This document shows positions 1 to 43,344 of a stretch of 43,344 bases of DNA, one piece after another. Position 1 is the stretch's first letter; each line of letters opens with the position of its first letter. Source of the stretch: Acidobacteriota bacterium (GTDB lineage Bacteria > Acidobacteriota > Terriglobia > Acidiferrales > UBA7541); NCBI GenBank assembly GCA_003223215.1, contig QHYH01000126.1, positions 1 through 43,344 on the forward strand, written 5' to 3'. A program made the position numbers and the translations under genes. The notes below the pieces were generated by a model, which saw nothing but the letters and a program-made list of their open reading frames with translations, was not told where the DNA came from and ran no database searches.

Positions 1-1
1 C

Positions 2-1027
2 GAACAGCCTCGCTACCAGGAGCTCATGCGAGAGCATCACTACCTGGGCCATTTGCCCAAGATTGGAGAAACGCTTTGGTACGTGGCGAGCTGGCGGGAG
101 CAATGGGTCGCGCTGTTGAGCTTTTCGGCCTCGGCACTGAAGTGCGCGGCACGCGATCGCTGGATCGGTTGGAGCTTCCGCCAGCAATATGCCCGCTTGA
201 AGCTGGTGGTCAACAATAGCCGCTTTCTGATTCTTCCCGACTGGCACCTGTTCAATTTGGGGTCCCGCGTTCTCTCTCTCTGTCAAAGGCGTTTGCCGAG
301 GGATTGGGAAGAAGCGTTCGGGCACGGCGTGGTGTTGCTGGAAACCTTTGTCGACCCGCAGCGTCATCGCGGGACGGTGTATCGGGCCGCGAATTGGATC
401 TATGTCGGGAACACCCGAGGATTTCGCCGGACTCGTGTGGGATACACGGCCACACCCGCATCCCCCAAGATGGTCTTTCTCAAACTGCTGCGGGCCGATG
501 CCCGTCGGTTGTTGTGCCGCACGATTCTTTCCCCACCCTATCATCTAGGAGGCTCGAAAATGAAGCTCACTGCCGAGCAGATGCGCTCGCTACCCTGTTT
601 CTTTTCGCAGATTCCCGATCCGCGCCGGACCCAAGGGCGGCGACATCGTTTGTCCACGGTGCTGGGGATAGCCGCCGGGGGCGTACTCTGCGGGATGCGC
701 GGGTACAAGGCCATTGCGGATTGGGCCCAAAGCCTCGGGCAGAAATCGCGGGAGCGCTTCGGTTGCCGTCGCGAACAGGGCCATTATGTGGTGCCCAGCG
801 AGTCCATCCTCCGCAACGTGCTAATCCGCGTCACGCCCGCCGATCTGGATCGCGCCTTGCAATGCTGGAACGAACGCTATGGCGCAGGGGATGAGAGTCT
901 GGCCATCGACGGCAAGACCATGTGCAACGCCCTGGATGAGCAGGGCCAGCAAACTCATGTTATGAGCGTCGTCGGTCATCAGACCAAAACTTGCTACACT
1001 CAAAAAAAGTGGGCACCTTGCCCGTAG
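2..1027 (+). CDS. DruA (DUF4338)-ISAs1 transposase N-terminal part, 5'-partial
   Basis: The frame is open from base 2; an internal ATG lies at 26. The first ~165 residues match the DruA/DUF4338 family (HHYLGH near the start, WIGW, NNSRFLILP, ETFVD, YRAANWIYVGNT). This domain occurs in the Druantia defence protein DruA and also next to or fused with ISAs1 transposases. From the ATG at 560, preceded by a GGAGG Shine-Dalgarno at 551-555 region, the same frame reads the ISAs1 N-terminal domain (IPDPRRTQGRRHRLSTVL) and the first catalytic Asp (AIDGKTM). The transposase may therefore be made both as a fusion and from its own start. The frame ends at TAG 1025-1027, just after the A7 run at 1002-1008; the rest of the transposase continues in the -1 frame. 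Confidence 0.8.
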   Translation, partial: EQPRYQELMREHHYLGHLPKIGETLWYVASWREQWVALLSFSASALKCAARDRWIGWSFRQQYARLKLVVNNSRFLILPDWHLFNLGSRVLSLCQRRLPRDWEEAFGHGVVLLETFVDPQRHRGTVYRAANWIYVGNTRGFRRTRVGYTATPASPKMVFLKLLRADARRLLCRTILSPPYHLGGSKMKLTAEQMRSLPCFFSQIPDPRRTQGRRHRLSTVLGIAAGGVLCGMRGYKAIADWAQSLGQKSRERFGCRREQGHYVVPSESILRNVLIRVTPADLDRALQCWNERYGAGDESLAIDGKTMCNALDEQGQQTHVMSVVGHQTKTCYTQKKWAPCP

Positions 1028-1743
1028 CGGGTAAGGAAAAGGAAGAAGTCAAACGCACCAACGAGATCAAGACCGCCATCCCACTGCTCGAAGCCATCGC
1101 CATTGAGGGCAAGGAGGTCAGTGCCGATGCCCTGCTGACGCAGCGCGAGCTGGCCGACTATTTGGTCACCAAGCGCAAGGCGCATTACCATTTCACCGTC
1201 AAAGGCAATCAGCCGGGAGTTCTGGAAGATCTGAAACTCTATTTTCAAGATCGTGGGGAAGCGCATTTCGTGGAGCATACGCCCCCGGATCACGGACGAG
1301 TGGAAACCCGCAAGATCTGGACCACCACGGAGCTGAACGATTACCTCAACTTTCCTCACGTGGCCCAAGCTTTCGTCATCGAGCGGCACGTCACGAAGAA
1401 AAAGACTGGAGAAAGCACTCTGGACATTGCCTACGGCATCACCAGTCGGACCCCCCAACAAGCCGGCTCGCATCAGGTTCTCAAAGTCAACCGCGGTCAC
1501 TGGGCCATTGAGAACAGTTGTCACTACATCATCGACTGGAACTATGATGAAGACCGCAGTCGCATCCGCACCGGTCACGGCCCGGAAAATATGACCAGGT
1601 TACGCCGTTTCGCCATCAGTGTGATCAAATCCAAAGGCTCAGGAAGTGTGGCGCAGAAAATGCGACAACTCACGCGCAACGTGCGCTTGGTCTTCGACTA
1701 CCTGCGGATGACTGAAAACTCTTGTGCCTCCCACAGCGGCTAG
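991..1743 (+). CDS. ISAs1 transposase C-terminal part, -1 frame
   Basis: This frame supplies the remaining catalytic core: the second acidic motif (SADALLTQRELADYL), the family block HYHFTVKGNQPG, and the C-terminal Glu motif (NRGHWAIEN) followed by EDRSRIRTGHGPENM. It has no convincing start of its own. It joins the upstream ORF smoothly by a one-base backward slip at codons AAA-AAG (1004-1009), after which GTG GGC ACC TTG is read. The total transposase would be about 395 residues from the ATG at 560, which fits the ISAs1 family. The split could instead be a one-base deletion that inactivated the element. Confidence 0.8.
   Translation: MLHSKKVGTLPVAGKEKEEVKRTNEIKTAIPLLEAIAIEGKEVSADALLTQRELADYLVTKRKAHYHFTVKGNQPGVLEDLKLYFQDRGEAHFVEHTPPDHGRVETRKIWTTTELNDYLNFPHVAQAFVIERHVTKKKTGESTLDIAYGITSRTPQQAGSHQVLKVNRGHWAIENSCHYIIDWNYDEDRSRIRTGHGPENMTRLRRFAISVIKSKGSGSVAQKMRQLTRNVRLVFDYLRMTENSCASHSG
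1003..1034 (+). promoter_or_regulatory. Putative programmed -1 ribosomal frameshift signal
   Basis: The heptamer A AAA AAG (1003-1009) lies in the correct zero frame for tandem slippage. Eight bases later is a 7-bp stem, TTGCCCG (1018-1024) with CGGGTAA (1028-1034), closed by a 3-base loop that is exactly the zero-frame TAG stop. Spacing and layout match known -1 frameshift stimulators in other IS families such as IS3 and IS1. That it functions is inference. Confidence 0.6.
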
Positions 1744-2226
1744 GCGTCCTCACCGGACCATTGCAACTTCTTCTTCCCTGACCGCTGGCCGAACGCAGAG
1801 CGAAATTCTGCGATGCTGAAGAGCTGTCTGCGGCTGACGGTACAAATCATCGCAATCCACGCGCCTTGGCGCCCCGAACGCTCCCCAATCGATCATACTG
1901 CGGTCATCCGTTAGAACAAATTTACCGTGGAGCACCACGAGCACCAAGGCTTAAACTGGGGTCACCCATCTACGTACGCGTTTGTCAAATACCAAATACA
2001 TGACGCCATTGCGTTGGACGGCAAGAAATCCGCAAAGTTCAGTGCCGGCCGAAAAGCGAAAACAAAATCTCTGTGGCCAGTCCAGCGAGAAGCAGACCGC
2101 CGAAGATGCGAAGCAACAAAGAGGCTGAAGCGCTGGGGATAGGGCCGGGTGGAGGTTGTGAAGGGAGGGGAGGATCTAGGACACCGGCGCCAGCGTCGTT
2201 TGGGTGATGGGAGTCGAGAAACGCCA
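1744..2226. other. Intergenic, no gene recognised
   Basis: This stretch of about 480 bases lies between the ISAs1 transposase stop and the converging isomerase-like gene. It presumably contains the right end of the insertion sequence, but I see no inverted repeat I can pair because the left end is missing. Short ORFs on both strands have no recognisable motif or ribosome binding site. Confidence 0.5.
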
Positions 2227-3102
2227 CTAAACGTCGCAGAGATCCACGGCTTGGCGAAGAGAAGAGAGCGGATCGCGCGACGGCACAAATTCGTGGGCCA
2301 CATACCCGCGAAAGTTCGTAGCGGCGATGCCGCGCATCACCCCATCCCACTCGACTTCTTGGGTGCCATCGAGTTCGTGTCGCCCGGGAACTCCCCCAGT
2401 ATGGAAGTGCGCGATCCACTCGATATTTTTCTGGATAGTGCTGATCAGATCTCCTTCCATGATCTGCATGTGATAGATGTCATACAACAGCTTGACGCGT
2501 GGCGAGTTGACGGCTTGTACCACTTCGGCGCCCCATGCGGTGCGGTCGCACATATAGTCTTTGTGATTCACCTTGCTGTTGAGGAGTTCCAGGCAGATTG
2601 TGACGCCGTGATCTTCCCCAATTTTTTTCACGCGATTGAGCCCCAAGATGGTATTTTTTGCCCCTTCCTCGTCGGACATGCCGTTGCGGTTTCCGGAAAA
2701 CGTAATAACGTTGGGCACGCCAGCCTTGGCTGCCAGCGGAATGTATTTGCGAAAGCCTTCTTCGATTTTGGCGTGGTTCTCGACGCGGTTCAGTGCGTTC
2801 GCTATATCGCCGCCAGAAGCATAACCCATACTGCAAACCAAGCCGTAGCGCGCGGGTACTTCGTATTCGTCCGGATTGAGGAGGTCCACGGCTTTCAAGC
2901 CAATTTCTGCGCCGTAAGCACACAGCTTGTCGAGGGGAATATCTTTGTAGCACCAGCGGGCCACCGATTGACGGATTCGACCTTTGCGCTGGACTGGAGC
3001 GCTCTGCCGCTCCCCGTTCCCCGAAGACGGAAGCGGAAGGGAAGCTGCCGTGACTCCAGAGAGGGCCGTTTTGATCAGGTCGCGTCGCGAGAGCGTGGAC
3101 AT
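2227..3102 (-). CDS. Hydroxypyruvate isomerase-like TIM-barrel protein, Tat-exported
   Basis: A 291-residue protein of the xylose isomerase-like TIM-barrel superfamily, closest in style to hydroxypyruvate isomerases (Hyi). The N-terminus carries a twin-arginine signal (TLSRRDLIKTAL), so export folded to the periplasm is likely. Barrel features include VITFSGNR, the metal-ligand region ICLELLNSK, KLLYDIYHMQIMEGD, a HFHTGGVPGRHELD segment and the final YVAHEFVPSRD. I chose the start at 3102 because it places the Tat motif at residue 5; the frame stays open further upstream. No strong Shine-Dalgarno is visible. A 42-codon ORF (3203-3075) with a good GAGGAAA site overlaps the start and could be a leader. 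The substrate is unknown; the usual reaction is interconversion of hydroxypyruvate and tartronate semialdehyde. Confidence 0.85.
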   Translation of the reverse strand: MSTLSRRDLIKTALSGVTAASLPLPSSGNGERQSAPVQRKGRIRQSVARWCYKDIPLDKLCAYGAEIGLKAVDLLNPDEYEVPARYGLVCSMGYASGGDIANALNRVENHAKIEEGFRKYIPLAAKAGVPNVITFSGNRNGMSDEEGAKNTILGLNRVKKIGEDHGVTICLELLNSKVNHKDYMCDRTAWGAEVVQAVNSPRVKLLYDIYHMQIMEGDLISTIQKNIEWIAHFHTGGVPGRHELDGTQEVEWDGVMRGIAATNFRGYVAHEFVPSRDPLSSLRQAVDLCDV

Positions 3103-3653
3103 GGCGTCACGCCGAGTGTATCGAAACTGAGGGTAGGTTTGGCAACCCAAATTATTCTTTCTTTGTATTCTTTTGAAAAGGGTCGTTCCTTCGGCCTCTT
3201 CATGGCGCTTTCCTCGTGATACAGGGCTAGAGAGAATGCGGACGAATGCGGTCTCCGTGAAGGGGCACGTTGCCCACACACCGCTTGCATGGCGAGCGAC
3301 TCATTGCTGGTGGTAGGATGCTCAAAACTCGCGCCTTCGTGACCGCTGGGTTCCGTGAGCCTTTGTTGGTCGGGAGCCTCGCCATCCAGCGCGCCAGGAG
3401 GCAGGATTTCGCCCTCTTCAATCGGATTGTCGTCGGCATTATCGCATTATGTGACGGGACTTGACGGGTTTCCCTCAGCCTTGGCTTATCATGGCCATGG
3501 GAATGCCAAAGCTTTAGAACATACATGTTTTCGGAAACTTATTTCATTCAACAGGGCCGCATTGTGCGTAAGGTTATGGCGGCATCGACTGGATGAACGA
3601 AGCTCGTGCGCACGCGGCTCCCCCGCAAATAAGCCTGCGTGAAGGCCGAAGCC
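3103..3653. other. Intergenic, promoter region only
   Basis: About 550 bases separate the start of the isomerase-like gene (minus strand) from the stop of the next minus-strand gene. It must hold the promoter of the isomerase-like gene. No ORF here has recognisable motifs, and I see no repeat or RNA gene. Confidence 0.5.
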
Positions 3654-4154
3654 CTACTGCTTGGTGAGAAGCTTGAACCCGGTGCTTGTGTCCGGCTCTT
3701 CCACGAATACTTGGGTATTCAACTGTTCGAAAAGGTCTTCCACCGGCTGCAGCACTCCATACCCATACCGGAACCCATTGGCTGCCAGACGGGAGGCGTG
3801 TTGGCTGTCCATGAAGGCATCCATATTCTTGTCTTTCGTCAGCAATACAATTGAGTCTTGGTCCCAAGCCTTGTGGCCCGGAGTTACGATTCCCGCGTTT
3901 GAGATGAGGTGATAGTCGAGAACTGCACCCTGGCGTTTAGCTTCGGCTCGGACGCGCATCCAGTGGTCGTCCAAGTACTGCATCGCCACGGCGAAATTTT
4001 CAGGCTGCACTTTAATGAATTCCAACGCCCAAATTGGCTTCTCTCCATCGGCGCGCATATAACCGGAGAACGGAATATCGGGACTTTGTGCGTCTCCACC
4101 GACAACGAGGAAAAGAGAGCAGAGAAAGAGACCTACGAGTATTCGTCCGTTCAT
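3654..4154 (-). CDS. Small secreted protein, dimeric alpha/beta barrel-like
   Basis: A 166-residue protein with a clear signal peptide (NGRILVGLFLCSLFLVVGG) and a GGAGGT Shine-Dalgarno five bases before the ATG at 4154, which fixes the start. The mature part (WALEFIKVQPENFAVAMQYL, then VRAEAKRQGAVLDYHLIS) has the look of a ferredoxin-like/dimeric alpha-beta barrel protein as seen in many Acidobacteriota secreted hypotheticals. No catalytic residue is evident. It lies directly downstream of, and in the same direction as, the 74-codon gene ending at 4184, with a 29-base gap; the two probably form one unit. The function is not known. Confidence 0.7.
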   Translation of the reverse strand: MNGRILVGLFLCSLFLVVGGDAQSPDIPFSGYMRADGEKPIWALEFIKVQPENFAVAMQYLDDHWMRVRAEAKRQGAVLDYHLISNAGIVTPGHKAWDQDSIVLLTKDKNMDAFMDSQHASRLAANGFRYGYGVLQPVEDLFEQLNTQVFVEEPDTSTGFKLLTKQ

Positions 4155-4183
4155 GGTTTTACCTCCGCATCTGAAAAACGAGT

Positions 4184-4408
4184 TTAGCGAGGTCCGTTCC
4201 ACGGTTCAAAGAGATGATTCATGGTCTCCTGGTGAGTACCTGTCTTGCCTCCCTCTCCGTTGTCGTCTTCATCAGGCACGGTGAATTCAATTCTTGTCTG
4301 GTTCATGACGTGCATGAGGTCTTCGATTTCTTTTGGGTTCATTGGACTGCCGAATGATGCGCCCGCCATCATCGCTAACATAAGCACTTTTAGCCATTTG
4401 CGCTTCAT
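4184..4408 (-). CDS. Small secreted hypothetical protein (74 aa)
   Basis: The start at ATG 4408 has a GGAGGG Shine-Dalgarno seven bases upstream. The N-terminus is a typical signal peptide (KRKWLKVLMLAMMAGASFG). The mature part is only about 50 residues, acidic, with a DEDDNGEGGKTGTH segment and EIEDLMHVMNQ, and no Cys. It precedes the alpha/beta barrel-like gene in the same direction and is probably co-transcribed. The family is not recognised; the product could be a periplasmic partner of its neighbour. Confidence 0.65.
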   Translation of the reverse strand: MKRKWLKVLMLAMMAGASFGSPMNPKEIEDLMHVMNQTRIEFTVPDEDDNGEGGKTGTHQETMNHLFEPWNGPR

Positions 4409-4436
4409 GGACACGCCCTCCGGCCCAGATGTGGAA

Positions 4437-4778
4437 TCACCCGAATCTGCTAGCGAGTGCACCTCGCCGCTGCGAGTACAGAGTTGTGTGCGTCAAGGCC
4501 GCCGAACGGCGGCTGCCGATGGGTTTACTGTTCTGGAGGAGGTCGCGGCGAAAAAACAGGAAGCTATTTAAGCCTTGCTGGGCATGATTTTGCTCGTCTA
4601 GGTGGGGCGCTGCAGCAACAGCCAAAATCGCAATCAAAAGGCACAAAATAACGAGGATGACGTACGGGTGGATAGCGCCGTTCTCTGTCAATGCCAGAAG
4701 CAACACCAGTAGGACGCAGAACAAAGCAGCGAGACGCCGAACGGGGGAGGCCCCACGCATGCCTAAATCGCCTGACAT
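4437..4778 (-). CDS. Hypothetical two-helix membrane protein
   Basis: An ORF of 113 codons with two adjacent hydrophobic segments (LAALFCVLLVLLLAL and YVILVILCLLIAILAVAAA) and a polar, basic C-terminal tail. A second possible start is the ATG at 4760, and neither start has a strong ribosome binding site. It reads in the same direction as the two secreted-protein genes downstream and is separated from them by 28 bases. It may be a real small inner-membrane protein, but no family is recognised. Confidence 0.4.
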   Translation of the reverse strand: MSGDLGMRGASPVRRLAALFCVLLVLLLALTENGAIHPYVILVILCLLIAILAVAAAPHLDEQNHAQQGLNSFLFFRRDLLQNSKPIGSRRSAALTHTTLYSQRRGALASRFG

Positions 4779-4876
4779 ACTTGCGGTCGCGCATGGACAA
4801 CCCGGAGCAATTGGCGTATCTGACGACCCAAGGCCGAGGCATGGAAACAGACATTCCCCACGAGTGAATTGACCTC

Positions 4877-5143
4877 GTGAAAAACAATTTGACGGATGCT
4901 TTCCGCAAGCAAGATTCCGAGGGCTACTACACTCTCGACCTGGCCGTGATGCTCGCTCAGGGGCGCGGAAGTTGCGTGGGCAGCGTTTTACGAGTTGTTC
5001 AGCGAAGGTCTGCCATGATCGCCGTCACGCCGAGTGGACTCCGCTTCGGCGCGACTGGTGAGATATATGAGGCCGAAATCACGCGGCTGGACAAAAACGC
5101 TTACATCTTCCACGGCGGTACTCAATTCAAAAAGGCAGTCTAG
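4877..5143 (+). CDS. Hypothetical small protein (88 aa), GTG start
   Basis: A soluble, mixed-composition ORF starting with GTG at 4877 and containing GYYTLDLAVMLAQGRGS and FGATGEIYEAEITRLDKN. No Shine-Dalgarno stands out and no family is recognised. It could be a real short gene, since the rho-independent terminator at 5458 lies downstream on the same strand, but the 315-base gap weakens that link. Confidence 0.3.
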   Translation: MKNNLTDAFRKQDSEGYYTLDLAVMLAQGRGSCVGSVLRVVQRRSAMIAVTPSGLRFGATGEIYEAEITRLDKNAYIFHGGTQFKKAV

Positions 5144-5677
5144 AAGCAGCGAAGGAACGCGGAACGCAACGGGGAGGTCGAATGGTCCGGCAAATCGAAG
5201 AGTTGCGTGACGCGGTTCGCGCCCGCGCCGCGATTGATTTGGCAGGAGATCGCAATCAACGAAAGCGTGAAACGCGAAGGCTTGAGCCGCTGTCGCGCCG
5301 CCCATGATTTTGGTCCGTGGATATCCCGCAGAACCAATGTCAGCAAAATTCCCACACCAGTTTTTGTCAGCGGCTGACAGACACGATGGGGGCATAGCCG
5401 TAGACTTTCCAATGCCGCTGGCATAGCGGAGATTTGTGAAGACGACTCACCAGGCGCGGGGAGTCAGCGAGCCTCCTTGCACATCGCTGGCTCCCCTGAT
5501 TTTTTGAACAGCGATTCGATTTAAGTTTCTAAGCTCCCGCCGCCTTTCCGGCTGCGCCAATCTGTTGCAGGAGCGTGAGTTGAGTCGCGACAGAAACTAA
5601 ACAGAAACTAGACTAGGCTAGACCTCAATTCAGCTTAGGTGTAGCCTTTGCCGTTGTTCCCCCGCGGAGGAGCCCAC
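5144..5677. other. Intergenic with a terminator; possible small RNA
   Basis: About 530 bases without a supported gene. The only clear element is the plus-strand rho-independent terminator at 5458-5505, which lies more than 300 bases from any plus-strand coding stop. It may end a small RNA or the untranslated 3' part of the preceding short ORF. No promoter could be assigned with confidence. Confidence 0.4.
5458..5505 (+). terminator. Rho-independent terminator
   Basis: A 13-base stem, GGGGAGTCAGCGA (5458-5470) with TCGCTGGCTCCCC (5484-5496), pairs throughout with one T-G wobble. It has a 13-base loop and is followed by TGA and six Ts (5500-5505). The T tract is only on the plus-strand transcript, so it stops plus-strand transcription. 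Confidence 0.8.
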
Positions 5678-6232
5678 ATGAGCTGCCATCGATCAGCACT
5701 GATACTGGCATTTTCGGTCTGTTTCGGCTCCGGTTGCCAGCGAGAAACAGCGGATACGCGCGCTCAGGACGAGCGTGCCATTCGCGAGGCGGATGCCGCG
5801 ACACTGAAAGCAGCGCAAGCAAAGGATGTTGACGGTGCAGTCGCCAACTATGCGGAGGATGGCTCCTGGCTTCCGCCCAATGCCCCGATGGTAAATGGCA
5901 AAGCCGCGATCCGGGCGGGCTGGGAGAAGCTGATCGGCAGCCCGGGCTTCAATATCAATTGGCAGATCGACAAATTGGAAGTCGGGCGGGCAGGTGATCT
6001 TGCGTATACAATCTATACCTACCAGCTGGCTCTTGAGGGTCCCAACGGCCAGCCGATCGCCGACCACGGCAAGGATATGGCGGTTTGGAAGAAGCGGTCG
6101 GACGGCAGTTGGAAGATGATAGCGGACACTTTTAATTCAGATCTCCCGTCAGTAGCTCCAGCGAAGACTCCTGAGACCAAGCGCGGCGCTACCAAACACC
6201 ATCCGCACAAGAAACATCGGAAGACCAGATAG
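5678..6232 (+). CDS. DUF4440/SnoaL-like lipoprotein
   Basis: A 184-residue protein with a lipoprotein-type signal (ALILAFSVCFGSGC, Cys at residue 20). It is followed by a SnoaL/DUF4440 alpha+beta barrel domain: DERAIREADAATLKAAQAKD, a YAEDGSWLPPNAPMVNGKAA block, and the closing VWKKRSDGSWKMIADTFNSD. The ATG at 5678 has a GCGGAGGA ribosome binding site seven bases upstream. Known members of this superfamily are isomerase-, hydrolase- or ketosteroid-isomerase-like with varied ligands, so no reaction can be assigned. The C-terminal ~30 residues are a basic Lys/His/Arg-rich tail (KHHPHKKHRKTR), unusual for the family and possibly an envelope or nucleic-acid-binding extension. Confidence 0.8.
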   Translation: MSCHRSALILAFSVCFGSGCQRETADTRAQDERAIREADAATLKAAQAKDVDGAVANYAEDGSWLPPNAPMVNGKAAIRAGWEKLIGSPGFNINWQIDKLEVGRAGDLAYTIYTYQLALEGPNGQPIADHGKDMAVWKKRSDGSWKMIADTFNSDLPSVAPAKTPETKRGATKHHPHKKHRKTR

Positions 6233-6306
6233 CTTGATCCCTGCAAAAGACGGGAAAATCTTATCCCGCTCTGAGGAACTGCACCGAGCCATAAGGGAGC
6301 CTGGTC

Positions 6307-6684
6307 TCAGATCCGTGGAAGCGGGGAAAAATCGGTCAGCGTCAAGAAGGTCGAATCAATTTTCTCGACCAGTTTGCCATGTTCTTCGGACTTGGCTTTC
6401 ACGGTCTTCCATTCCAGATCGTCCTGGAAGGCTTGCCAGTTCGCGGCCGCCGCCTCGCGGCTCGGATGCTCTAGAATGTAAAAGAACGTGCTGCTTTTCA
6501 CGGGCTCGTCCAGTGCCGTCCAGTAGCCAACACTCTTCATACCATGTTTTGCAAAGAGCTTATCCGTATAGGTATAGTCTCGGAAGCGGGCCATTGGAAG
6601 CCCTTTCTGACGAAGGTGCAGTGTCGCCAATGTAATTCCGCCGAGCGCCGCAACCGCAATGAGCACAGCTGCCATTGTCAACAT
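6307..6684 (-). CDS. NIPSNAP-like protein with N-terminal membrane anchor
   Basis: A 125-residue protein. The N-terminus is a hydrophobic helix (LTMAAVLIAVAALGGITLAT). The rest matches the NIPSNAP ferredoxin-like domain: YTDKLFAKHGMKSVGYWTAL, FFYILEHPSREAAAANW and QAFQDDLEWKTVKAKSEEHG. The start at 6684 is supported by a GGAG seven bases upstream. NIPSNAP domains are dimeric alpha/beta barrels without a well-defined enzymatic role in bacteria. The gene converges with the DUF4440 lipoprotein gene. Confidence 0.75.
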   Translation of the reverse strand: MLTMAAVLIAVAALGGITLATLHLRQKGLPMARFRDYTYTDKLFAKHGMKSVGYWTALDEPVKSSTFFYILEHPSREAAAANWQAFQDDLEWKTVKAKSEEHGKLVEKIDSTFLTLTDFSPLPRI

Positions 6685-6812
6685 CGATGTTCTCCTCGCC
6701 TGTCTGCGGTACTCCAGAATCGTACTTTCCAGGCCGCTTTCTCTTAGGCTAGTCGGTTACGTTCCTAACCAGCAGCCGCTTAATCAAAGGCTGCTAACGT
6801 CGTTGCTATGCG

Positions 6813-7773
6813 CTACAGCGACTTCAGATATTCGACCAGGTCGTGCACCTGCTGGTCGGTGAGACCGAGTCCGAGGAAGCTATTATAGTGCTGGATCACA
6901 TCGTTGAGCGTTGCAAAACGTCCATCGTGGTAGAAGCCCCCGTTCGTGTGTCCCCACAGTCCCTTTAAGGGAGACGTACGGTACATGTGCGTCGGCGGGC
7001 GGTCAGCCTGGAAGGAATCCACGCCAATCTCGCTCGGCGCATGAACATTGTTTCCGGGTTCCGTATAGAGCGGAGGTATGCGGCAGGTCGAGCATTTTCC
7101 TTGGCCGTTGAAGATTTCTTTGCCACGAGCCGCTGCGTCTTCATCGAAGCTGCCGGCTGGTGGCTTCGGTGCGGGGATCGCCAACTGGTAGAAGTGCAGA
7201 GCAGGCAGCTTCGAAGTAACCAGGTCCGGCACACCTCGCGTGTTGTATGACCCATCTTTTGCAGCGAGCGGATACTGCGTGGGATCACTGAGTCTGGCGT
7301 CGAAGAAGGTGCCGGAACCATGCATCTGAGTCACCCCAACATAAGCATTCCAGTAAGGCACGGAGCCAAAGCCGGTCCACGTATGCAAGTTGACACCGGC
7401 CAGCCCGAACGCCGGCGGGATCAGCGTGCAGGCCCGTTTCCCGTCTGGGCGCAGGGCCTTTTCCATCTTTATTCAGTTCTGCGTCATAGCAACCCGGACC
7501 CCAGGTCGCCAGTACCGACTTCACCGTGTTGGCATCCACGCCGAGCAAATCTGTGAACGGCGTCAAATTGGGAGCGAGGGACACAACAGCTCCGACGTTC
7601 AAGTCTCGATTTGGCCATCCGTCAAGACGCTGCCCAATGCCGGGTGCCAGCGAGTTATCCACCGTCGAATGGCAAAAGGCGCATTGAATTCCCACACTCC
7701 GCAAGGTTCCCTGAACATTGAAGAAGCCGGTCACTCCCACGACTGAGTTCAACTTGAGCAGCGCAAGTGTCAT
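6813..7773 (-). pseudogene. Di-haem cytochrome c peroxidase-like, frameshifted and truncated
   Basis: Two frames together encode a cytochrome c/MauG-like protein. The first part (7773 to ~7465) has the haem motif CAFCHS and PNLTPFTDLLGV. The second (from ~7466 to 6813) has HTWTGFGSVPYWNAYVGV, a C-terminal YHDGRFATLNDVIQHYN and QVHDLVEYLKSL. The break is at a GGAAAAGG run near 7459-7466. The second haem site reads CSTCR instead of CxxCH, so the axial His is replaced by Arg. The usual N-terminal region with signal peptide is absent: the 5' end abuts the stop of the truncated Crp-like gene. Bases just upstream, in a third frame, read residues resembling the family (QVNTLAVDD), which suggests more indels. 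Three independent defects make this a pseudogene. Confidence 0.8.
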
Positions 7774-7788
7774 CCACCGCCAGCGTGT

Positions 7789-8277
7789 TTACTTGCGCAT
7801 ACGCTTCGTGAGAGCCCGGCAAAACACGTCAACTAGTCGCTCCAGCAAATCCGGTTGTTTTCGCACGACCTCCATCACGTCCTGGTATGGCACCGGAACG
7901 GCGTCCGTCTGCTCCAGTGCTACGGCGCGATCCGGGCGGCGCGGCTCGGATGCGCAGAGTTCGCCGACAACGTCTCCACCCTTTCGCACGTCGTAGATTA
8001 ATTCGTGACCGTCGGAAGTAACCGTTCCTACTTTTACAAATCCGTCCTGCAGAAAGAAGAACGTCCGTTCCTGGTCACCCACCTCGTAAATGACCTGTTC
8101 CTTGTTGAATGTCGTCGCTTTCCGATTCGGCAGGATCGCATCGCAAAACTTGCCGCGAAAGACGGACACGAGGGCAGTAGAAAGGGCTGCCTGAGAGATG
8201 AGACCATCGAAACTAATGCCCAGGTCAGCTTCACTCTTCGTGGCAGGTTGAACCAAGCGTTGATTAGGTGATGCCAT
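7789..8277 (-). CDS. Crp/Fnr-type cyclic-nucleotide-binding protein without HTH
   Basis: A 162-residue protein covering the cNMP-binding beta-roll (NKEQVIYEVGDQERTFFFL, QDGFVKVGTV, GGDVVGELCA) and the start of the dimerisation helix (LLERLVDVFCRALTKRMRK). It then stops. Crp/Fnr regulators are normally about 220-240 residues with a C-terminal winged helix, which is missing here. The next bases are the broken cytochrome gene, so a deletion may have joined the two. The ATG at 8277 follows a G-rich GGAGGGGGG site. It may be a nonfunctional remnant, or a stand-alone sensor domain that cannot bind DNA. Confidence 0.7.
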   Translation of the reverse strand: MASPNQRLVQPATKSEADLGISFDGLISQAALSTALVSVFRGKFCDAILPNRKATTFNKEQVIYEVGDQERTFFFLQDGFVKVGTVTSDGHELIYDVRKGGDVVGELCASEPRRPDRAVALEQTDAVPVPYQDVMEVVRKQPDLLERLVDVFCRALTKRMRK

Positions 8278-8374
8278 AGCCCCCCCTCCCAATAAGCTTA
8301 TGGGCTGGCACACTGCGCTTCGCGTGATGGTACTTCCCGTGGTTCTGCCCGTCAATCGACTTCCTCCCATGCCG

Positions 8375-8729
8375 TTAGGCCGTGACCGGAGCCTGACCGT
8401 GTTGTTCGTCCATAGCCGTGAGCGATATCGGCGAATGCGCATAGGCTCCGCCCGCTCTCATTTCGGCTGCGACCCAAATCGCTTCCACAATTTCCTGCTG
8501 CGTAGCGCCATGCCGCAGCGCGGTTTTTGTGTGGCCCTGAATGCAGTATGGAGACTGAGTCACGTGCGCGACGGCAACCGCAATGAGCTGTTTGGTCTTA
8601 GCGGGCAAAGCACCGTCGGTAAAGTCCGCTTTGCTGAATGTTTGCAATGCGGCTTGGATACTGGGAGCGAGTTCGCGCCGTTTTGCTGGCAAGTTCTTTC
8701 GACGCTTCTGGATAGCTTGATTCCGACAT
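8375..8729 (-). pseudogene. Carboxymuconolactone decarboxylase/AhpD-like, 5' frameshift
   Basis: The body encodes an AhpD-like domain ([35 protein letters not shown], then [19 protein letters not shown]). The likely original start is the ATG at 8729, with AGAGGG upstream, reading [15 protein letters not shown]. One extra A in the run at 8681-8684 shifts it out of the downstream frame ([12 protein letters not shown]). As the sequence stands, the AhpD part is open only as a continuation of the transaldolase remnant. The redox motif usually reads CPYC in close relatives; here the first Cys is Ser. Peroxiredoxin-reducing or decarboxylase activity is therefore doubtful. A sequencing error in the A run is an alternative to real decay. 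Confidence 0.65.
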
Positions 8730-8840
8730 TTGTAGCCCTCTGTTTTCCCTTCAGGATTTTCTTTGCGTGCAGTGAACGAGCTCAGCAGTTTACCGTTTGG
8801 ACTTGTGCGCTTTGGCGGGTGGATAATTTCGTCCACCACG

Positions 8841-9045
8841 GGGCGGGACTTTTCCCAATCCTCCAAGAACGCGTCCGAACCGCGATCTGTCAGCGGATGC
8901 GCGAAGAACTGCTCGGACACCTTGAACGGCACCGTGGCTATATGCGAGCCCAACTTGGCGCATCGACCACGTGCATGGGGTGCCGCAGACTTGCCGCTAG
9001 TACCTGTGTTGTGAAGTTCTGTGCGCCGTAGATTTCAGACTCTTC
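8841..9045 (-). pseudogene. Transaldolase/fructose-6-P aldolase C-terminal remnant
   Basis: Reading down the minus strand from 9045, one frame gives [19 protein letters not shown]. After a one-base loss in what was probably GCGGCCAAG (now GCGCCAAG, near 8965), another frame gives [16 protein letters not shown] and [15 protein letters not shown]. Together these are the last beta-strands and C-terminal helix of the TalB/FSA family. The catalytic Lys region is absent, as is everything upstream. The frame runs on into the AhpD-like gene, creating a chimeric ORF (8953-8375). Confidence 0.7.
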
Positions 9046-9166
9046 TGCAGAATATCGCTGTGATCGAAACGCTCGCTGAGAAATCCGGCGAGTAGCATCG
9101 GGAAATGGTGATGCCTCACGCGATTTCTTGATCGCGACTTATGTCAAGTGTGAGCATTTGCTGGTT

Positions 9167-9221
9167 CCTAACACATCCTAACACGTTGACGTTACCCAGG
9201 TAAGGAGCGATCTGGTATAGT
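9167..9221 (+). promoter_or_regulatory. Candidate promoter/operator of the toxin-antitoxin pair
   Basis: A direct repeat CCTAACAC occurs at 9167-9174 and 9177-9184, one helical turn apart. It is followed by a -10-like TATAGT at 9216-9221, 20 bases before the antitoxin ATG. The best -35 at normal distance is weak (TTACCC, 9192-9197). AbrB-type antitoxins usually repress their own promoter, so the repeat is a reasonable operator candidate, but this is inference. Confidence 0.35.
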
Positions 9222-9240
9222 AAGGAACAGGGAACTTGTC

Positions 9241-9480
9241 ATGAAGAAGGCAGCGCGCATCACAAGCAAAGGACAGATTACGGTTCCGCACGAAATTCGA
9301 CGCGCACTAGGGGTTCGGCCCGGTGACAAATTGCTTTTCGAGAGGGATAGAGTGGGCGTCCGCGTCTGGCCTGTGCGAGCCAAGAGCCCATTCGAAAAAT
9401 ATCGCGGCATCGGGAGCCCGGGCATTGCCAGTGGGAAGAAGGCAGTTGTGCGATGGGTTCGCAAGCTGCGCGGACGATGA
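9241..9480 (+). CDS. vapB: AbrB/MazE/SpoVT-type antitoxin
   Basis: A 79-residue protein with the swapped-hairpin AbrB DNA-binding motif near the N-terminus (ITSKGQITVPHEIRRALGV, GDKLLFERD). The basic C-terminal half would wrap the toxin. It ends in an ATGA overlap with the PIN-domain gene, the standard arrangement for type II toxin-antitoxin pairs. It should bind and neutralise the toxin and autorepress the operon. The start at 9241 follows AGGGAAC. Confidence 0.85.
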   Translation: MKKAARITSKGQITVPHEIRRALGVRPGDKLLFERDRVGVRVWPVRAKSPFEKYRGIGSPGIASGKKAVVRWVRKLRGR

Positions 9481-9899
9481 CCACCGCGATTGACAGCAAT
9501 GTTCTCGTCGCCCTCTGGAATAAGGACGACACTCTGAACACTCAGGCTCGTTCGGCGCTTGATACCGCTTTGGATCGGGGCAGTCTAGTTGTTGCTGCGC
9601 CGGTCTTCGCGGAGCTACTCGCCGCGCCCGGTAGGTCGGAAGCCTTCCTTGATTCCTTCTGCAAAGAAACAGGCATCGCGGTGGACTGGAATCTCAATGA
9701 AGCCACCTGGCGCGCTGCGGGCCGTGCCTTCCAACAGTACGTTGCTCGCCGAAGAAAACAGCTGGACTCCGGCCCGCGCCGAATTCTTGCCGACTTCCTC
9801 ATCGGAGCTCACGCATTGCATCATGGGTTCCGGCTTCTGACCTTGGATGATCGTTTGTACCGAGCCGCTTTTCCTCGTCTTGCGGTTCTGAGCGTGTAG
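9477..9899 (+). CDS. vapC: PIN-domain ribonuclease toxin
   Basis: A 140-residue PIN protein. The acidic active-site residues are visible: Asp6 in AIDSNVLVALW, a Glu in PVFAELLAAPG, Asp in ILADFLIGAHAL, and Asp in LTLDDRLY. PIN toxins of this class cleave tRNA or rRNA. The ATG at 9477 overlaps the antitoxin stop by four bases (ATGA), indicating coupled translation; a start eight codons upstream is possible but less likely. All catalytic residues are present, so the toxin should be active unless neutralised. Confidence 0.85.
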   Translation: MTTAIDSNVLVALWNKDDTLNTQARSALDTALDRGSLVVAAPVFAELLAAPGRSEAFLDSFCKETGIAVDWNLNEATWRAAGRAFQQYVARRRKQLDSGPRRILADFLIGAHALHHGFRLLTLDDRLYRAAFPRLAVLSV

Positions 9900-10339
9900 T
9901 CCAAACACTTCCCACTGCTGAGTTCTGGATTGGTAATCCGGGAAGTCAATCGCTGCGTGCCGCTGCCTGTACTTTTCAGCGAAGGTCGAAATCTCGGGCC
10001 GGAGAAGAAACATATCGTGACCTAACGGAATCCGTCCGTAGCATTCACAAGCGCGTGGTTTACGCATGTCGTCTCCCATGGCACGACGCAACTTGCAGAC
10101 GGAGTGTGTCAACACCTTGTCGGTCGCGAAGTATCAGGGCCGGTGTGGGGGCATTTCCCGAGAGAGTCGTTCGCCAAAGAACATATCTGAACAGGGTCAC
10201 GGCTCGAACGCTTCCGCAGGCGGTCCAGAGACGCATGGGGTGCAGGTGACAGCGGCGCCTGCGTCATAAATGCGGGTTTTACTTTAATCTTAGGTACTAG
10301 CCTCCACATGGACGGCGAATAATCAGGCTCTAGCGAAAG
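9900..10339. other. Intergenic, no gene recognised
   Basis: About 440 bases between the convergent toxin gene and haem-protein gene. A minus-strand ORF enters from 10115 and runs antisense through the toxin gene; only its first part would be outside, and I recognise no family in it. No clear terminator or repeat is seen. Confidence 0.4.
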
Positions 10340-11611
10340 TCAAGGTGAGACCGTCAGGTCCCCGGCGAAATAGTCAGGCAGTCCCTTCTTGGTCTCGCGC
10401 AGGATTTCCAATACCACCTGTCGATCCGTACGCGAAAGACGTGCATACTTTGCGCCCGTCACCGCTCCCGACAGGACTAGCCATAGCCGATGGTAAACTG
10501 CGTCCTTTGCTTCAGAAGGCAACGCCTCGAATGCCTCCGAATAGATCATGTAGCTGCACGGATACCGCATCAGGTAGTGTTCGAGATCGAATTGGCGCAA
10601 CGACCGTCCGCGCTTGTCTCGCGGCCCTTCGTCGGAAAACTTCTCCACAAACCCCGATGTACCTTCGACCTTATTTAGCAGCGGCTCTTCATCGACAAAC
10701 AACATGTAGTCCACGAGGTCCTTTGCCGAGTCACCCAGACCATTCATTTTAATATCATGTGCGTTCCCATTTCGCAGAAGAAATCGCGTCTGCCAGCCGA
10801 TGCGTGTCAACAAATTCATCATGTGCATTTGGTGTTCGAAAACCATTAGCGCAACTATGTCACTATATTCGGAAAGATAGGCATTGGTATCGAACCGCCC
10901 GGCGAGTGATGCCAAGTGGAGAGTTTGATCTATCACCGGAGATTCGGGGTTGCTTCCATTGGTAACGACGGCATTGCCCATGTGCCGAATCGCGCCCGTC
11001 TTGCCCGTAACGTACCACCCACCCCAACGTTCCGACAATGGGCTGCGATGGTCGGAAACGTAGTTGCCGAGCCACGGCATCGTTGTGCCATTAGGCGCCG
11101 TGAATTGGCTACGAACCAACATGCCGGGAACATTCATCGCGTTACTGGAGTTGTGGCAGGTCAAGCAGTCGTTGTGGCGCATGAATTGCGGTTTCTCCAC
11201 AGGCGTCTGGTCCAGCACGTAGAAAATGACGCCTTGCCGAGGGTCTTGTGCGGCTACTTCGATAAAGCCACCACGGACCCAACCAATCACGACAGAATCG
11301 TTGAAAAAAAGTGTGCGTGGGTTCTGTGGGTTTATTCGTTGTGCTTGAACGCTGGTTTTTGAGAAGACCACCATCTGTGACTCGATGGGCACGCGAAGCG
11401 CATCGAGGGCCGACCGCAAGTAGCCTTGCTCGCCGTCAAATCGTAGTCGAACCTTTCCCGCCTCAATCTCACGGTTCAAGACTGCAACAGGGTCGGTGGT
11501 GGGCTGCCTGGCATACGCGATGACTGGATCGTCTGGCTCCGGGACGAAGTGGGTATCGATATCGCCGAACCCGACGACGACGCTGACCAAGGTTAGCATC
11601 CAGGCTTTCAT
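10340..11611 (-). CDS. Secreted mono-haem cytochrome c-like protein
   Basis: A 423-residue protein starting at ATG 11611 with GGAG eight bases upstream. The N-terminus (KAWMLTLVSVVVGFG) looks like a short export signal. A single haem-binding motif CLTCHNSS lies near residue 148, in a segment QFMRHNDCLTCH preceded by a GVIFYVLDQTP strand. The rest contains many His and Met residues (VFEHQMHMMNLLTRIGWQ) that could be distal ligands. Proteins of this type occur in Acidobacteriota as periplasmic haem proteins of unknown role. No peroxidase second haem site is present. Confidence 0.75.
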   Translation of the reverse strand: MKAWMLTLVSVVVGFGDIDTHFVPEPDDPVIAYARQPTTDPVAVLNREIEAGKVRLRFDGEQGYLRSALDALRVPIESQMVVFSKTSVQAQRINPQNPRTLFFNDSVVIGWVRGGFIEVAAQDPRQGVIFYVLDQTPVEKPQFMRHNDCLTCHNSSNAMNVPGMLVRSQFTAPNGTTMPWLGNYVSDHRSPLSERWGGWYVTGKTGAIRHMGNAVVTNGSNPESPVIDQTLHLASLAGRFDTNAYLSEYSDIVALMVFEHQMHMMNLLTRIGWQTRFLLRNGNAHDIKMNGLGDSAKDLVDYMLFVDEEPLLNKVEGTSGFVEKFSDEGPRDKRGRSLRQFDLEHYLMRYPCSYMIYSEAFEALPSEAKDAVYHRLWLVLSGAVTGAKYARLSRTDRQVVLEILRETKKGLPDYFAGDLTVSP

Positions 11612-11635
11612 TTCGCTTTCTCCTGCCGCAAGACG

Positions 11636-11875
11636 ATGGAGAAAAGTCAACCAGGAGTCCTCATCTCTCTTTTTATAGTGCCCCCCAGCACCCCAGTCTG
11701 GCTATGGGCCACCGTGTCTGCAGCGTTCCTCCTTGTGCTCAAATGCTACCTGCTTTTTCGGCTAAAGCGGAAAACTACTGGCGAGCGTGAGGTCGGATTC
11801 CGGAGTACACTCGTGCGTAGCGTGGGAGTTCTCATCTTGTTGCTTGAACTGCTCTCCCGCTTCTTGCACCGATGA
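11636..11875 (+). CDS. Hypothetical small membrane protein (79 aa)
   Basis: It is divergent from the haem-protein gene, and its 5' end is 24 bases from that start. It has two predicted membrane segments (PVWLWATVSAAFLLVLKCYLL and VRSVGVLILLLELLSRFL) joined by a basic loop RLKRKTTGERE. No good Shine-Dalgarno precedes the ATG at 11636; a GTG near 11678 is an alternative. The layout is plausible for a real inner-membrane protein, but the family is unknown. Confidence 0.4.
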   Translation: MEKSQPGVLISLFIVPPSTPVWLWATVSAAFLLVLKCYLLFRLKRKTTGEREVGFRSTLVRSVGVLILLLELLSRFLHR

Positions 11876-11961
11876 GGGCCATCTGCCCCTGGCTCCGCGC
11901 ATGGAATCATACGACACTCAAAATCGCCTACCGACGTAAGCTTCAGCGACGAATGGCGGCT

Positions 11962-12177
11962 TTAGGCATTCTTCCTTGCGGCTCTCACCTTCGCCCACCG
12001 CGCCCTCTGCGCTCTCGCTATTCTGGCTCTCGCGCTTGCAGACAAGCGCCGTTTCTTGCCACCCTTGACGCGACCGACGCCGTTCTTTCCGCCCAAGATT
12101 CCGATGGCTGAGTTGACACTGTTCAACTGCTTTTGTAGCTTTGACGCTTCGCTTTTCAACGCCTCCAAAATGTTCAT
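11962..12177 (-). CDS. Small basic coiled-coil protein, possibly nucleic-acid binding
   Basis: A 71-residue protein with a GGAGG site before the ATG at 12177. The N-terminal half is an amphipathic helix (ALKSEASKLQKQLNSVNSA). The C-terminal half is Lys/Arg/Ala-rich (KKRRLSASARARIARAQRA, ending RWAKVRAARK). This Arg-Ala repeat tail recurs in small proteins annotated as hypothetical in Acidobacteriota. Dimerisation through the helix and binding to DNA or RNA through the basic tail is a reasonable inference. It is transcribed divergently from the M28 peptidase gene. Confidence 0.7.
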   Translation of the reverse strand: MNILEALKSEASKLQKQLNSVNSAIGILGGKNGVGRVKGGKKRRLSASARARIARAQRARWAKVRAARKNA

Positions 12178-12422
12178 TCTGTGAACCTCCGGGGCGGGAT
12201 ACTATCACGCCTTCCCCGGTATGTGCTCGGTATTCCGAGCAAGGCACAGGTAATCGGCGGTCGCAAAAAATTTCCGGTAGCGTCCACGCCCAGATCAGGC
12301 TAGCACACGGCGCTACTGAGACAGCCCGAGGACGAACTGTTCGCGGGCTCTGGAGCGAATCGTCTCGCATTGCTGAAGCGCGCGTAGAAGCGGCTCTCTG
12401 GAAAACCTTTGAGGAGGACAAG

Positions 12423-13883
12423 ATGCGTCATCTTTCCGCGGCCATCGTTGTATTGCTGGGGTGGGTGGCAACCTGTTCGGCGCAATCGGTTACGCTCAGG
12501 CCCGACGATACAGCAAAGGCGGAGGAGGAAATCGCGAGGATCGTGGGTTATGCAATGACGCGTGGTGGCGCGTCGGCTTTCCTCGAAACGCTGACTGACA
12601 CAGTCGGAGGAAGGATCACGGGCAGCCCGGAATCCCAAGCAACAGCCGAACTCATTCTCAAGGCACTCAAAGAAGCGGGACTGAATAATGCGCACTTCGA
12701 GGAATACGAACTAGGTTCGCTCTGGCGGCATGGGCGGGCGACGGGCGAAGTGATTTCTCCCGTGCATCGCTCCCTTTACATCGGCTCGTATGGATGGGTT
12801 CCGGGGACGCCTGGCCCGATCGAAGTGCCGGTTGTGGATTTCGGGACGTTCGGCCCAGGCCGTTCGCCCTTGCCGGAGAAGGTTCAGGGCGCTGCAGTTA
12901 TCGTCGACCAGCAAAGCAGCGGCGTTTCCTCTGCGTACGCTGGATCACGCCTCATGATTGCGAGGCAAATGTCGCAGGCCGGTGCGGCGGCCATGTTCAT
13001 TGTTTCGGACAAGCCAGACCGCATGTTGTACACGTCGGCGTTTGGATTCTATCCCCGAGGACCTCTGCCAATTCTGTCCATTGCGAGAGAAGATGCAGCA
13101 CTGCTCCGGCGATTGCTGGCCAAGGGACCCGTGAAAGTACGTTTGGACATTGAAAATCCGTTTGACCGCGGCCCAGGACGCGAACGCAACGTGGTTGCAG
13201 ACATTGAGGGATGGGAAGGCCACGAGATGGTGCTGCTGACAGCACATTTCGATTCCTGGGATCCCGCACAGGGCGCCAACGATAATGGAGCAGGAGTCGC
13301 CACGGTGCTCGAAGCGGCGCGGGTTTTGAAAGCGCTCCATGTCCGTCCCAAGCACACCATTCGATTTGTGTTTTTTTCAGGTGAAGAGCAACTGGCTAAC
13401 GGTTCGCGAGCTTATGTGGAGCAGCATAAGGGGGAGCTGAACAACATTCGGGCGATGATCAACACAGACTCCGGCGCGCAGCAGCCACTGGGCTTGCAGT
13501 TAAACGGCCGCCAGGACCTGGAAAGCGCGACGAAGAAGTTGCTCAAGCCGCTTGCGCCACTAGGTGCCGACGGCGTGTCCTTGAACGCGGACTTTGACTC
13601 AGATCACGAATCCTTCATGGTGGCCGGTGTGCCGGCCTACGCCCTGCTCGTCGAACGCGGCGATTATGACGTGCGGCACCACACGATTGTGGATACGTTT
13701 GAAAGGATTCATCCAAGCCTGTTGGGAATGCATACGGCAATGATGGCGGTGATTGGCTATCAGTTCGCCAATGCTGACGAACCCCCGGGGCGGAGGCTTT
13801 CGCCTGCGGAGGTCGTAGAGCTGCTGAAGAAGACGGGGCTCGAACCGCTTTACCGGCTGGAGTATCCGGACGCAAAACCGTAA
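12423..13883 (+). CDS. Secreted M28-family metallopeptidase with PA domain
   Basis: A 486-residue protein; ATG 12423 follows GGAGGACAAG. It has a signal peptide (HLSAAIVVLLGWVATCSA), then a protease-associated domain (about residues 120-230). The M28 catalytic domain shows all di-zinc ligands: His275 (LTAHFDSW), Asp287 (ANDNGAG), Glu321-322 (SGEEQ, including the catalytic base), Asp349 (INTDSG) and His419/420 (VRHHTIVD). Family members are aminopeptidases or carboxypeptidases that trim peptides in the periplasm or outside the cell. It converges with the amidohydrolase gene. The length is normal and no defect is seen. Confidence 0.9.
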   Translation: MRHLSAAIVVLLGWVATCSAQSVTLRPDDTAKAEEEIARIVGYAMTRGGASAFLETLTDTVGGRITGSPESQATAELILKALKEAGLNNAHFEEYELGSLWRHGRATGEVISPVHRSLYIGSYGWVPGTPGPIEVPVVDFGTFGPGRSPLPEKVQGAAVIVDQQSSGVSSAYAGSRLMIARQMSQAGAAAMFIVSDKPDRMLYTSAFGFYPRGPLPILSIAREDAALLRRLLAKGPVKVRLDIENPFDRGPGRERNVVADIEGWEGHEMVLLTAHFDSWDPAQGANDNGAGVATVLEAARVLKALHVRPKHTIRFVFFSGEEQLANGSRAYVEQHKGELNNIRAMINTDSGAQQPLGLQLNGRQDLESATKKLLKPLAPLGADGVSLNADFDSDHESFMVAGVPAYALLVERGDYDVRHHTIVDTFERIHPSLLGMHTAMMAVIGYQFANADEPPGRRLSPAEVVELLKKTGLEPLYRLEYPDAKP

Positions 13884-13975
13884 CAAGGCTGTAGACTACC
13901 GGGCAGTTGTACGTTCCCGGGAAAAACCGTGTGCAGCCTTTAAGCGGAATTCGCTGCATCCGCTGGTCCAGTTCT

Positions 13976-13994
13976 CGCACCTATAATAGGTGCG
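13976..13994. repeat. Perfect 9-bp inverted repeat with TATAAT centre
   Basis: CGCACCTAT (13976-13984), a single A, then ATAGGTGCG (13986-13994). It sits between the convergent M28 and amidohydrolase genes. The centre contains TATAAT (13982-13987). It could be a protein-binding operator over a -10 element, or a tight cruciform acting at a convergent terminator; no T tract follows. Confidence 0.6.
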
Positions 13995-14009
13995 TTCACA
14001 CCATTACCT

Positions 14010-15314
14010 TCATTGCGGGCACGCGACAATTCCTCGCTCCTTGTACACTTTGCCTTCTTTCATTACGAACTCGACGTCCTCCAGCAACTTGATGTCTTTC
14101 AGCGGGTCTCCGCTTACCGCCACCATGTCCGCAGACTTTCCTGGCTTGATTGACCCGATCACATCCGAATGCCCGAGCAGGTCGGCCGCATTCGACGTCG
14201 CCGCCTGGATCGCCTGCATCGGTGTCATCCCGTACTTGACCATGAAAGCAAACTGTTTCGGACTGGTCCCGTACGGGCACACTCCCAGATCGGTGCCGAA
14301 CGCCATTTTCACCCCCGCCTGCACCGCCTTACGGAAGTTCTCTCGTTGCTTCTCGCCCAATTGGCGATCGTGTTCCAGAAAATCGACTGGGATGGTTCCC
14401 TTCCTACCCGCTTCCTGGATGCACTCTTCGTCGTAGATGTCCATGTCCAGATAGGTGCCGTTCTTCTTCGCCAGCGCGATTCCCTCGTCGTCAATCAGTG
14501 TCGCGTGCTCCACCGACGCTACACCCGCTCGAATCGCGTTCTTGATTCCCTCCGGATTGTGCGCATGCGCTTCCACCCGCAGTCCAAAATTCCGCGCTTC
14601 CTCCACGGCCGCCTGTAGTTCTTCCGGCGTGAACTCCGTGGCCTTTGGGCTGCTCCCGTGTGTCAGCACCGCTCCGGTCGAAAGCACCTTAATGTGGTCC
14701 ACCCCGTCATGCGCCAGCAGCCGTACCTTCTGCCGCACTTCCCACGGACTGTTCGCTTCCCCGTAATGCAAATCCCACGGCAGTCGGATATCGGGCGCCT
14801 GGCCGGTCATAGCTCCGGCGCCGCCCGTAATGGTGATGTAGGCCCCCGCCACATACATGCGTGGACCGATGATATCTCCTTCGGCGATTGCGTCGCGCAG
14901 CGCGACATCGTTCAGTGCCCGGTAGGTTCCCACATCCCGAACAGTCGTGAACCCGGAGTGCAGCGTTGCCCGCGCATTCGGCACCGACTCCAGCACGACT
15001 TGCGACGCCGTCTTCTTGAGCACGTTGAAAGGGTCCCCGTTCTCCAGCCCTTTGCCGTCCGCCAAGTGCGTGTGGCAGTCGATGAAACCCGGCAGCACTG
15101 TCTTGTCGGATAGATCGATAACCTTAGCCCCCGCCGGAATCGCCAAGCCCTTGCCCACGGCCTGAATCTTCCCGCCAGCAACAACGACGACCTGGTCGGT
15201 GAGGACCGTGCCGGAATCCGGATCGACCAGACGCCCTGCGCGGACCGCTGTGAGCTGCGCCGCGGCAATCGAAGGAAGAGCGCAGACTAACAAAGCCAGG
15301 ACCGCATTTTTCAT
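14010..15314 (-). CDS. Secreted amidohydrolase, imidazolonepropionase-like
   Basis: A 434-residue protein with a signal peptide (KNAVLALLVCALPSIAAAQ). Amidohydrolase-superfamily metal sites are visible: HxH in FIDCHTHLADG, a Lys in HIKVLSTGA (the likely carboxylated bridging ligand), His in VEAHAHNPEG and VEHATLIDDEG, and the Asp in AFGTDLGVCPYG. The final small beta domain (GKSADMVAVSGDPLKDI) matches the subgroup of periplasmic Xaa-Pro dipeptidase/imidazolonepropionase-like enzymes. The likely role is hydrolysis of a cyclic amide or dipeptide in the periplasm, which would suit the neighbouring peptidase. The start at 15314 gives a canonical signal sequence; the ribosome site (AGGTGA) is modest. 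Confidence 0.88.
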   Translation of the reverse strand: MKNAVLALLVCALPSIAAAQLTAVRAGRLVDPDSGTVLTDQVVVVAGGKIQAVGKGLAIPAGAKVIDLSDKTVLPGFIDCHTHLADGKGLENGDPFNVLKKTASQVVLESVPNARATLHSGFTTVRDVGTYRALNDVALRDAIAEGDIIGPRMYVAGAYITITGGAGAMTGQAPDIRLPWDLHYGEANSPWEVRQKVRLLAHDGVDHIKVLSTGAVLTHGSSPKATEFTPEELQAAVEEARNFGLRVEAHAHNPEGIKNAIRAGVASVEHATLIDDEGIALAKKNGTYLDMDIYDEECIQEAGRKGTIPVDFLEHDRQLGEKQRENFRKAVQAGVKMAFGTDLGVCPYGTSPKQFAFMVKYGMTPMQAIQAATSNAADLLGHSDVIGSIKPGKSADMVAVSGDPLKDIKLLEDVEFVMKEGKVYKERGIVACPQ

Positions 15315-15502
15315 GGCTGTCACCTACAAGTGCAAAGGATATGCCGAAGCACTGATTCACCGAAGTCAAAAGTTTGTCTCTCATCCCTGGCTTTGCACAA
15401 CCGGATCAACCGCCGCGCGGATACAAGTTCTCCGTTGCGGGGTCTGCGTCTTCGGTGAGGATTCATGGGACTTTGCAGATTTGAATTGACTTTGAATTGT
15501 TG

Positions 15503-15530
15503 TTGACAAGAGGCAGGATCGGAATAGAAT
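15503..15530 (+). promoter_or_regulatory. Sigma70-type promoter of the TonB receptor gene
   Basis: A -35 TTGACA (15503-15508) matches consensus exactly. It is followed after 16 bases by TAGAAT (15525-15530), five of six matching. Transcription would begin near 15537, about 50 bases before the start codon at 15589. The upstream possible ATG at 15529 overlaps the -10 element and can be excluded. Confidence 0.75.
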
Positions 15531-15588
15531 GCCCGATAAATCACATTTGGGAGTGACTGGGGGCACAAAAACCCACGGGGTGGGGCGT

Positions 15589-18500
15589 ATGTCTAAGCTT
15601 CAGCACGTTCGTATTTTCAACGTATTCGCGTTGGGTCTTCTTTCTTATGCTTCCTTGTTATCGGCGCAGATCATCACCGGCGAAATCACGGGAACGGTGA
15701 CCGATCCGTCCGGGGCGGCTGTGCCCGGGGCGACCGTCACCGCGACATGCACCGCGACGAACGCGTCGCGTACCGCGACAACTGGTAATTCGGGGAGTTA
15801 CGTCCTGTCGAACCTTCCGCCGTGCTTGTATAACCTGAGTGTTTCGGCACAAGGGTTCAAGACGTCCCTTAGCGGCGCAGACGTCGCAGTCGGGATTACC
15901 ATCAAGAAAGATTTCGCGCTCCAGGTGGGTGAGAAGGCGGAAACAGTGACGGTTGAGGCGGCCACGCCGCTGGTGGACTACTCGCCAGGCGTGAACACCG
16001 ACGTGGACACCACGGCCATCCTGGATCTGCCCACCGAAGGCCGCGACTTCAAATCCATTCTCGGCCTCACACCGGGCGTGCAGCGCTCCCCGGGCGGGGG
16101 CTTTATGGACGTCAGCATCAACGGACAGCGGACGAGCACCAACAACTATATGATCGACGGCGTGCCCAATAACGACCGCTTTTACGGCAACGAGCTGGTC
16201 GGCCAGCCCGGACTCCTGGGGGTTCCTTCCGCGCTTCTCGGCAACGACTCGATTGGGGAATATACGGTCCAGCAATTGCCTACTGCTGAGAACGGTGTCA
16301 AGGGCGGGGCGGCCATCAACGTGACGTTGAAGAGCGGCACCAACCAGTTCCACGGAACGGCTTTCTACTTTGGCGACTACGACTGGCTCAATGCAAACAA
16401 CTTTTTCTCGTCCACAAGGACAGCCTACCACAATCATAATTATGGGGGCACGCTGGGCGGCCCCATCATCAAGGACCGAACCTTTTTCTTCGTCAACTTC
16501 GAAGCGCAACGAAACAAGTCACTGGCTCCTTACAACGTGATCCTGCCGACTCAGGGCGACCTCCAGGCGGTGACAAACTTTTTCAACTGCACGCCCGGGA
16601 ATACAGCCTCTTGCCCGATTGACGCCGGGACCGGCAATCCTATCGTCACCAATACAAATAATCTGCCGATGAACTCTGCAGGCTTGGCCCTGTTGAAGTA
16701 TTACCCATGTTCAGATGGCGCGGGCGGCACTGTCCAGTGTACTCCCGCGGCCGCCAGCGCAACTGTGCAACCCGGAGGGTTTACGCAAACCGTGTTGCTT
16801 CCCGACATCAACACCCTTCCCGGCAGCTTTATTGTCAAGATCGACCACAAGTTGAACAGCAAAATGAGTGTTTCGGGCCGCTATCTTTATGCGGACAGCG
16901 TGCAGTCTGGTCCCGCCTTCGGCTATACGATTCCCCCGGCAGCCGGAAGCGGCCTGAGCGCAGACGGATTTAACAGCGTTGTGCCCACGCGTGTGCAGTT
17001 TGCCGGCGGCAATTGGATCTACAACATTGCTGCCAACAAGATCCTCGATGTCCGCTTCAGCTGGTCACGCTTCTCCCAGATCCTGGCGCCGAATAACAAG
17101 GTTGATCCTCTGAGCCTGGGCATCGACACGGGTCCGCTGAGCCCTGCAGACTTCGGCGTGCCGCCTGTTTATGCCAGCAGTGTGACCTATGGGAACATCG
17201 GCGGCATCCAGGGCTACCCGCTCAGCACCCGCCCCACTCAGACCTACGATGTGTCGGCCCATACTACCTGGATCAAAGGCAACCACACGTTCAAATTCGG
17301 TGGTAACTATCAGCGCGCGTCGACCGGCAGCCTGCGGAACCGCGCCCGGACGGGCCTCTTCAGTTTCCAGGGAGCCAACGAATTTACGGCCGCGGACCCA
17401 GCGAATAACATTCCGATCCCCGGCTACGACGTTGTCCTCACGCAAATGCTGCTTGGCCGGCTGGATCGGGCTGCGCGCTCTTTCGGCGATACTACACGCC
17501 ACATCTACCAACCTTCTCTTGGACTCTTTTTCCAGGATGAGTGGAAGGCGACGCCGCGCGTGACCGTCAGCTACGGCCTGCGCTGGGATCTGAACGGGGC
17601 GCTTGGTGAAACCGGCAATCGTGGCTCCAATTTTTTCCCAAACCAAGGTCTGGTCCAGTTAGGCAAAGGGATCACCCGTCTTTATGACCTGGACCTGCAT
17701 GATTTTGGGCCCCGCGCCGGACTGGCTTGGGACATCTTCGGTAACGGCAAGACAGCTTTCCGAGTTGGTTACACCATGGCATACGACGTGGCGAATTTTG
17801 CAGCCATCCTCGCCCCTTACCTCTATCAGGGAGCGCGCGCTGGCGCCTTTACCAATTCCGACTTAGGGGTCTTCTCGGTCACCGCCGATGGGAACGCGAG
17901 CTTGGGCACGAACCTATCGACTCTTTTCGAAGCATTTGCGCCCAATACGTGCTACAACCCTGCGGTCAACACCCAGTCTCCCGACTGGGTTTGCATCGGC
18001 CCGCAGCCAGGCAGCCCGAATCCGACTACGGCCTTCCAAACTTATGGCGCCAATCCTACGGGCACGCCGCCCTTCAACGTATTCGGGACGGTTTCCCCTT
18101 TGCGGACGCCAAGAATCCAATACTACGACGCCACCATCCAGCACGAACTGTTCCCGAATAATGTCCTCACGGTCAGCTACGTTGGCGCTCATGGCACGGA
18201 CATGCTCCTGAACCGCCAACTGAATCTACGTCCGATCGGCTGCTGGAGCGACTTGATCAACCCCGCGACTGGCGATCCGTACGGACAGCTGACCGGCCGT
18301 CCGATGAGCGCTAACAATCCCACTTCTCTCAATTGCAACCGGCCGTTTGACTCGGTTTTCCAGACTGGCGGTGTGCCTACATTCAAGTACATCAACCAGC
18401 TCACCAACGGCGGCTATTCTCGCTACAACTCTATGCAGGTCACCTACCGGCAGCGCAATTGGCACGGGCTCAACACCATAGTCAACTTCACCTGGTCGAA

Positions 18501-19188
18501 CTGCATCGACACCAATTCCGTCAATCGCGGCGGTTCGTCTACGCTTCCGATCGCGGAGAATCCGTACAATCCCAGAAGTAACCAGGGCCCCTGCGACACG
18601 GATATTCGGAGGAACTTCAACACGGGCATCGGGTACGACTTCCCGAAATGGAGCGCAGTGGGCCGCTTGGGAGACGGTTGGCAGATTGGGAGCGTCGCCA
18701 CCTACGCCAGCGGGCGGCCGTGGACCGCGCTGCTCTCGAGCGGCGCGGATAACTCCGGGCAGGACCTCTCCTACCAGAGGCCAGCCTGCATCGGAAAGCC
18801 CATCTACCAGTTTAGCGATCCCAACAGCCCCACCATCACCAATGTTCCTGCGGTATTTGCCATTCCAGCCGACGGAACCATCGGTACCTGCGGCCGCAAC
18901 GCCTTCCGCGGTCCGCATATAGTCCAGTGGGATTTCAACCTGAACAAGACCACAAAGATCACGGAAAGGATCAGCCTCCAGCTTCGCTTTGAGATCTTCA
19001 ATCTCTTGAACCATCCTAATTTCAACACGTTACCGGCGGGGACCACGATTTCTCAGAAAAAGATAGACAACTTCCCGAACACCAGCTTCTCCACATACGC
19101 GCAAACGCCAGACGTCTCCTCGGGCAACCCCTTCCTCTCCCAGGGCGGCCCGCGGGCTGGGCAAATCGGGGTGAAGCTCATTTTCTGA
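15589..19188 (+). CDS. TonB-dependent receptor, Oar-like, with carboxypeptidase-regulatory domain
   Basis: A 1199-residue outer-membrane protein. It has a signal peptide (RIFNVFALGLLSYASLLSAQ). A CarboxypepD_reg-like/CNA-B beta-sandwich covers about residues 25-110 (GTVTDPSGAAVPGATVT, SGSYVLSNLPP). A plug domain follows, and then a long beta-barrel with typical aromatic strands (YGLRWDLNGALG, NHTFKFGGNYQR). The C-terminus GQIGVKLIF ends in Phe as required for Bam-dependent insertion. Oar-like receptors are strongly expanded in Acidobacteriota and probably take up or secrete large substrates; the ligand is unknown. The start at 15589 is chosen because it follows the promoter and opens the signal peptide. 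It is followed by a terminator and by phosphatase/sulfatase-superfamily genes. Confidence 0.92.
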   Translation: MSKLQHVRIFNVFALGLLSYASLLSAQIITGEITGTVTDPSGAAVPGATVTATCTATNASRTATTGNSGSYVLSNLPPCLYNLSVSAQGFKTSLSGADVAVGITIKKDFALQVGEKAETVTVEAATPLVDYSPGVNTDVDTTAILDLPTEGRDFKSILGLTPGVQRSPGGGFMDVSINGQRTSTNNYMIDGVPNNDRFYGNELVGQPGLLGVPSALLGNDSIGEYTVQQLPTAENGVKGGAAINVTLKSGTNQFHGTAFYFGDYDWLNANNFFSSTRTAYHNHNYGGTLGGPIIKDRTFFFVNFEAQRNKSLAPYNVILPTQGDLQAVTNFFNCTPGNTASCPIDAGTGNPIVTNTNNLPMNSAGLALLKYYPCSDGAGGTVQCTPAAASATVQPGGFTQTVLLPDINTLPGSFIVKIDHKLNSKMSVSGRYLYADSVQSGPAFGYTIPPAAGSGLSADGFNSVVPTRVQFAGGNWIYNIAANKILDVRFSWSRFSQILAPNNKVDPLSLGIDTGPLSPADFGVPPVYASSVTYGNIGGIQGYPLSTRPTQTYDVSAHTTWIKGNHTFKFGGNYQRASTGSLRNRARTGLFSFQGANEFTAADPANNIPIPGYDVVLTQMLLGRLDRAARSFGDTTRHIYQPSLGLFFQDEWKATPRVTVSYGLRWDLNGALGETGNRGSNFFPNQGLVQLGKGITRLYDLDLHDFGPRAGLAWDIFGNGKTAFRVGYTMAYDVANFAAILAPYLYQGARAGAFTNSDLGVFSVTADGNASLGTNLSTLFEAFAPNTCYNPAVNTQSPDWVCIGPQPGSPNPTTAFQTYGANPTGTPPFNVFGTVSPLRTPRIQYYDATIQHELFPNNVLTVSYVGAHGTDMLLNRQLNLRPIGCWSDLINPATGDPYGQLTGRPMSANNPTSLNCNRPFDSVFQTGGVPTFKYINQLTNGGYSRYNSMQVTYRQRNWHGLNTIVNFTWSNCIDTNSVNRGGSSTLPIAENPYNPRSNQGPCDTDIRRNFNTGIGYDFPKWSAVGRLGDGWQIGSVATYASGRPWTALLSSGADNSGQDLSYQRPACIGKPIYQFSDPNSPTITNVPAVFAIPADGTIGTCGRNAFRGPHIVQWDFNLNKTTKITERISLQLRFEIFNLLNHPNFNTLPAGTTISQKKIDNFPNTSFSTYAQTPDVSSGNPFLSQGGPRAGQIGVKLIF

Positions 19189-19223
19189 CCTTCGGCTCCT
19201 TCGGCTCCAAGGCTTTAGTTCCG

Positions 19224-19262
19224 AAAAGGGAGTCTGCTAGAATGCAGACTCCTTTTTCTTTT
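19224..19262 (+). terminator. Rho-independent terminator overlapping the next gene's start
   Basis: GGAGTCTGC (19229-19237) pairs perfectly with GCAGACTCC (19244-19252) around a 6-base loop. With the flanking A and T tracts the stem extends to about 14 pairs, with one G-T wobble. T5-C-T4 follows. The hairpin ends the receptor transcript. Its left arm contains the GGGAG Shine-Dalgarno and its loop contains the first two bases of the sulfatase-like gene's ATG (19242), so it could also control that gene's translation. Confidence 0.85.
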
Positions 19263-21203
19263 ATGCGGCGCGCTTGCATCCTTTGCCTCTTCGTGCTGTT
19301 CCCCGCGCTCGCCGCGGCGGCCACAGACAAGCCCAACGTTATCCTGATCACGTTGGATACGGTCCGAGCCGACCGGATGGATTTTCTCGGCTCAAAGCAT
19401 GGTTTGACGCCGCAACTGGATGCGCTGGCGAGTCAGAGCGTGGTGTTCGAGCACGCCTACTCTCAGGCGCCCATTACGCCTGTCTCTCACGCGACCATAC
19501 TCACCGGGGCTTATCCGCAGTACCACGGCATCCGCAACTTCGGCGATCGCCTGCCTCCAAGCGTCCCCTTTCTACCCGATACTCTCCACGCCCAGGGCTA
19601 CCACACGGGGGCCTTCGTCGGCAGCATCATCCTCGACCCAAAAAACGGGTTTGCCTCCGGATTCGAGCGCGGCTTCGATGTCTACAACGCAGGCTTTCAC
19701 CGGCAGAAGACCGGGGAGCGCCGCGAGGCTTCCATGCAGCGACGCGGCGAGGTGACCCTGGGACACGTACTCGAATGGCTCGGCCAGCAACAAGGCAGTC
19801 CGTTTTTTCTGTGGTTTCACCTGTGGGACGCGCACGATCCCTACAATCCACCCGAACCGTTCCGCAGCCGGTTTCCGAACGCCCCTTACAACGGGTGTAT
19901 CGCCTACGTGGATGCTACTGTGGGGAAACTGCTTGACTATTTGCGGAACCAGGGGCTGTATGACAATACGCTGATCGCTGTCGCCGCCGATCACGGCGAA
20001 TCCCTGGGCGACCACGGCGAACTGACCCACAGCATTTTCCTTTACGACGCTACCATCCACGTACCCCTGCTCCTCAAACTTCCCGGCAAGCGTTTTGTCG
20101 GCCAGCGCGTCAAGGCCGCGGCGAGCTTGGTGGATCTGGCGCCTACCCTTCTCGACGCGCTGGGGCAGACGCCGCCTCCGGCTATGCAGGGCCGTTCGCT
20201 GCTCCCTCTGATTGGAAATCCGCACCCCGGAAACCGTCCTTCGTTTGCCACCGGCGACCACTCCGAACGCTCGTTCGGGTGGAGCCCGCTTGCTTCCCTG
20301 CGCATCGGTAACCAGCTTTACGTGCGCGCGCCGTTGCCCGAGCTTTACGATCTGGCCTCAGACCCTGGCGCGAAGATAAATCTCTATCCGGACCACCGCG
20401 TCGCCGCGGTGCGCCTCGCAATCCAGTTGGATGATTTCGTGAAGCGCATCAGTACAGGGGCGCCTCAGGCCTTGCAGGACGGACTTGACGAAAAGAGCAG
20501 GGAAAAGCTCTCCGCGCTGGGCTACGTGGCCTCTGGCAAGACCAGCCCGCCCACAAGCATTGACCCCAAGGACCGCATCGATGTGGCCAACGATATGCAC
20601 GACGCGAGCCTGGCCATCGAAGAGGGAAAGGAAGCCACTGTTATCCCGCTGCTGCTGCGCGTGGTGGCCAAAGACCCGCAAATCCAGGCAGCGCAGTATT
20701 ACCTGGGCATCGCCTACTCGCGGAGGGGCAACTTTGCCAAAGCCATTCCTCCCCTGCATAAAGCCGTCGAGCTGCGGCCGGATGCGCTGATGGCGCAGTA
20801 CGAGCTGGCCATCTGCCTCTACGAAACCGGCGATCTGAATGCCGCTGCCACGTATTTCGAAATCCTGGTGGAAAACCGGCCCGATTGGAGCGACGCCCGC
20901 TATTCTTTGGCCTCCATTTATGCCCGCACTGGACGGCCTCAGGAAGCAGCCAAGAACCTGCTCATAGTCCTCCAGGGAGAGCCGGACCATTACCGCGCAA
21001 ACCTGCTTCTGGGGCGCATGCTTTTTTTGAACGACACTTTCGCCGAGGCCCTGCCCTACCTGGAAAAGGCCGCGGCGGTTCAAACAGATTCCGGCGAGGC
21101 GCATTCCTTCCTGGCGGACGAATACGAGAAGCTGGGCCGCGCCTCGGATGCCGCGCGCGAACGCGCTGAGGCTCAACGGTTTAAGACATCCACTCAGCCG
21201 TGA
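19242..21203 (+). CDS. Sulfatase-fold hydrolase with C-terminal TPR repeats
   Basis: A 653-residue secreted protein: signal peptide (RRACILCLFVLFPALAAAA), sulfatase/alkaline-phosphatase-fold domain (about 30-420), then TPR repeats (about 450-640, for example YYLGIAYSRRGNFAKAIPPL). Metal-site motifs are present (ILITLDTVRADRMD, AADHGESLGDHGELTH). At the nucleophile position, where sulfatases have CxPSR for formylglycine, this protein has TPVSHATILTG, so Thr replaces Cys. Thr nucleophiles are known in lipoteichoic acid synthase and phosphoethanolamine transferases. A phospho-transfer or hydrolysis role is therefore more likely than classical sulfatase activity. ATG 19242 has GGGAG upstream but lies in the terminator hairpin; ATG 19263 is an alternative without a ribosome site. 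Confidence 0.85.
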   Translation: MQTPFSFMRRACILCLFVLFPALAAAATDKPNVILITLDTVRADRMDFLGSKHGLTPQLDALASQSVVFEHAYSQAPITPVSHATILTGAYPQYHGIRNFGDRLPPSVPFLPDTLHAQGYHTGAFVGSIILDPKNGFASGFERGFDVYNAGFHRQKTGERREASMQRRGEVTLGHVLEWLGQQQGSPFFLWFHLWDAHDPYNPPEPFRSRFPNAPYNGCIAYVDATVGKLLDYLRNQGLYDNTLIAVAADHGESLGDHGELTHSIFLYDATIHVPLLLKLPGKRFVGQRVKAAASLVDLAPTLLDALGQTPPPAMQGRSLLPLIGNPHPGNRPSFATGDHSERSFGWSPLASLRIGNQLYVRAPLPELYDLASDPGAKINLYPDHRVAAVRLAIQLDDFVKRISTGAPQALQDGLDEKSREKLSALGYVASGKTSPPTSIDPKDRIDVANDMHDASLAIEEGKEATVIPLLLRVVAKDPQIQAAQYYLGIAYSRRGNFAKAIPPLHKAVELRPDALMAQYELAICLYETGDLNAAATYFEILVENRPDWSDARYSLASIYARTGRPQEAAKNLLIVLQGEPDHYRANLLLGRMLFLNDTFAEALPYLEKAAAVQTDSGEAHSFLADEYEKLGRASDAARERAEAQRFKTSTQP

Positions 21204-21337
21204 GAATCCGAGCTCGAGTCCCTCAGTCCGATTCCAAGCGCGTCCGCGCAGTCGGCCGCTAATGTCGGCCGCTCCCTTACCTGGACACGCTTTATTCACG
21301 GCTATATACTTGCGCTTTCAGATCCAACGGGTGTTCT

Positions 21338-22567
21338 ATGGTTATCCGAAAAAATTCCGTGATATGGGTGTCCCTTTTTCTGCTGGCGATTCCTCTGTTT
21401 GGACAAGGACAAAGTGCCCCCAAGGCTAAGCCGCGTGTCATCGTCGTAGGTGTCAATGGAATGGAGCTGGACATTATCCGTCCGCTCATCCTCAAGGGAC
21501 AGATGCCAAATTTGGCCAGCGTCATTGAAAAAGGCGCTTATGGAAAGCTGCGCACCGTCTCCGCCCCGAATTGCCCGCGTGTTTATACCACGGTCTTCAC
21601 CAGCACCGATCCCGACGAGCACGGCGTTACCGGCTTCGTTGTCGGGGGGATCACCGCCAATACCAATATGCTAAAAGAAGAACCCATCTGGTCGATGCTT
21701 TCAAAGAACGGCATCACCGTAGGTATGGCCAACGTTCCGGCTACCTTCCCGGTCATGCCCGTTAATGGATACATGATCAGCGGCATGTTGACACGCGGTA
21801 AGAACTGCGAAGACGGTGTTCTTTGTGCGCCAAAGCTGAGCGAAGTGATGGGCGGAGACGCTGTCTATCCCCGGAGCTTGCAAGCCGACTTACTAAAAAA
21901 TGTGGGAGATTTCTACATCGACTGCGAGCGCATGCCGTCGGCCGCTGATTTGAAAGGCCACGAAGCGGCGGTGATCGACCAATGGCTGGCCAGAGTTCAG
22001 CTTATTCGGGAGCAACAGACGAAGCTCTTTGATTATCTGCTGACCGAGCATCCCACTGACTTTACTTTCATGGCGCAGTCCTGCGAAGACCGCACAGGCC
22101 ACTGGCTTTACCCCATTACGCCTTTCAATGTGGGCTACAATCCGAACATCAACGCCGTCCGGCAGGATGCCTTTCCGAACCAGTACATTGCGTTCGACAA
22201 GGTTCTCGGCACAGTGCTGAAACACGTCGACGCCAACACCTATTTATTAATCCTTTCTGACCACGGCATTAAGCCACTGCGCGAGTTCGAGGAGAAAGAT
22301 CCTCACGCACACGTGGACCACGAGAAGACTACACCGGTCATTGCCAAGCACGATTTTGCGGATGGCGATGACGTTCCCGGCTCGTTCTTTGCGATGGGGC
22401 CGGGTATCAAGAGTGACTTCCGGCTGATGGGGTTGGGCGCGAGCGTGTACGACATTGCGCCTACCATTTTGCACATCTATGGCCTCGAGCAAGCAAAGCA
22501 GATGCGCGGGCATGTGCTCACTGAAATCTTCGGCGCCACCGAAAACAAAGTAGCGGTGCACAAGTAA
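21338..22567 (+). CDS. Type I phosphodiesterase/nucleotide pyrophosphatase-like protein
   Basis: A 409-residue secreted protein (signal: VIWVSLFLLAIPLFGQGQS). The alkaline-phosphatase-superfamily core reads VIVVGVNGMELD, MPNLASVIEKGAYGKL, CPRVYTTVFTSTDPDEHGV, NVPATFPVMPVNGYMISGML and LILSDHGIKPL. Thr in VYTTVFTS is the expected nucleophile. The first metal-binding Asp, normally GxDG, is Asn40 here (GVNG), which may lower or alter activity. The most similar enzymes cleave nucleotide or lipid phosphodiesters. It lies 134 bases after the sulfatase-like gene in the same direction and converges with a second sulfatase-like gene. Confidence 0.8.
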   Translation: MVIRKNSVIWVSLFLLAIPLFGQGQSAPKAKPRVIVVGVNGMELDIIRPLILKGQMPNLASVIEKGAYGKLRTVSAPNCPRVYTTVFTSTDPDEHGVTGFVVGGITANTNMLKEEPIWSMLSKNGITVGMANVPATFPVMPVNGYMISGMLTRGKNCEDGVLCAPKLSEVMGGDAVYPRSLQADLLKNVGDFYIDCERMPSAADLKGHEAAVIDQWLARVQLIREQQTKLFDYLLTEHPTDFTFMAQSCEDRTGHWLYPITPFNVGYNPNINAVRQDAFPNQYIAFDKVLGTVLKHVDANTYLLILSDHGIKPLREFEEKDPHAHVDHEKTTPVIAKHDFADGDDVPGSFFAMGPGIKSDFRLMGLGASVYDIAPTILHIYGLEQAKQMRGHVLTEIFGATENKVAVHK

Positions 22568-22658
22568 TCGCTGAGCTATTCCGAAGAGATCCCCAACCCT
22601 CTTGGACCCCAAGCAAAGTGCTGTACCGTAAGGCACGGAAATCCTCCCTGTGGGCCGT

Positions 22659-24641
22659 TCAGTGAGGTCCTGTCCCCGCTCTTATCCTCCTGGCCATGTC
22701 TTTGGCTCTCTGCGCCGGCCCTGGTTTGCCAACGCCGATATACGCCTGGGCCAGCAGCTCAAAAAAATCTGCGTTGTTTCCCGAAGACTTGGTCCTCTCT
22801 TCAAGGAAGCCCACCGCATCGCCAAACTTCTTTTGACGGAGCAGTGCTCTCGCAAGACCTATTTGCGCCTCCGCGCTCGCTGGTTGCAGGAGAAGCGCCG
22901 CTTCAAATTCATCTTCAGCTGCTTTCGGATCATTCGATTTGAGCCAGATCTGCCCCAGCAGGAGCCGAGCGGCGAGTTGCTTCGGGTTCAGCTTTAAGCT
23001 TGCTTGCAAGGCATGTCGCGCACCGACCAAATCGCCGCTCAGCTCCAGCGCTCGCCCGTAATCGTATGCAATGGTTGCATTTTGGGGGTTTACCTCGCAT
23101 GCCCGTCCCAGATAAAGGGCAGCCTTTGTGTAGTTTTCTGATTCCATTTCCAGGCGGCCTAGCTGCGAGAGTCCAATTTCAGAGCGATTGTCCAATCGTA
23201 GTAATTTCTCTAAAGCCGTTCTTGCTTTTGCCGTTTGCCCATCTTCCGAGGCCATCATCGCCACATGCAGCAGGTTCTGCTCTTCGACCTTATCTTTGGG
23301 ATCTGGCAACAAGGAAGGTTCGGGAACATCGGTGGAGGATCGAGCGTCTGCCGTACTCAGATATCCGAGTGCACGCAACTCATCGGTTGTGCTGGGGGCC
23401 ACAGCTGCGGCTGAAGGTTTTCCGGCCGCCTTTGCGCTTACCTTCGCAAGCTCTTTGCGCAGTTTCTGCACCGTGCTGTCCCAGGGCACGTAGGCGTTGC
23501 GAATTTCTCCTGGGTCAGACCGCAAATCGTACAACTCTGGCCGCGGAGCCTCGATGAATTTGAAGGCGTCTTTTCTGACCGACCGCAACGGAGCCCATCC
23601 AAAACGCAGCGGATAGTCGGTCTCCCCCAAAACGGTCCGCGAAGGCGCTTCGGTACCGAGCAAGGCAGACTTCAGTGAAGTACCATCCAGACTCTCCGGA
23701 GCGGGAATGCCGAGTAGCTCCAAAATAGTGGGTAGAATATCTGTTGTACGCGCTTGTTCTTCGACCACTTTGCCCGCTTCCTGTTCATTGGGCAGCTTCA
23801 CAATCAAGGGAACGTGAGTTGTCGAATCGTAGAGAAAAATCCCGTGCGTGTCCTCACCATGCTCCCCCAATCCTTCCCCGTGATCTCCGACGACGATGAT
23901 CAGCGCTCCCTCATACCAGTGTTGCTCCTTCAAGTAGTTGAGGAAGCGACCCAGAGCCGAATCCGCGAAGGCAATCTCTCCATCGTAGAGGTGATCCTTG
24001 TACCTCTCAGAATACGGCGGAGGGGGCTCGTAGGGATCATGCGGATCATATAAGTGCACCCAAACGAAATGAGGCCCCGTCCGGTGCCCATCGAGCCATG
24101 TCTCTGCCCGCTGTACTACATCCATGCCCCTGCGCTCAAGTCGTCCCCAGCGCGATTTCGTCTCAGTCTTCTCCGGAAAATTATCGTAAAATTCGAATCC
24201 ACGATCGAGACCCGGCGCCAAGGTCTTGCTGTCTAGAATGATGGATCCAATAAATGCCGCCGTTTGATAGCCTCGCTTCTCGAGTAATTCCGCCAGCGTG
24301 GAATGATCGGCCGTCAAGGGCACGCCAAAGTCGCTCACCCCGTGGGAACTTGGCAGCAGCCCTGTCAGAATGCTGGCGTGCGACGTATTCGTAATCGGGC
24401 TTGGCGTGAATGCTTGCGCGAAGCGAATTCCCTGCTTCGCCAGCTGATCTATCGTGGGAGTTTGGATCCATTGGTATCCATAACAGCCAACGTGGTCGCT
24501 ACGCAGCGTGTCGATGGTAATGAGAAAAACATCCCCGAGGGGCGTCTTTTCACCGGCGCCAGCGCGGGCGATGGGAGCGGCCGTGGCCAAACACGAATAG
24601 AAGATAAGTCGCAGGATCCTCACGGCGTTTGAGCGTAGCAC
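22659..24641 (-). CDS. Second sulfatase-fold hydrolase with TPR repeats
   Basis: A 660-residue paralogue of the 19242-21203 product, on the opposite strand. It has a signal peptide (LRLIFYSCLATAAPIARAG) and a sulfatase-fold domain with DVFLITIDTLRSDHVGCYG, HDPYEPPPPYSE and VVGDHGEGLGEHGEDTHG. TPR repeats follow (YTKAALYLGRACEVNPQNA, then AEAQIGLARALLRQKKFGD). The nucleophile segment is TNTSHASILTG, again Thr in place of the formylglycine Cys. It starts with GTG at 24641, and a second GTG at 24623 is possible; neither has a strong ribosome site. It is divergent from the secreted unknown gene. Confidence 0.85.
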   Translation of the reverse strand: MLRSNAVRILRLIFYSCLATAAPIARAGAGEKTPLGDVFLITIDTLRSDHVGCYGYQWIQTPTIDQLAKQGIRFAQAFTPSPITNTSHASILTGLLPSSHGVSDFGVPLTADHSTLAELLEKRGYQTAAFIGSIILDSKTLAPGLDRGFEFYDNFPEKTETKSRWGRLERRGMDVVQRAETWLDGHRTGPHFVWVHLYDPHDPYEPPPPYSERYKDHLYDGEIAFADSALGRFLNYLKEQHWYEGALIIVVGDHGEGLGEHGEDTHGIFLYDSTTHVPLIVKLPNEQEAGKVVEEQARTTDILPTILELLGIPAPESLDGTSLKSALLGTEAPSRTVLGETDYPLRFGWAPLRSVRKDAFKFIEAPRPELYDLRSDPGEIRNAYVPWDSTVQKLRKELAKVSAKAAGKPSAAAVAPSTTDELRALGYLSTADARSSTDVPEPSLLPDPKDKVEEQNLLHVAMMASEDGQTAKARTALEKLLRLDNRSEIGLSQLGRLEMESENYTKAALYLGRACEVNPQNATIAYDYGRALELSGDLVGARHALQASLKLNPKQLAARLLLGQIWLKSNDPKAAEDEFEAALLLQPASAEAQIGLARALLRQKKFGDAVGFLEERTKSSGNNADFFELLAQAYIGVGKPGPAQRAKDMARRIRAGTGPH

Positions 24642-24774
24642 ACGCCCCGCTTGCGATGCCTTGTCATTGGCCTTGACTCAGTTGCTTGTCATCTTCACAA
24701 TCCAATCGCTGGGTCTCGGGCCTTCCAGTGCTATCCACTCGCCAAGGAGTGAAAGACCTAAAGCTTCTGGCAAA

Positions 24775-25617
24775 ATGTTTACCAGCGAAATAATTCAGTT
24801 ATGCAGAGCACTCGCACGCTGCGGCGGGCTGCTGGCACTGCCACGGCGCACGATTGTCCCGCTTGTGAGTCTGCTCCTCGCGATGCCCTCTGCAGCCCCC
24901 TCGGATGATTTCTGGAAGCATAAGCCTTCTCGGCAGTGGTCCGCTCGGGAAGCCCTGAAGCTGGTGCGAAGGTCGCCGTGGGCCAAGTTGGAAATCGTGG
25001 TGCTCGGCGAGAAAGAGACTGAAGCGGCCTTCAGCATTCCCACGGGCACAAAACACTGCGACCCGGATGCCATCGACCAAAACGGGAATTGCATGCAGAA
25101 AGGGCGAATCGAGGCGCCCGTCGATTCTTCCCGTCAGACGGATGCAGCACCGCTAATCAAACCTTGGGCCGGCATCCTGGTGCGCTGGGAATCAGCCACT
25201 CCTGTCGCCCAGGCCTTTGCGCGCCTAGCGGAACTCGGCGAAAGACCGGCCGCAGCGTTCCAGGCTCCTCCGCCGCGTCTTCCGGCAGACCGCTACGTTG
25301 TCACCGCAGTGCTCGAACGCCCAGGCGGCAAAGGTTTCGATCCTTTTGCCGTTACCCCAGCCGGTAAACCAGCCTTGGTCGCCAAACTAAAAACCCGGCG
25401 CGGCATCGTCGTCCCGCTGGAAGTCGAGTTTACCGGAGTCGGTGCGAGTTCCTCGGTCCACTACTTTTTCCCGCGAATGATGGATGCCGCTCCTCTGCTA
25501 GGCCCCGGACGCGATTGGGCAGAATTCACCTTGCTCGGGGCTGGCTTCGTCGTGCACTGCAAATTCAAACTGGACCCCGAGTTCCTCGGTCCAATTGACT
25601 CAAGAGAGAATCCGTAG
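24775..25617 (+). CDS. Secreted protein of unknown function
   Basis: About 280 residues from the ATG at 24775. The hydrophobic export segment is TIVPLVSLLLAMPSAAPSDD, followed by the recurring segment DFWKHKPSRQWSAREALKLV. The middle is a Pro-rich region and beta-strands (DRYVVTAVLERPG, KLKTRRGIVVPLEVEF), ending EFTLLGAGFVVHCKFKLDPE. Acidobacteriota encode many proteins with this Trp-rich start after the signal. No enzymatic motif is visible. The frame is open further upstream to 24661, but that part overlaps the divergent promoter region. Confidence 0.65.
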   Translation: MFTSEIIQLCRALARCGGLLALPRRTIVPLVSLLLAMPSAAPSDDFWKHKPSRQWSAREALKLVRRSPWAKLEIVVLGEKETEAAFSIPTGTKHCDPDAIDQNGNCMQKGRIEAPVDSSRQTDAAPLIKPWAGILVRWESATPVAQAFARLAELGERPAAAFQAPPPRLPADRYVVTAVLERPGGKGFDPFAVTPAGKPALVAKLKTRRGIVVPLEVEFTGVGASSSVHYFFPRMMDAAPLLGPGRDWAEFTLLGAGFVVHCKFKLDPEFLGPIDSRENP

Positions 25618-25689
25618 CTGTTACCTTGTTTGGCAATCAAAATCACCTTCCCCGCACTCTTGCGTCCTCCCGAAATGCGCGGAGAGTTT

Positions 25690-25884
25690 CGTGGTCACCT
25701 CCAAGCCTGCCAGGGTTTTCATTTGTTCGCGACCGTCATCGAACGGTGCCTCCTGCCCGACCATGGCTTGCATCCGGCGTACTCCGGGAGAGAATTCCGT
25801 ATTCTCGATATTCAGTTCGACATCGACAGGAAATTGCCCTCGGCCACAGTGCGCGCACAAATAGTAGGGACGCGAAACTTCCAC
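25690..25884 (-). pseudogene. ISKra4-family transposase fragment
   Basis: About 65 residues match the ISKra4 transposase N-terminal region: RPYYLCAHCGRGQFPVD, NTEFSPGVRRMQAMVG and LAGLEVTTK. A stop lies just upstream and the match ends after VTTK, so both ends are missing. The DDE catalytic core is absent. It marks an old insertion next to the left side of the conjugation region. Confidence 0.8.
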
Positions 25885-26108
25885 CCGCCCCCTAGGAGGG
25901 CGTGCACGGTCGTACTGTTAGTAATTGAACTCATGTACGCATCGCGCAGCGAAATAACTCGCGGCTAATCTAGCAAACCGATTTGTGAAGTTGTATCTTG
26001 ATCCGGTGTTGAACAGGTATTCACCGGATTGCGCGGCCCGATGCAGCGGTCGCAGAGTAGCCCTCAAAGCCAGAGTGTGCTGAGCCTTTGAGGAACTGAG
26101 AGGACAAA

Positions 26109-26444
26109 ATGGCCCGATACCTCCGCATACGGCAGGTAGTCAAGACCGAGCGACCGAGCGCCCATGAGCAAATCCAGGCAATTTGTGGGATCAAAGCAGA
26201 CGGAAGTCACTGGTCACTCACGCAGGACGAGGCTATTGCCCAGGCCGAGGATGGGATATCTCTTTTCTACGTGGAGAGAGCTGGAGGCCGACGATTTGAC
26301 GTCATCGTCGCCATGGATTTGCACGCCCACAAATACCTCAAAACGATCGCGGATGGAGAACAGTCGGACGAACTTCTCTATCTGCCAAGCTGTCACAACC
26401 TCGCGCACGCTGCGAACGCTCGATCTATGGCGGCCGGGCGTTGA
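26109..26444 (+). CDS. DUF3892 domain protein
   Basis: A 111-residue soluble protein whose residues 18-97 match DUF3892: IQAICGIKADGSHW, TQDEAIAQAEDGISLFYVER, and HKYLKTIADGEQSDELLYLP with the terminal SC. An AGAGGAC site lies just before the ATG at 26109. DUF3892 proteins are small, widespread and of unknown function, often found in accessory regions. No partner gene is adjacent. Confidence 0.8.
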   Translation: MARYLRIRQVVKTERPSAHEQIQAICGIKADGSHWSLTQDEAIAQAEDGISLFYVERAGGRRFDVIVAMDLHAHKYLKTIADGEQSDELLYLPSCHNLAHAANARSMAAGR

Positions 26445-27069
26445 GCCGATCTATTGACGCGAGCCTCATGCCGAACAAGAAGCCGGAAGAAATTCTTGCT
26501 TGATAAGAAATACGCCCGGCGATTCAGCGGCCAATCGCGCAGTACATTTCCGAACCAAGGTAAACGAACATGGCTCGGATCGAGGCCCTTGGCTCAGGCA
26601 CGAAACACAGTAGCTCGTCGCTGTGCTGCAAAACCACCTGCACCTCCCACGATTTTCAAACCATGCGCGAGGAGATACGCGAAAGGCTCGGCGTGCGCAT
26701 GAGTCATGCTCACGTAGAGAAGCGTGGCAACGATTCCCACGAGCAAGAGCATCCGGTCTGGAGGCCACCCCACTGACGCAACTCTGTGAGCGCCGTCCGG
26801 TTCTGTTACGCCCAGCGAACAAGGCTTTCTGAGCTCCTGAGGAATGATCGTCGAATTCTTGGGCATGACTCCGACCCAGCATCGAATCGCCTCTGCGAGT
26901 ACGTATCGCTCCTTTTCCAGACGGAGGACAGGCTGCACACGCCCATCTCGATTTTCAGAAGACTTCTGCATTGAGGGCGTCGGTACGGATAAGCCACCGG
27001 CAATGGTCAAGCACGGCGCAACAAGGAGAAAAATGAGCCGTCTAATCTAGTGTATTGCAGCGCCTTGAT

Positions 27070-27088
27070 GAGGTTTCAATTGAACCTC
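27070..27088. promoter_or_regulatory. Palindrome centred on TTCAATTGAA
   Basis: GAGG, a single T, TTCAATTGAA (a perfect 10-bp palindrome, 27075-27084) and CCTC form a near-perfect 19-base dyad. It lies about 370 bases upstream of the VirB2 gene. No T tract follows, so a regulator binding site is more likely than a terminator. Confidence 0.4.
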
Positions 27089-27218
27089 GCGCCGATTTCC
27101 ACGTCAACAAGCAAATGGCCAATCGCGGATCCACCAGCATCCGTTGGCGAAGCGTTGGCTTCCTGCTCTCAAACTGTTTTTCCTACTTTCTCTCTCCCCG
27201 ATGCTCCCTAGCAAGTGA

Positions 27219-27408
27219 GGAGAGTTCTCGCCGGTTTTTTCCTGGGAGCTTGGCTGCTTCTTAAAGCCCCAGGGGGCAACGCGCCGGGTACTAAGGTAGA
27301 AACCAACTGCCTGGAGCTCTGGCTCCGCGTACTGGAAGCAGGGAAACGGTTTTGCCTGGTCACGTGTGATGCCTCTTGGGAGCCAAACCGCTCGAGCGAG
27401 AACTCTCC
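27219..27408. repeat. Two distant 13-bp inverted copies, candidate paired operators
   Basis: GGAGAGTTCTCGC (27219-27231) and its exact reverse complement GCGAGAACTCTCC (27396-27408) are separated by 164 bases. Each copy contains the dyad GAGA-NN-TCTC and so could itself bind a dimer. The second copy ends 46 bases before the VirB2 start codon. Paired operators with looping are a plausible reading. Confidence 0.5.
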
Positions 27409-27454
27409 GAACTTGATCGGCGAGCGAAGACGTCAACAGGGAGGTGGCCGGAAA

Positions 27455-27772
27455 ATGAGACACCATTGGTGGAAGGTCCTTAGGTTTAAGAAAGCATTCA
27501 GGAAACTGGTCGTCGCCGTGACGGGACTCGTTCTCGCGGCTCCAGCTTTCGCGCAAGTGTCGGGGAGCTCTCCGTGGGAAAACGCCGTTAACGTGCTGCA
27601 AGCCGCGTTTACCAGCACCATCGCCCGCGGCCTTTCCTTGGTGGCCATCGTGGTATCCGGCCTCACGTTCGCCTTCGGAGAAGGCGGCTCGAAGCGAGTG
27701 CTCGCAGGCGTGCTTTTCGGCGTCGGCATGGCCATCGCCGCTGTCAACTTCCTCGCCTGGCTCTTTCCGTGA
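27455..27772 (+). CDS. trbC: VirB2/TrbC-type conjugative pilin
   Basis: A 105-residue pilin precursor. It has a long basic N-terminal signal with cleavage expected after LVLAAPAFA, then two hydrophobic segments (IARGLSLVAIVVSGLTFAFG and VLAGVLFGVGMAIAAVNFLA) with a short polar loop EGGSKR, the usual VirB2/TrbC layout. GGGAGGTGG lies before the ATG at 27455. It opens the type IV secretion operon. After processing it would polymerise as the pilus subunit. Confidence 0.88.
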   Translation: MRHHWWKVLRFKKAFRKLVVAVTGLVLAAPAFAQVSGSSPWENAVNVLQAAFTSTIARGLSLVAIVVSGLTFAFGEGGSKRVLAGVLFGVGMAIAAVNFLAWLFP

Positions 27773-27810
27773 GTGGGGAGCGGTTTTAGGTACTCTCGCG
27801 GGAGCGGCGC

Positions 27811-28110
27811 ATGGCAAGCGGCGAGCGTGTGAATCCGGTCTATAGATCGATCTCGAGGCCTCTGACGATTCTCGGCGCGGAAAGAAAGCTCTTTTTCTTC
27901 GCCATGTGCGTCGGCGCGGGAACCTTCAACCTGCTCGGCAGTCTGCTGGGAGGGGTCCTTATGTTTGTGTTGCTCTACTCGGTCGCGCGCTGGGCCACCA
28001 AAACAGACCCGCAGATCCTTCGTTTCCTGCTTTCATCGCCCAGGCTGCGCGCCCAATACGACCCGTCAAAGTTCAGCCCGATTGCGGTCCGCAGGATCCC
28101 CCATGCTTAA
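27811..28110 (+). CDS. trbD: VirB3/TrbD-type membrane protein
   Basis: A 99-residue inner-membrane protein with the family start NPVYRSISRPLTILGAERKL and one long hydrophobic hairpin (FFAMCVGAGTFNLLGSLLGG, then VLMFVLLYSVARW). The C-terminus DPQILRFLLSSPRLRAQYDP is typical of TrbD. VirB3 is needed with VirB4 for pilus assembly. It is 38 bases after the pilin gene and overlaps the VirB4 start by eight bases (28103-28110), implying translational coupling. Confidence 0.88.
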   Translation: MASGERVNPVYRSISRPLTILGAERKLFFFAMCVGAGTFNLLGSLLGGVLMFVLLYSVARWATKTDPQILRFLLSSPRLRAQYDPSKFSPIAVRRIPHA

Positions 28111-30550
28111 GCTGAAACGGATTTTCAAGAACTACGAAGAGACAGGTTCTCTCAACGAACAGGTGAACCTCTACGGCTTCGTCGACTCCCACATGTTCCT
28201 CACCAAGACGGGAGACCTCGGCGTTGTGGTGGAAGTGCGGGGTGTCGATTACGAATGCCTGGACCAAACCACGCTCGCAAGCCTCACGAAGCGGCTTGAA
28301 TCGGCGTTCAAGCTGTTTGACGACAACTACCGCATCTATCAGTACCTCTTCAAACGGAATAACAAAACGATCCCGTACCGGCTCTATGGCAAGCCTGTTG
28401 TGGACACGGCCATCAAGAATCGCCTCGCGTATTTTGCGGGCAAAGCGGACAGGCTTTTCTCGCTGTCGATCTATTACGTCATTCTCTTCGAAGGCTTCCG
28501 CTACACGCGCACGCTCGCGGCTACGCTCGTCGCCATTCCGAAGCAGCCTGCCAAAGCGCTTTCGGAATTGAGAGCCCATTTCTCAGCAAGAAACCAGATC
28601 CTGCTCCTCGAGGGCGAACTCAGCCGGGCGCAGGCGAACCTCCTGCAAAAGGTCGAAAGCTTCCTCCTCCAGGTCAGCGATTTTCTGCCGGCCCGCTTGC
28701 TCGGCAAGCAAGAAGCCTTCCGCATCCTCAAACAGACCCTGAACTTCGCCCCCGCAAAGATCGAATTTTCAAAACTCCTTCACGACACGTTTTTGGACTT
28801 TTCCCTCTCTGAGTCCCATTTGGAATGCCACAGAGGGCACCTCCGCGTGGACGATTATTACGTCAAGGTTCTGACGCTCAAGGAACCCTCCGCCGAGAGC
28901 TTTCCGCTCATCTTCCGACGCCTGCTCGAAGTCGAGGCCAACTACCACGTGGTAACGGAATGGAAGAGGGAAGATTCGGGCAGAGCCAGGCGAATCATTC
29001 AGGCCAAGCGCAGGCATTTTCACAACACCAAGCGATCTTTCCTGGGCCAGGTGAACCTGAACGATCAGCCGGCGCAAGATGTTCTATGGGACGACTCGAA
29101 AGAGTCCCGGGTCCGCGAGCTCGGAGAGAGCATCAAGGAGATCGAGTTAAAAGGGAATTACTTTGGCCAGTTTTCCCTTAGCGTCGTCATTTACGATCTC
29201 GACCTCGGGAAAGTGGACCGCGCGTCGGCGGAGTTCTACAAGGTCTTTAGCGTCCACGACGCGCAGCTCTATGAAGAGAAATACAACCTTCTGAACGCAT
29301 TTCTTGCGACCATTCCCGGCAATTACGCCTGGAATCTCCGCTCCCTCTATCTCCTGAACTCGAACTACGCGGACTATTCCTTTCTCTTTACCCTCGACTG
29401 CGGCGAGCCGCAAAACGGCCATCTCGAGAAGGAGTATCTCGCGGTCCTGGAAACGAACCACCACACGCCTTACTTTTTGAACCTCCATCACCGCGACGTC
29501 GCGCACACCATGGTTCTCGGCCGCACGGGCGCCGGGAAATCGTTTCTGCTGAATTTTCTCGTCAGCAACCTCCAGAAGTACGATCCCTGGACGTTTATCT
29601 TCGATCTGGGCGGAAGCTTCGAGAGTCTGACCGAACTGTTTGGCGGGAGTTATATAAAGGTTGGAATCCATTCGCCGGACTTCAAAATCAATCCCTTCTC
29701 GCTACCGCCCACAAAGCAAAACCTCGATTTCTTGGCCCTTTTCCTAAAGGTTCTGCTGCAAGGCCAAGCCCCGCCCGAACTGAATCCTTCTGAGGAGCGC
29801 GACCTCTACCAGCAGATCGAAAACCTTTACTCCGTTGATCCGGCGCTCCGAACTCTGGGAGTGCTCGCCAATACCCTCCCTCATGGCCTGTCGGACCGGC
29901 TCGCGAAGTGGATCGAAGGAGGCCAGTTCGGCTTCGTGTTCGACAACTCGGAAGACACGATTTCGTTTTCAAGATTCCAGTGCTTCGACTTCGAGCGCTT
30001 GCGCCAGTATCCCGAGCTTCTCGAACCGCTGCTTTTCTACATCCTGCATCGCGCCAACGCGGTCATCGCCAACCGCCAGGTCAGCACGACGTTCAAGGCT
30101 TTCTTCATCGACGAGGCCTGGGTCTTCCTGAAGAATCCGAGCATTCAGAGATACGTTGTGGAGGCGCTCAAGACCTGGCGAAAAGCAAACGCCGCCATGA
30201 TTCTGTCCACGCAGTCGCTCGACGAACTGCGCCGTTCGGACGTTCTCGACGTAATCATCGAAAGCTGCCCGACGAAGCTCTTCCTGGCCAACCCCGACAT
30301 GGACCGGGATCTCTACGCGCGCCAGTTTCATCTGAACGAAACCGAAATCGACCTGATCCGGGCGCTCGTTCCCAAGCGACAATTTCTTCTCAAAACGCCC
30401 GAGCACGCCAAAGTCGCAAATCTCACCGTGGACAGGAAGAGCTACTGGCTCTACACAAACGATCCGTTCGACAACCGCAAGCGCCGGGAAGCCTTCGACA
30501 CCTATGGATTCGAGAAGGGACTCGACGTCCTGGCAGGGATGGCGCCATGA
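28103..30550 (+). CDS. trbE: VirB4/TrbE conjugation ATPase
   Basis: An 815-residue ATPase. The N-terminal CagE/TrbE/VirB domain occupies about residues 1-420. The motor domain has Walker A GRTGAGKS (473-480), Walker B FFIDEAW with Asp670-Glu671, and the downstream STQSLDEL motif. It energises pilus biogenesis and substrate transfer at the inner membrane. The start at 28103 overlaps the VirB3 gene and is followed by LKLKRIFKNYEETGSLNE, the usual TrbE beginning. Its TGA overlaps the next ATG by four bases. Confidence 0.93.
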   Translation: MLKLKRIFKNYEETGSLNEQVNLYGFVDSHMFLTKTGDLGVVVEVRGVDYECLDQTTLASLTKRLESAFKLFDDNYRIYQYLFKRNNKTIPYRLYGKPVVDTAIKNRLAYFAGKADRLFSLSIYYVILFEGFRYTRTLAATLVAIPKQPAKALSELRAHFSARNQILLLEGELSRAQANLLQKVESFLLQVSDFLPARLLGKQEAFRILKQTLNFAPAKIEFSKLLHDTFLDFSLSESHLECHRGHLRVDDYYVKVLTLKEPSAESFPLIFRRLLEVEANYHVVTEWKREDSGRARRIIQAKRRHFHNTKRSFLGQVNLNDQPAQDVLWDDSKESRVRELGESIKEIELKGNYFGQFSLSVVIYDLDLGKVDRASAEFYKVFSVHDAQLYEEKYNLLNAFLATIPGNYAWNLRSLYLLNSNYADYSFLFTLDCGEPQNGHLEKEYLAVLETNHHTPYFLNLHHRDVAHTMVLGRTGAGKSFLLNFLVSNLQKYDPWTFIFDLGGSFESLTELFGGSYIKVGIHSPDFKINPFSLPPTKQNLDFLALFLKVLLQGQAPPELNPSEERDLYQQIENLYSVDPALRTLGVLANTLPHGLSDRLAKWIEGGQFGFVFDNSEDTISFSRFQCFDFERLRQYPELLEPLLFYILHRANAVIANRQVSTTFKAFFIDEAWVFLKNPSIQRYVVEALKTWRKANAAMILSTQSLDELRRSDVLDVIIESCPTKLFLANPDMDRDLYARQFHLNETEIDLIRALVPKRQFLLKTPEHAKVANLTVDRKSYWLYTNDPFDNRKRREAFDTYGFEKGLDVLAGMAP

Positions 30551-30825
30551 AAACGCTCCTCATCTCGTTTGTCATTTGGGTTTTGATCGTGCCTGCTTTG
30601 GTGGCTTTGTTCCTCATCTTCACTTTTATCGCGGCGTTTCTCCCCGACCTCTATTTCGCTGCCACCTCGTTCGCGCTCGCCTTCGCTGTCGTCACGATGG
30701 TGTGGGGGCCTTTCTGGTTCGGGCCGTTTTTAGGTTCGAGCGCCCATTTCTTTCCAAGAAATCGGCGACACCCAAATGCAACCCAGGAGAAAAAGCGTGC
30801 ACACTCTTTTCAAGTCCGTTCTTAA
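30547..30825 (+). CDS. Small membrane protein between VirB4 and VirB9
   Basis: A 92-residue protein with two or three hydrophobic segments (LLISFVIWVLIVPALVALFL, YFAATSFALAFAVVTMVWG) and a basic C-terminus. The ATG at 30547 overlaps the VirB4 stop (ATGA), and the end overlaps the VirB9 reading frame start region, so it belongs to the operon. In canonical trb operons a small protein (TrbK) lies near here and acts in entry exclusion, but TrbK is a lipoprotein and this is not. The family is not recognised. Confidence 0.7.
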   Translation: MKTLLISFVIWVLIVPALVALFLIFTFIAAFLPDLYFAATSFALAFAVVTMVWGPFWFGPFLGSSAHFFPRNRRHPNATQEKKRAHSFQVRS

Positions 30826-31621
30826 AGGCAGTCTTGCTGTGTTCAGTTTCACCGTGCTGGCCATGCTGCCTGCACAAGCGGAACCAGGCAGCGGCCGTAC
30901 GGTGAAATACTCGCAGCAGGATATCGTCTCGATCCGCGCCAAAATTCGCTTTTCCACGCTCATTGTCCTGCCGCCGAACGAAGACATTCTGGACTTTGCG
31001 ACCGGCGACAAAGAGTTCTGGATCATCAACGGCGTACACAATCTCTGCTACGTCCATCCCGCAAAGGCGGGAATTCGAAGCGACCTGCATCTGGTTACCT
31101 CTACCGGACGCGTCTACTCCTTTCTCTTAACCGAAGTCAGCAACGACCCTTCGAGGGAACCCGACCTCAAGCTTTTCGTTGAGCCAAAGGAAGAATCGGC
31201 AATTGCGGGCTCGGCGGGCTTTGAAAACTACGTGCGAGCCGGCGAGGCGGAAGCCTACAAGAAGGAGCTGGACGCTCTCCGCAGCGTGACTGACAGCCAA
31301 ATCCACGCGGCCGAGGCAAGCGCGGCCAACGAGGTAGCGAAGTTCAGGGCCGACTACCCTCAGAAGCTGCAGTTTGACTATGAGCTGGACAAGAAGGCCT
31401 GGGACGAGCCTTTTCGTGTGTCGATGATCTACCACGACGAGGCGTTTACCTACATCAAGTGCGGCGCCCGCGAGAAACCCGCCCTCTACGAAAGCAAAGA
31501 CGGAAAGCCCAACCTCCTCAACTTCCAAATGGAAAACGGCGTCTATATCGCCCCCAAGATCATCGATGACGGATATCTCGTCATCGGGAAGAAGAAGGTC
31601 ACCTTTAGGCGGCGCCGCTAA
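30797..31621 (+). CDS. trbG: VirB9/TrbG-type channel protein
   Basis: A 274-residue periplasmic/outer-membrane protein. I chose the GTG at 30797 because AGGAGA lies six bases upstream and it opens a clean signal peptide (cleaved after MLPAQA); an ATG at 30776 is in frame. The N-terminal beta domain contains RAKIRFSTLIVLPPNEDILD and KEFWIINGVHNLCYVHPAK. The C-terminal domain ends NGVYIAPKIIDDGYLVIGKK, typical of VirB9/TrbG/CagX. It forms the outer ring of the core complex with VirB10 (next gene) and normally VirB7, for which no gene is visible. Confidence 0.85.
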   Translation: MHTLFKSVLKGSLAVFSFTVLAMLPAQAEPGSGRTVKYSQQDIVSIRAKIRFSTLIVLPPNEDILDFATGDKEFWIINGVHNLCYVHPAKAGIRSDLHLVTSTGRVYSFLLTEVSNDPSREPDLKLFVEPKEESAIAGSAGFENYVRAGEAEAYKKELDALRSVTDSQIHAAEASAANEVAKFRADYPQKLQFDYELDKKAWDEPFRVSMIYHDEAFTYIKCGAREKPALYESKDGKPNLLNFQMENGVYIAPKIIDDGYLVIGKKKVTFRRRR

Positions 31622-31659
31622 GGAGCCGCGAACAAAGGAAAGAACACGGAGCGGAAAAG

Positions 31660-32961
31660 ATGAAGGAGCCGATCGAAGACAAAGCGCCCAAACCGCCTGG
31701 GCTTCTCCCAAAGCATGTGCAGTCCTGGCTGATCCTGGGGCTGGCCGTGCTGATGATCGTGATCATGTGGCTCACGGGCGGCAAGAAGCATGAGAGCGCC
31801 ACCAAGGCAACGGTTCCTGTGGCCGCCGCGCCGCAATCCGTAGAACTCAACGAGAGCAAGATTGCGGAGCTGCAGAGTCGCATCCAAGAGCTTCAACGCG
31901 AACAACTTGTCGCCCAGAGTGCTCTTGCGCACGAGAGTCGCCTGCTTGGCGGGATGCCTTCGGGCGAGCAGCAGGCCAACGTATCTCCCCATCCGTCAGC
32001 CGAACACACCGAGGACAGGATCAAAGCAGAGCGCAGGACGCGCGAGTACTTGTCGCTGTTTGCCTCCAACCTCGCCTTAAGCTACCGCAAGGCCGCGAAC
32101 CGGACCGAGCCGGGCGAGCCCGAGCCCGCCTTTCCGGTAACCGAAGAACCACGCGCAGCTCCTGCTCTTCCTCCGCAAGACGCAGCCCTGTTGTCGCAAA
32201 TGCTAAAGGATGCTCCGCTTGGCGTTTCGCCGCAATCCGTCCCGGCTGCAGAACTTACCACTAGCACGCCGCCTGAACCCCACAACGCTTCGGCGAGCCC
32301 AGAAACCAGCCGCCCAACCAAGGAGGTCCATAACCCTGCCGCCGCGCCCCGTCATCTCTCCTCCGCGGCGGCAGGGAAAACCTACATTCTCTTTGAAGGG
32401 ACGATTCTCGAGGCTGTACTTCTCACTCGGCTCGACGGGCAGTTTACCGGTCCAGTCGAATGCCTCTTAACCAATGATATGTTTTCACACGACCGCCAGC
32501 ACCTTCTCATGCCGGCAGGCTCGAAAATTCTCGGCGAGACACGCAAGGTGGACGCTTTTGGCCAGACTCGTCTTGCCGTTCTCTTCCACCGCCTCATCAT
32601 GCCGGATGGGTTCTCGCTGAGCCTCGACCAGTTCAAGGGCCTCAATCAGGCGGGTGATGCGGGCCTGCGCGATCAGGTGAACAACCATTACCTGCGGATT
32701 TTCGGAGTCTCGATGGCCATCGGCGCCCTCGGGGCCGTGGCCCAAAGTGGCACGGCGGGCCCGCTTACGGCCTCCGGCACGGACGTCACGCGCCAGGGGT
32801 TCGCGCAAAGCACAGCGCAATCCTCAGCCCAGATCCTCAACAAATTCTTGAACATCCTGCCCACGGTCACAATCCGCGAAGGTCACCGCGTCAAAGTCTA
32901 TCTTTCAGGCGACCTCGCTTTGCCCGATTACAACCACCATCAACTGCCCCGCGACCTCTGA
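31660..32961 (+). CDS. trbI: VirB10/TrbI-type core complex protein
   Basis: A 433-residue protein with a short cytoplasmic tail, one membrane helix at about residues 22-40 (SWLILGLAVLMIVIMWL), a coiled and Pro-rich periplasmic stretch, and the VirB10 beta-barrel from about residue 240 (YILFEGTILEAVLLTRLDGQ, LMPAGSKILGETRKVDAFGQ, TIREGHRVKVYLSGDLALP). VirB10 spans both membranes and senses ATPase state to open the channel. It follows the VirB9 gene by 38 bases and has GGAG before the ATG. Confidence 0.92.
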   Translation: MKEPIEDKAPKPPGLLPKHVQSWLILGLAVLMIVIMWLTGGKKHESATKATVPVAAAPQSVELNESKIAELQSRIQELQREQLVAQSALAHESRLLGGMPSGEQQANVSPHPSAEHTEDRIKAERRTREYLSLFASNLALSYRKAANRTEPGEPEPAFPVTEEPRAAPALPPQDAALLSQMLKDAPLGVSPQSVPAAELTTSTPPEPHNASASPETSRPTKEVHNPAAAPRHLSSAAAGKTYILFEGTILEAVLLTRLDGQFTGPVECLLTNDMFSHDRQHLLMPAGSKILGETRKVDAFGQTRLAVLFHRLIMPDGFSLSLDQFKGLNQAGDAGLRDQVNNHYLRIFGVSMAIGALGAVAQSGTAGPLTASGTDVTRQGFAQSTAQSSAQILNKFLNILPTVTIREGHRVKVYLSGDLALPDYNHHQLPRDL

Positions 32962-33010
32962 AGCTCGGTACCTATAAATCCTAAAGTTCAGAAAAAAGGG
33001 AGAAAAACGC

Positions 33011-33835
33011 ATGAAACAAAAGGCTCTGGCGGTAATGCTGGTGCTCGCACTCTCGGCCGGAACGGCGTCTGCGCAATTCGGCTTCGGCGGAGTCGTCTAT
33101 GACCCCACGAACTATCACAACGCCCTGCTGCGCTACTTCCAGTTGCAGCAGCAGCTCATTCAGCTCAGAAACAGCTACGCCGAGCTCGTCGCGCAATACA
33201 ACTTGGCCATCCGCATGGCCAAGAACATCCCTAACATGCCGGCCCGCTACCGCGCGTTGTTTTCGCAATGGAGAAACACGGGCGCCCGGGACGTTTACGG
33301 GAATACCGGTGCCTGGACGAGCGGCGTCAATTCAGGACAGTTTCCAAGCGTCGCTGCCGGCTACGAGCACGCGACAACACAATTGCTCCCCTACGACCCG
33401 ACGGCACTCGGCAGCATGACTCCCGCAGAACGGGAGCGAGTCAAATCCCAGTATGCCTCGGTCGAACTCGCTGACGGAGCAAACACCACGGCGCTGGCCA
33501 CCATCGGGTCCATCCGCGGGAATGCCCAGACGATCGAGAGCCGGATTTCGAACCTCGAGGAAGACTCCCTTTCCGGTGACCCCAATCTGAACACGGAAGT
33601 CTCCGTGCTCAACAAGATCAATGCAGCCAACGTTTTGACGCTCCGCACCGTGCAAGACTCGAACAAGCTCCTCGCCTCTCTCCTCGAGCAACAAACCATC
33701 CTCTCGAAGCAGCAGCGTGAAGCAACCGCGAATGCCATCAATGCCGAGATTGCGCGGCGTCGAAATCTCGCCGGGAACATGGCCCGGCTCACCAGCACGC
33801 TCACCGACTCCCTTGAGAACTTCCGGATGCCGTAG
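33011..33835 (+). CDS. trbJ: TrbJ/VirB5-like pilus-associated protein
   Basis: A 274-residue exported protein with signal peptide (KALAVMLVLALSAGTASAQ) and the TrbJ-type start of the mature part (GGVVYDPTNYHNALLRYFQ). Long alpha-helical coiled coils follow (QLQQQLIQLRNSYAELVAQ and, near the end, EQQTILSKQQREATANAINA). VirB5/TrbJ proteins sit at the pilus tip and help recipient contact. GGGAG precedes the ATG, and the gene is 49 bases after the VirB10 gene. Confidence 0.82.
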   Translation: MKQKALAVMLVLALSAGTASAQFGFGGVVYDPTNYHNALLRYFQLQQQLIQLRNSYAELVAQYNLAIRMAKNIPNMPARYRALFSQWRNTGARDVYGNTGAWTSGVNSGQFPSVAAGYEHATTQLLPYDPTALGSMTPAERERVKSQYASVELADGANTTALATIGSIRGNAQTIESRISNLEEDSLSGDPNLNTEVSVLNKINAANVLTLRTVQDSNKLLASLLEQQTILSKQQREATANAINAEIARRRNLAGNMARLTSTLTDSLENFRMP

Positions 33836-33869
33836 CAGCTCACCTTGTCGCGTCGAAGGAGCGATCCGC

Positions 33870-34712
33870 ATGGACTACCTCGCGTTCATCTTTCGGGCCA
33901 TCAACAACCTGCTCACCCAGAATCTCGGCTTCTTCGATGCCATGGGACAAAACCTGTTCCGTGCCTTCGCCACGATTCTTGTGGTTTGGCATGGAGTGAA
34001 GTCCGCTCTGTCCTCTGCCAGCGGCAAACCCTTTTTTGAGTTCGATAGCTTTGCCGCGCTTCTTTTGACCGTCAGCTTTGGCTTTGGAATGGCCAACTAC
34101 TACAGCAACCCGATTCCCGGCATAGGAACCGGTTTCCATAACCTGGTCACCGACGAGGCCCAGTTTCTGGCCAACAAGATCAACCAGACCGAGCTCCAGA
34201 CGGTGGAAGAGCGGATCGCCGATTTCGAAGTCCGCATGGATTCGCCCGGCGTGACCGACATCCTCGGAACCATCATCTACGCCGTCATCCTCATCCTGCT
34301 TGCCGCAGCCCAGGCGATCGGCATCGTGGTCATCGCCTATGGATTCATCGCCACGGCGGTGTGTGTGCTTGTGGGGCCGGTTTTTGTGCCCTTTTTCATC
34401 GTTCCTAGGATGGACTGGATTTTCTGGGGCTGGCTTCGCTGCTTTATCCAGTACGCCTTCTACCAGGTGATTGCCGCTGCGGTGGTCTACGTCATCGCCA
34501 ATCTGATTCTCGGAATCATGGACCTTCAGCCAAAGGGCACCATTTCGACCGGCGAGCTCATGGAGGCTTTTCCTGTGCTCTTCATCACCTTCCTTGCCTC
34601 CATCTACGCGCTCCTGAAAATACCGGCCCTCACCCATCACGTCTTCAGCGGCGCCTCGGGCGGTTCTTCTGCCGTGCTTCTCAATCCGAAGCCCGGGAGC
34701 CTCCTGCCATGA
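33870..34712 (+). CDS. trbL: VirB6/TrbL-type polytopic membrane protein
   Basis: A 280-residue inner-membrane protein with about six hydrophobic segments (for example IIYAVILILLAAAQAIGIVV and FIATAVCVLVGPVFVPFFIV). The WxGW-like segment after the PRMDWIFWGWLRCFIQYAFY helix is characteristic of VirB6/TrbL. It forms the inner-membrane part of the channel. GAAGGA precedes the ATG at 33870. The last four bases (ATGA) are shared with the VirB8 gene. Confidence 0.85.
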   Translation: MDYLAFIFRAINNLLTQNLGFFDAMGQNLFRAFATILVVWHGVKSALSSASGKPFFEFDSFAALLLTVSFGFGMANYYSNPIPGIGTGFHNLVTDEAQFLANKINQTELQTVEERIADFEVRMDSPGVTDILGTIIYAVILILLAAAQAIGIVVIAYGFIATAVCVLVGPVFVPFFIVPRMDWIFWGWLRCFIQYAFYQVIAAAVVYVIANLILGIMDLQPKGTISTGELMEAFPVLFITFLASIYALLKIPALTHHVFSGASGGSSAVLLNPKPGSLLP

Positions 34713-35374
34713 CCAGCGAGAGGAGCTTTCATGACGCCAAGCGGCTCTATCTCGAACAGTATGGCGATCCGATGGTGACCAACACCTACCTCAAGATCGC
34801 GCTGACGCTCGTTTGCCTCATCGCCGCGGGTCTTCTGGTTCTCAATTGGAAAACCATCCGCACGTTTGAGAACTTCCGTCCGCTGGTGATACGCATCGAC
34901 GATCTGGGCAGGGCGGAAGCGATCAACTACCACAACCTGGAATACCAACCCCAAGACGCCGAGGCCAAGTATTTTCTCTCCCAGTTTTGCGAGCTGTACT
35001 ACCGCCGCAATCGTTACACCATCCAGAGCGACTTTGCGAGGGCTCTGTATTTCCTTGACGGCAAGCTCGCGAACGGAATTCTCGACGCCTACCGCAAGGA
35101 CGACATCATCAAGAAATTCCTGACCAACACCGGGCTCCCCGAGGTCGACGTGGAGGTGAAGAAAGTGGCACTCGAAGAGATGCAGCCGCCCTACAAGGCC
35201 CGCGTGGACTTCTATATGGTTTATTACTCGCCCGACCACACCGAGCTGAAAAGGGATCTCTATACGGCGAATTTTGTCTTCGTCTTTCGAAAGCACGTGC
35301 CGAATGAACTCATCCCCATCAATCCGTTGGGGCTGACCATCAGCTATTTCCGGGAAGACCAGGCCTTCAAATGA
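34709..35374 (+). CDS. trbF: VirB8/TrbF-type protein
   Basis: A 221-residue protein with a short cytoplasmic segment (DAKRLYLEQYGDPMVTNTYL), one membrane helix at about residues 28-48 (IALTLVCLIAAGLLVLNW) and a periplasmic NTF2-like domain (ISYFREDQAFK at the end, FCELYYRRNRYTIQSDFARA in the middle). The YGDPMVTNTYLK segment is typical of TrbF. VirB8 nucleates assembly of the inner-membrane complex. The start overlaps the VirB6 stop. Confidence 0.88.
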   Translation: MTSERSFHDAKRLYLEQYGDPMVTNTYLKIALTLVCLIAAGLLVLNWKTIRTFENFRPLVIRIDDLGRAEAINYHNLEYQPQDAEAKYFLSQFCELYYRRNRYTIQSDFARALYFLDGKLANGILDAYRKDDIIKKFLTNTGLPEVDVEVKKVALEEMQPPYKARVDFYMVYYSPDHTELKRDLYTANFVFVFRKHVPNELIPINPLGLTISYFREDQAFK

Positions 35375-35414
35375 AGGAAGCCGCGGCACCGGTTGTGGGG
35401 AGGTAAGACCCCTC

Positions 35415-35708
35415 ATGGCATCGAACGCACTGCTCCTGACCATCGCGCTCCTCCTGACGCTGGGATTCTGGCTCTTGGGCGAGCTGAAGTTTCTCATTCC
35501 CTACCGGCACGTCTTGTTTCACCGCTACGGCACAACGCTTCTCCTGTGGTGTGCCATTCTGTTTGTCAACGTCTTTGCCGCCATCTATGCGCTCGAGCGC
35601 AAGTTCTTCCTGAAGGATACCGGCCGGAAGCTCTCCCATGTCGACCGGCAGGTGCTCCAGGGCCAATTCCCCTTGCCCTCCCCATCCGAGACCGAGGAGC
35701 TCCCCTGA
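35415..35708 (+). CDS. Small two-helix membrane protein of the conjugation operon
   Basis: A 97-residue protein with two hydrophobic segments (LLLTIALLLTLGFWLLGEL and LLLWCAILFVNVFAAIYAL) and a cytoplasmic-looking basic/polar tail. GGGAGG lies upstream of the ATG at 35415. Its stop abuts the next start exactly (TGA then ATG), so it is part of the operon. No family is recognised; it could be an entry-exclusion protein or an accessory membrane subunit. Confidence 0.7.
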   Translation: MASNALLLTIALLLTLGFWLLGELKFLIPYRHVLFHRYGTTLLLWCAILFVNVFAAIYALERKFFLKDTGRKLSHVDRQVLQGQFPLPSPSETEELP

Positions 35709-36623
35709 ATGTCCCGCGACCTCTCACCACGGGAACTCGACCATGGTCTGCCGGATCTCGCTGACCTGCGCCCGAGCGATCGCGAGTCCCGGGAGATAGT
35801 GTCGGACAAGCGAAGCGCGACATCCCGCACCGGGGGGCACGCGCCAGAACGCTTCTCTCGGGATCGACTGGCTGAGATTCGGTTTGCGGGCGGGCGCGCT
35901 CTCATGTCGCGACAGGGTTCGAGCTACCACCTGAACGAGTCGGAAATCCGCACGATCATCGAGCTCGGCAAGTTTCGTGTCATTTCAAGGCACGACCTCG
36001 CCCAACATGGCTACGGCGGCAAGCGGGAACGGGCCGACCGCGACCTCGAGAATCTGATTCGCCAACGTCTCGCCCGCCGGGGAGTTTTCGAAGGCCCCCA
36101 AGCGAGCCCGCGTGAACTTTTAACACTCACCAAGACAGGGCGCGAGCTGCTCCAGACGAACGAGCTGGTATCCCAAGGCCAGCCCGTCTACGCAGGCTTC
36201 GCGAGGCCTCGCGAGGCCAATCACGACGCGGACCTCTACCGCCTATACCAGAAAGAAGCGGCTCGCATTGAAGAACAGGGCGGGCGAAATCTCCGTGTGA
36301 TCCTCGAATACGAGCTCAAAGGGAAAATCCGCCGCGACATCGCGCGGCTGGGCGCCGCTGCGCAAAAGGAAATCGCGGCATGGCACGGGCTTCGCGTCGT
36401 GGAAAACAGGATCCCTGTGCCCGATCTCCGCATCGAGTACGAGACCCGAGACGGCGAGTTGGCGCGCGCGGACCTCGAGCTGGTCACCGAGCACTACCGG
36501 GGACGCGTCGCCGCGGACAAAACCCGCGCCGGATTTTCTTTGTACACCCCGCATGGCGAAGCCGGCCGTCTCCGCCGCGTCCTCGGCGCGCGCGGGATGC
36601 GGCCGGACATTCTCTCTCTATGA
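35709..36623 (+). CDS. Winged-helix protein, Replic_Relax-like, candidate relaxosome component
   Basis: A 304-residue soluble protein. Residues about 75-150 form a winged helix (ESEIRTIIELGKFRVISRHD, RADRDLENLIRQRLARRGV, LLTLTKTGRELL). A block NHDADLYRLYQKEAARIEEQ and a C-terminal domain follow, with PDLRIEYETRDGELARADLE and VTEHYRGRVAADKTRAGFSL. This order resembles the replication-relaxation (PF13814-like) proteins found on plasmids and conjugative elements, whose C-terminal fold looks nuclease-like. In this cluster it is the best candidate for an oriT-binding or relaxosome protein. The similarity is by eye only; the first ~70 residues are polar and probably disordered. Confidence 0.6.
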   Translation: MSRDLSPRELDHGLPDLADLRPSDRESREIVSDKRSATSRTGGHAPERFSRDRLAEIRFAGGRALMSRQGSSYHLNESEIRTIIELGKFRVISRHDLAQHGYGGKRERADRDLENLIRQRLARRGVFEGPQASPRELLTLTKTGRELLQTNELVSQGQPVYAGFARPREANHDADLYRLYQKEAARIEEQGGRNLRVILEYELKGKIRRDIARLGAAAQKEIAAWHGLRVVENRIPVPDLRIEYETRDGELARADLELVTEHYRGRVAADKTRAGFSLYTPHGEAGRLRRVLGARGMRPDILSL

Positions 36624-37654
36624 AAATCGCGGAGGAACACATCGTTGCACTCGAAGGCCTCGGCTACACCGAGGAGGAGTCCCGTTTCCTCTACATCGTT
36701 GCGACCCACTCCGGCTACTTCGTGCCTCGGCAGTTCGTCGCGTTTCACAGCGCTAGCCCGGAAAAGGGATCGCAGCCTTTCACGGAGAAACTCAAAAAGC
36801 GCGGCCATGCCACCTGGCGCGAATACCAGAACCTTGGCGGTGTGTATCATCTCTCTTCAAGGACCATCTATCGCCTGACCGACCGCGAAAATCTGAGTCA
36901 TCGTTTCGCCCATTCAACCGAGTTTATCCGCACGCGCCTGCTTCTCCTCGATTTCATCCTCGCGAACCATACGCACGACTACCTCGAAACCGAAGAGGAG
37001 AAAGTCCGTTTTTTCTCGGACAAGCTGGGCATTCCCAAGAAGCTCCTTCCCGCCAGAGCCTCCGAGATCCCGTCGGCGCGTGAGCCAGCGCCTGGCTATT
37101 TCGCCGATAAGTTCCCGTTGTACCTCGACTCCTCCGCCAGTCCTTCCTCTCCCGTCCTCACCTTCTCCTACGTGGACGCGGGGCAGAGAAGACCGGGGCG
37201 TTTTGCGAACCACCTGAACGCTTATGCCCCTCTTTTCCGTCATTTGCGCTCTTTTCGCTTCCTTTATATCGCGCATTCCCCGCTCCGTTTCGAAAGTGCC
37301 CGAGGGCGTTTCTCTTTGCTTGTCCAAACGCCAGCTGAAGAGGTCCTTCGCGAAGAGCTCGAACGCTATTTCGGGCTTCGTGGCGCCTGGGAAGGAAAGC
37401 GGTTCGGAGAGTTGTCGATGGACGACCTCGAATGGCTTGATCAAGCAATCCAGCGCTTTACGGGCCGGGAAATCGACCGGCTCTATGCCGCCTGGGTCCA
37501 TTCCGAGGCGGGGAGAGAGCCATGGCGAAGGCTCTTTAGCGAGGTGTATCCGCCTCGGGCAATCGAATTCCGCACGTGCCTCCTCACGCCGGCTGGCGCG
37601 AAGGATTCGAAAGGGACCCAAGACGGAACCCGACAGCCCGAGCGGCTGTTCTGA
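36620..37654 (+). CDS. Conserved conjugative-element protein of unknown function
   Basis: A 344-residue soluble protein; ATG 36620 overlaps the previous stop (ATGA). The N-terminus looks like a helix-turn-helix (EEHIVALEGLGYTEEESRFL, ATHSGYFVPRQFVAFHSASP). The middle contains RTRLLLLDFILANHTHDYLE, TEEEKVRFFSDKLGIPKKLL and YFADKFPLYLDSS, a pattern I associate with hypothetical proteins next to conjugation genes. HTH within NHTHDY is a single HxH and not a full HUH relaxase site. No catalytic motif can be assigned. Its place between the winged-helix protein and VirD4 suggests a DNA-processing role. Confidence 0.65.
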   Translation: MKIAEEHIVALEGLGYTEEESRFLYIVATHSGYFVPRQFVAFHSASPEKGSQPFTEKLKKRGHATWREYQNLGGVYHLSSRTIYRLTDRENLSHRFAHSTEFIRTRLLLLDFILANHTHDYLETEEEKVRFFSDKLGIPKKLLPARASEIPSAREPAPGYFADKFPLYLDSSASPSSPVLTFSYVDAGQRRPGRFANHLNAYAPLFRHLRSFRFLYIAHSPLRFESARGRFSLLVQTPAEEVLREELERYFGLRGAWEGKRFGELSMDDLEWLDQAIQRFTGREIDRLYAAWVHSEAGREPWRRLFSEVYPPRAIEFRTCLLTPAGAKDSKGTQDGTRQPERLF

Positions 37655-37657
37655 CGA

Positions 37658-39664
37658 ATGGACATCATGATTCGGCAAATCTTTAAGATGCGAACCTTCC
37701 TCGCATGCGTGCTCGCCGCGACGACCGGGATGATGCTCTATTTCTGCTATCCCTTTCCCGACGAGAACTTCTTTCTCGAACTGATCTTCCTCTGGGCGCG
37801 GCCGGTCTTCCAGGGGCTTAAGTTTTTCTACACCCTGTTTCTCTTTACGACTCCCTACATCCTCTATTCCTTTCTTATCTCCGCCACCTACATCTTCGCC
37901 CTGAAGCGCCCTCGGCGAGGAAAGGCGCGGAAGCCTCCGGCCTATCCTCCGGCCACTACCCGCAAAGATCTTTTCGTCGTGCTCGGCGAAGTCCATAATC
38001 CGCGAACGCCCGGCCCGTCAGAAACACCGCGGTGGCTTACCATCCCCGAGCGCGGCCTGTTCACCGGCATCGCCGTCTTCGGCGCCGTGGGCAGCGGAAA
38101 GACGAGCACGTGCCTTTATCCGTATGCCGAGCAGATCCTTTCCTATGAGGCCGCGAACCCCGAAAAACGAATCGGCGGCCTGGTGCTCGAAGTAAAGGGC
38201 GATTTTTGCAGGAAGGTGCGCGCCCTTCTCGCGCGCGTGGGACGCCAGGACGACTACGTCGAAATCAGCCTGGGTTCCAAATACCGCTACAATCCCCTGC
38301 ACAACAGCCTCGACGCTTACGCCTTGGCCTACAGCATCGCCGCCTTAATCAACAACCTGTTTGGCCGGAGTAAGGAGCCCTTCTGGCAACAGGCTTATAC
38401 CAACCTCGTGAAGTTCATCATCCTTTTGCACCAGGTGGCCTACGACTACGTCACGCTCTTCGATGTATATGAATGCACGATTTCTCCCGAGATCCTGGAG
38501 CAGAGAATCGGCGATGCCGAACTGCGCTGCGAAGAGCGCCGCTTCCTGCTCATCCTGCCGGAGAATTTTCTCAAGCATGTCGCGGCCCTGAAGTTGTTCG
38601 GCTTCGAGTACGACGAAGCGCTCGCCATGTACCGGGCGAGAGAAACCCCAGGGCTGCGGGCGTTTGTCGAGACCAACAACGTCGAATACGAGTGTCTCGC
38701 TGAGAGTGTCATCGACCCGATCGGCACCGACCGCTACGAGAAGCTGCAAGCCGTCAAAAGATGGTTTTACAACGACTGGCGCCGCATCGAGCCGAAATTG
38801 CGGACCTCCATCGTCGAAGGCATCTCCGTCTTCCTTTCCCTCTTCGATGACAACCCCGTCGTCAAACGCACCTTCTGCCCGCCGGTGGAATGTTACGACC
38901 CGGTGGAGAACCGAGACTTCCGCTATGGCGTCCCGCTGCCCTCGTTCAGCTGGCTCATTGAGAAGGGGGCGGTATGCGCCCTGAATTTTCCCGCGGGCAT
39001 GAACCCCGGTCTTGCAAGAGCCCTCGGCGTGATGATGAAGCTCGATTTCCAGCGCTCCGTCCTCAGCCGCATTCCGGAGATCGAAGCCCAGCCGGAACGA
39101 TATTTCCGGCAGGTCCTTTTCCTCTGTGATGAATACCAGCACTTCGCCACGGTCGGAGAGAGCGAGCCCACCGGCGACGAGAAGTTCTTCAGCCTGTCCC
39201 GCCAGCCCAAATGCATACCGATCGTCGCCACGCAGAGCTTCAGTTCGCTCAAGTCCACGCTGCCTGGGGAGACCTGGCGAACTCTCGTGCAGACCTTTCG
39301 AACCAAAGTGTTCCTCACGCTCTCGGACGATTTCTCGGCCAAGGCCGCGAGCGGGCTCTGCGGGCGCGAGGAGCGGCTCAGGGCCGGCTACAACTTCTCG
39401 GAAAGCGGCCACGACGCGCATATCAGCCTGCTGACCGGCAAGGCCGTTTCCCCCCGCGCGAATCTCACGGCTTCGAAGACCTACAGCCTTCGCTCCGACG
39501 ATCGCTTTGACATGAAGACGTTCACCGAACTCAAGAATGCCCAGGCCATTGTGCTGGCTTACGACGGCTTCAACCCTCATCCGCCCACGCTTTGTTACCT
39601 CAAGCCCTATTACAACGACCCGAACCTTTCTTACTTCGAACAGCTCGCGAAGGGACAACTCTGA
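37658..39664 (+). CDS. traG: VirD4/TraG-type coupling protein
   Basis: A 668-residue inner-membrane ATPase. Two N-terminal membrane helices occupy about residues 10-90 (FLACVLAATTGMMLYFCYPF; YTLFLFTTPYILYSFLISAT). The motor has Walker A GAVGSGKT (142-149), the LVLEVKGDFCRKV segment, Walker B VLFLCDEYQ with Asp491-Glu492, and the downstream PIVATQSFSSLKSTLPG and FRTKVFLTL motifs of T4CPs. It brings the relaxosome to the channel. It starts three bases after the previous gene, and its stop shares one base with the VirB11 start (TGATG). Confidence 0.92.
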   Translation: MDIMIRQIFKMRTFLACVLAATTGMMLYFCYPFPDENFFLELIFLWARPVFQGLKFFYTLFLFTTPYILYSFLISATYIFALKRPRRGKARKPPAYPPATTRKDLFVVLGEVHNPRTPGPSETPRWLTIPERGLFTGIAVFGAVGSGKTSTCLYPYAEQILSYEAANPEKRIGGLVLEVKGDFCRKVRALLARVGRQDDYVEISLGSKYRYNPLHNSLDAYALAYSIAALINNLFGRSKEPFWQQAYTNLVKFIILLHQVAYDYVTLFDVYECTISPEILEQRIGDAELRCEERRFLLILPENFLKHVAALKLFGFEYDEALAMYRARETPGLRAFVETNNVEYECLAESVIDPIGTDRYEKLQAVKRWFYNDWRRIEPKLRTSIVEGISVFLSLFDDNPVVKRTFCPPVECYDPVENRDFRYGVPLPSFSWLIEKGAVCALNFPAGMNPGLARALGVMMKLDFQRSVLSRIPEIEAQPERYFRQVLFLCDEYQHFATVGESEPTGDEKFFSLSRQPKCIPIVATQSFSSLKSTLPGETWRTLVQTFRTKVFLTLSDDFSAKAASGLCGREERLRAGYNFSESGHDAHISLLTGKAVSPRANLTASKTYSLRSDDRFDMKTFTELKNAQAIVLAYDGFNPHPPTLCYLKPYYNDPNLSYFEQLAKGQL

Positions 39665-40635
39665 TGCATGGCTTTGAAACCATACTCCCGTTTCTCAAAC
39701 CGATTGAGCACCTGATCCTCGATCCGTCGGTCAGCGAAGTGATGGTGAACGGCGCGGATTCCGTGTTCATCGAGAAGGGGGGATACCTCGAACCGGTCAG
39801 CGGCGTTTCGCTCGGCGAAAAAGCGCTTCTGGTCGCGGTGAAAAATATTGCCCGGCGGCTGGGCGGCGACATCTCGGAATCGCACCCGATCCTCGACTCA
39901 CGGCTGCCGGATGGAAGCAGGGTGGCCGCCGTCATTCCGCCTTCGAGCCTGAACGGCGTCACGCTGACGATTCGCAAATTCAACACGCGCCACTTCGAAA
40001 TCGAAGACCTGATCGCCCGCGGAACGCTTGACCAGGCGCTCGCCAACCGGCTCGAAGACTGCGTTCTCTCGCGCAAGAACATTCTGATCAGCGGCGGCAC
40101 CGGCTCCGGGAAAACAACGACGCTCAATATTCTCAGCAAGTTCATACCGGAAGAGGAGCGCATTCTTTTGATCGAGGATACCGCGGAGATTCACCTTGCC
40201 CATGCGAACCTGGTGCGATTCGAAGCGCGACCTCCACAGAACGGACTTCCTCGAGTGGCCATCCGCGACCTGCTGAAAGCGGCCCTCCGTCACCGGCCGG
40301 ACCACATCCTGCTCGGTGAGATTCGCGGCGGGGAGGCCTTCGATCTGCTGCAGCTTCTCAACACCGGCCACTCGGGGACGTTGTCTACGATTCACGCGAA
40401 TTCCGCAAAGCAAGCCCTCTCGAGACTCACGAGCTGCGTGCTCGAAAGCGGCGTCGAGCTGCCCTACCGCGCGATCAAAAGCAATATCGCCGACTCGCTC
40501 CAGGTGGTCGTGCAGATCGAGCGCAGGCCGGGGCGACGGTATGTCTCGGAAGTCCTCGAAATCCGCGGCTACGATCCCGATGCCGATCTCTTCGACTGCT
40601 CGGCAATCTATCAGAAACGGGAGGCACACGCGTGA
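39664..40635 (+). CDS. trbB: VirB11/TrbB-type ATPase
   Basis: A 323-residue hexameric traffic ATPase. Motifs are Walker A GGTGSGKT (144-151), Asp box LLIEDTAEIHL, Walker B DHILLGEIRGGEAFDLL and His box NTGHSGTLSTIHANSA. The N-terminal domain starts LILDPSVSEVMVNG, as in TrbB/CpaF relatives. It works with VirB4 and VirD4 to power pilus dynamics and DNA transfer. Canonical trb operons begin with trbB; here it is near the end, next to the coupling protein, which is unusual. Confidence 0.92.
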   Translation: MHGFETILPFLKPIEHLILDPSVSEVMVNGADSVFIEKGGYLEPVSGVSLGEKALLVAVKNIARRLGGDISESHPILDSRLPDGSRVAAVIPPSSLNGVTLTIRKFNTRHFEIEDLIARGTLDQALANRLEDCVLSRKNILISGGTGSGKTTTLNILSKFIPEEERILLIEDTAEIHLAHANLVRFEARPPQNGLPRVAIRDLLKAALRHRPDHILLGEIRGGEAFDLLQLLNTGHSGTLSTIHANSAKQALSRLTSCVLESGVELPYRAIKSNIADSLQVVVQIERRPGRRYVSEVLEIRGYDPDADLFDCSAIYQKREAHA

Positions 40636-41513
40636 CGCCCTCCGACCAGGAAAACCCAAAAGCCGTTTCTTCAACCGAGTACATCCAAGAGAACTTTCGC
40701 CCGTCGGATCGCGTCGCAATCCTGTTGCGCAATCGGGCCCACACCGTTCAACGCATCGTCATGGCGGCAAGGATCACCGAACCTTCCTTCGCGGAGTGGC
40801 TCCATGACAAGAATGACAAAGAGCGGTACGACATCTATGTCGGAATGAATGCCTTGAAACCCGGCGCGAGGACTCGAACGAAACAGGATATCCATACCGT
40901 CCGTCATCTCTACCTGGATCTCGACGAGGACGGGCCCGCGGCCCTCGCAGGGATTCGAGAATCGAACCTCGTGCCGGCGGCGAACTACACCATCAACACC
41001 TCGCCAGGCAAGTACCAACTCGTCTGGAGGGTCGAGAATGTTTCGCCGGAGCAAGCCGAGGCCCTGCTGCGGGCCATGGCTCGGACGTTCGGAGGCGATC
41101 CTGCGGCGACGGACTCGACTCGCGTGCTGCGTATTCCTGGGTTTAAGAACCGGAAGTACGAGACGGAGTTTCTGGTCGAAGCAGAAAAGCATAGCGACCG
41201 CGTCTATCAGCTCCTGGACTTCCCCCTCGGCACCGAGCCTGGCCAGGGCGAGGTCCGGCCGCGTCGCCCTCGGCCGACGCCGCGCTTGTCGGAACCGCGC
41301 CCGCTGACTCAGTCCGAGCATGACTGGGCCTATGCTAAACGCGCGCTTTCGAGAGGTGACGATCCCGAAGAGATCGTGCGCCGGATTGCGGACTATCGCG
41401 CGGATGACAAGCACGATCCTTTCTACTACGCGCGTTTGACGGTTAGCAAAGCACAAGCGGAATCAAGGGCGAGCGGCGAGAGGGCGCCGAGAGACTTGAA
41501 TCGAGATCCATGA
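40632..41513 (+). CDS. RepB-like primase of a mobile element
   Basis: A 293-residue protein with the RepB/archaeo-eukaryotic primase-like catalytic pattern: HLYLDLDEDG with Asp96 and Asp98, NYTINTSPGKYQLVWRV carrying the His/Lys region, and DSTRVLRIPGFKNRK. The start is GTG at 40632, overlapping the VirB11 stop (GTGA). Such primases prime the transferred strand in the recipient. It is the last gene of the operon; the C-terminal ~70 residues are a polar, Arg-rich tail with a DDPEEIVRRIADYRADDKHD segment. Confidence 0.8.
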   Translation: MTPSDQENPKAVSSTEYIQENFRPSDRVAILLRNRAHTVQRIVMAARITEPSFAEWLHDKNDKERYDIYVGMNALKPGARTRTKQDIHTVRHLYLDLDEDGPAALAGIRESNLVPAANYTINTSPGKYQLVWRVENVSPEQAEALLRAMARTFGGDPAATDSTRVLRIPGFKNRKYETEFLVEAEKHSDRVYQLLDFPLGTEPGQGEVRPRRPRPTPRLSEPRPLTQSEHDWAYAKRALSRGDDPEEIVRRIADYRADDKHDPFYYARLTVSKAQAESRASGERAPRDLNRDP

Positions 41514-41546
41514 GAGGCCATCGAGGCATTCTCGCCTACTCGCCCT

Positions 41547-41687
41547 TCACGCGTACTCGTATTCCCGCTTTTCGGCGTCAACTTCAACGCGCACATGTTT
41601 CTGTCGGTCGGCGATTTTCTCGAACGTCCGAATGTGATCGGCCGCCCGCTTCTCCAATCGTTTTTTATCCCGTGATATCACCGTGAT
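41547..41687 (-). CDS. Possible small hypothetical protein, minus strand
   Basis: From a GTG near 41687 the minus strand reads an approximately 47-residue charged helical protein (DKKRLEKRAADHIRTFEKIA, VRVEVDAEKREYEY). An in-frame upstream extension would run through the TnpB end hairpin. It is convergent with the primase gene, ending 33 bases from its stop. Codon use looks protein-like, but the family is unknown and it may be a coincidental ORF. Confidence 0.25.
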   Translation of the reverse strand: MTVISRDKKRLEKRAADHIRTFEKIADRQKHVRVEVDAEKREYEYA

Positions 41688-41691
41688 CACT

Positions 41692-41712
41692 CCGTCGCCT
41701 TTCAGGCGACGG
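41692..41712 (-). repeat. Right-end hairpin of an IS200/IS605-type element
   Basis: CCGTCGCC (41692-41699), loop TTTCA, GGCGACGG (41705-41712): a perfect 8-bp stem. The TnpB stop codon on the minus strand (TGA, 41702-41704) lies in the loop. Single-strand-transposing elements of this class have subterminal hairpins here, and in TnpB systems the guide RNA scaffold overlaps the tnpB 3' end. The assignment follows from the adjacent TnpB fragment. Confidence 0.65.
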
Positions 41713-41870
41713 CTTCTCGCGGCACGCATGAGACGACATCCTCTACATTATGCCGCGAACGCCCGATCCGGGCGGGTTGCAGTATGACTTGCGCACTGAC
41801 CACGTCGCGAGGCGCCGACAACCCGCATGCCGGACATGCATGCCAACACTCCGCAAGCATGATCGATAAG
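41702..41870 (-). pseudogene. TnpB (IS200/IS605 OrfB) C-terminal fragment
   Basis: The minus strand reads LSIMLAECWHACPACGLSAP, then RDVVSAQVIL and NVEDVVSCVPREAVA. This is the second half of the TnpB zinc ribbon (CPACG), the final RuvC Asp block (RDVVSAQVIL, normally DRDxNAAxNIL) and the C-terminal tail. Upstream coding sequence is not recognisable, so only about 50 residues remain. An encoded nuclease is not possible. The family call is confident; the left border is approximate. Confidence 0.75.
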
Positions 41871-42076
41871 TTGATACGTGGAATGCCTGGGTCATTGCTG
41901 CGGATCGACTCACGGCTTCGGGCCAACAACTCTCTCGCAATAACCACTTTGTGTTACAACAGGCGAATTTCCTTTGCCGGGGTGGCCTAAGCAGAATTCC
42001 TTCATCTAGGATCACAGCCATCCTGAATTTGGGCGATGGTACTTGCCCTGAGAGGGCGTGATTCATCCGACACATT

Positions 42077-42129
42077 CGTTAAGTCAGTACCTGAGTCCTA
42101 TTCGAACCACGAAGGCCGGTGACTTAACG
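42077..42129. repeat. Perfect 10-bp inverted repeat
   Basis: CGTTAAGTCA (42077-42086) and TGACTTAACG (42120-42129) are exact reverse complements with a 33-base spacer. They lie just upstream of the 42186 gene. They could bind a regulator or be remnants of an element's termini; no T tract follows. Confidence 0.5.
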
Positions 42130-42185
42130 TGATCTTTCGGAAAGCGTCTTTGCCCCGGAGGCGGGACAGACCGCAGGGAGAATAT

Positions 42186-42536
42186 ATGTTATCTGACACG
42201 TTGTTTGAAGCCGTGCAAGGCATCTGTGACCAGTTGACGAATCCACCAGACTTCTACCAGGGCGAAGTACGGGAGCGCGCGGAAAAGTTGCTTGAGGAAA
42301 TAGACGCGCTTCGTGTTTCGCTCGACTGTCCGCCTCCCAATCCCTTACCACCGCGACGTTCGGCGAAACAGATTTTGCTCGTTTATGCCGCAAATCAGTT
42401 TGCGGAAATCGCACGAACGTACACGCCAGACACAGAAGAGTACAGGATGGCGGCGCGGAGTCTGCATCAAGCCGAAGAACAGGTCGACCAGACCGAACCG
42501 CTCATGCATAAGTTAAAAGCAGCGGAGTCGCTGTAA
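42186..42536 (+). CDS. Hypothetical protein (116 aa)
   Basis: The ATG at 42186 follows GGGAGAATAT. The protein is helical and charged (LFEAVQGICDQLTNPPDFYQ, RERAEKLLEEIDALRVSLDC, MAARSLHQAEEQVDQTEPL), with a Pro-rich hinge PPPNPLPPRR. No membrane segment or known motif is present. It stands alone between intergenic regions. Confidence 0.6.
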   Translation: MLSDTLFEAVQGICDQLTNPPDFYQGEVRERAEKLLEEIDALRVSLDCPPPNPLPPRRSAKQILLVYAANQFAEIARTYTPDTEEYRMAARSLHQAEEQVDQTEPLMHKLKAAESL

Positions 42537-42760
42537 AGGAAATCTTGCTCGACCGCGTGAGAAGCTAGGAATGCTTGCCTTGGATAGACGAGGGGTCGTC
42601 GCCGATGCGGTGTTCAAGGTCGCTGCAACGCTCCCGATGGAGAGGGTGCGAATAGGCGTCCAACGACAAGGACTGCGGTTCGACCTGAAGAAATTCATCT
42701 CGCGAGTTGCAGCGTCATAGTTCAGTGTGCTGTGTAAACGGGGTGGGAATTCGGCCGAAA

Positions 42761-42778
42761 AATACGAAAATCCGTATT
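42761..42778. promoter_or_regulatory. Palindrome upstream of the receiver-domain ORF
   Basis: AATACG (42761-42766), a 6-base spacer, CGTATT (42773-42778), followed by GTTTTTG. The dyad lies about 37 bases before the receiver ORF's ATG and is of a kind bound by response regulators. It could also be a weak hairpin terminator for the plus-strand hypothetical gene upstream. Confidence 0.35.
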
Positions 42779-42814
42779 GTTTTTGGCGACGAACGGTAGT
42801 AATTTGTCGCCCCC

Positions 42815-43207
42815 ATGACCAGCGCACACAGGCCCTGACTCCTTGTTATTGACGACCGTACCGCCGTGCGCGGTGCTATTCGGGAGTTCATCGAAGCCAC
42901 AACCTCCTACAAAGTGTGCGACGCGGTAGACAACGATGTGTCCGTGATCCACAAAGCGAGGGAGTCCCGCTGCGACCTTGTACTTCTCCATCTGGCGACG
43001 CCGCTACAGGATAGCCTGGTGACGGTGTCGGTTCTGCGCAGCAAGCTGCCCCATGTCAAGATCGTCGGCTTCAGCACTTTGTTGGTCGACACAGGAGACC
43101 TGCTGTCTCCAGCAAACGGGTTCGACGCAGTCCTCACTCGGCAAGACGGGCTATCGAAATTAGTGGAGACCCTGAAGGCGCTGATGCCCGAATCACCAGG
43201 AGCGTAA
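42815..43207 (+). pseudogene. Response-regulator receiver domain interrupted by TGA
   Basis: From ATG 42815 the frame reads seven residues (MTSAHRP), TGA (42836-42838), then a CheY-like receiver: LLVIDDRTAVRGAIREFIEA, CDLVLLHLATP, KIVGFST, and a final helix LSKLVETLKAL. CGA to TGA is the simplest explanation of the stop. Restart at GTG 42866 would lose the first beta strand and the acidic pair. The phospho-acceptor Asp is also His (VLLHLATP), and the conserved Lys is Arg (LTRQDG). It is therefore a non-phosphorylatable pseudo-receiver or a decayed gene. No output domain follows. Confidence 0.7.
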
Positions 43208-43344
43208 CCGTGGCGATGATCTGCGCTGCCTGGCCTTCACCTGGCCTGAAGTTCTAAGGGATTTTTCGGAGGGTACTAGGGTCTTTTGGGGATTGCGTCA
43301 CTCCGGGGAATCACCCCAATCTCTAAGAGTAGGCACGAACCCAG

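Follow-up and report, generated by a model that had tools for sequence, protein, structure and literature searches.

A VirB/Trb-type secretion operon from Acidobacteriota and its putative non-HUH relaxosome

To our knowledge, few conjugation systems of Acidobacteriota have been studied. Members of the phylum are abundant in soils (PMC7661733). ICEs as such have already been reported from acidobacteria (PMC3158045), in work that also names VirB4, VirD4, VirB3, B6, B8 and B9 as the MPF_T gene set and applies the rule by which VirB4 clusters lacking a recognised relaxase are filed as protein exporters. Among relaxases, the MOBC enzymes, such as TraX of pAD1 and MobC of CloDF13, combine a winged helix with a PD-(D/E)XK active site, and by the account given in PMC12857230 a covalent relaxase-DNA intermediate has never been observed for this class. 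CONJscan counts proteins of the family PF13814 (Replic_Relax) as MobC relaxases (PMC5357655), and class 8 of the streptococcal IMEs carries a serine integrase, Rel_PF13814/MobC and its own VirD4 (PMC5357655). Small mobilizable islands that depend on a helper have been reviewed (PMC11389934).

The window, by which we mean the whole stretch of 43,344 nucleotides analysed here, contains 15 genes at positions 27455-41513, all on the forward strand and with intact frames in every one (Table 1). Gene calls bear out this count and the order given by an earlier, sequence-only reading, B2-B3-B4-X-B9-B10-B5-B6-B8-Y-wHTH-ORF-D4-B11-primase. That reading had described the junctions as mostly overlapping, which proved too strong: clear overlap was found at six of 14 (B3/B4, B4/X, B6/B8, wHTH/ORF, D4/B11 and B11/primase), X/B9 being a seventh only if the longer B9 start is used. 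Since the remaining gaps are 0-49 bp with the starts used, the operon is better described as tightly packed. The only stretch common to the window and its closest relative (G396:C108, blastn) is this operon with its short ends.

Table 1 Features of the operon and its surroundings (window positions)
Feature	Position	Strand	Basis or remark
Conserved unit, operon with short ends	27166..41685	+	blastn 93.8% versus G396:C108, flanks unrelated
VirB2/TrbC pilin	27455..27772	+	PF04956 E 1.3e-15
VirB3/TrbD	27811..28110	+	PF05101 E 7e-10
VirB4/TrbE ATPase	28103..30550	+	TIGR00929 406 bits (under its cut-off); PF03135
X, small hydrophobic protein	30547..30825	+	without family match
VirB9/TrbG	30776..31621 (start 30776 or 30839)	+	PF03524 E 7e-34
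VirB10/TrbI	31660..32961	+	PF03743 E 9e-45
VirB5/TrbJ-like	33011..33835	+	position, homologues at same place, weak DUF4141 match
VirB6/TrbL	33870..34712	+	PF04610 E 6e-14
VirB8/TrbF	34709..35374	+	PF04335 E 5e-17
Y, small membrane protein	35415..35708	+	without family match; position kept in relatives
wHTH, candidate MOBC/Replic_Relax-like relaxase	35709..36623	+	winged helix and predicted PD-(D/E)XK-like domain
wHTH motif residues			H172 D173, P238 D239, D255 x E257, Y263
ORF, new protein family	36620..37654	+	winged helix and unassigned second domain
ORF/D4 junction	37655..37657	+	site of oriT-like dyad and RHH gene in most relatives; absent here
VirD4/TraG coupling protein	37658..39664	+	PF12696, PF10412
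VirB11/TrbB ATPase	39664..40635	+	PF00437 E 1.5e-54
RepB-type primase	40632..41513	+	PF16793 E 8.5e-30
Multi-copy repeat end, probably insertion sequence	41683..41858	.	cuts unit on right

The operon is a VirB/Trb-type (MPF_T-like) T4SS, with the six homologues of the MPF_T set complete in the window by Pfam matches. It shares B2, B3, B4, B5, B6, B8, B9, B10, B11 and VirD4 with the plasmids and ICEs of this group, from which it differs in its order (C-D-E-G-I-J-L-F, the coupling protein and B standing at the far end), in VirB1 and VirB7, neither of which was recognised in the operon, and in the added X, Y, wHTH and ORF. X is also present in the nearest relatives (L149 and L150) and in L153 and L154; in the window, X, Y, wHTH and ORF have no Pfam match, and wHTH and ORF have none in NCBIfam either. 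The proposal of a rearranged trb order holds against Ti-type trb, but against RP4, where G-H-I already stands ahead of J-K-L, the displacement is limited to F (B8) and B (B11). In our view the MPF part is no new MPF type but an ordinary MPF_T-like set with an altered gene order.

The D4 gene has at least 267 relatives, of which the best 79 loci were sampled. By their titles, 77 of these 79 belong to Acidobacteriota, one to Verrucomicrobia and one to Gemmatimonadetes, which supports a distinct conjugation lineage of Acidobacteriota, as the sequence-only reading had suggested. Strains of Granulicella, Silvibacterium, Paracidobacterium and Edaphobacter are among the D4 relatives listed. In all 66 loci with 3.2 kb or more of upstream sequence, D4 is preceded by ORF and wHTH. 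With D4 as the sole query, 58 relatives offering 9 kb or more of upstream sequence were retrieved, and in 52 of them this sequence includes at least three of six MPF genes; the association within the operon is thus not due to chance. The same module was recovered via ORF and, independently, via D4, and the gene-order comparison in other Acidobacteriota that the sequence-only reading had suggested found the order to be common to relatives across the phylum. Against plasmids, D4 gave 12 distant records, and the window wHTH had no match among 72,556 plasmid records.

The relatives of the window operon are probably ICEs. One, in G139, was delimited as a 40.3-kb element at a tRNA-Phe gene with a 17-bp copy of the tRNA end at its far side, containing a serine recombinase, the T4SS, wHTH, ORF, RHH, D4 and B11; integrase and T4SS are seen between the att sites, and we infer a relaxase there. 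A tyrosine integrase adjoins tRNA-Pro in G329 and tRNA-Val in G094, the far att ends of which were not found within about 120 kb; none was found for C37. In close relatives, the gene downstream of the primase is often a tyrosine integrase.

Directly 3' of ORF, 99 of 140 ORF copies have a short dyad with the core GAGCGACC...GGTCGCTC; it is missing or undetected in the other 41, including 14 of the 75 with the MPF set. Its arms are compensatory across 84 distinct pairs, and shuffled loci contained no dyads. Four complete f2 genomes contain six exact dyads, every one of them at these elements, and the window's genome contains four, each close to an integrase. G108 has one exact dyad away from these elements, and the backwards control pattern occurred twice in eight genomes. 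Rfam returned nothing for the dyads of L153, L187 and L051, with only tRNAs elsewhere in these loci, and nothing at 24000-43344 of the window. In the relatives, the dyad is a short inverted-repeat cis site by the putative relaxosome genes, common to conjugative and mobilizable elements: besides the T4SS elements, it marks small integrase-bearing islands without T4SS, as would be expected of an oriT. From its sequence and placement, the dyad in the relatives looks like a transfer start and is a candidate oriT. In the open-licence literature, no description of this gene order, of ORF or of the dyad was found.

One small island, in G325, spans about 7.1 kb, is delimited by an att repeat and contains a serine recombinase, ORF and wHTH, without T4SS. 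Its serine integrase adjoining a Replic_Relax-like gene recalls streptococcal IME class 8 as outlined in PMC5357655; the islands here differ in the ORF family and the dyad, and most MPF-free ones are without D4, a gene that two of the 34 MPF-free ORF copies linked to an integrase possess. C85 and C168 of the window's genome carry an integrase and a short cis site and in this resemble the helper-dependent islands covered by PMC11389934, from which they differ in cis site, helper and phylum, their mobilisation being putative.

By sequence and predicted structure, wHTH probably either belongs to the MOBC (Replic_Relax) relaxases as a divergent member or is sister to them. Residues 43-160 of its model match MarR-type chains with Z up to 11.6, which identifies an N-terminal winged helix, and the predicted second domain has the fold order of PD-(D/E)XK enzymes. 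H172, D173, P238 and D239 are invariant in all 39 full-length members, and E257, Y263 and D255 are found in 38, 38 and 34 of them, respectively. The model matches phage G gp146 over its full length, and gp146 in turn matches the Replic_Relax profile at 97% with both domains covered. In direct profile comparison with Replic_Relax, the winged helix alone aligns (probability 63%), and the second halves gave no alignment; nor did A1 align with gp146 past the winged helix. PF13814 matches were obtained for two of 24 wHTH members (24.6 bits at best, cut-off 25.3; E 0.15 for the other), and the window wHTH matches neither this nor any other family. PDB sequence and fold searches with wHTH were filled by winged helices, so that the winged helix alone was probed. 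A Replic_Relax protein had no match among phages. The likeness to MOBC enzymes (PMC12857230) lies in a winged helix followed by a domain that in wHTH is predicted to be of PD-(D/E)XK type. They also share P-D and acidic-x-acidic motifs and a VirD4 gene nearby. The differences are that wHTH, whose activity is putative, falls under or far under the Pfam cut-off and is paired with the ORF family and an MPF_T-like machine, in Acidobacteriota.

ORF represents a new protein family tied to wHTH, with a winged helix and a second domain, and is probably a relaxosome or oriT-recognition protein. Y84, R95 and D111 are invariant. Profile and structure searches (one mainly with residues 1-99) revealed no recognisable nuclease motif or family, and the PDB gave winged helices with weak scores; FokI and MspJI appeared far down that list (probability 0.12 and 0.05) and were not used. 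Comparisons of ORF with Replic_Relax and with wHTH yielded nothing, nor did one of the cropped second halves.

Our main reading, to which we give roughly two chances in three, is the conjugation module of an ICE family, widespread in Acidobacteriota, with a non-HUH relaxosome of wHTH, ORF and RHH and with the dyad as oriT. The MPF_T-like pore (B2, B3, B4, B9, B10, B5, B6, B8, B11) and VirD4 would be served by this relaxosome, in which wHTH, as a divergent MOBC/Replic_Relax-like nuclease, would nick the DNA, ORF, as a new winged-helix family, would aid recognition of the site and the small RHH protein would assist. Transfer itself would start at the conserved dyad directly after ORF, and small integrase islands without T4SS would be mobilised in trans, whether they carry ORF and dyad or only the dyad. 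The pair of ORF and dyad may then serve as a sequence tag by which mobilizable islands of Acidobacteriota can be traced, and the dyad as a defined candidate for the oriT of a MOBC-like system. Under the published exporter rule (PMC3158045), a T4SS family of this kind would be wrongly classified if its relaxase went unrecognised.

A wider version, which we put forward tentatively and with the odds against it, would make ORF the founder of a new relaxase/oriT-recognition class and ORF plus dyad the minimal mobilisation unit, with one MPF_T-like machine and its two-protein, non-HUH relaxosome of wHTH and ORF serving, phylum-wide, many small islands that have just an integrase with ORF and dyad or just an integrase with the dyad, and the window T4SS, itself without a dyad, acting as helper for islands of the same genome. 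It is unlikely that ORF is itself the catalytic relaxase of a new class, with wHTH as accessory or regulator. ORF and dyad do form the most constant pair, and ORF has its invariant residues; among the 34 integrase-linked MPF-free copies, wHTH was detected in only 16 and may not be needed there, several of the 18 without it carry the dyad, and L109 consists of a tyrosine integrase, ORF and dyad only. However, a nuclease motif or family is recognisable in wHTH and not in ORF, wHTH could be supplied to the islands in trans, and some wHTH genes may be too divergent to have been detected.

The sequence-only reading had seen no relaxase, which is correct for the HUH families tested and does not hold insofar as wHTH is a probable MOBC-like relaxase. 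PF08751, PF03432 and PF03389 (MOBF, MOBP and MOBQ) are absent from the operon and from contig C242, and neither the operon nor the core of the relatives read yielded an HUH relaxase. A canonical HUH enzyme encoded elsewhere in the genome, with wHTH and ORF as regulators, might still act on the operon: TrwC-type relaxases occur away from the T4SS in seven of 11 genomes, and in G108 the 71-kb contig that carries the wHTH gene also has PF03432 and PF03389 matches, some 21 and 25 kb past that gene. Yet G139 and G382 carry such T4SSs with no match anywhere in either genome to the three families, to which the genome-wide search was confined, and local MOBF, MOBP and MOBQ seeds had no match in the best 79 D4 loci, making this very improbable. 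In the first set of relatives surveyed, the matches of one MOBQ seed in L050 (an ArdC-type gene) and L123 (a fragment) were read as shared non-relaxase sequence.

As for the window copy, no dyad (CGACC-centred, 9-bp arms) was found in 27166-41685; this copy and its three nearest relatives are without dyad and adjoining RHH gene, so that it may not move itself. The window contig, which ends where the window ends, yielded neither an integrase nor an att site, and because of this contig end the flank was studied in relatives only. We consider the window copy probably derived, either not self-transmissible as it is, or trans-acting, or with a changed oriT. These absences, the repeat end that cuts its right side and the exporter rule cited above would suit a protein exporter or a dead remnant without DNA transfer, but this is a remote prospect given that all 15 frames are intact, that another genome holds a near-identical intact copy of the unit (blastn) and that the relatives are elements with an integrase, located at tRNA genes. 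We rejected the idea that the 176-bp repeat at 41683 marks the end of the element itself: the same edge meets the block on opposite sides in the window and in G396, and the repeat is multi-copy in relatives, for which reasons we take it for the end of an insertion sequence.

The contig of 43,344 bases, complete in the window, comes from a draft genome of 8.8 Mb that is split into 279 contigs. Its forward strand carries fifteen genes between 27455 and 41513, and their order agrees with the sequence-only reading: B2, B3, B4, X, B9, B10, B5, B6, B8, Y, the winged-helix gene (wHTH), ORF, D4, B11 and primase. Family matches assign B2, B3, B4, B9, B10, B6, B8, D4, B11 and the RepB-type primase, and B5 was assigned from its position and its homologues; no Pfam family matched X, Y, wHTH or ORF. 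Neighboring genes clearly overlap at 6 of the 14 junctions, a seventh overlap depends on the start chosen, and the remaining gaps measure 0–49 bp with the starts used. Upstream of the operon lie a phosphodiesterase/sulfatase-type gene (21338-22567, forward strand) and a gene for a sulfatase fused with TPR repeats (22659-24641, reverse strand).

The type IV secretion system (T4SS) block is a discrete unit. Its closest relative among the matches listed is locus L149 (genome G396, contig C108), whose D4 is 97% identical; similarity between the two contigs is 93.8% across 27166 to 41685 of the window and ends there on both sides. The end of a multi-copy repeat, with a terminal hairpin, occupies 41683-41858; the repeat has many copies in the related genomes G396-G398 (13 or more in G398), and the same repeat edge adjoins the block on its right side in the window and on its left side in G396. 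We read the edge at 41683 as an insertion-sequence end, so that sequence once 3' of the window's primase may have been cut off.

The proposal of a distinct, rearranged Acidobacteriota conjugation operon was borne out by a common module found in relatives across the phylum. A search with ORF found this gene in 36 of the 396 Acidobacteriota genomes, among them that of the window. A search with D4 retrieved at least 267 relatives; as its alignment was made from D4 genes adjoining ORF, it samples the same lineage as the ORF search. The best 79 D4 loci carry 77 Acidobacteriota titles, one Verrucomicrobia (a 4.4-kb contig) and one Gemmatimonadetes. Where these 79 loci extend at least 3.2 kb upstream of D4, as 66 do, ORF and wHTH are always present there; of the 58 that extend at least 9 kb, 52 have at least three mating-pair formation (MPF) genes; the 61 with at least 5 kb downstream have B11 (49), primase (32) and an integrase within 10 kb (25). 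Many of the loci closest to that of the window have a tyrosine integrase after the primase, and in L153 a tRNA comes next. Five class-mates (group f2) keep the core, from a DNA-methylase gene through B11, in one order with mostly unrelated flanks, the exceptions being a small gene common to G329 and G094, and two genes, one of them LysR-type, common to G337 and G061 and weakly to others. These genomes carry a receiver-like protein, a C5 methylase and two SSB-like genes between B8 and Y, an insert seen only in f2 (in L039 at 14480-17834, and at the corresponding position in four class-mates). wHTH and Y have changed position in group f49 and in one contig of G050. A topoisomerase III-type gene follows B11 or primase in L038 (4985-7126) and L192 (from 11.6 kb), as if recruited to the transfer operon.

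The relatives of the window's operon are mobile elements. In G139, the end of a tRNA-Phe and a 17-bp copy 40.3 kb away delimit an element that contains a serine recombinase, the T4SS, wHTH, ORF, a small RHH gene, D4, B11 and cargo. A tyrosine integrase adjoins tRNA-Pro in G329 and tRNA-Val in G094; the far ends of these two elements were looked for and not found. G325 harbors an island of ~7.1 kb without a T4SS, bounded by tRNA-Lys and a 24-bp repeat of the tRNA end; besides a serine recombinase it contains ORF, wHTH and two further genes. Two family elements stand head to head on a single contig in L162 (9000-21995). In G108 (L049 and L050, contig C3), a tyrosine-recombinase gene with its neighbors flanks the T4SS as a repeat (625-2837 and 30022-32234), spaced 29.4 kb.

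ORF is the most constant marker of these elements. Of 73 copies in the ORF-based survey, 22 accompany an MPF set, 34 have an integrase (detected by profiles from local seeds) within 7 kb and no MPF, and 17 have neither, some of the latter on short stretches; wHTH was detected in 19, 16 and 7 of these, respectively. The minimal case, L109, comprises a tyrosine integrase, ORF and the dyad described below. The ORF model (pLDDT 87.7) shows a winged helix and a second domain whose fold has no assignment; searches gave no meaningful score against Pfam or PHROGs, and nothing past the winged helix against the PDB.

The absence of an HUH relaxase from the operon, also part of the sequence-only reading, held for the families covered: PF03432, PF08751 and PF03389, sought throughout 11 whole genomes, and MOBF, MOBP and MOBQ, for which phmmer with local seeds found nothing at the best 79 D4 loci. 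G139, G382 and G325 had zero matches to the three Pfam families genome-wide, and the first two carry the T4SS. In the other genomes matches lay on different contigs or were separated by 0.4 Mb or more, G108 being the exception, with two ~21 and ~25 kb beyond wHTH on the same 71-kb contig.

The further claim that no relaxase is encoded is probably wrong, since wHTH is a MOBC-like candidate. Residues H172, D173, P238 and D239 are present in 39/39 full-length members, E257 and Y263 in 38/39 and D255 in 34/39 (44 aligned rows, five too short and omitted). The predicted structure (pLDDT 81.9) consists of a winged helix, supported by MarR-type matches, then helix, strand, helices, strand, strand, helix and strand, with P-D immediately before the second strand and D-x-E within the third. 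This order in the second domain is typical of PD-(D/E)XK enzymes. Along its length the model matches phage proteins including phage G gp146 (E 3.8e-6, TM about 0.5). A Replic_Relax profile, built from seven proteins that a PF13814 search had retrieved (six above the cut-off), matched gp146 at 97% across both domains; each of the seven also matches the phage family 'replication initiation by nicking'. The best wHTH member scored 24.6 bits against PF13814 (cut-off 25.3). On the opposing side, the alignment in the profile comparison was limited to the winged helix, and the second half aligned neither with its counterparts nor with gp146. CONJscan scores PF13814 proteins as MobC relaxases (PMC5357655), and PMC12857230 describes MOBC relaxases as PD-(D/E)XK enzymes and TraX as having a winged helix. 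We class wHTH as MOBC-like, a candidate rather than an established member of MOBC.

The MPF part is of an already known kind. New is the combination of a probable MOBC-like protein with a new ORF family and a conserved dyad that T4SS-less islands also carry; no published description of this system was found among open-licence papers, and we infer the functions of its parts throughout.

The dyad is an inverted repeat with the core GAGCGACC...GGTCGCTC; in relatives it separates ORF from the RHH and D4 genes. No Rfam family matches it. Of 140 ORF copies with 450 bp or more of downstream sequence, 99 have the dyad 3' of ORF. Unmerged, the count is 97 of 141 loci, with 110 dyads in 2.87 Mb and none in one base-shuffled set. 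It was found with MPF, integrase only or neither in 18/21, 19/32 and 5/16 copies of the ORF-based survey and in 43/54, 6/6 and 8/11 of the D4 survey, the two overlapping in some genomes and the strict criterion missing some dyads, e.g. in L171. At arm positions -5, -3, -2 and 0, pairing occurs in 80-84 of 84 distinct arm pairs within a locus against 51-60% between loci, showing that the arms change together. Across eight genomes the exact pattern occurs in 11 places and a backwards control twice: all six in G094, G329, G061 and G139 lie directly 3' of an element's ORF, a single one in G108 is located elsewhere, four belong to the window's genome, and G337 and G325 have no exact copy. An oriT that acts in cis and also serves hitchhikers would be distributed in this way, which makes the dyad a candidate oriT.

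The window's copy is an exception. Its D4 begins at 37658, just past the end of ORF at 37654; in its nearest relatives (L149, L150 and L151) the two genes likewise abut or overlap, leaving no room for a dyad or RHH gene. A dyad of this kind was absent from the window's T4SS block, and eleven further MPF-bearing copies also scored without one. The window's lineage may have moved or altered its oriT, may act in trans for other islands, or may be decaying. Variant dyads lie 3' of ORF in contigs C37 and C206 of the window's genome, and all four exact dyads there are near an integrase.

Exact dyads in the window's genome and their surroundings
Contig	Coordinates	Surroundings
C103		ORF, RHH-like gene, tyrosine integrase
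C168 (locus L239)	6134-8612 (recombinase, RHH gene and dyad)	RHH gene, serine integrase/recombinase; no ORF, no wHTH
C85		tyrosine integrase 0.8 kb away
C37	5244	serine integrase ~1 kb away

L239 looks like an island keeping the cis site alone. Near the dyad of C85 (L238, 12393-15626) stand three consecutive tyrosine-recombinase genes, and similar triplets occur on other contigs of the genome.
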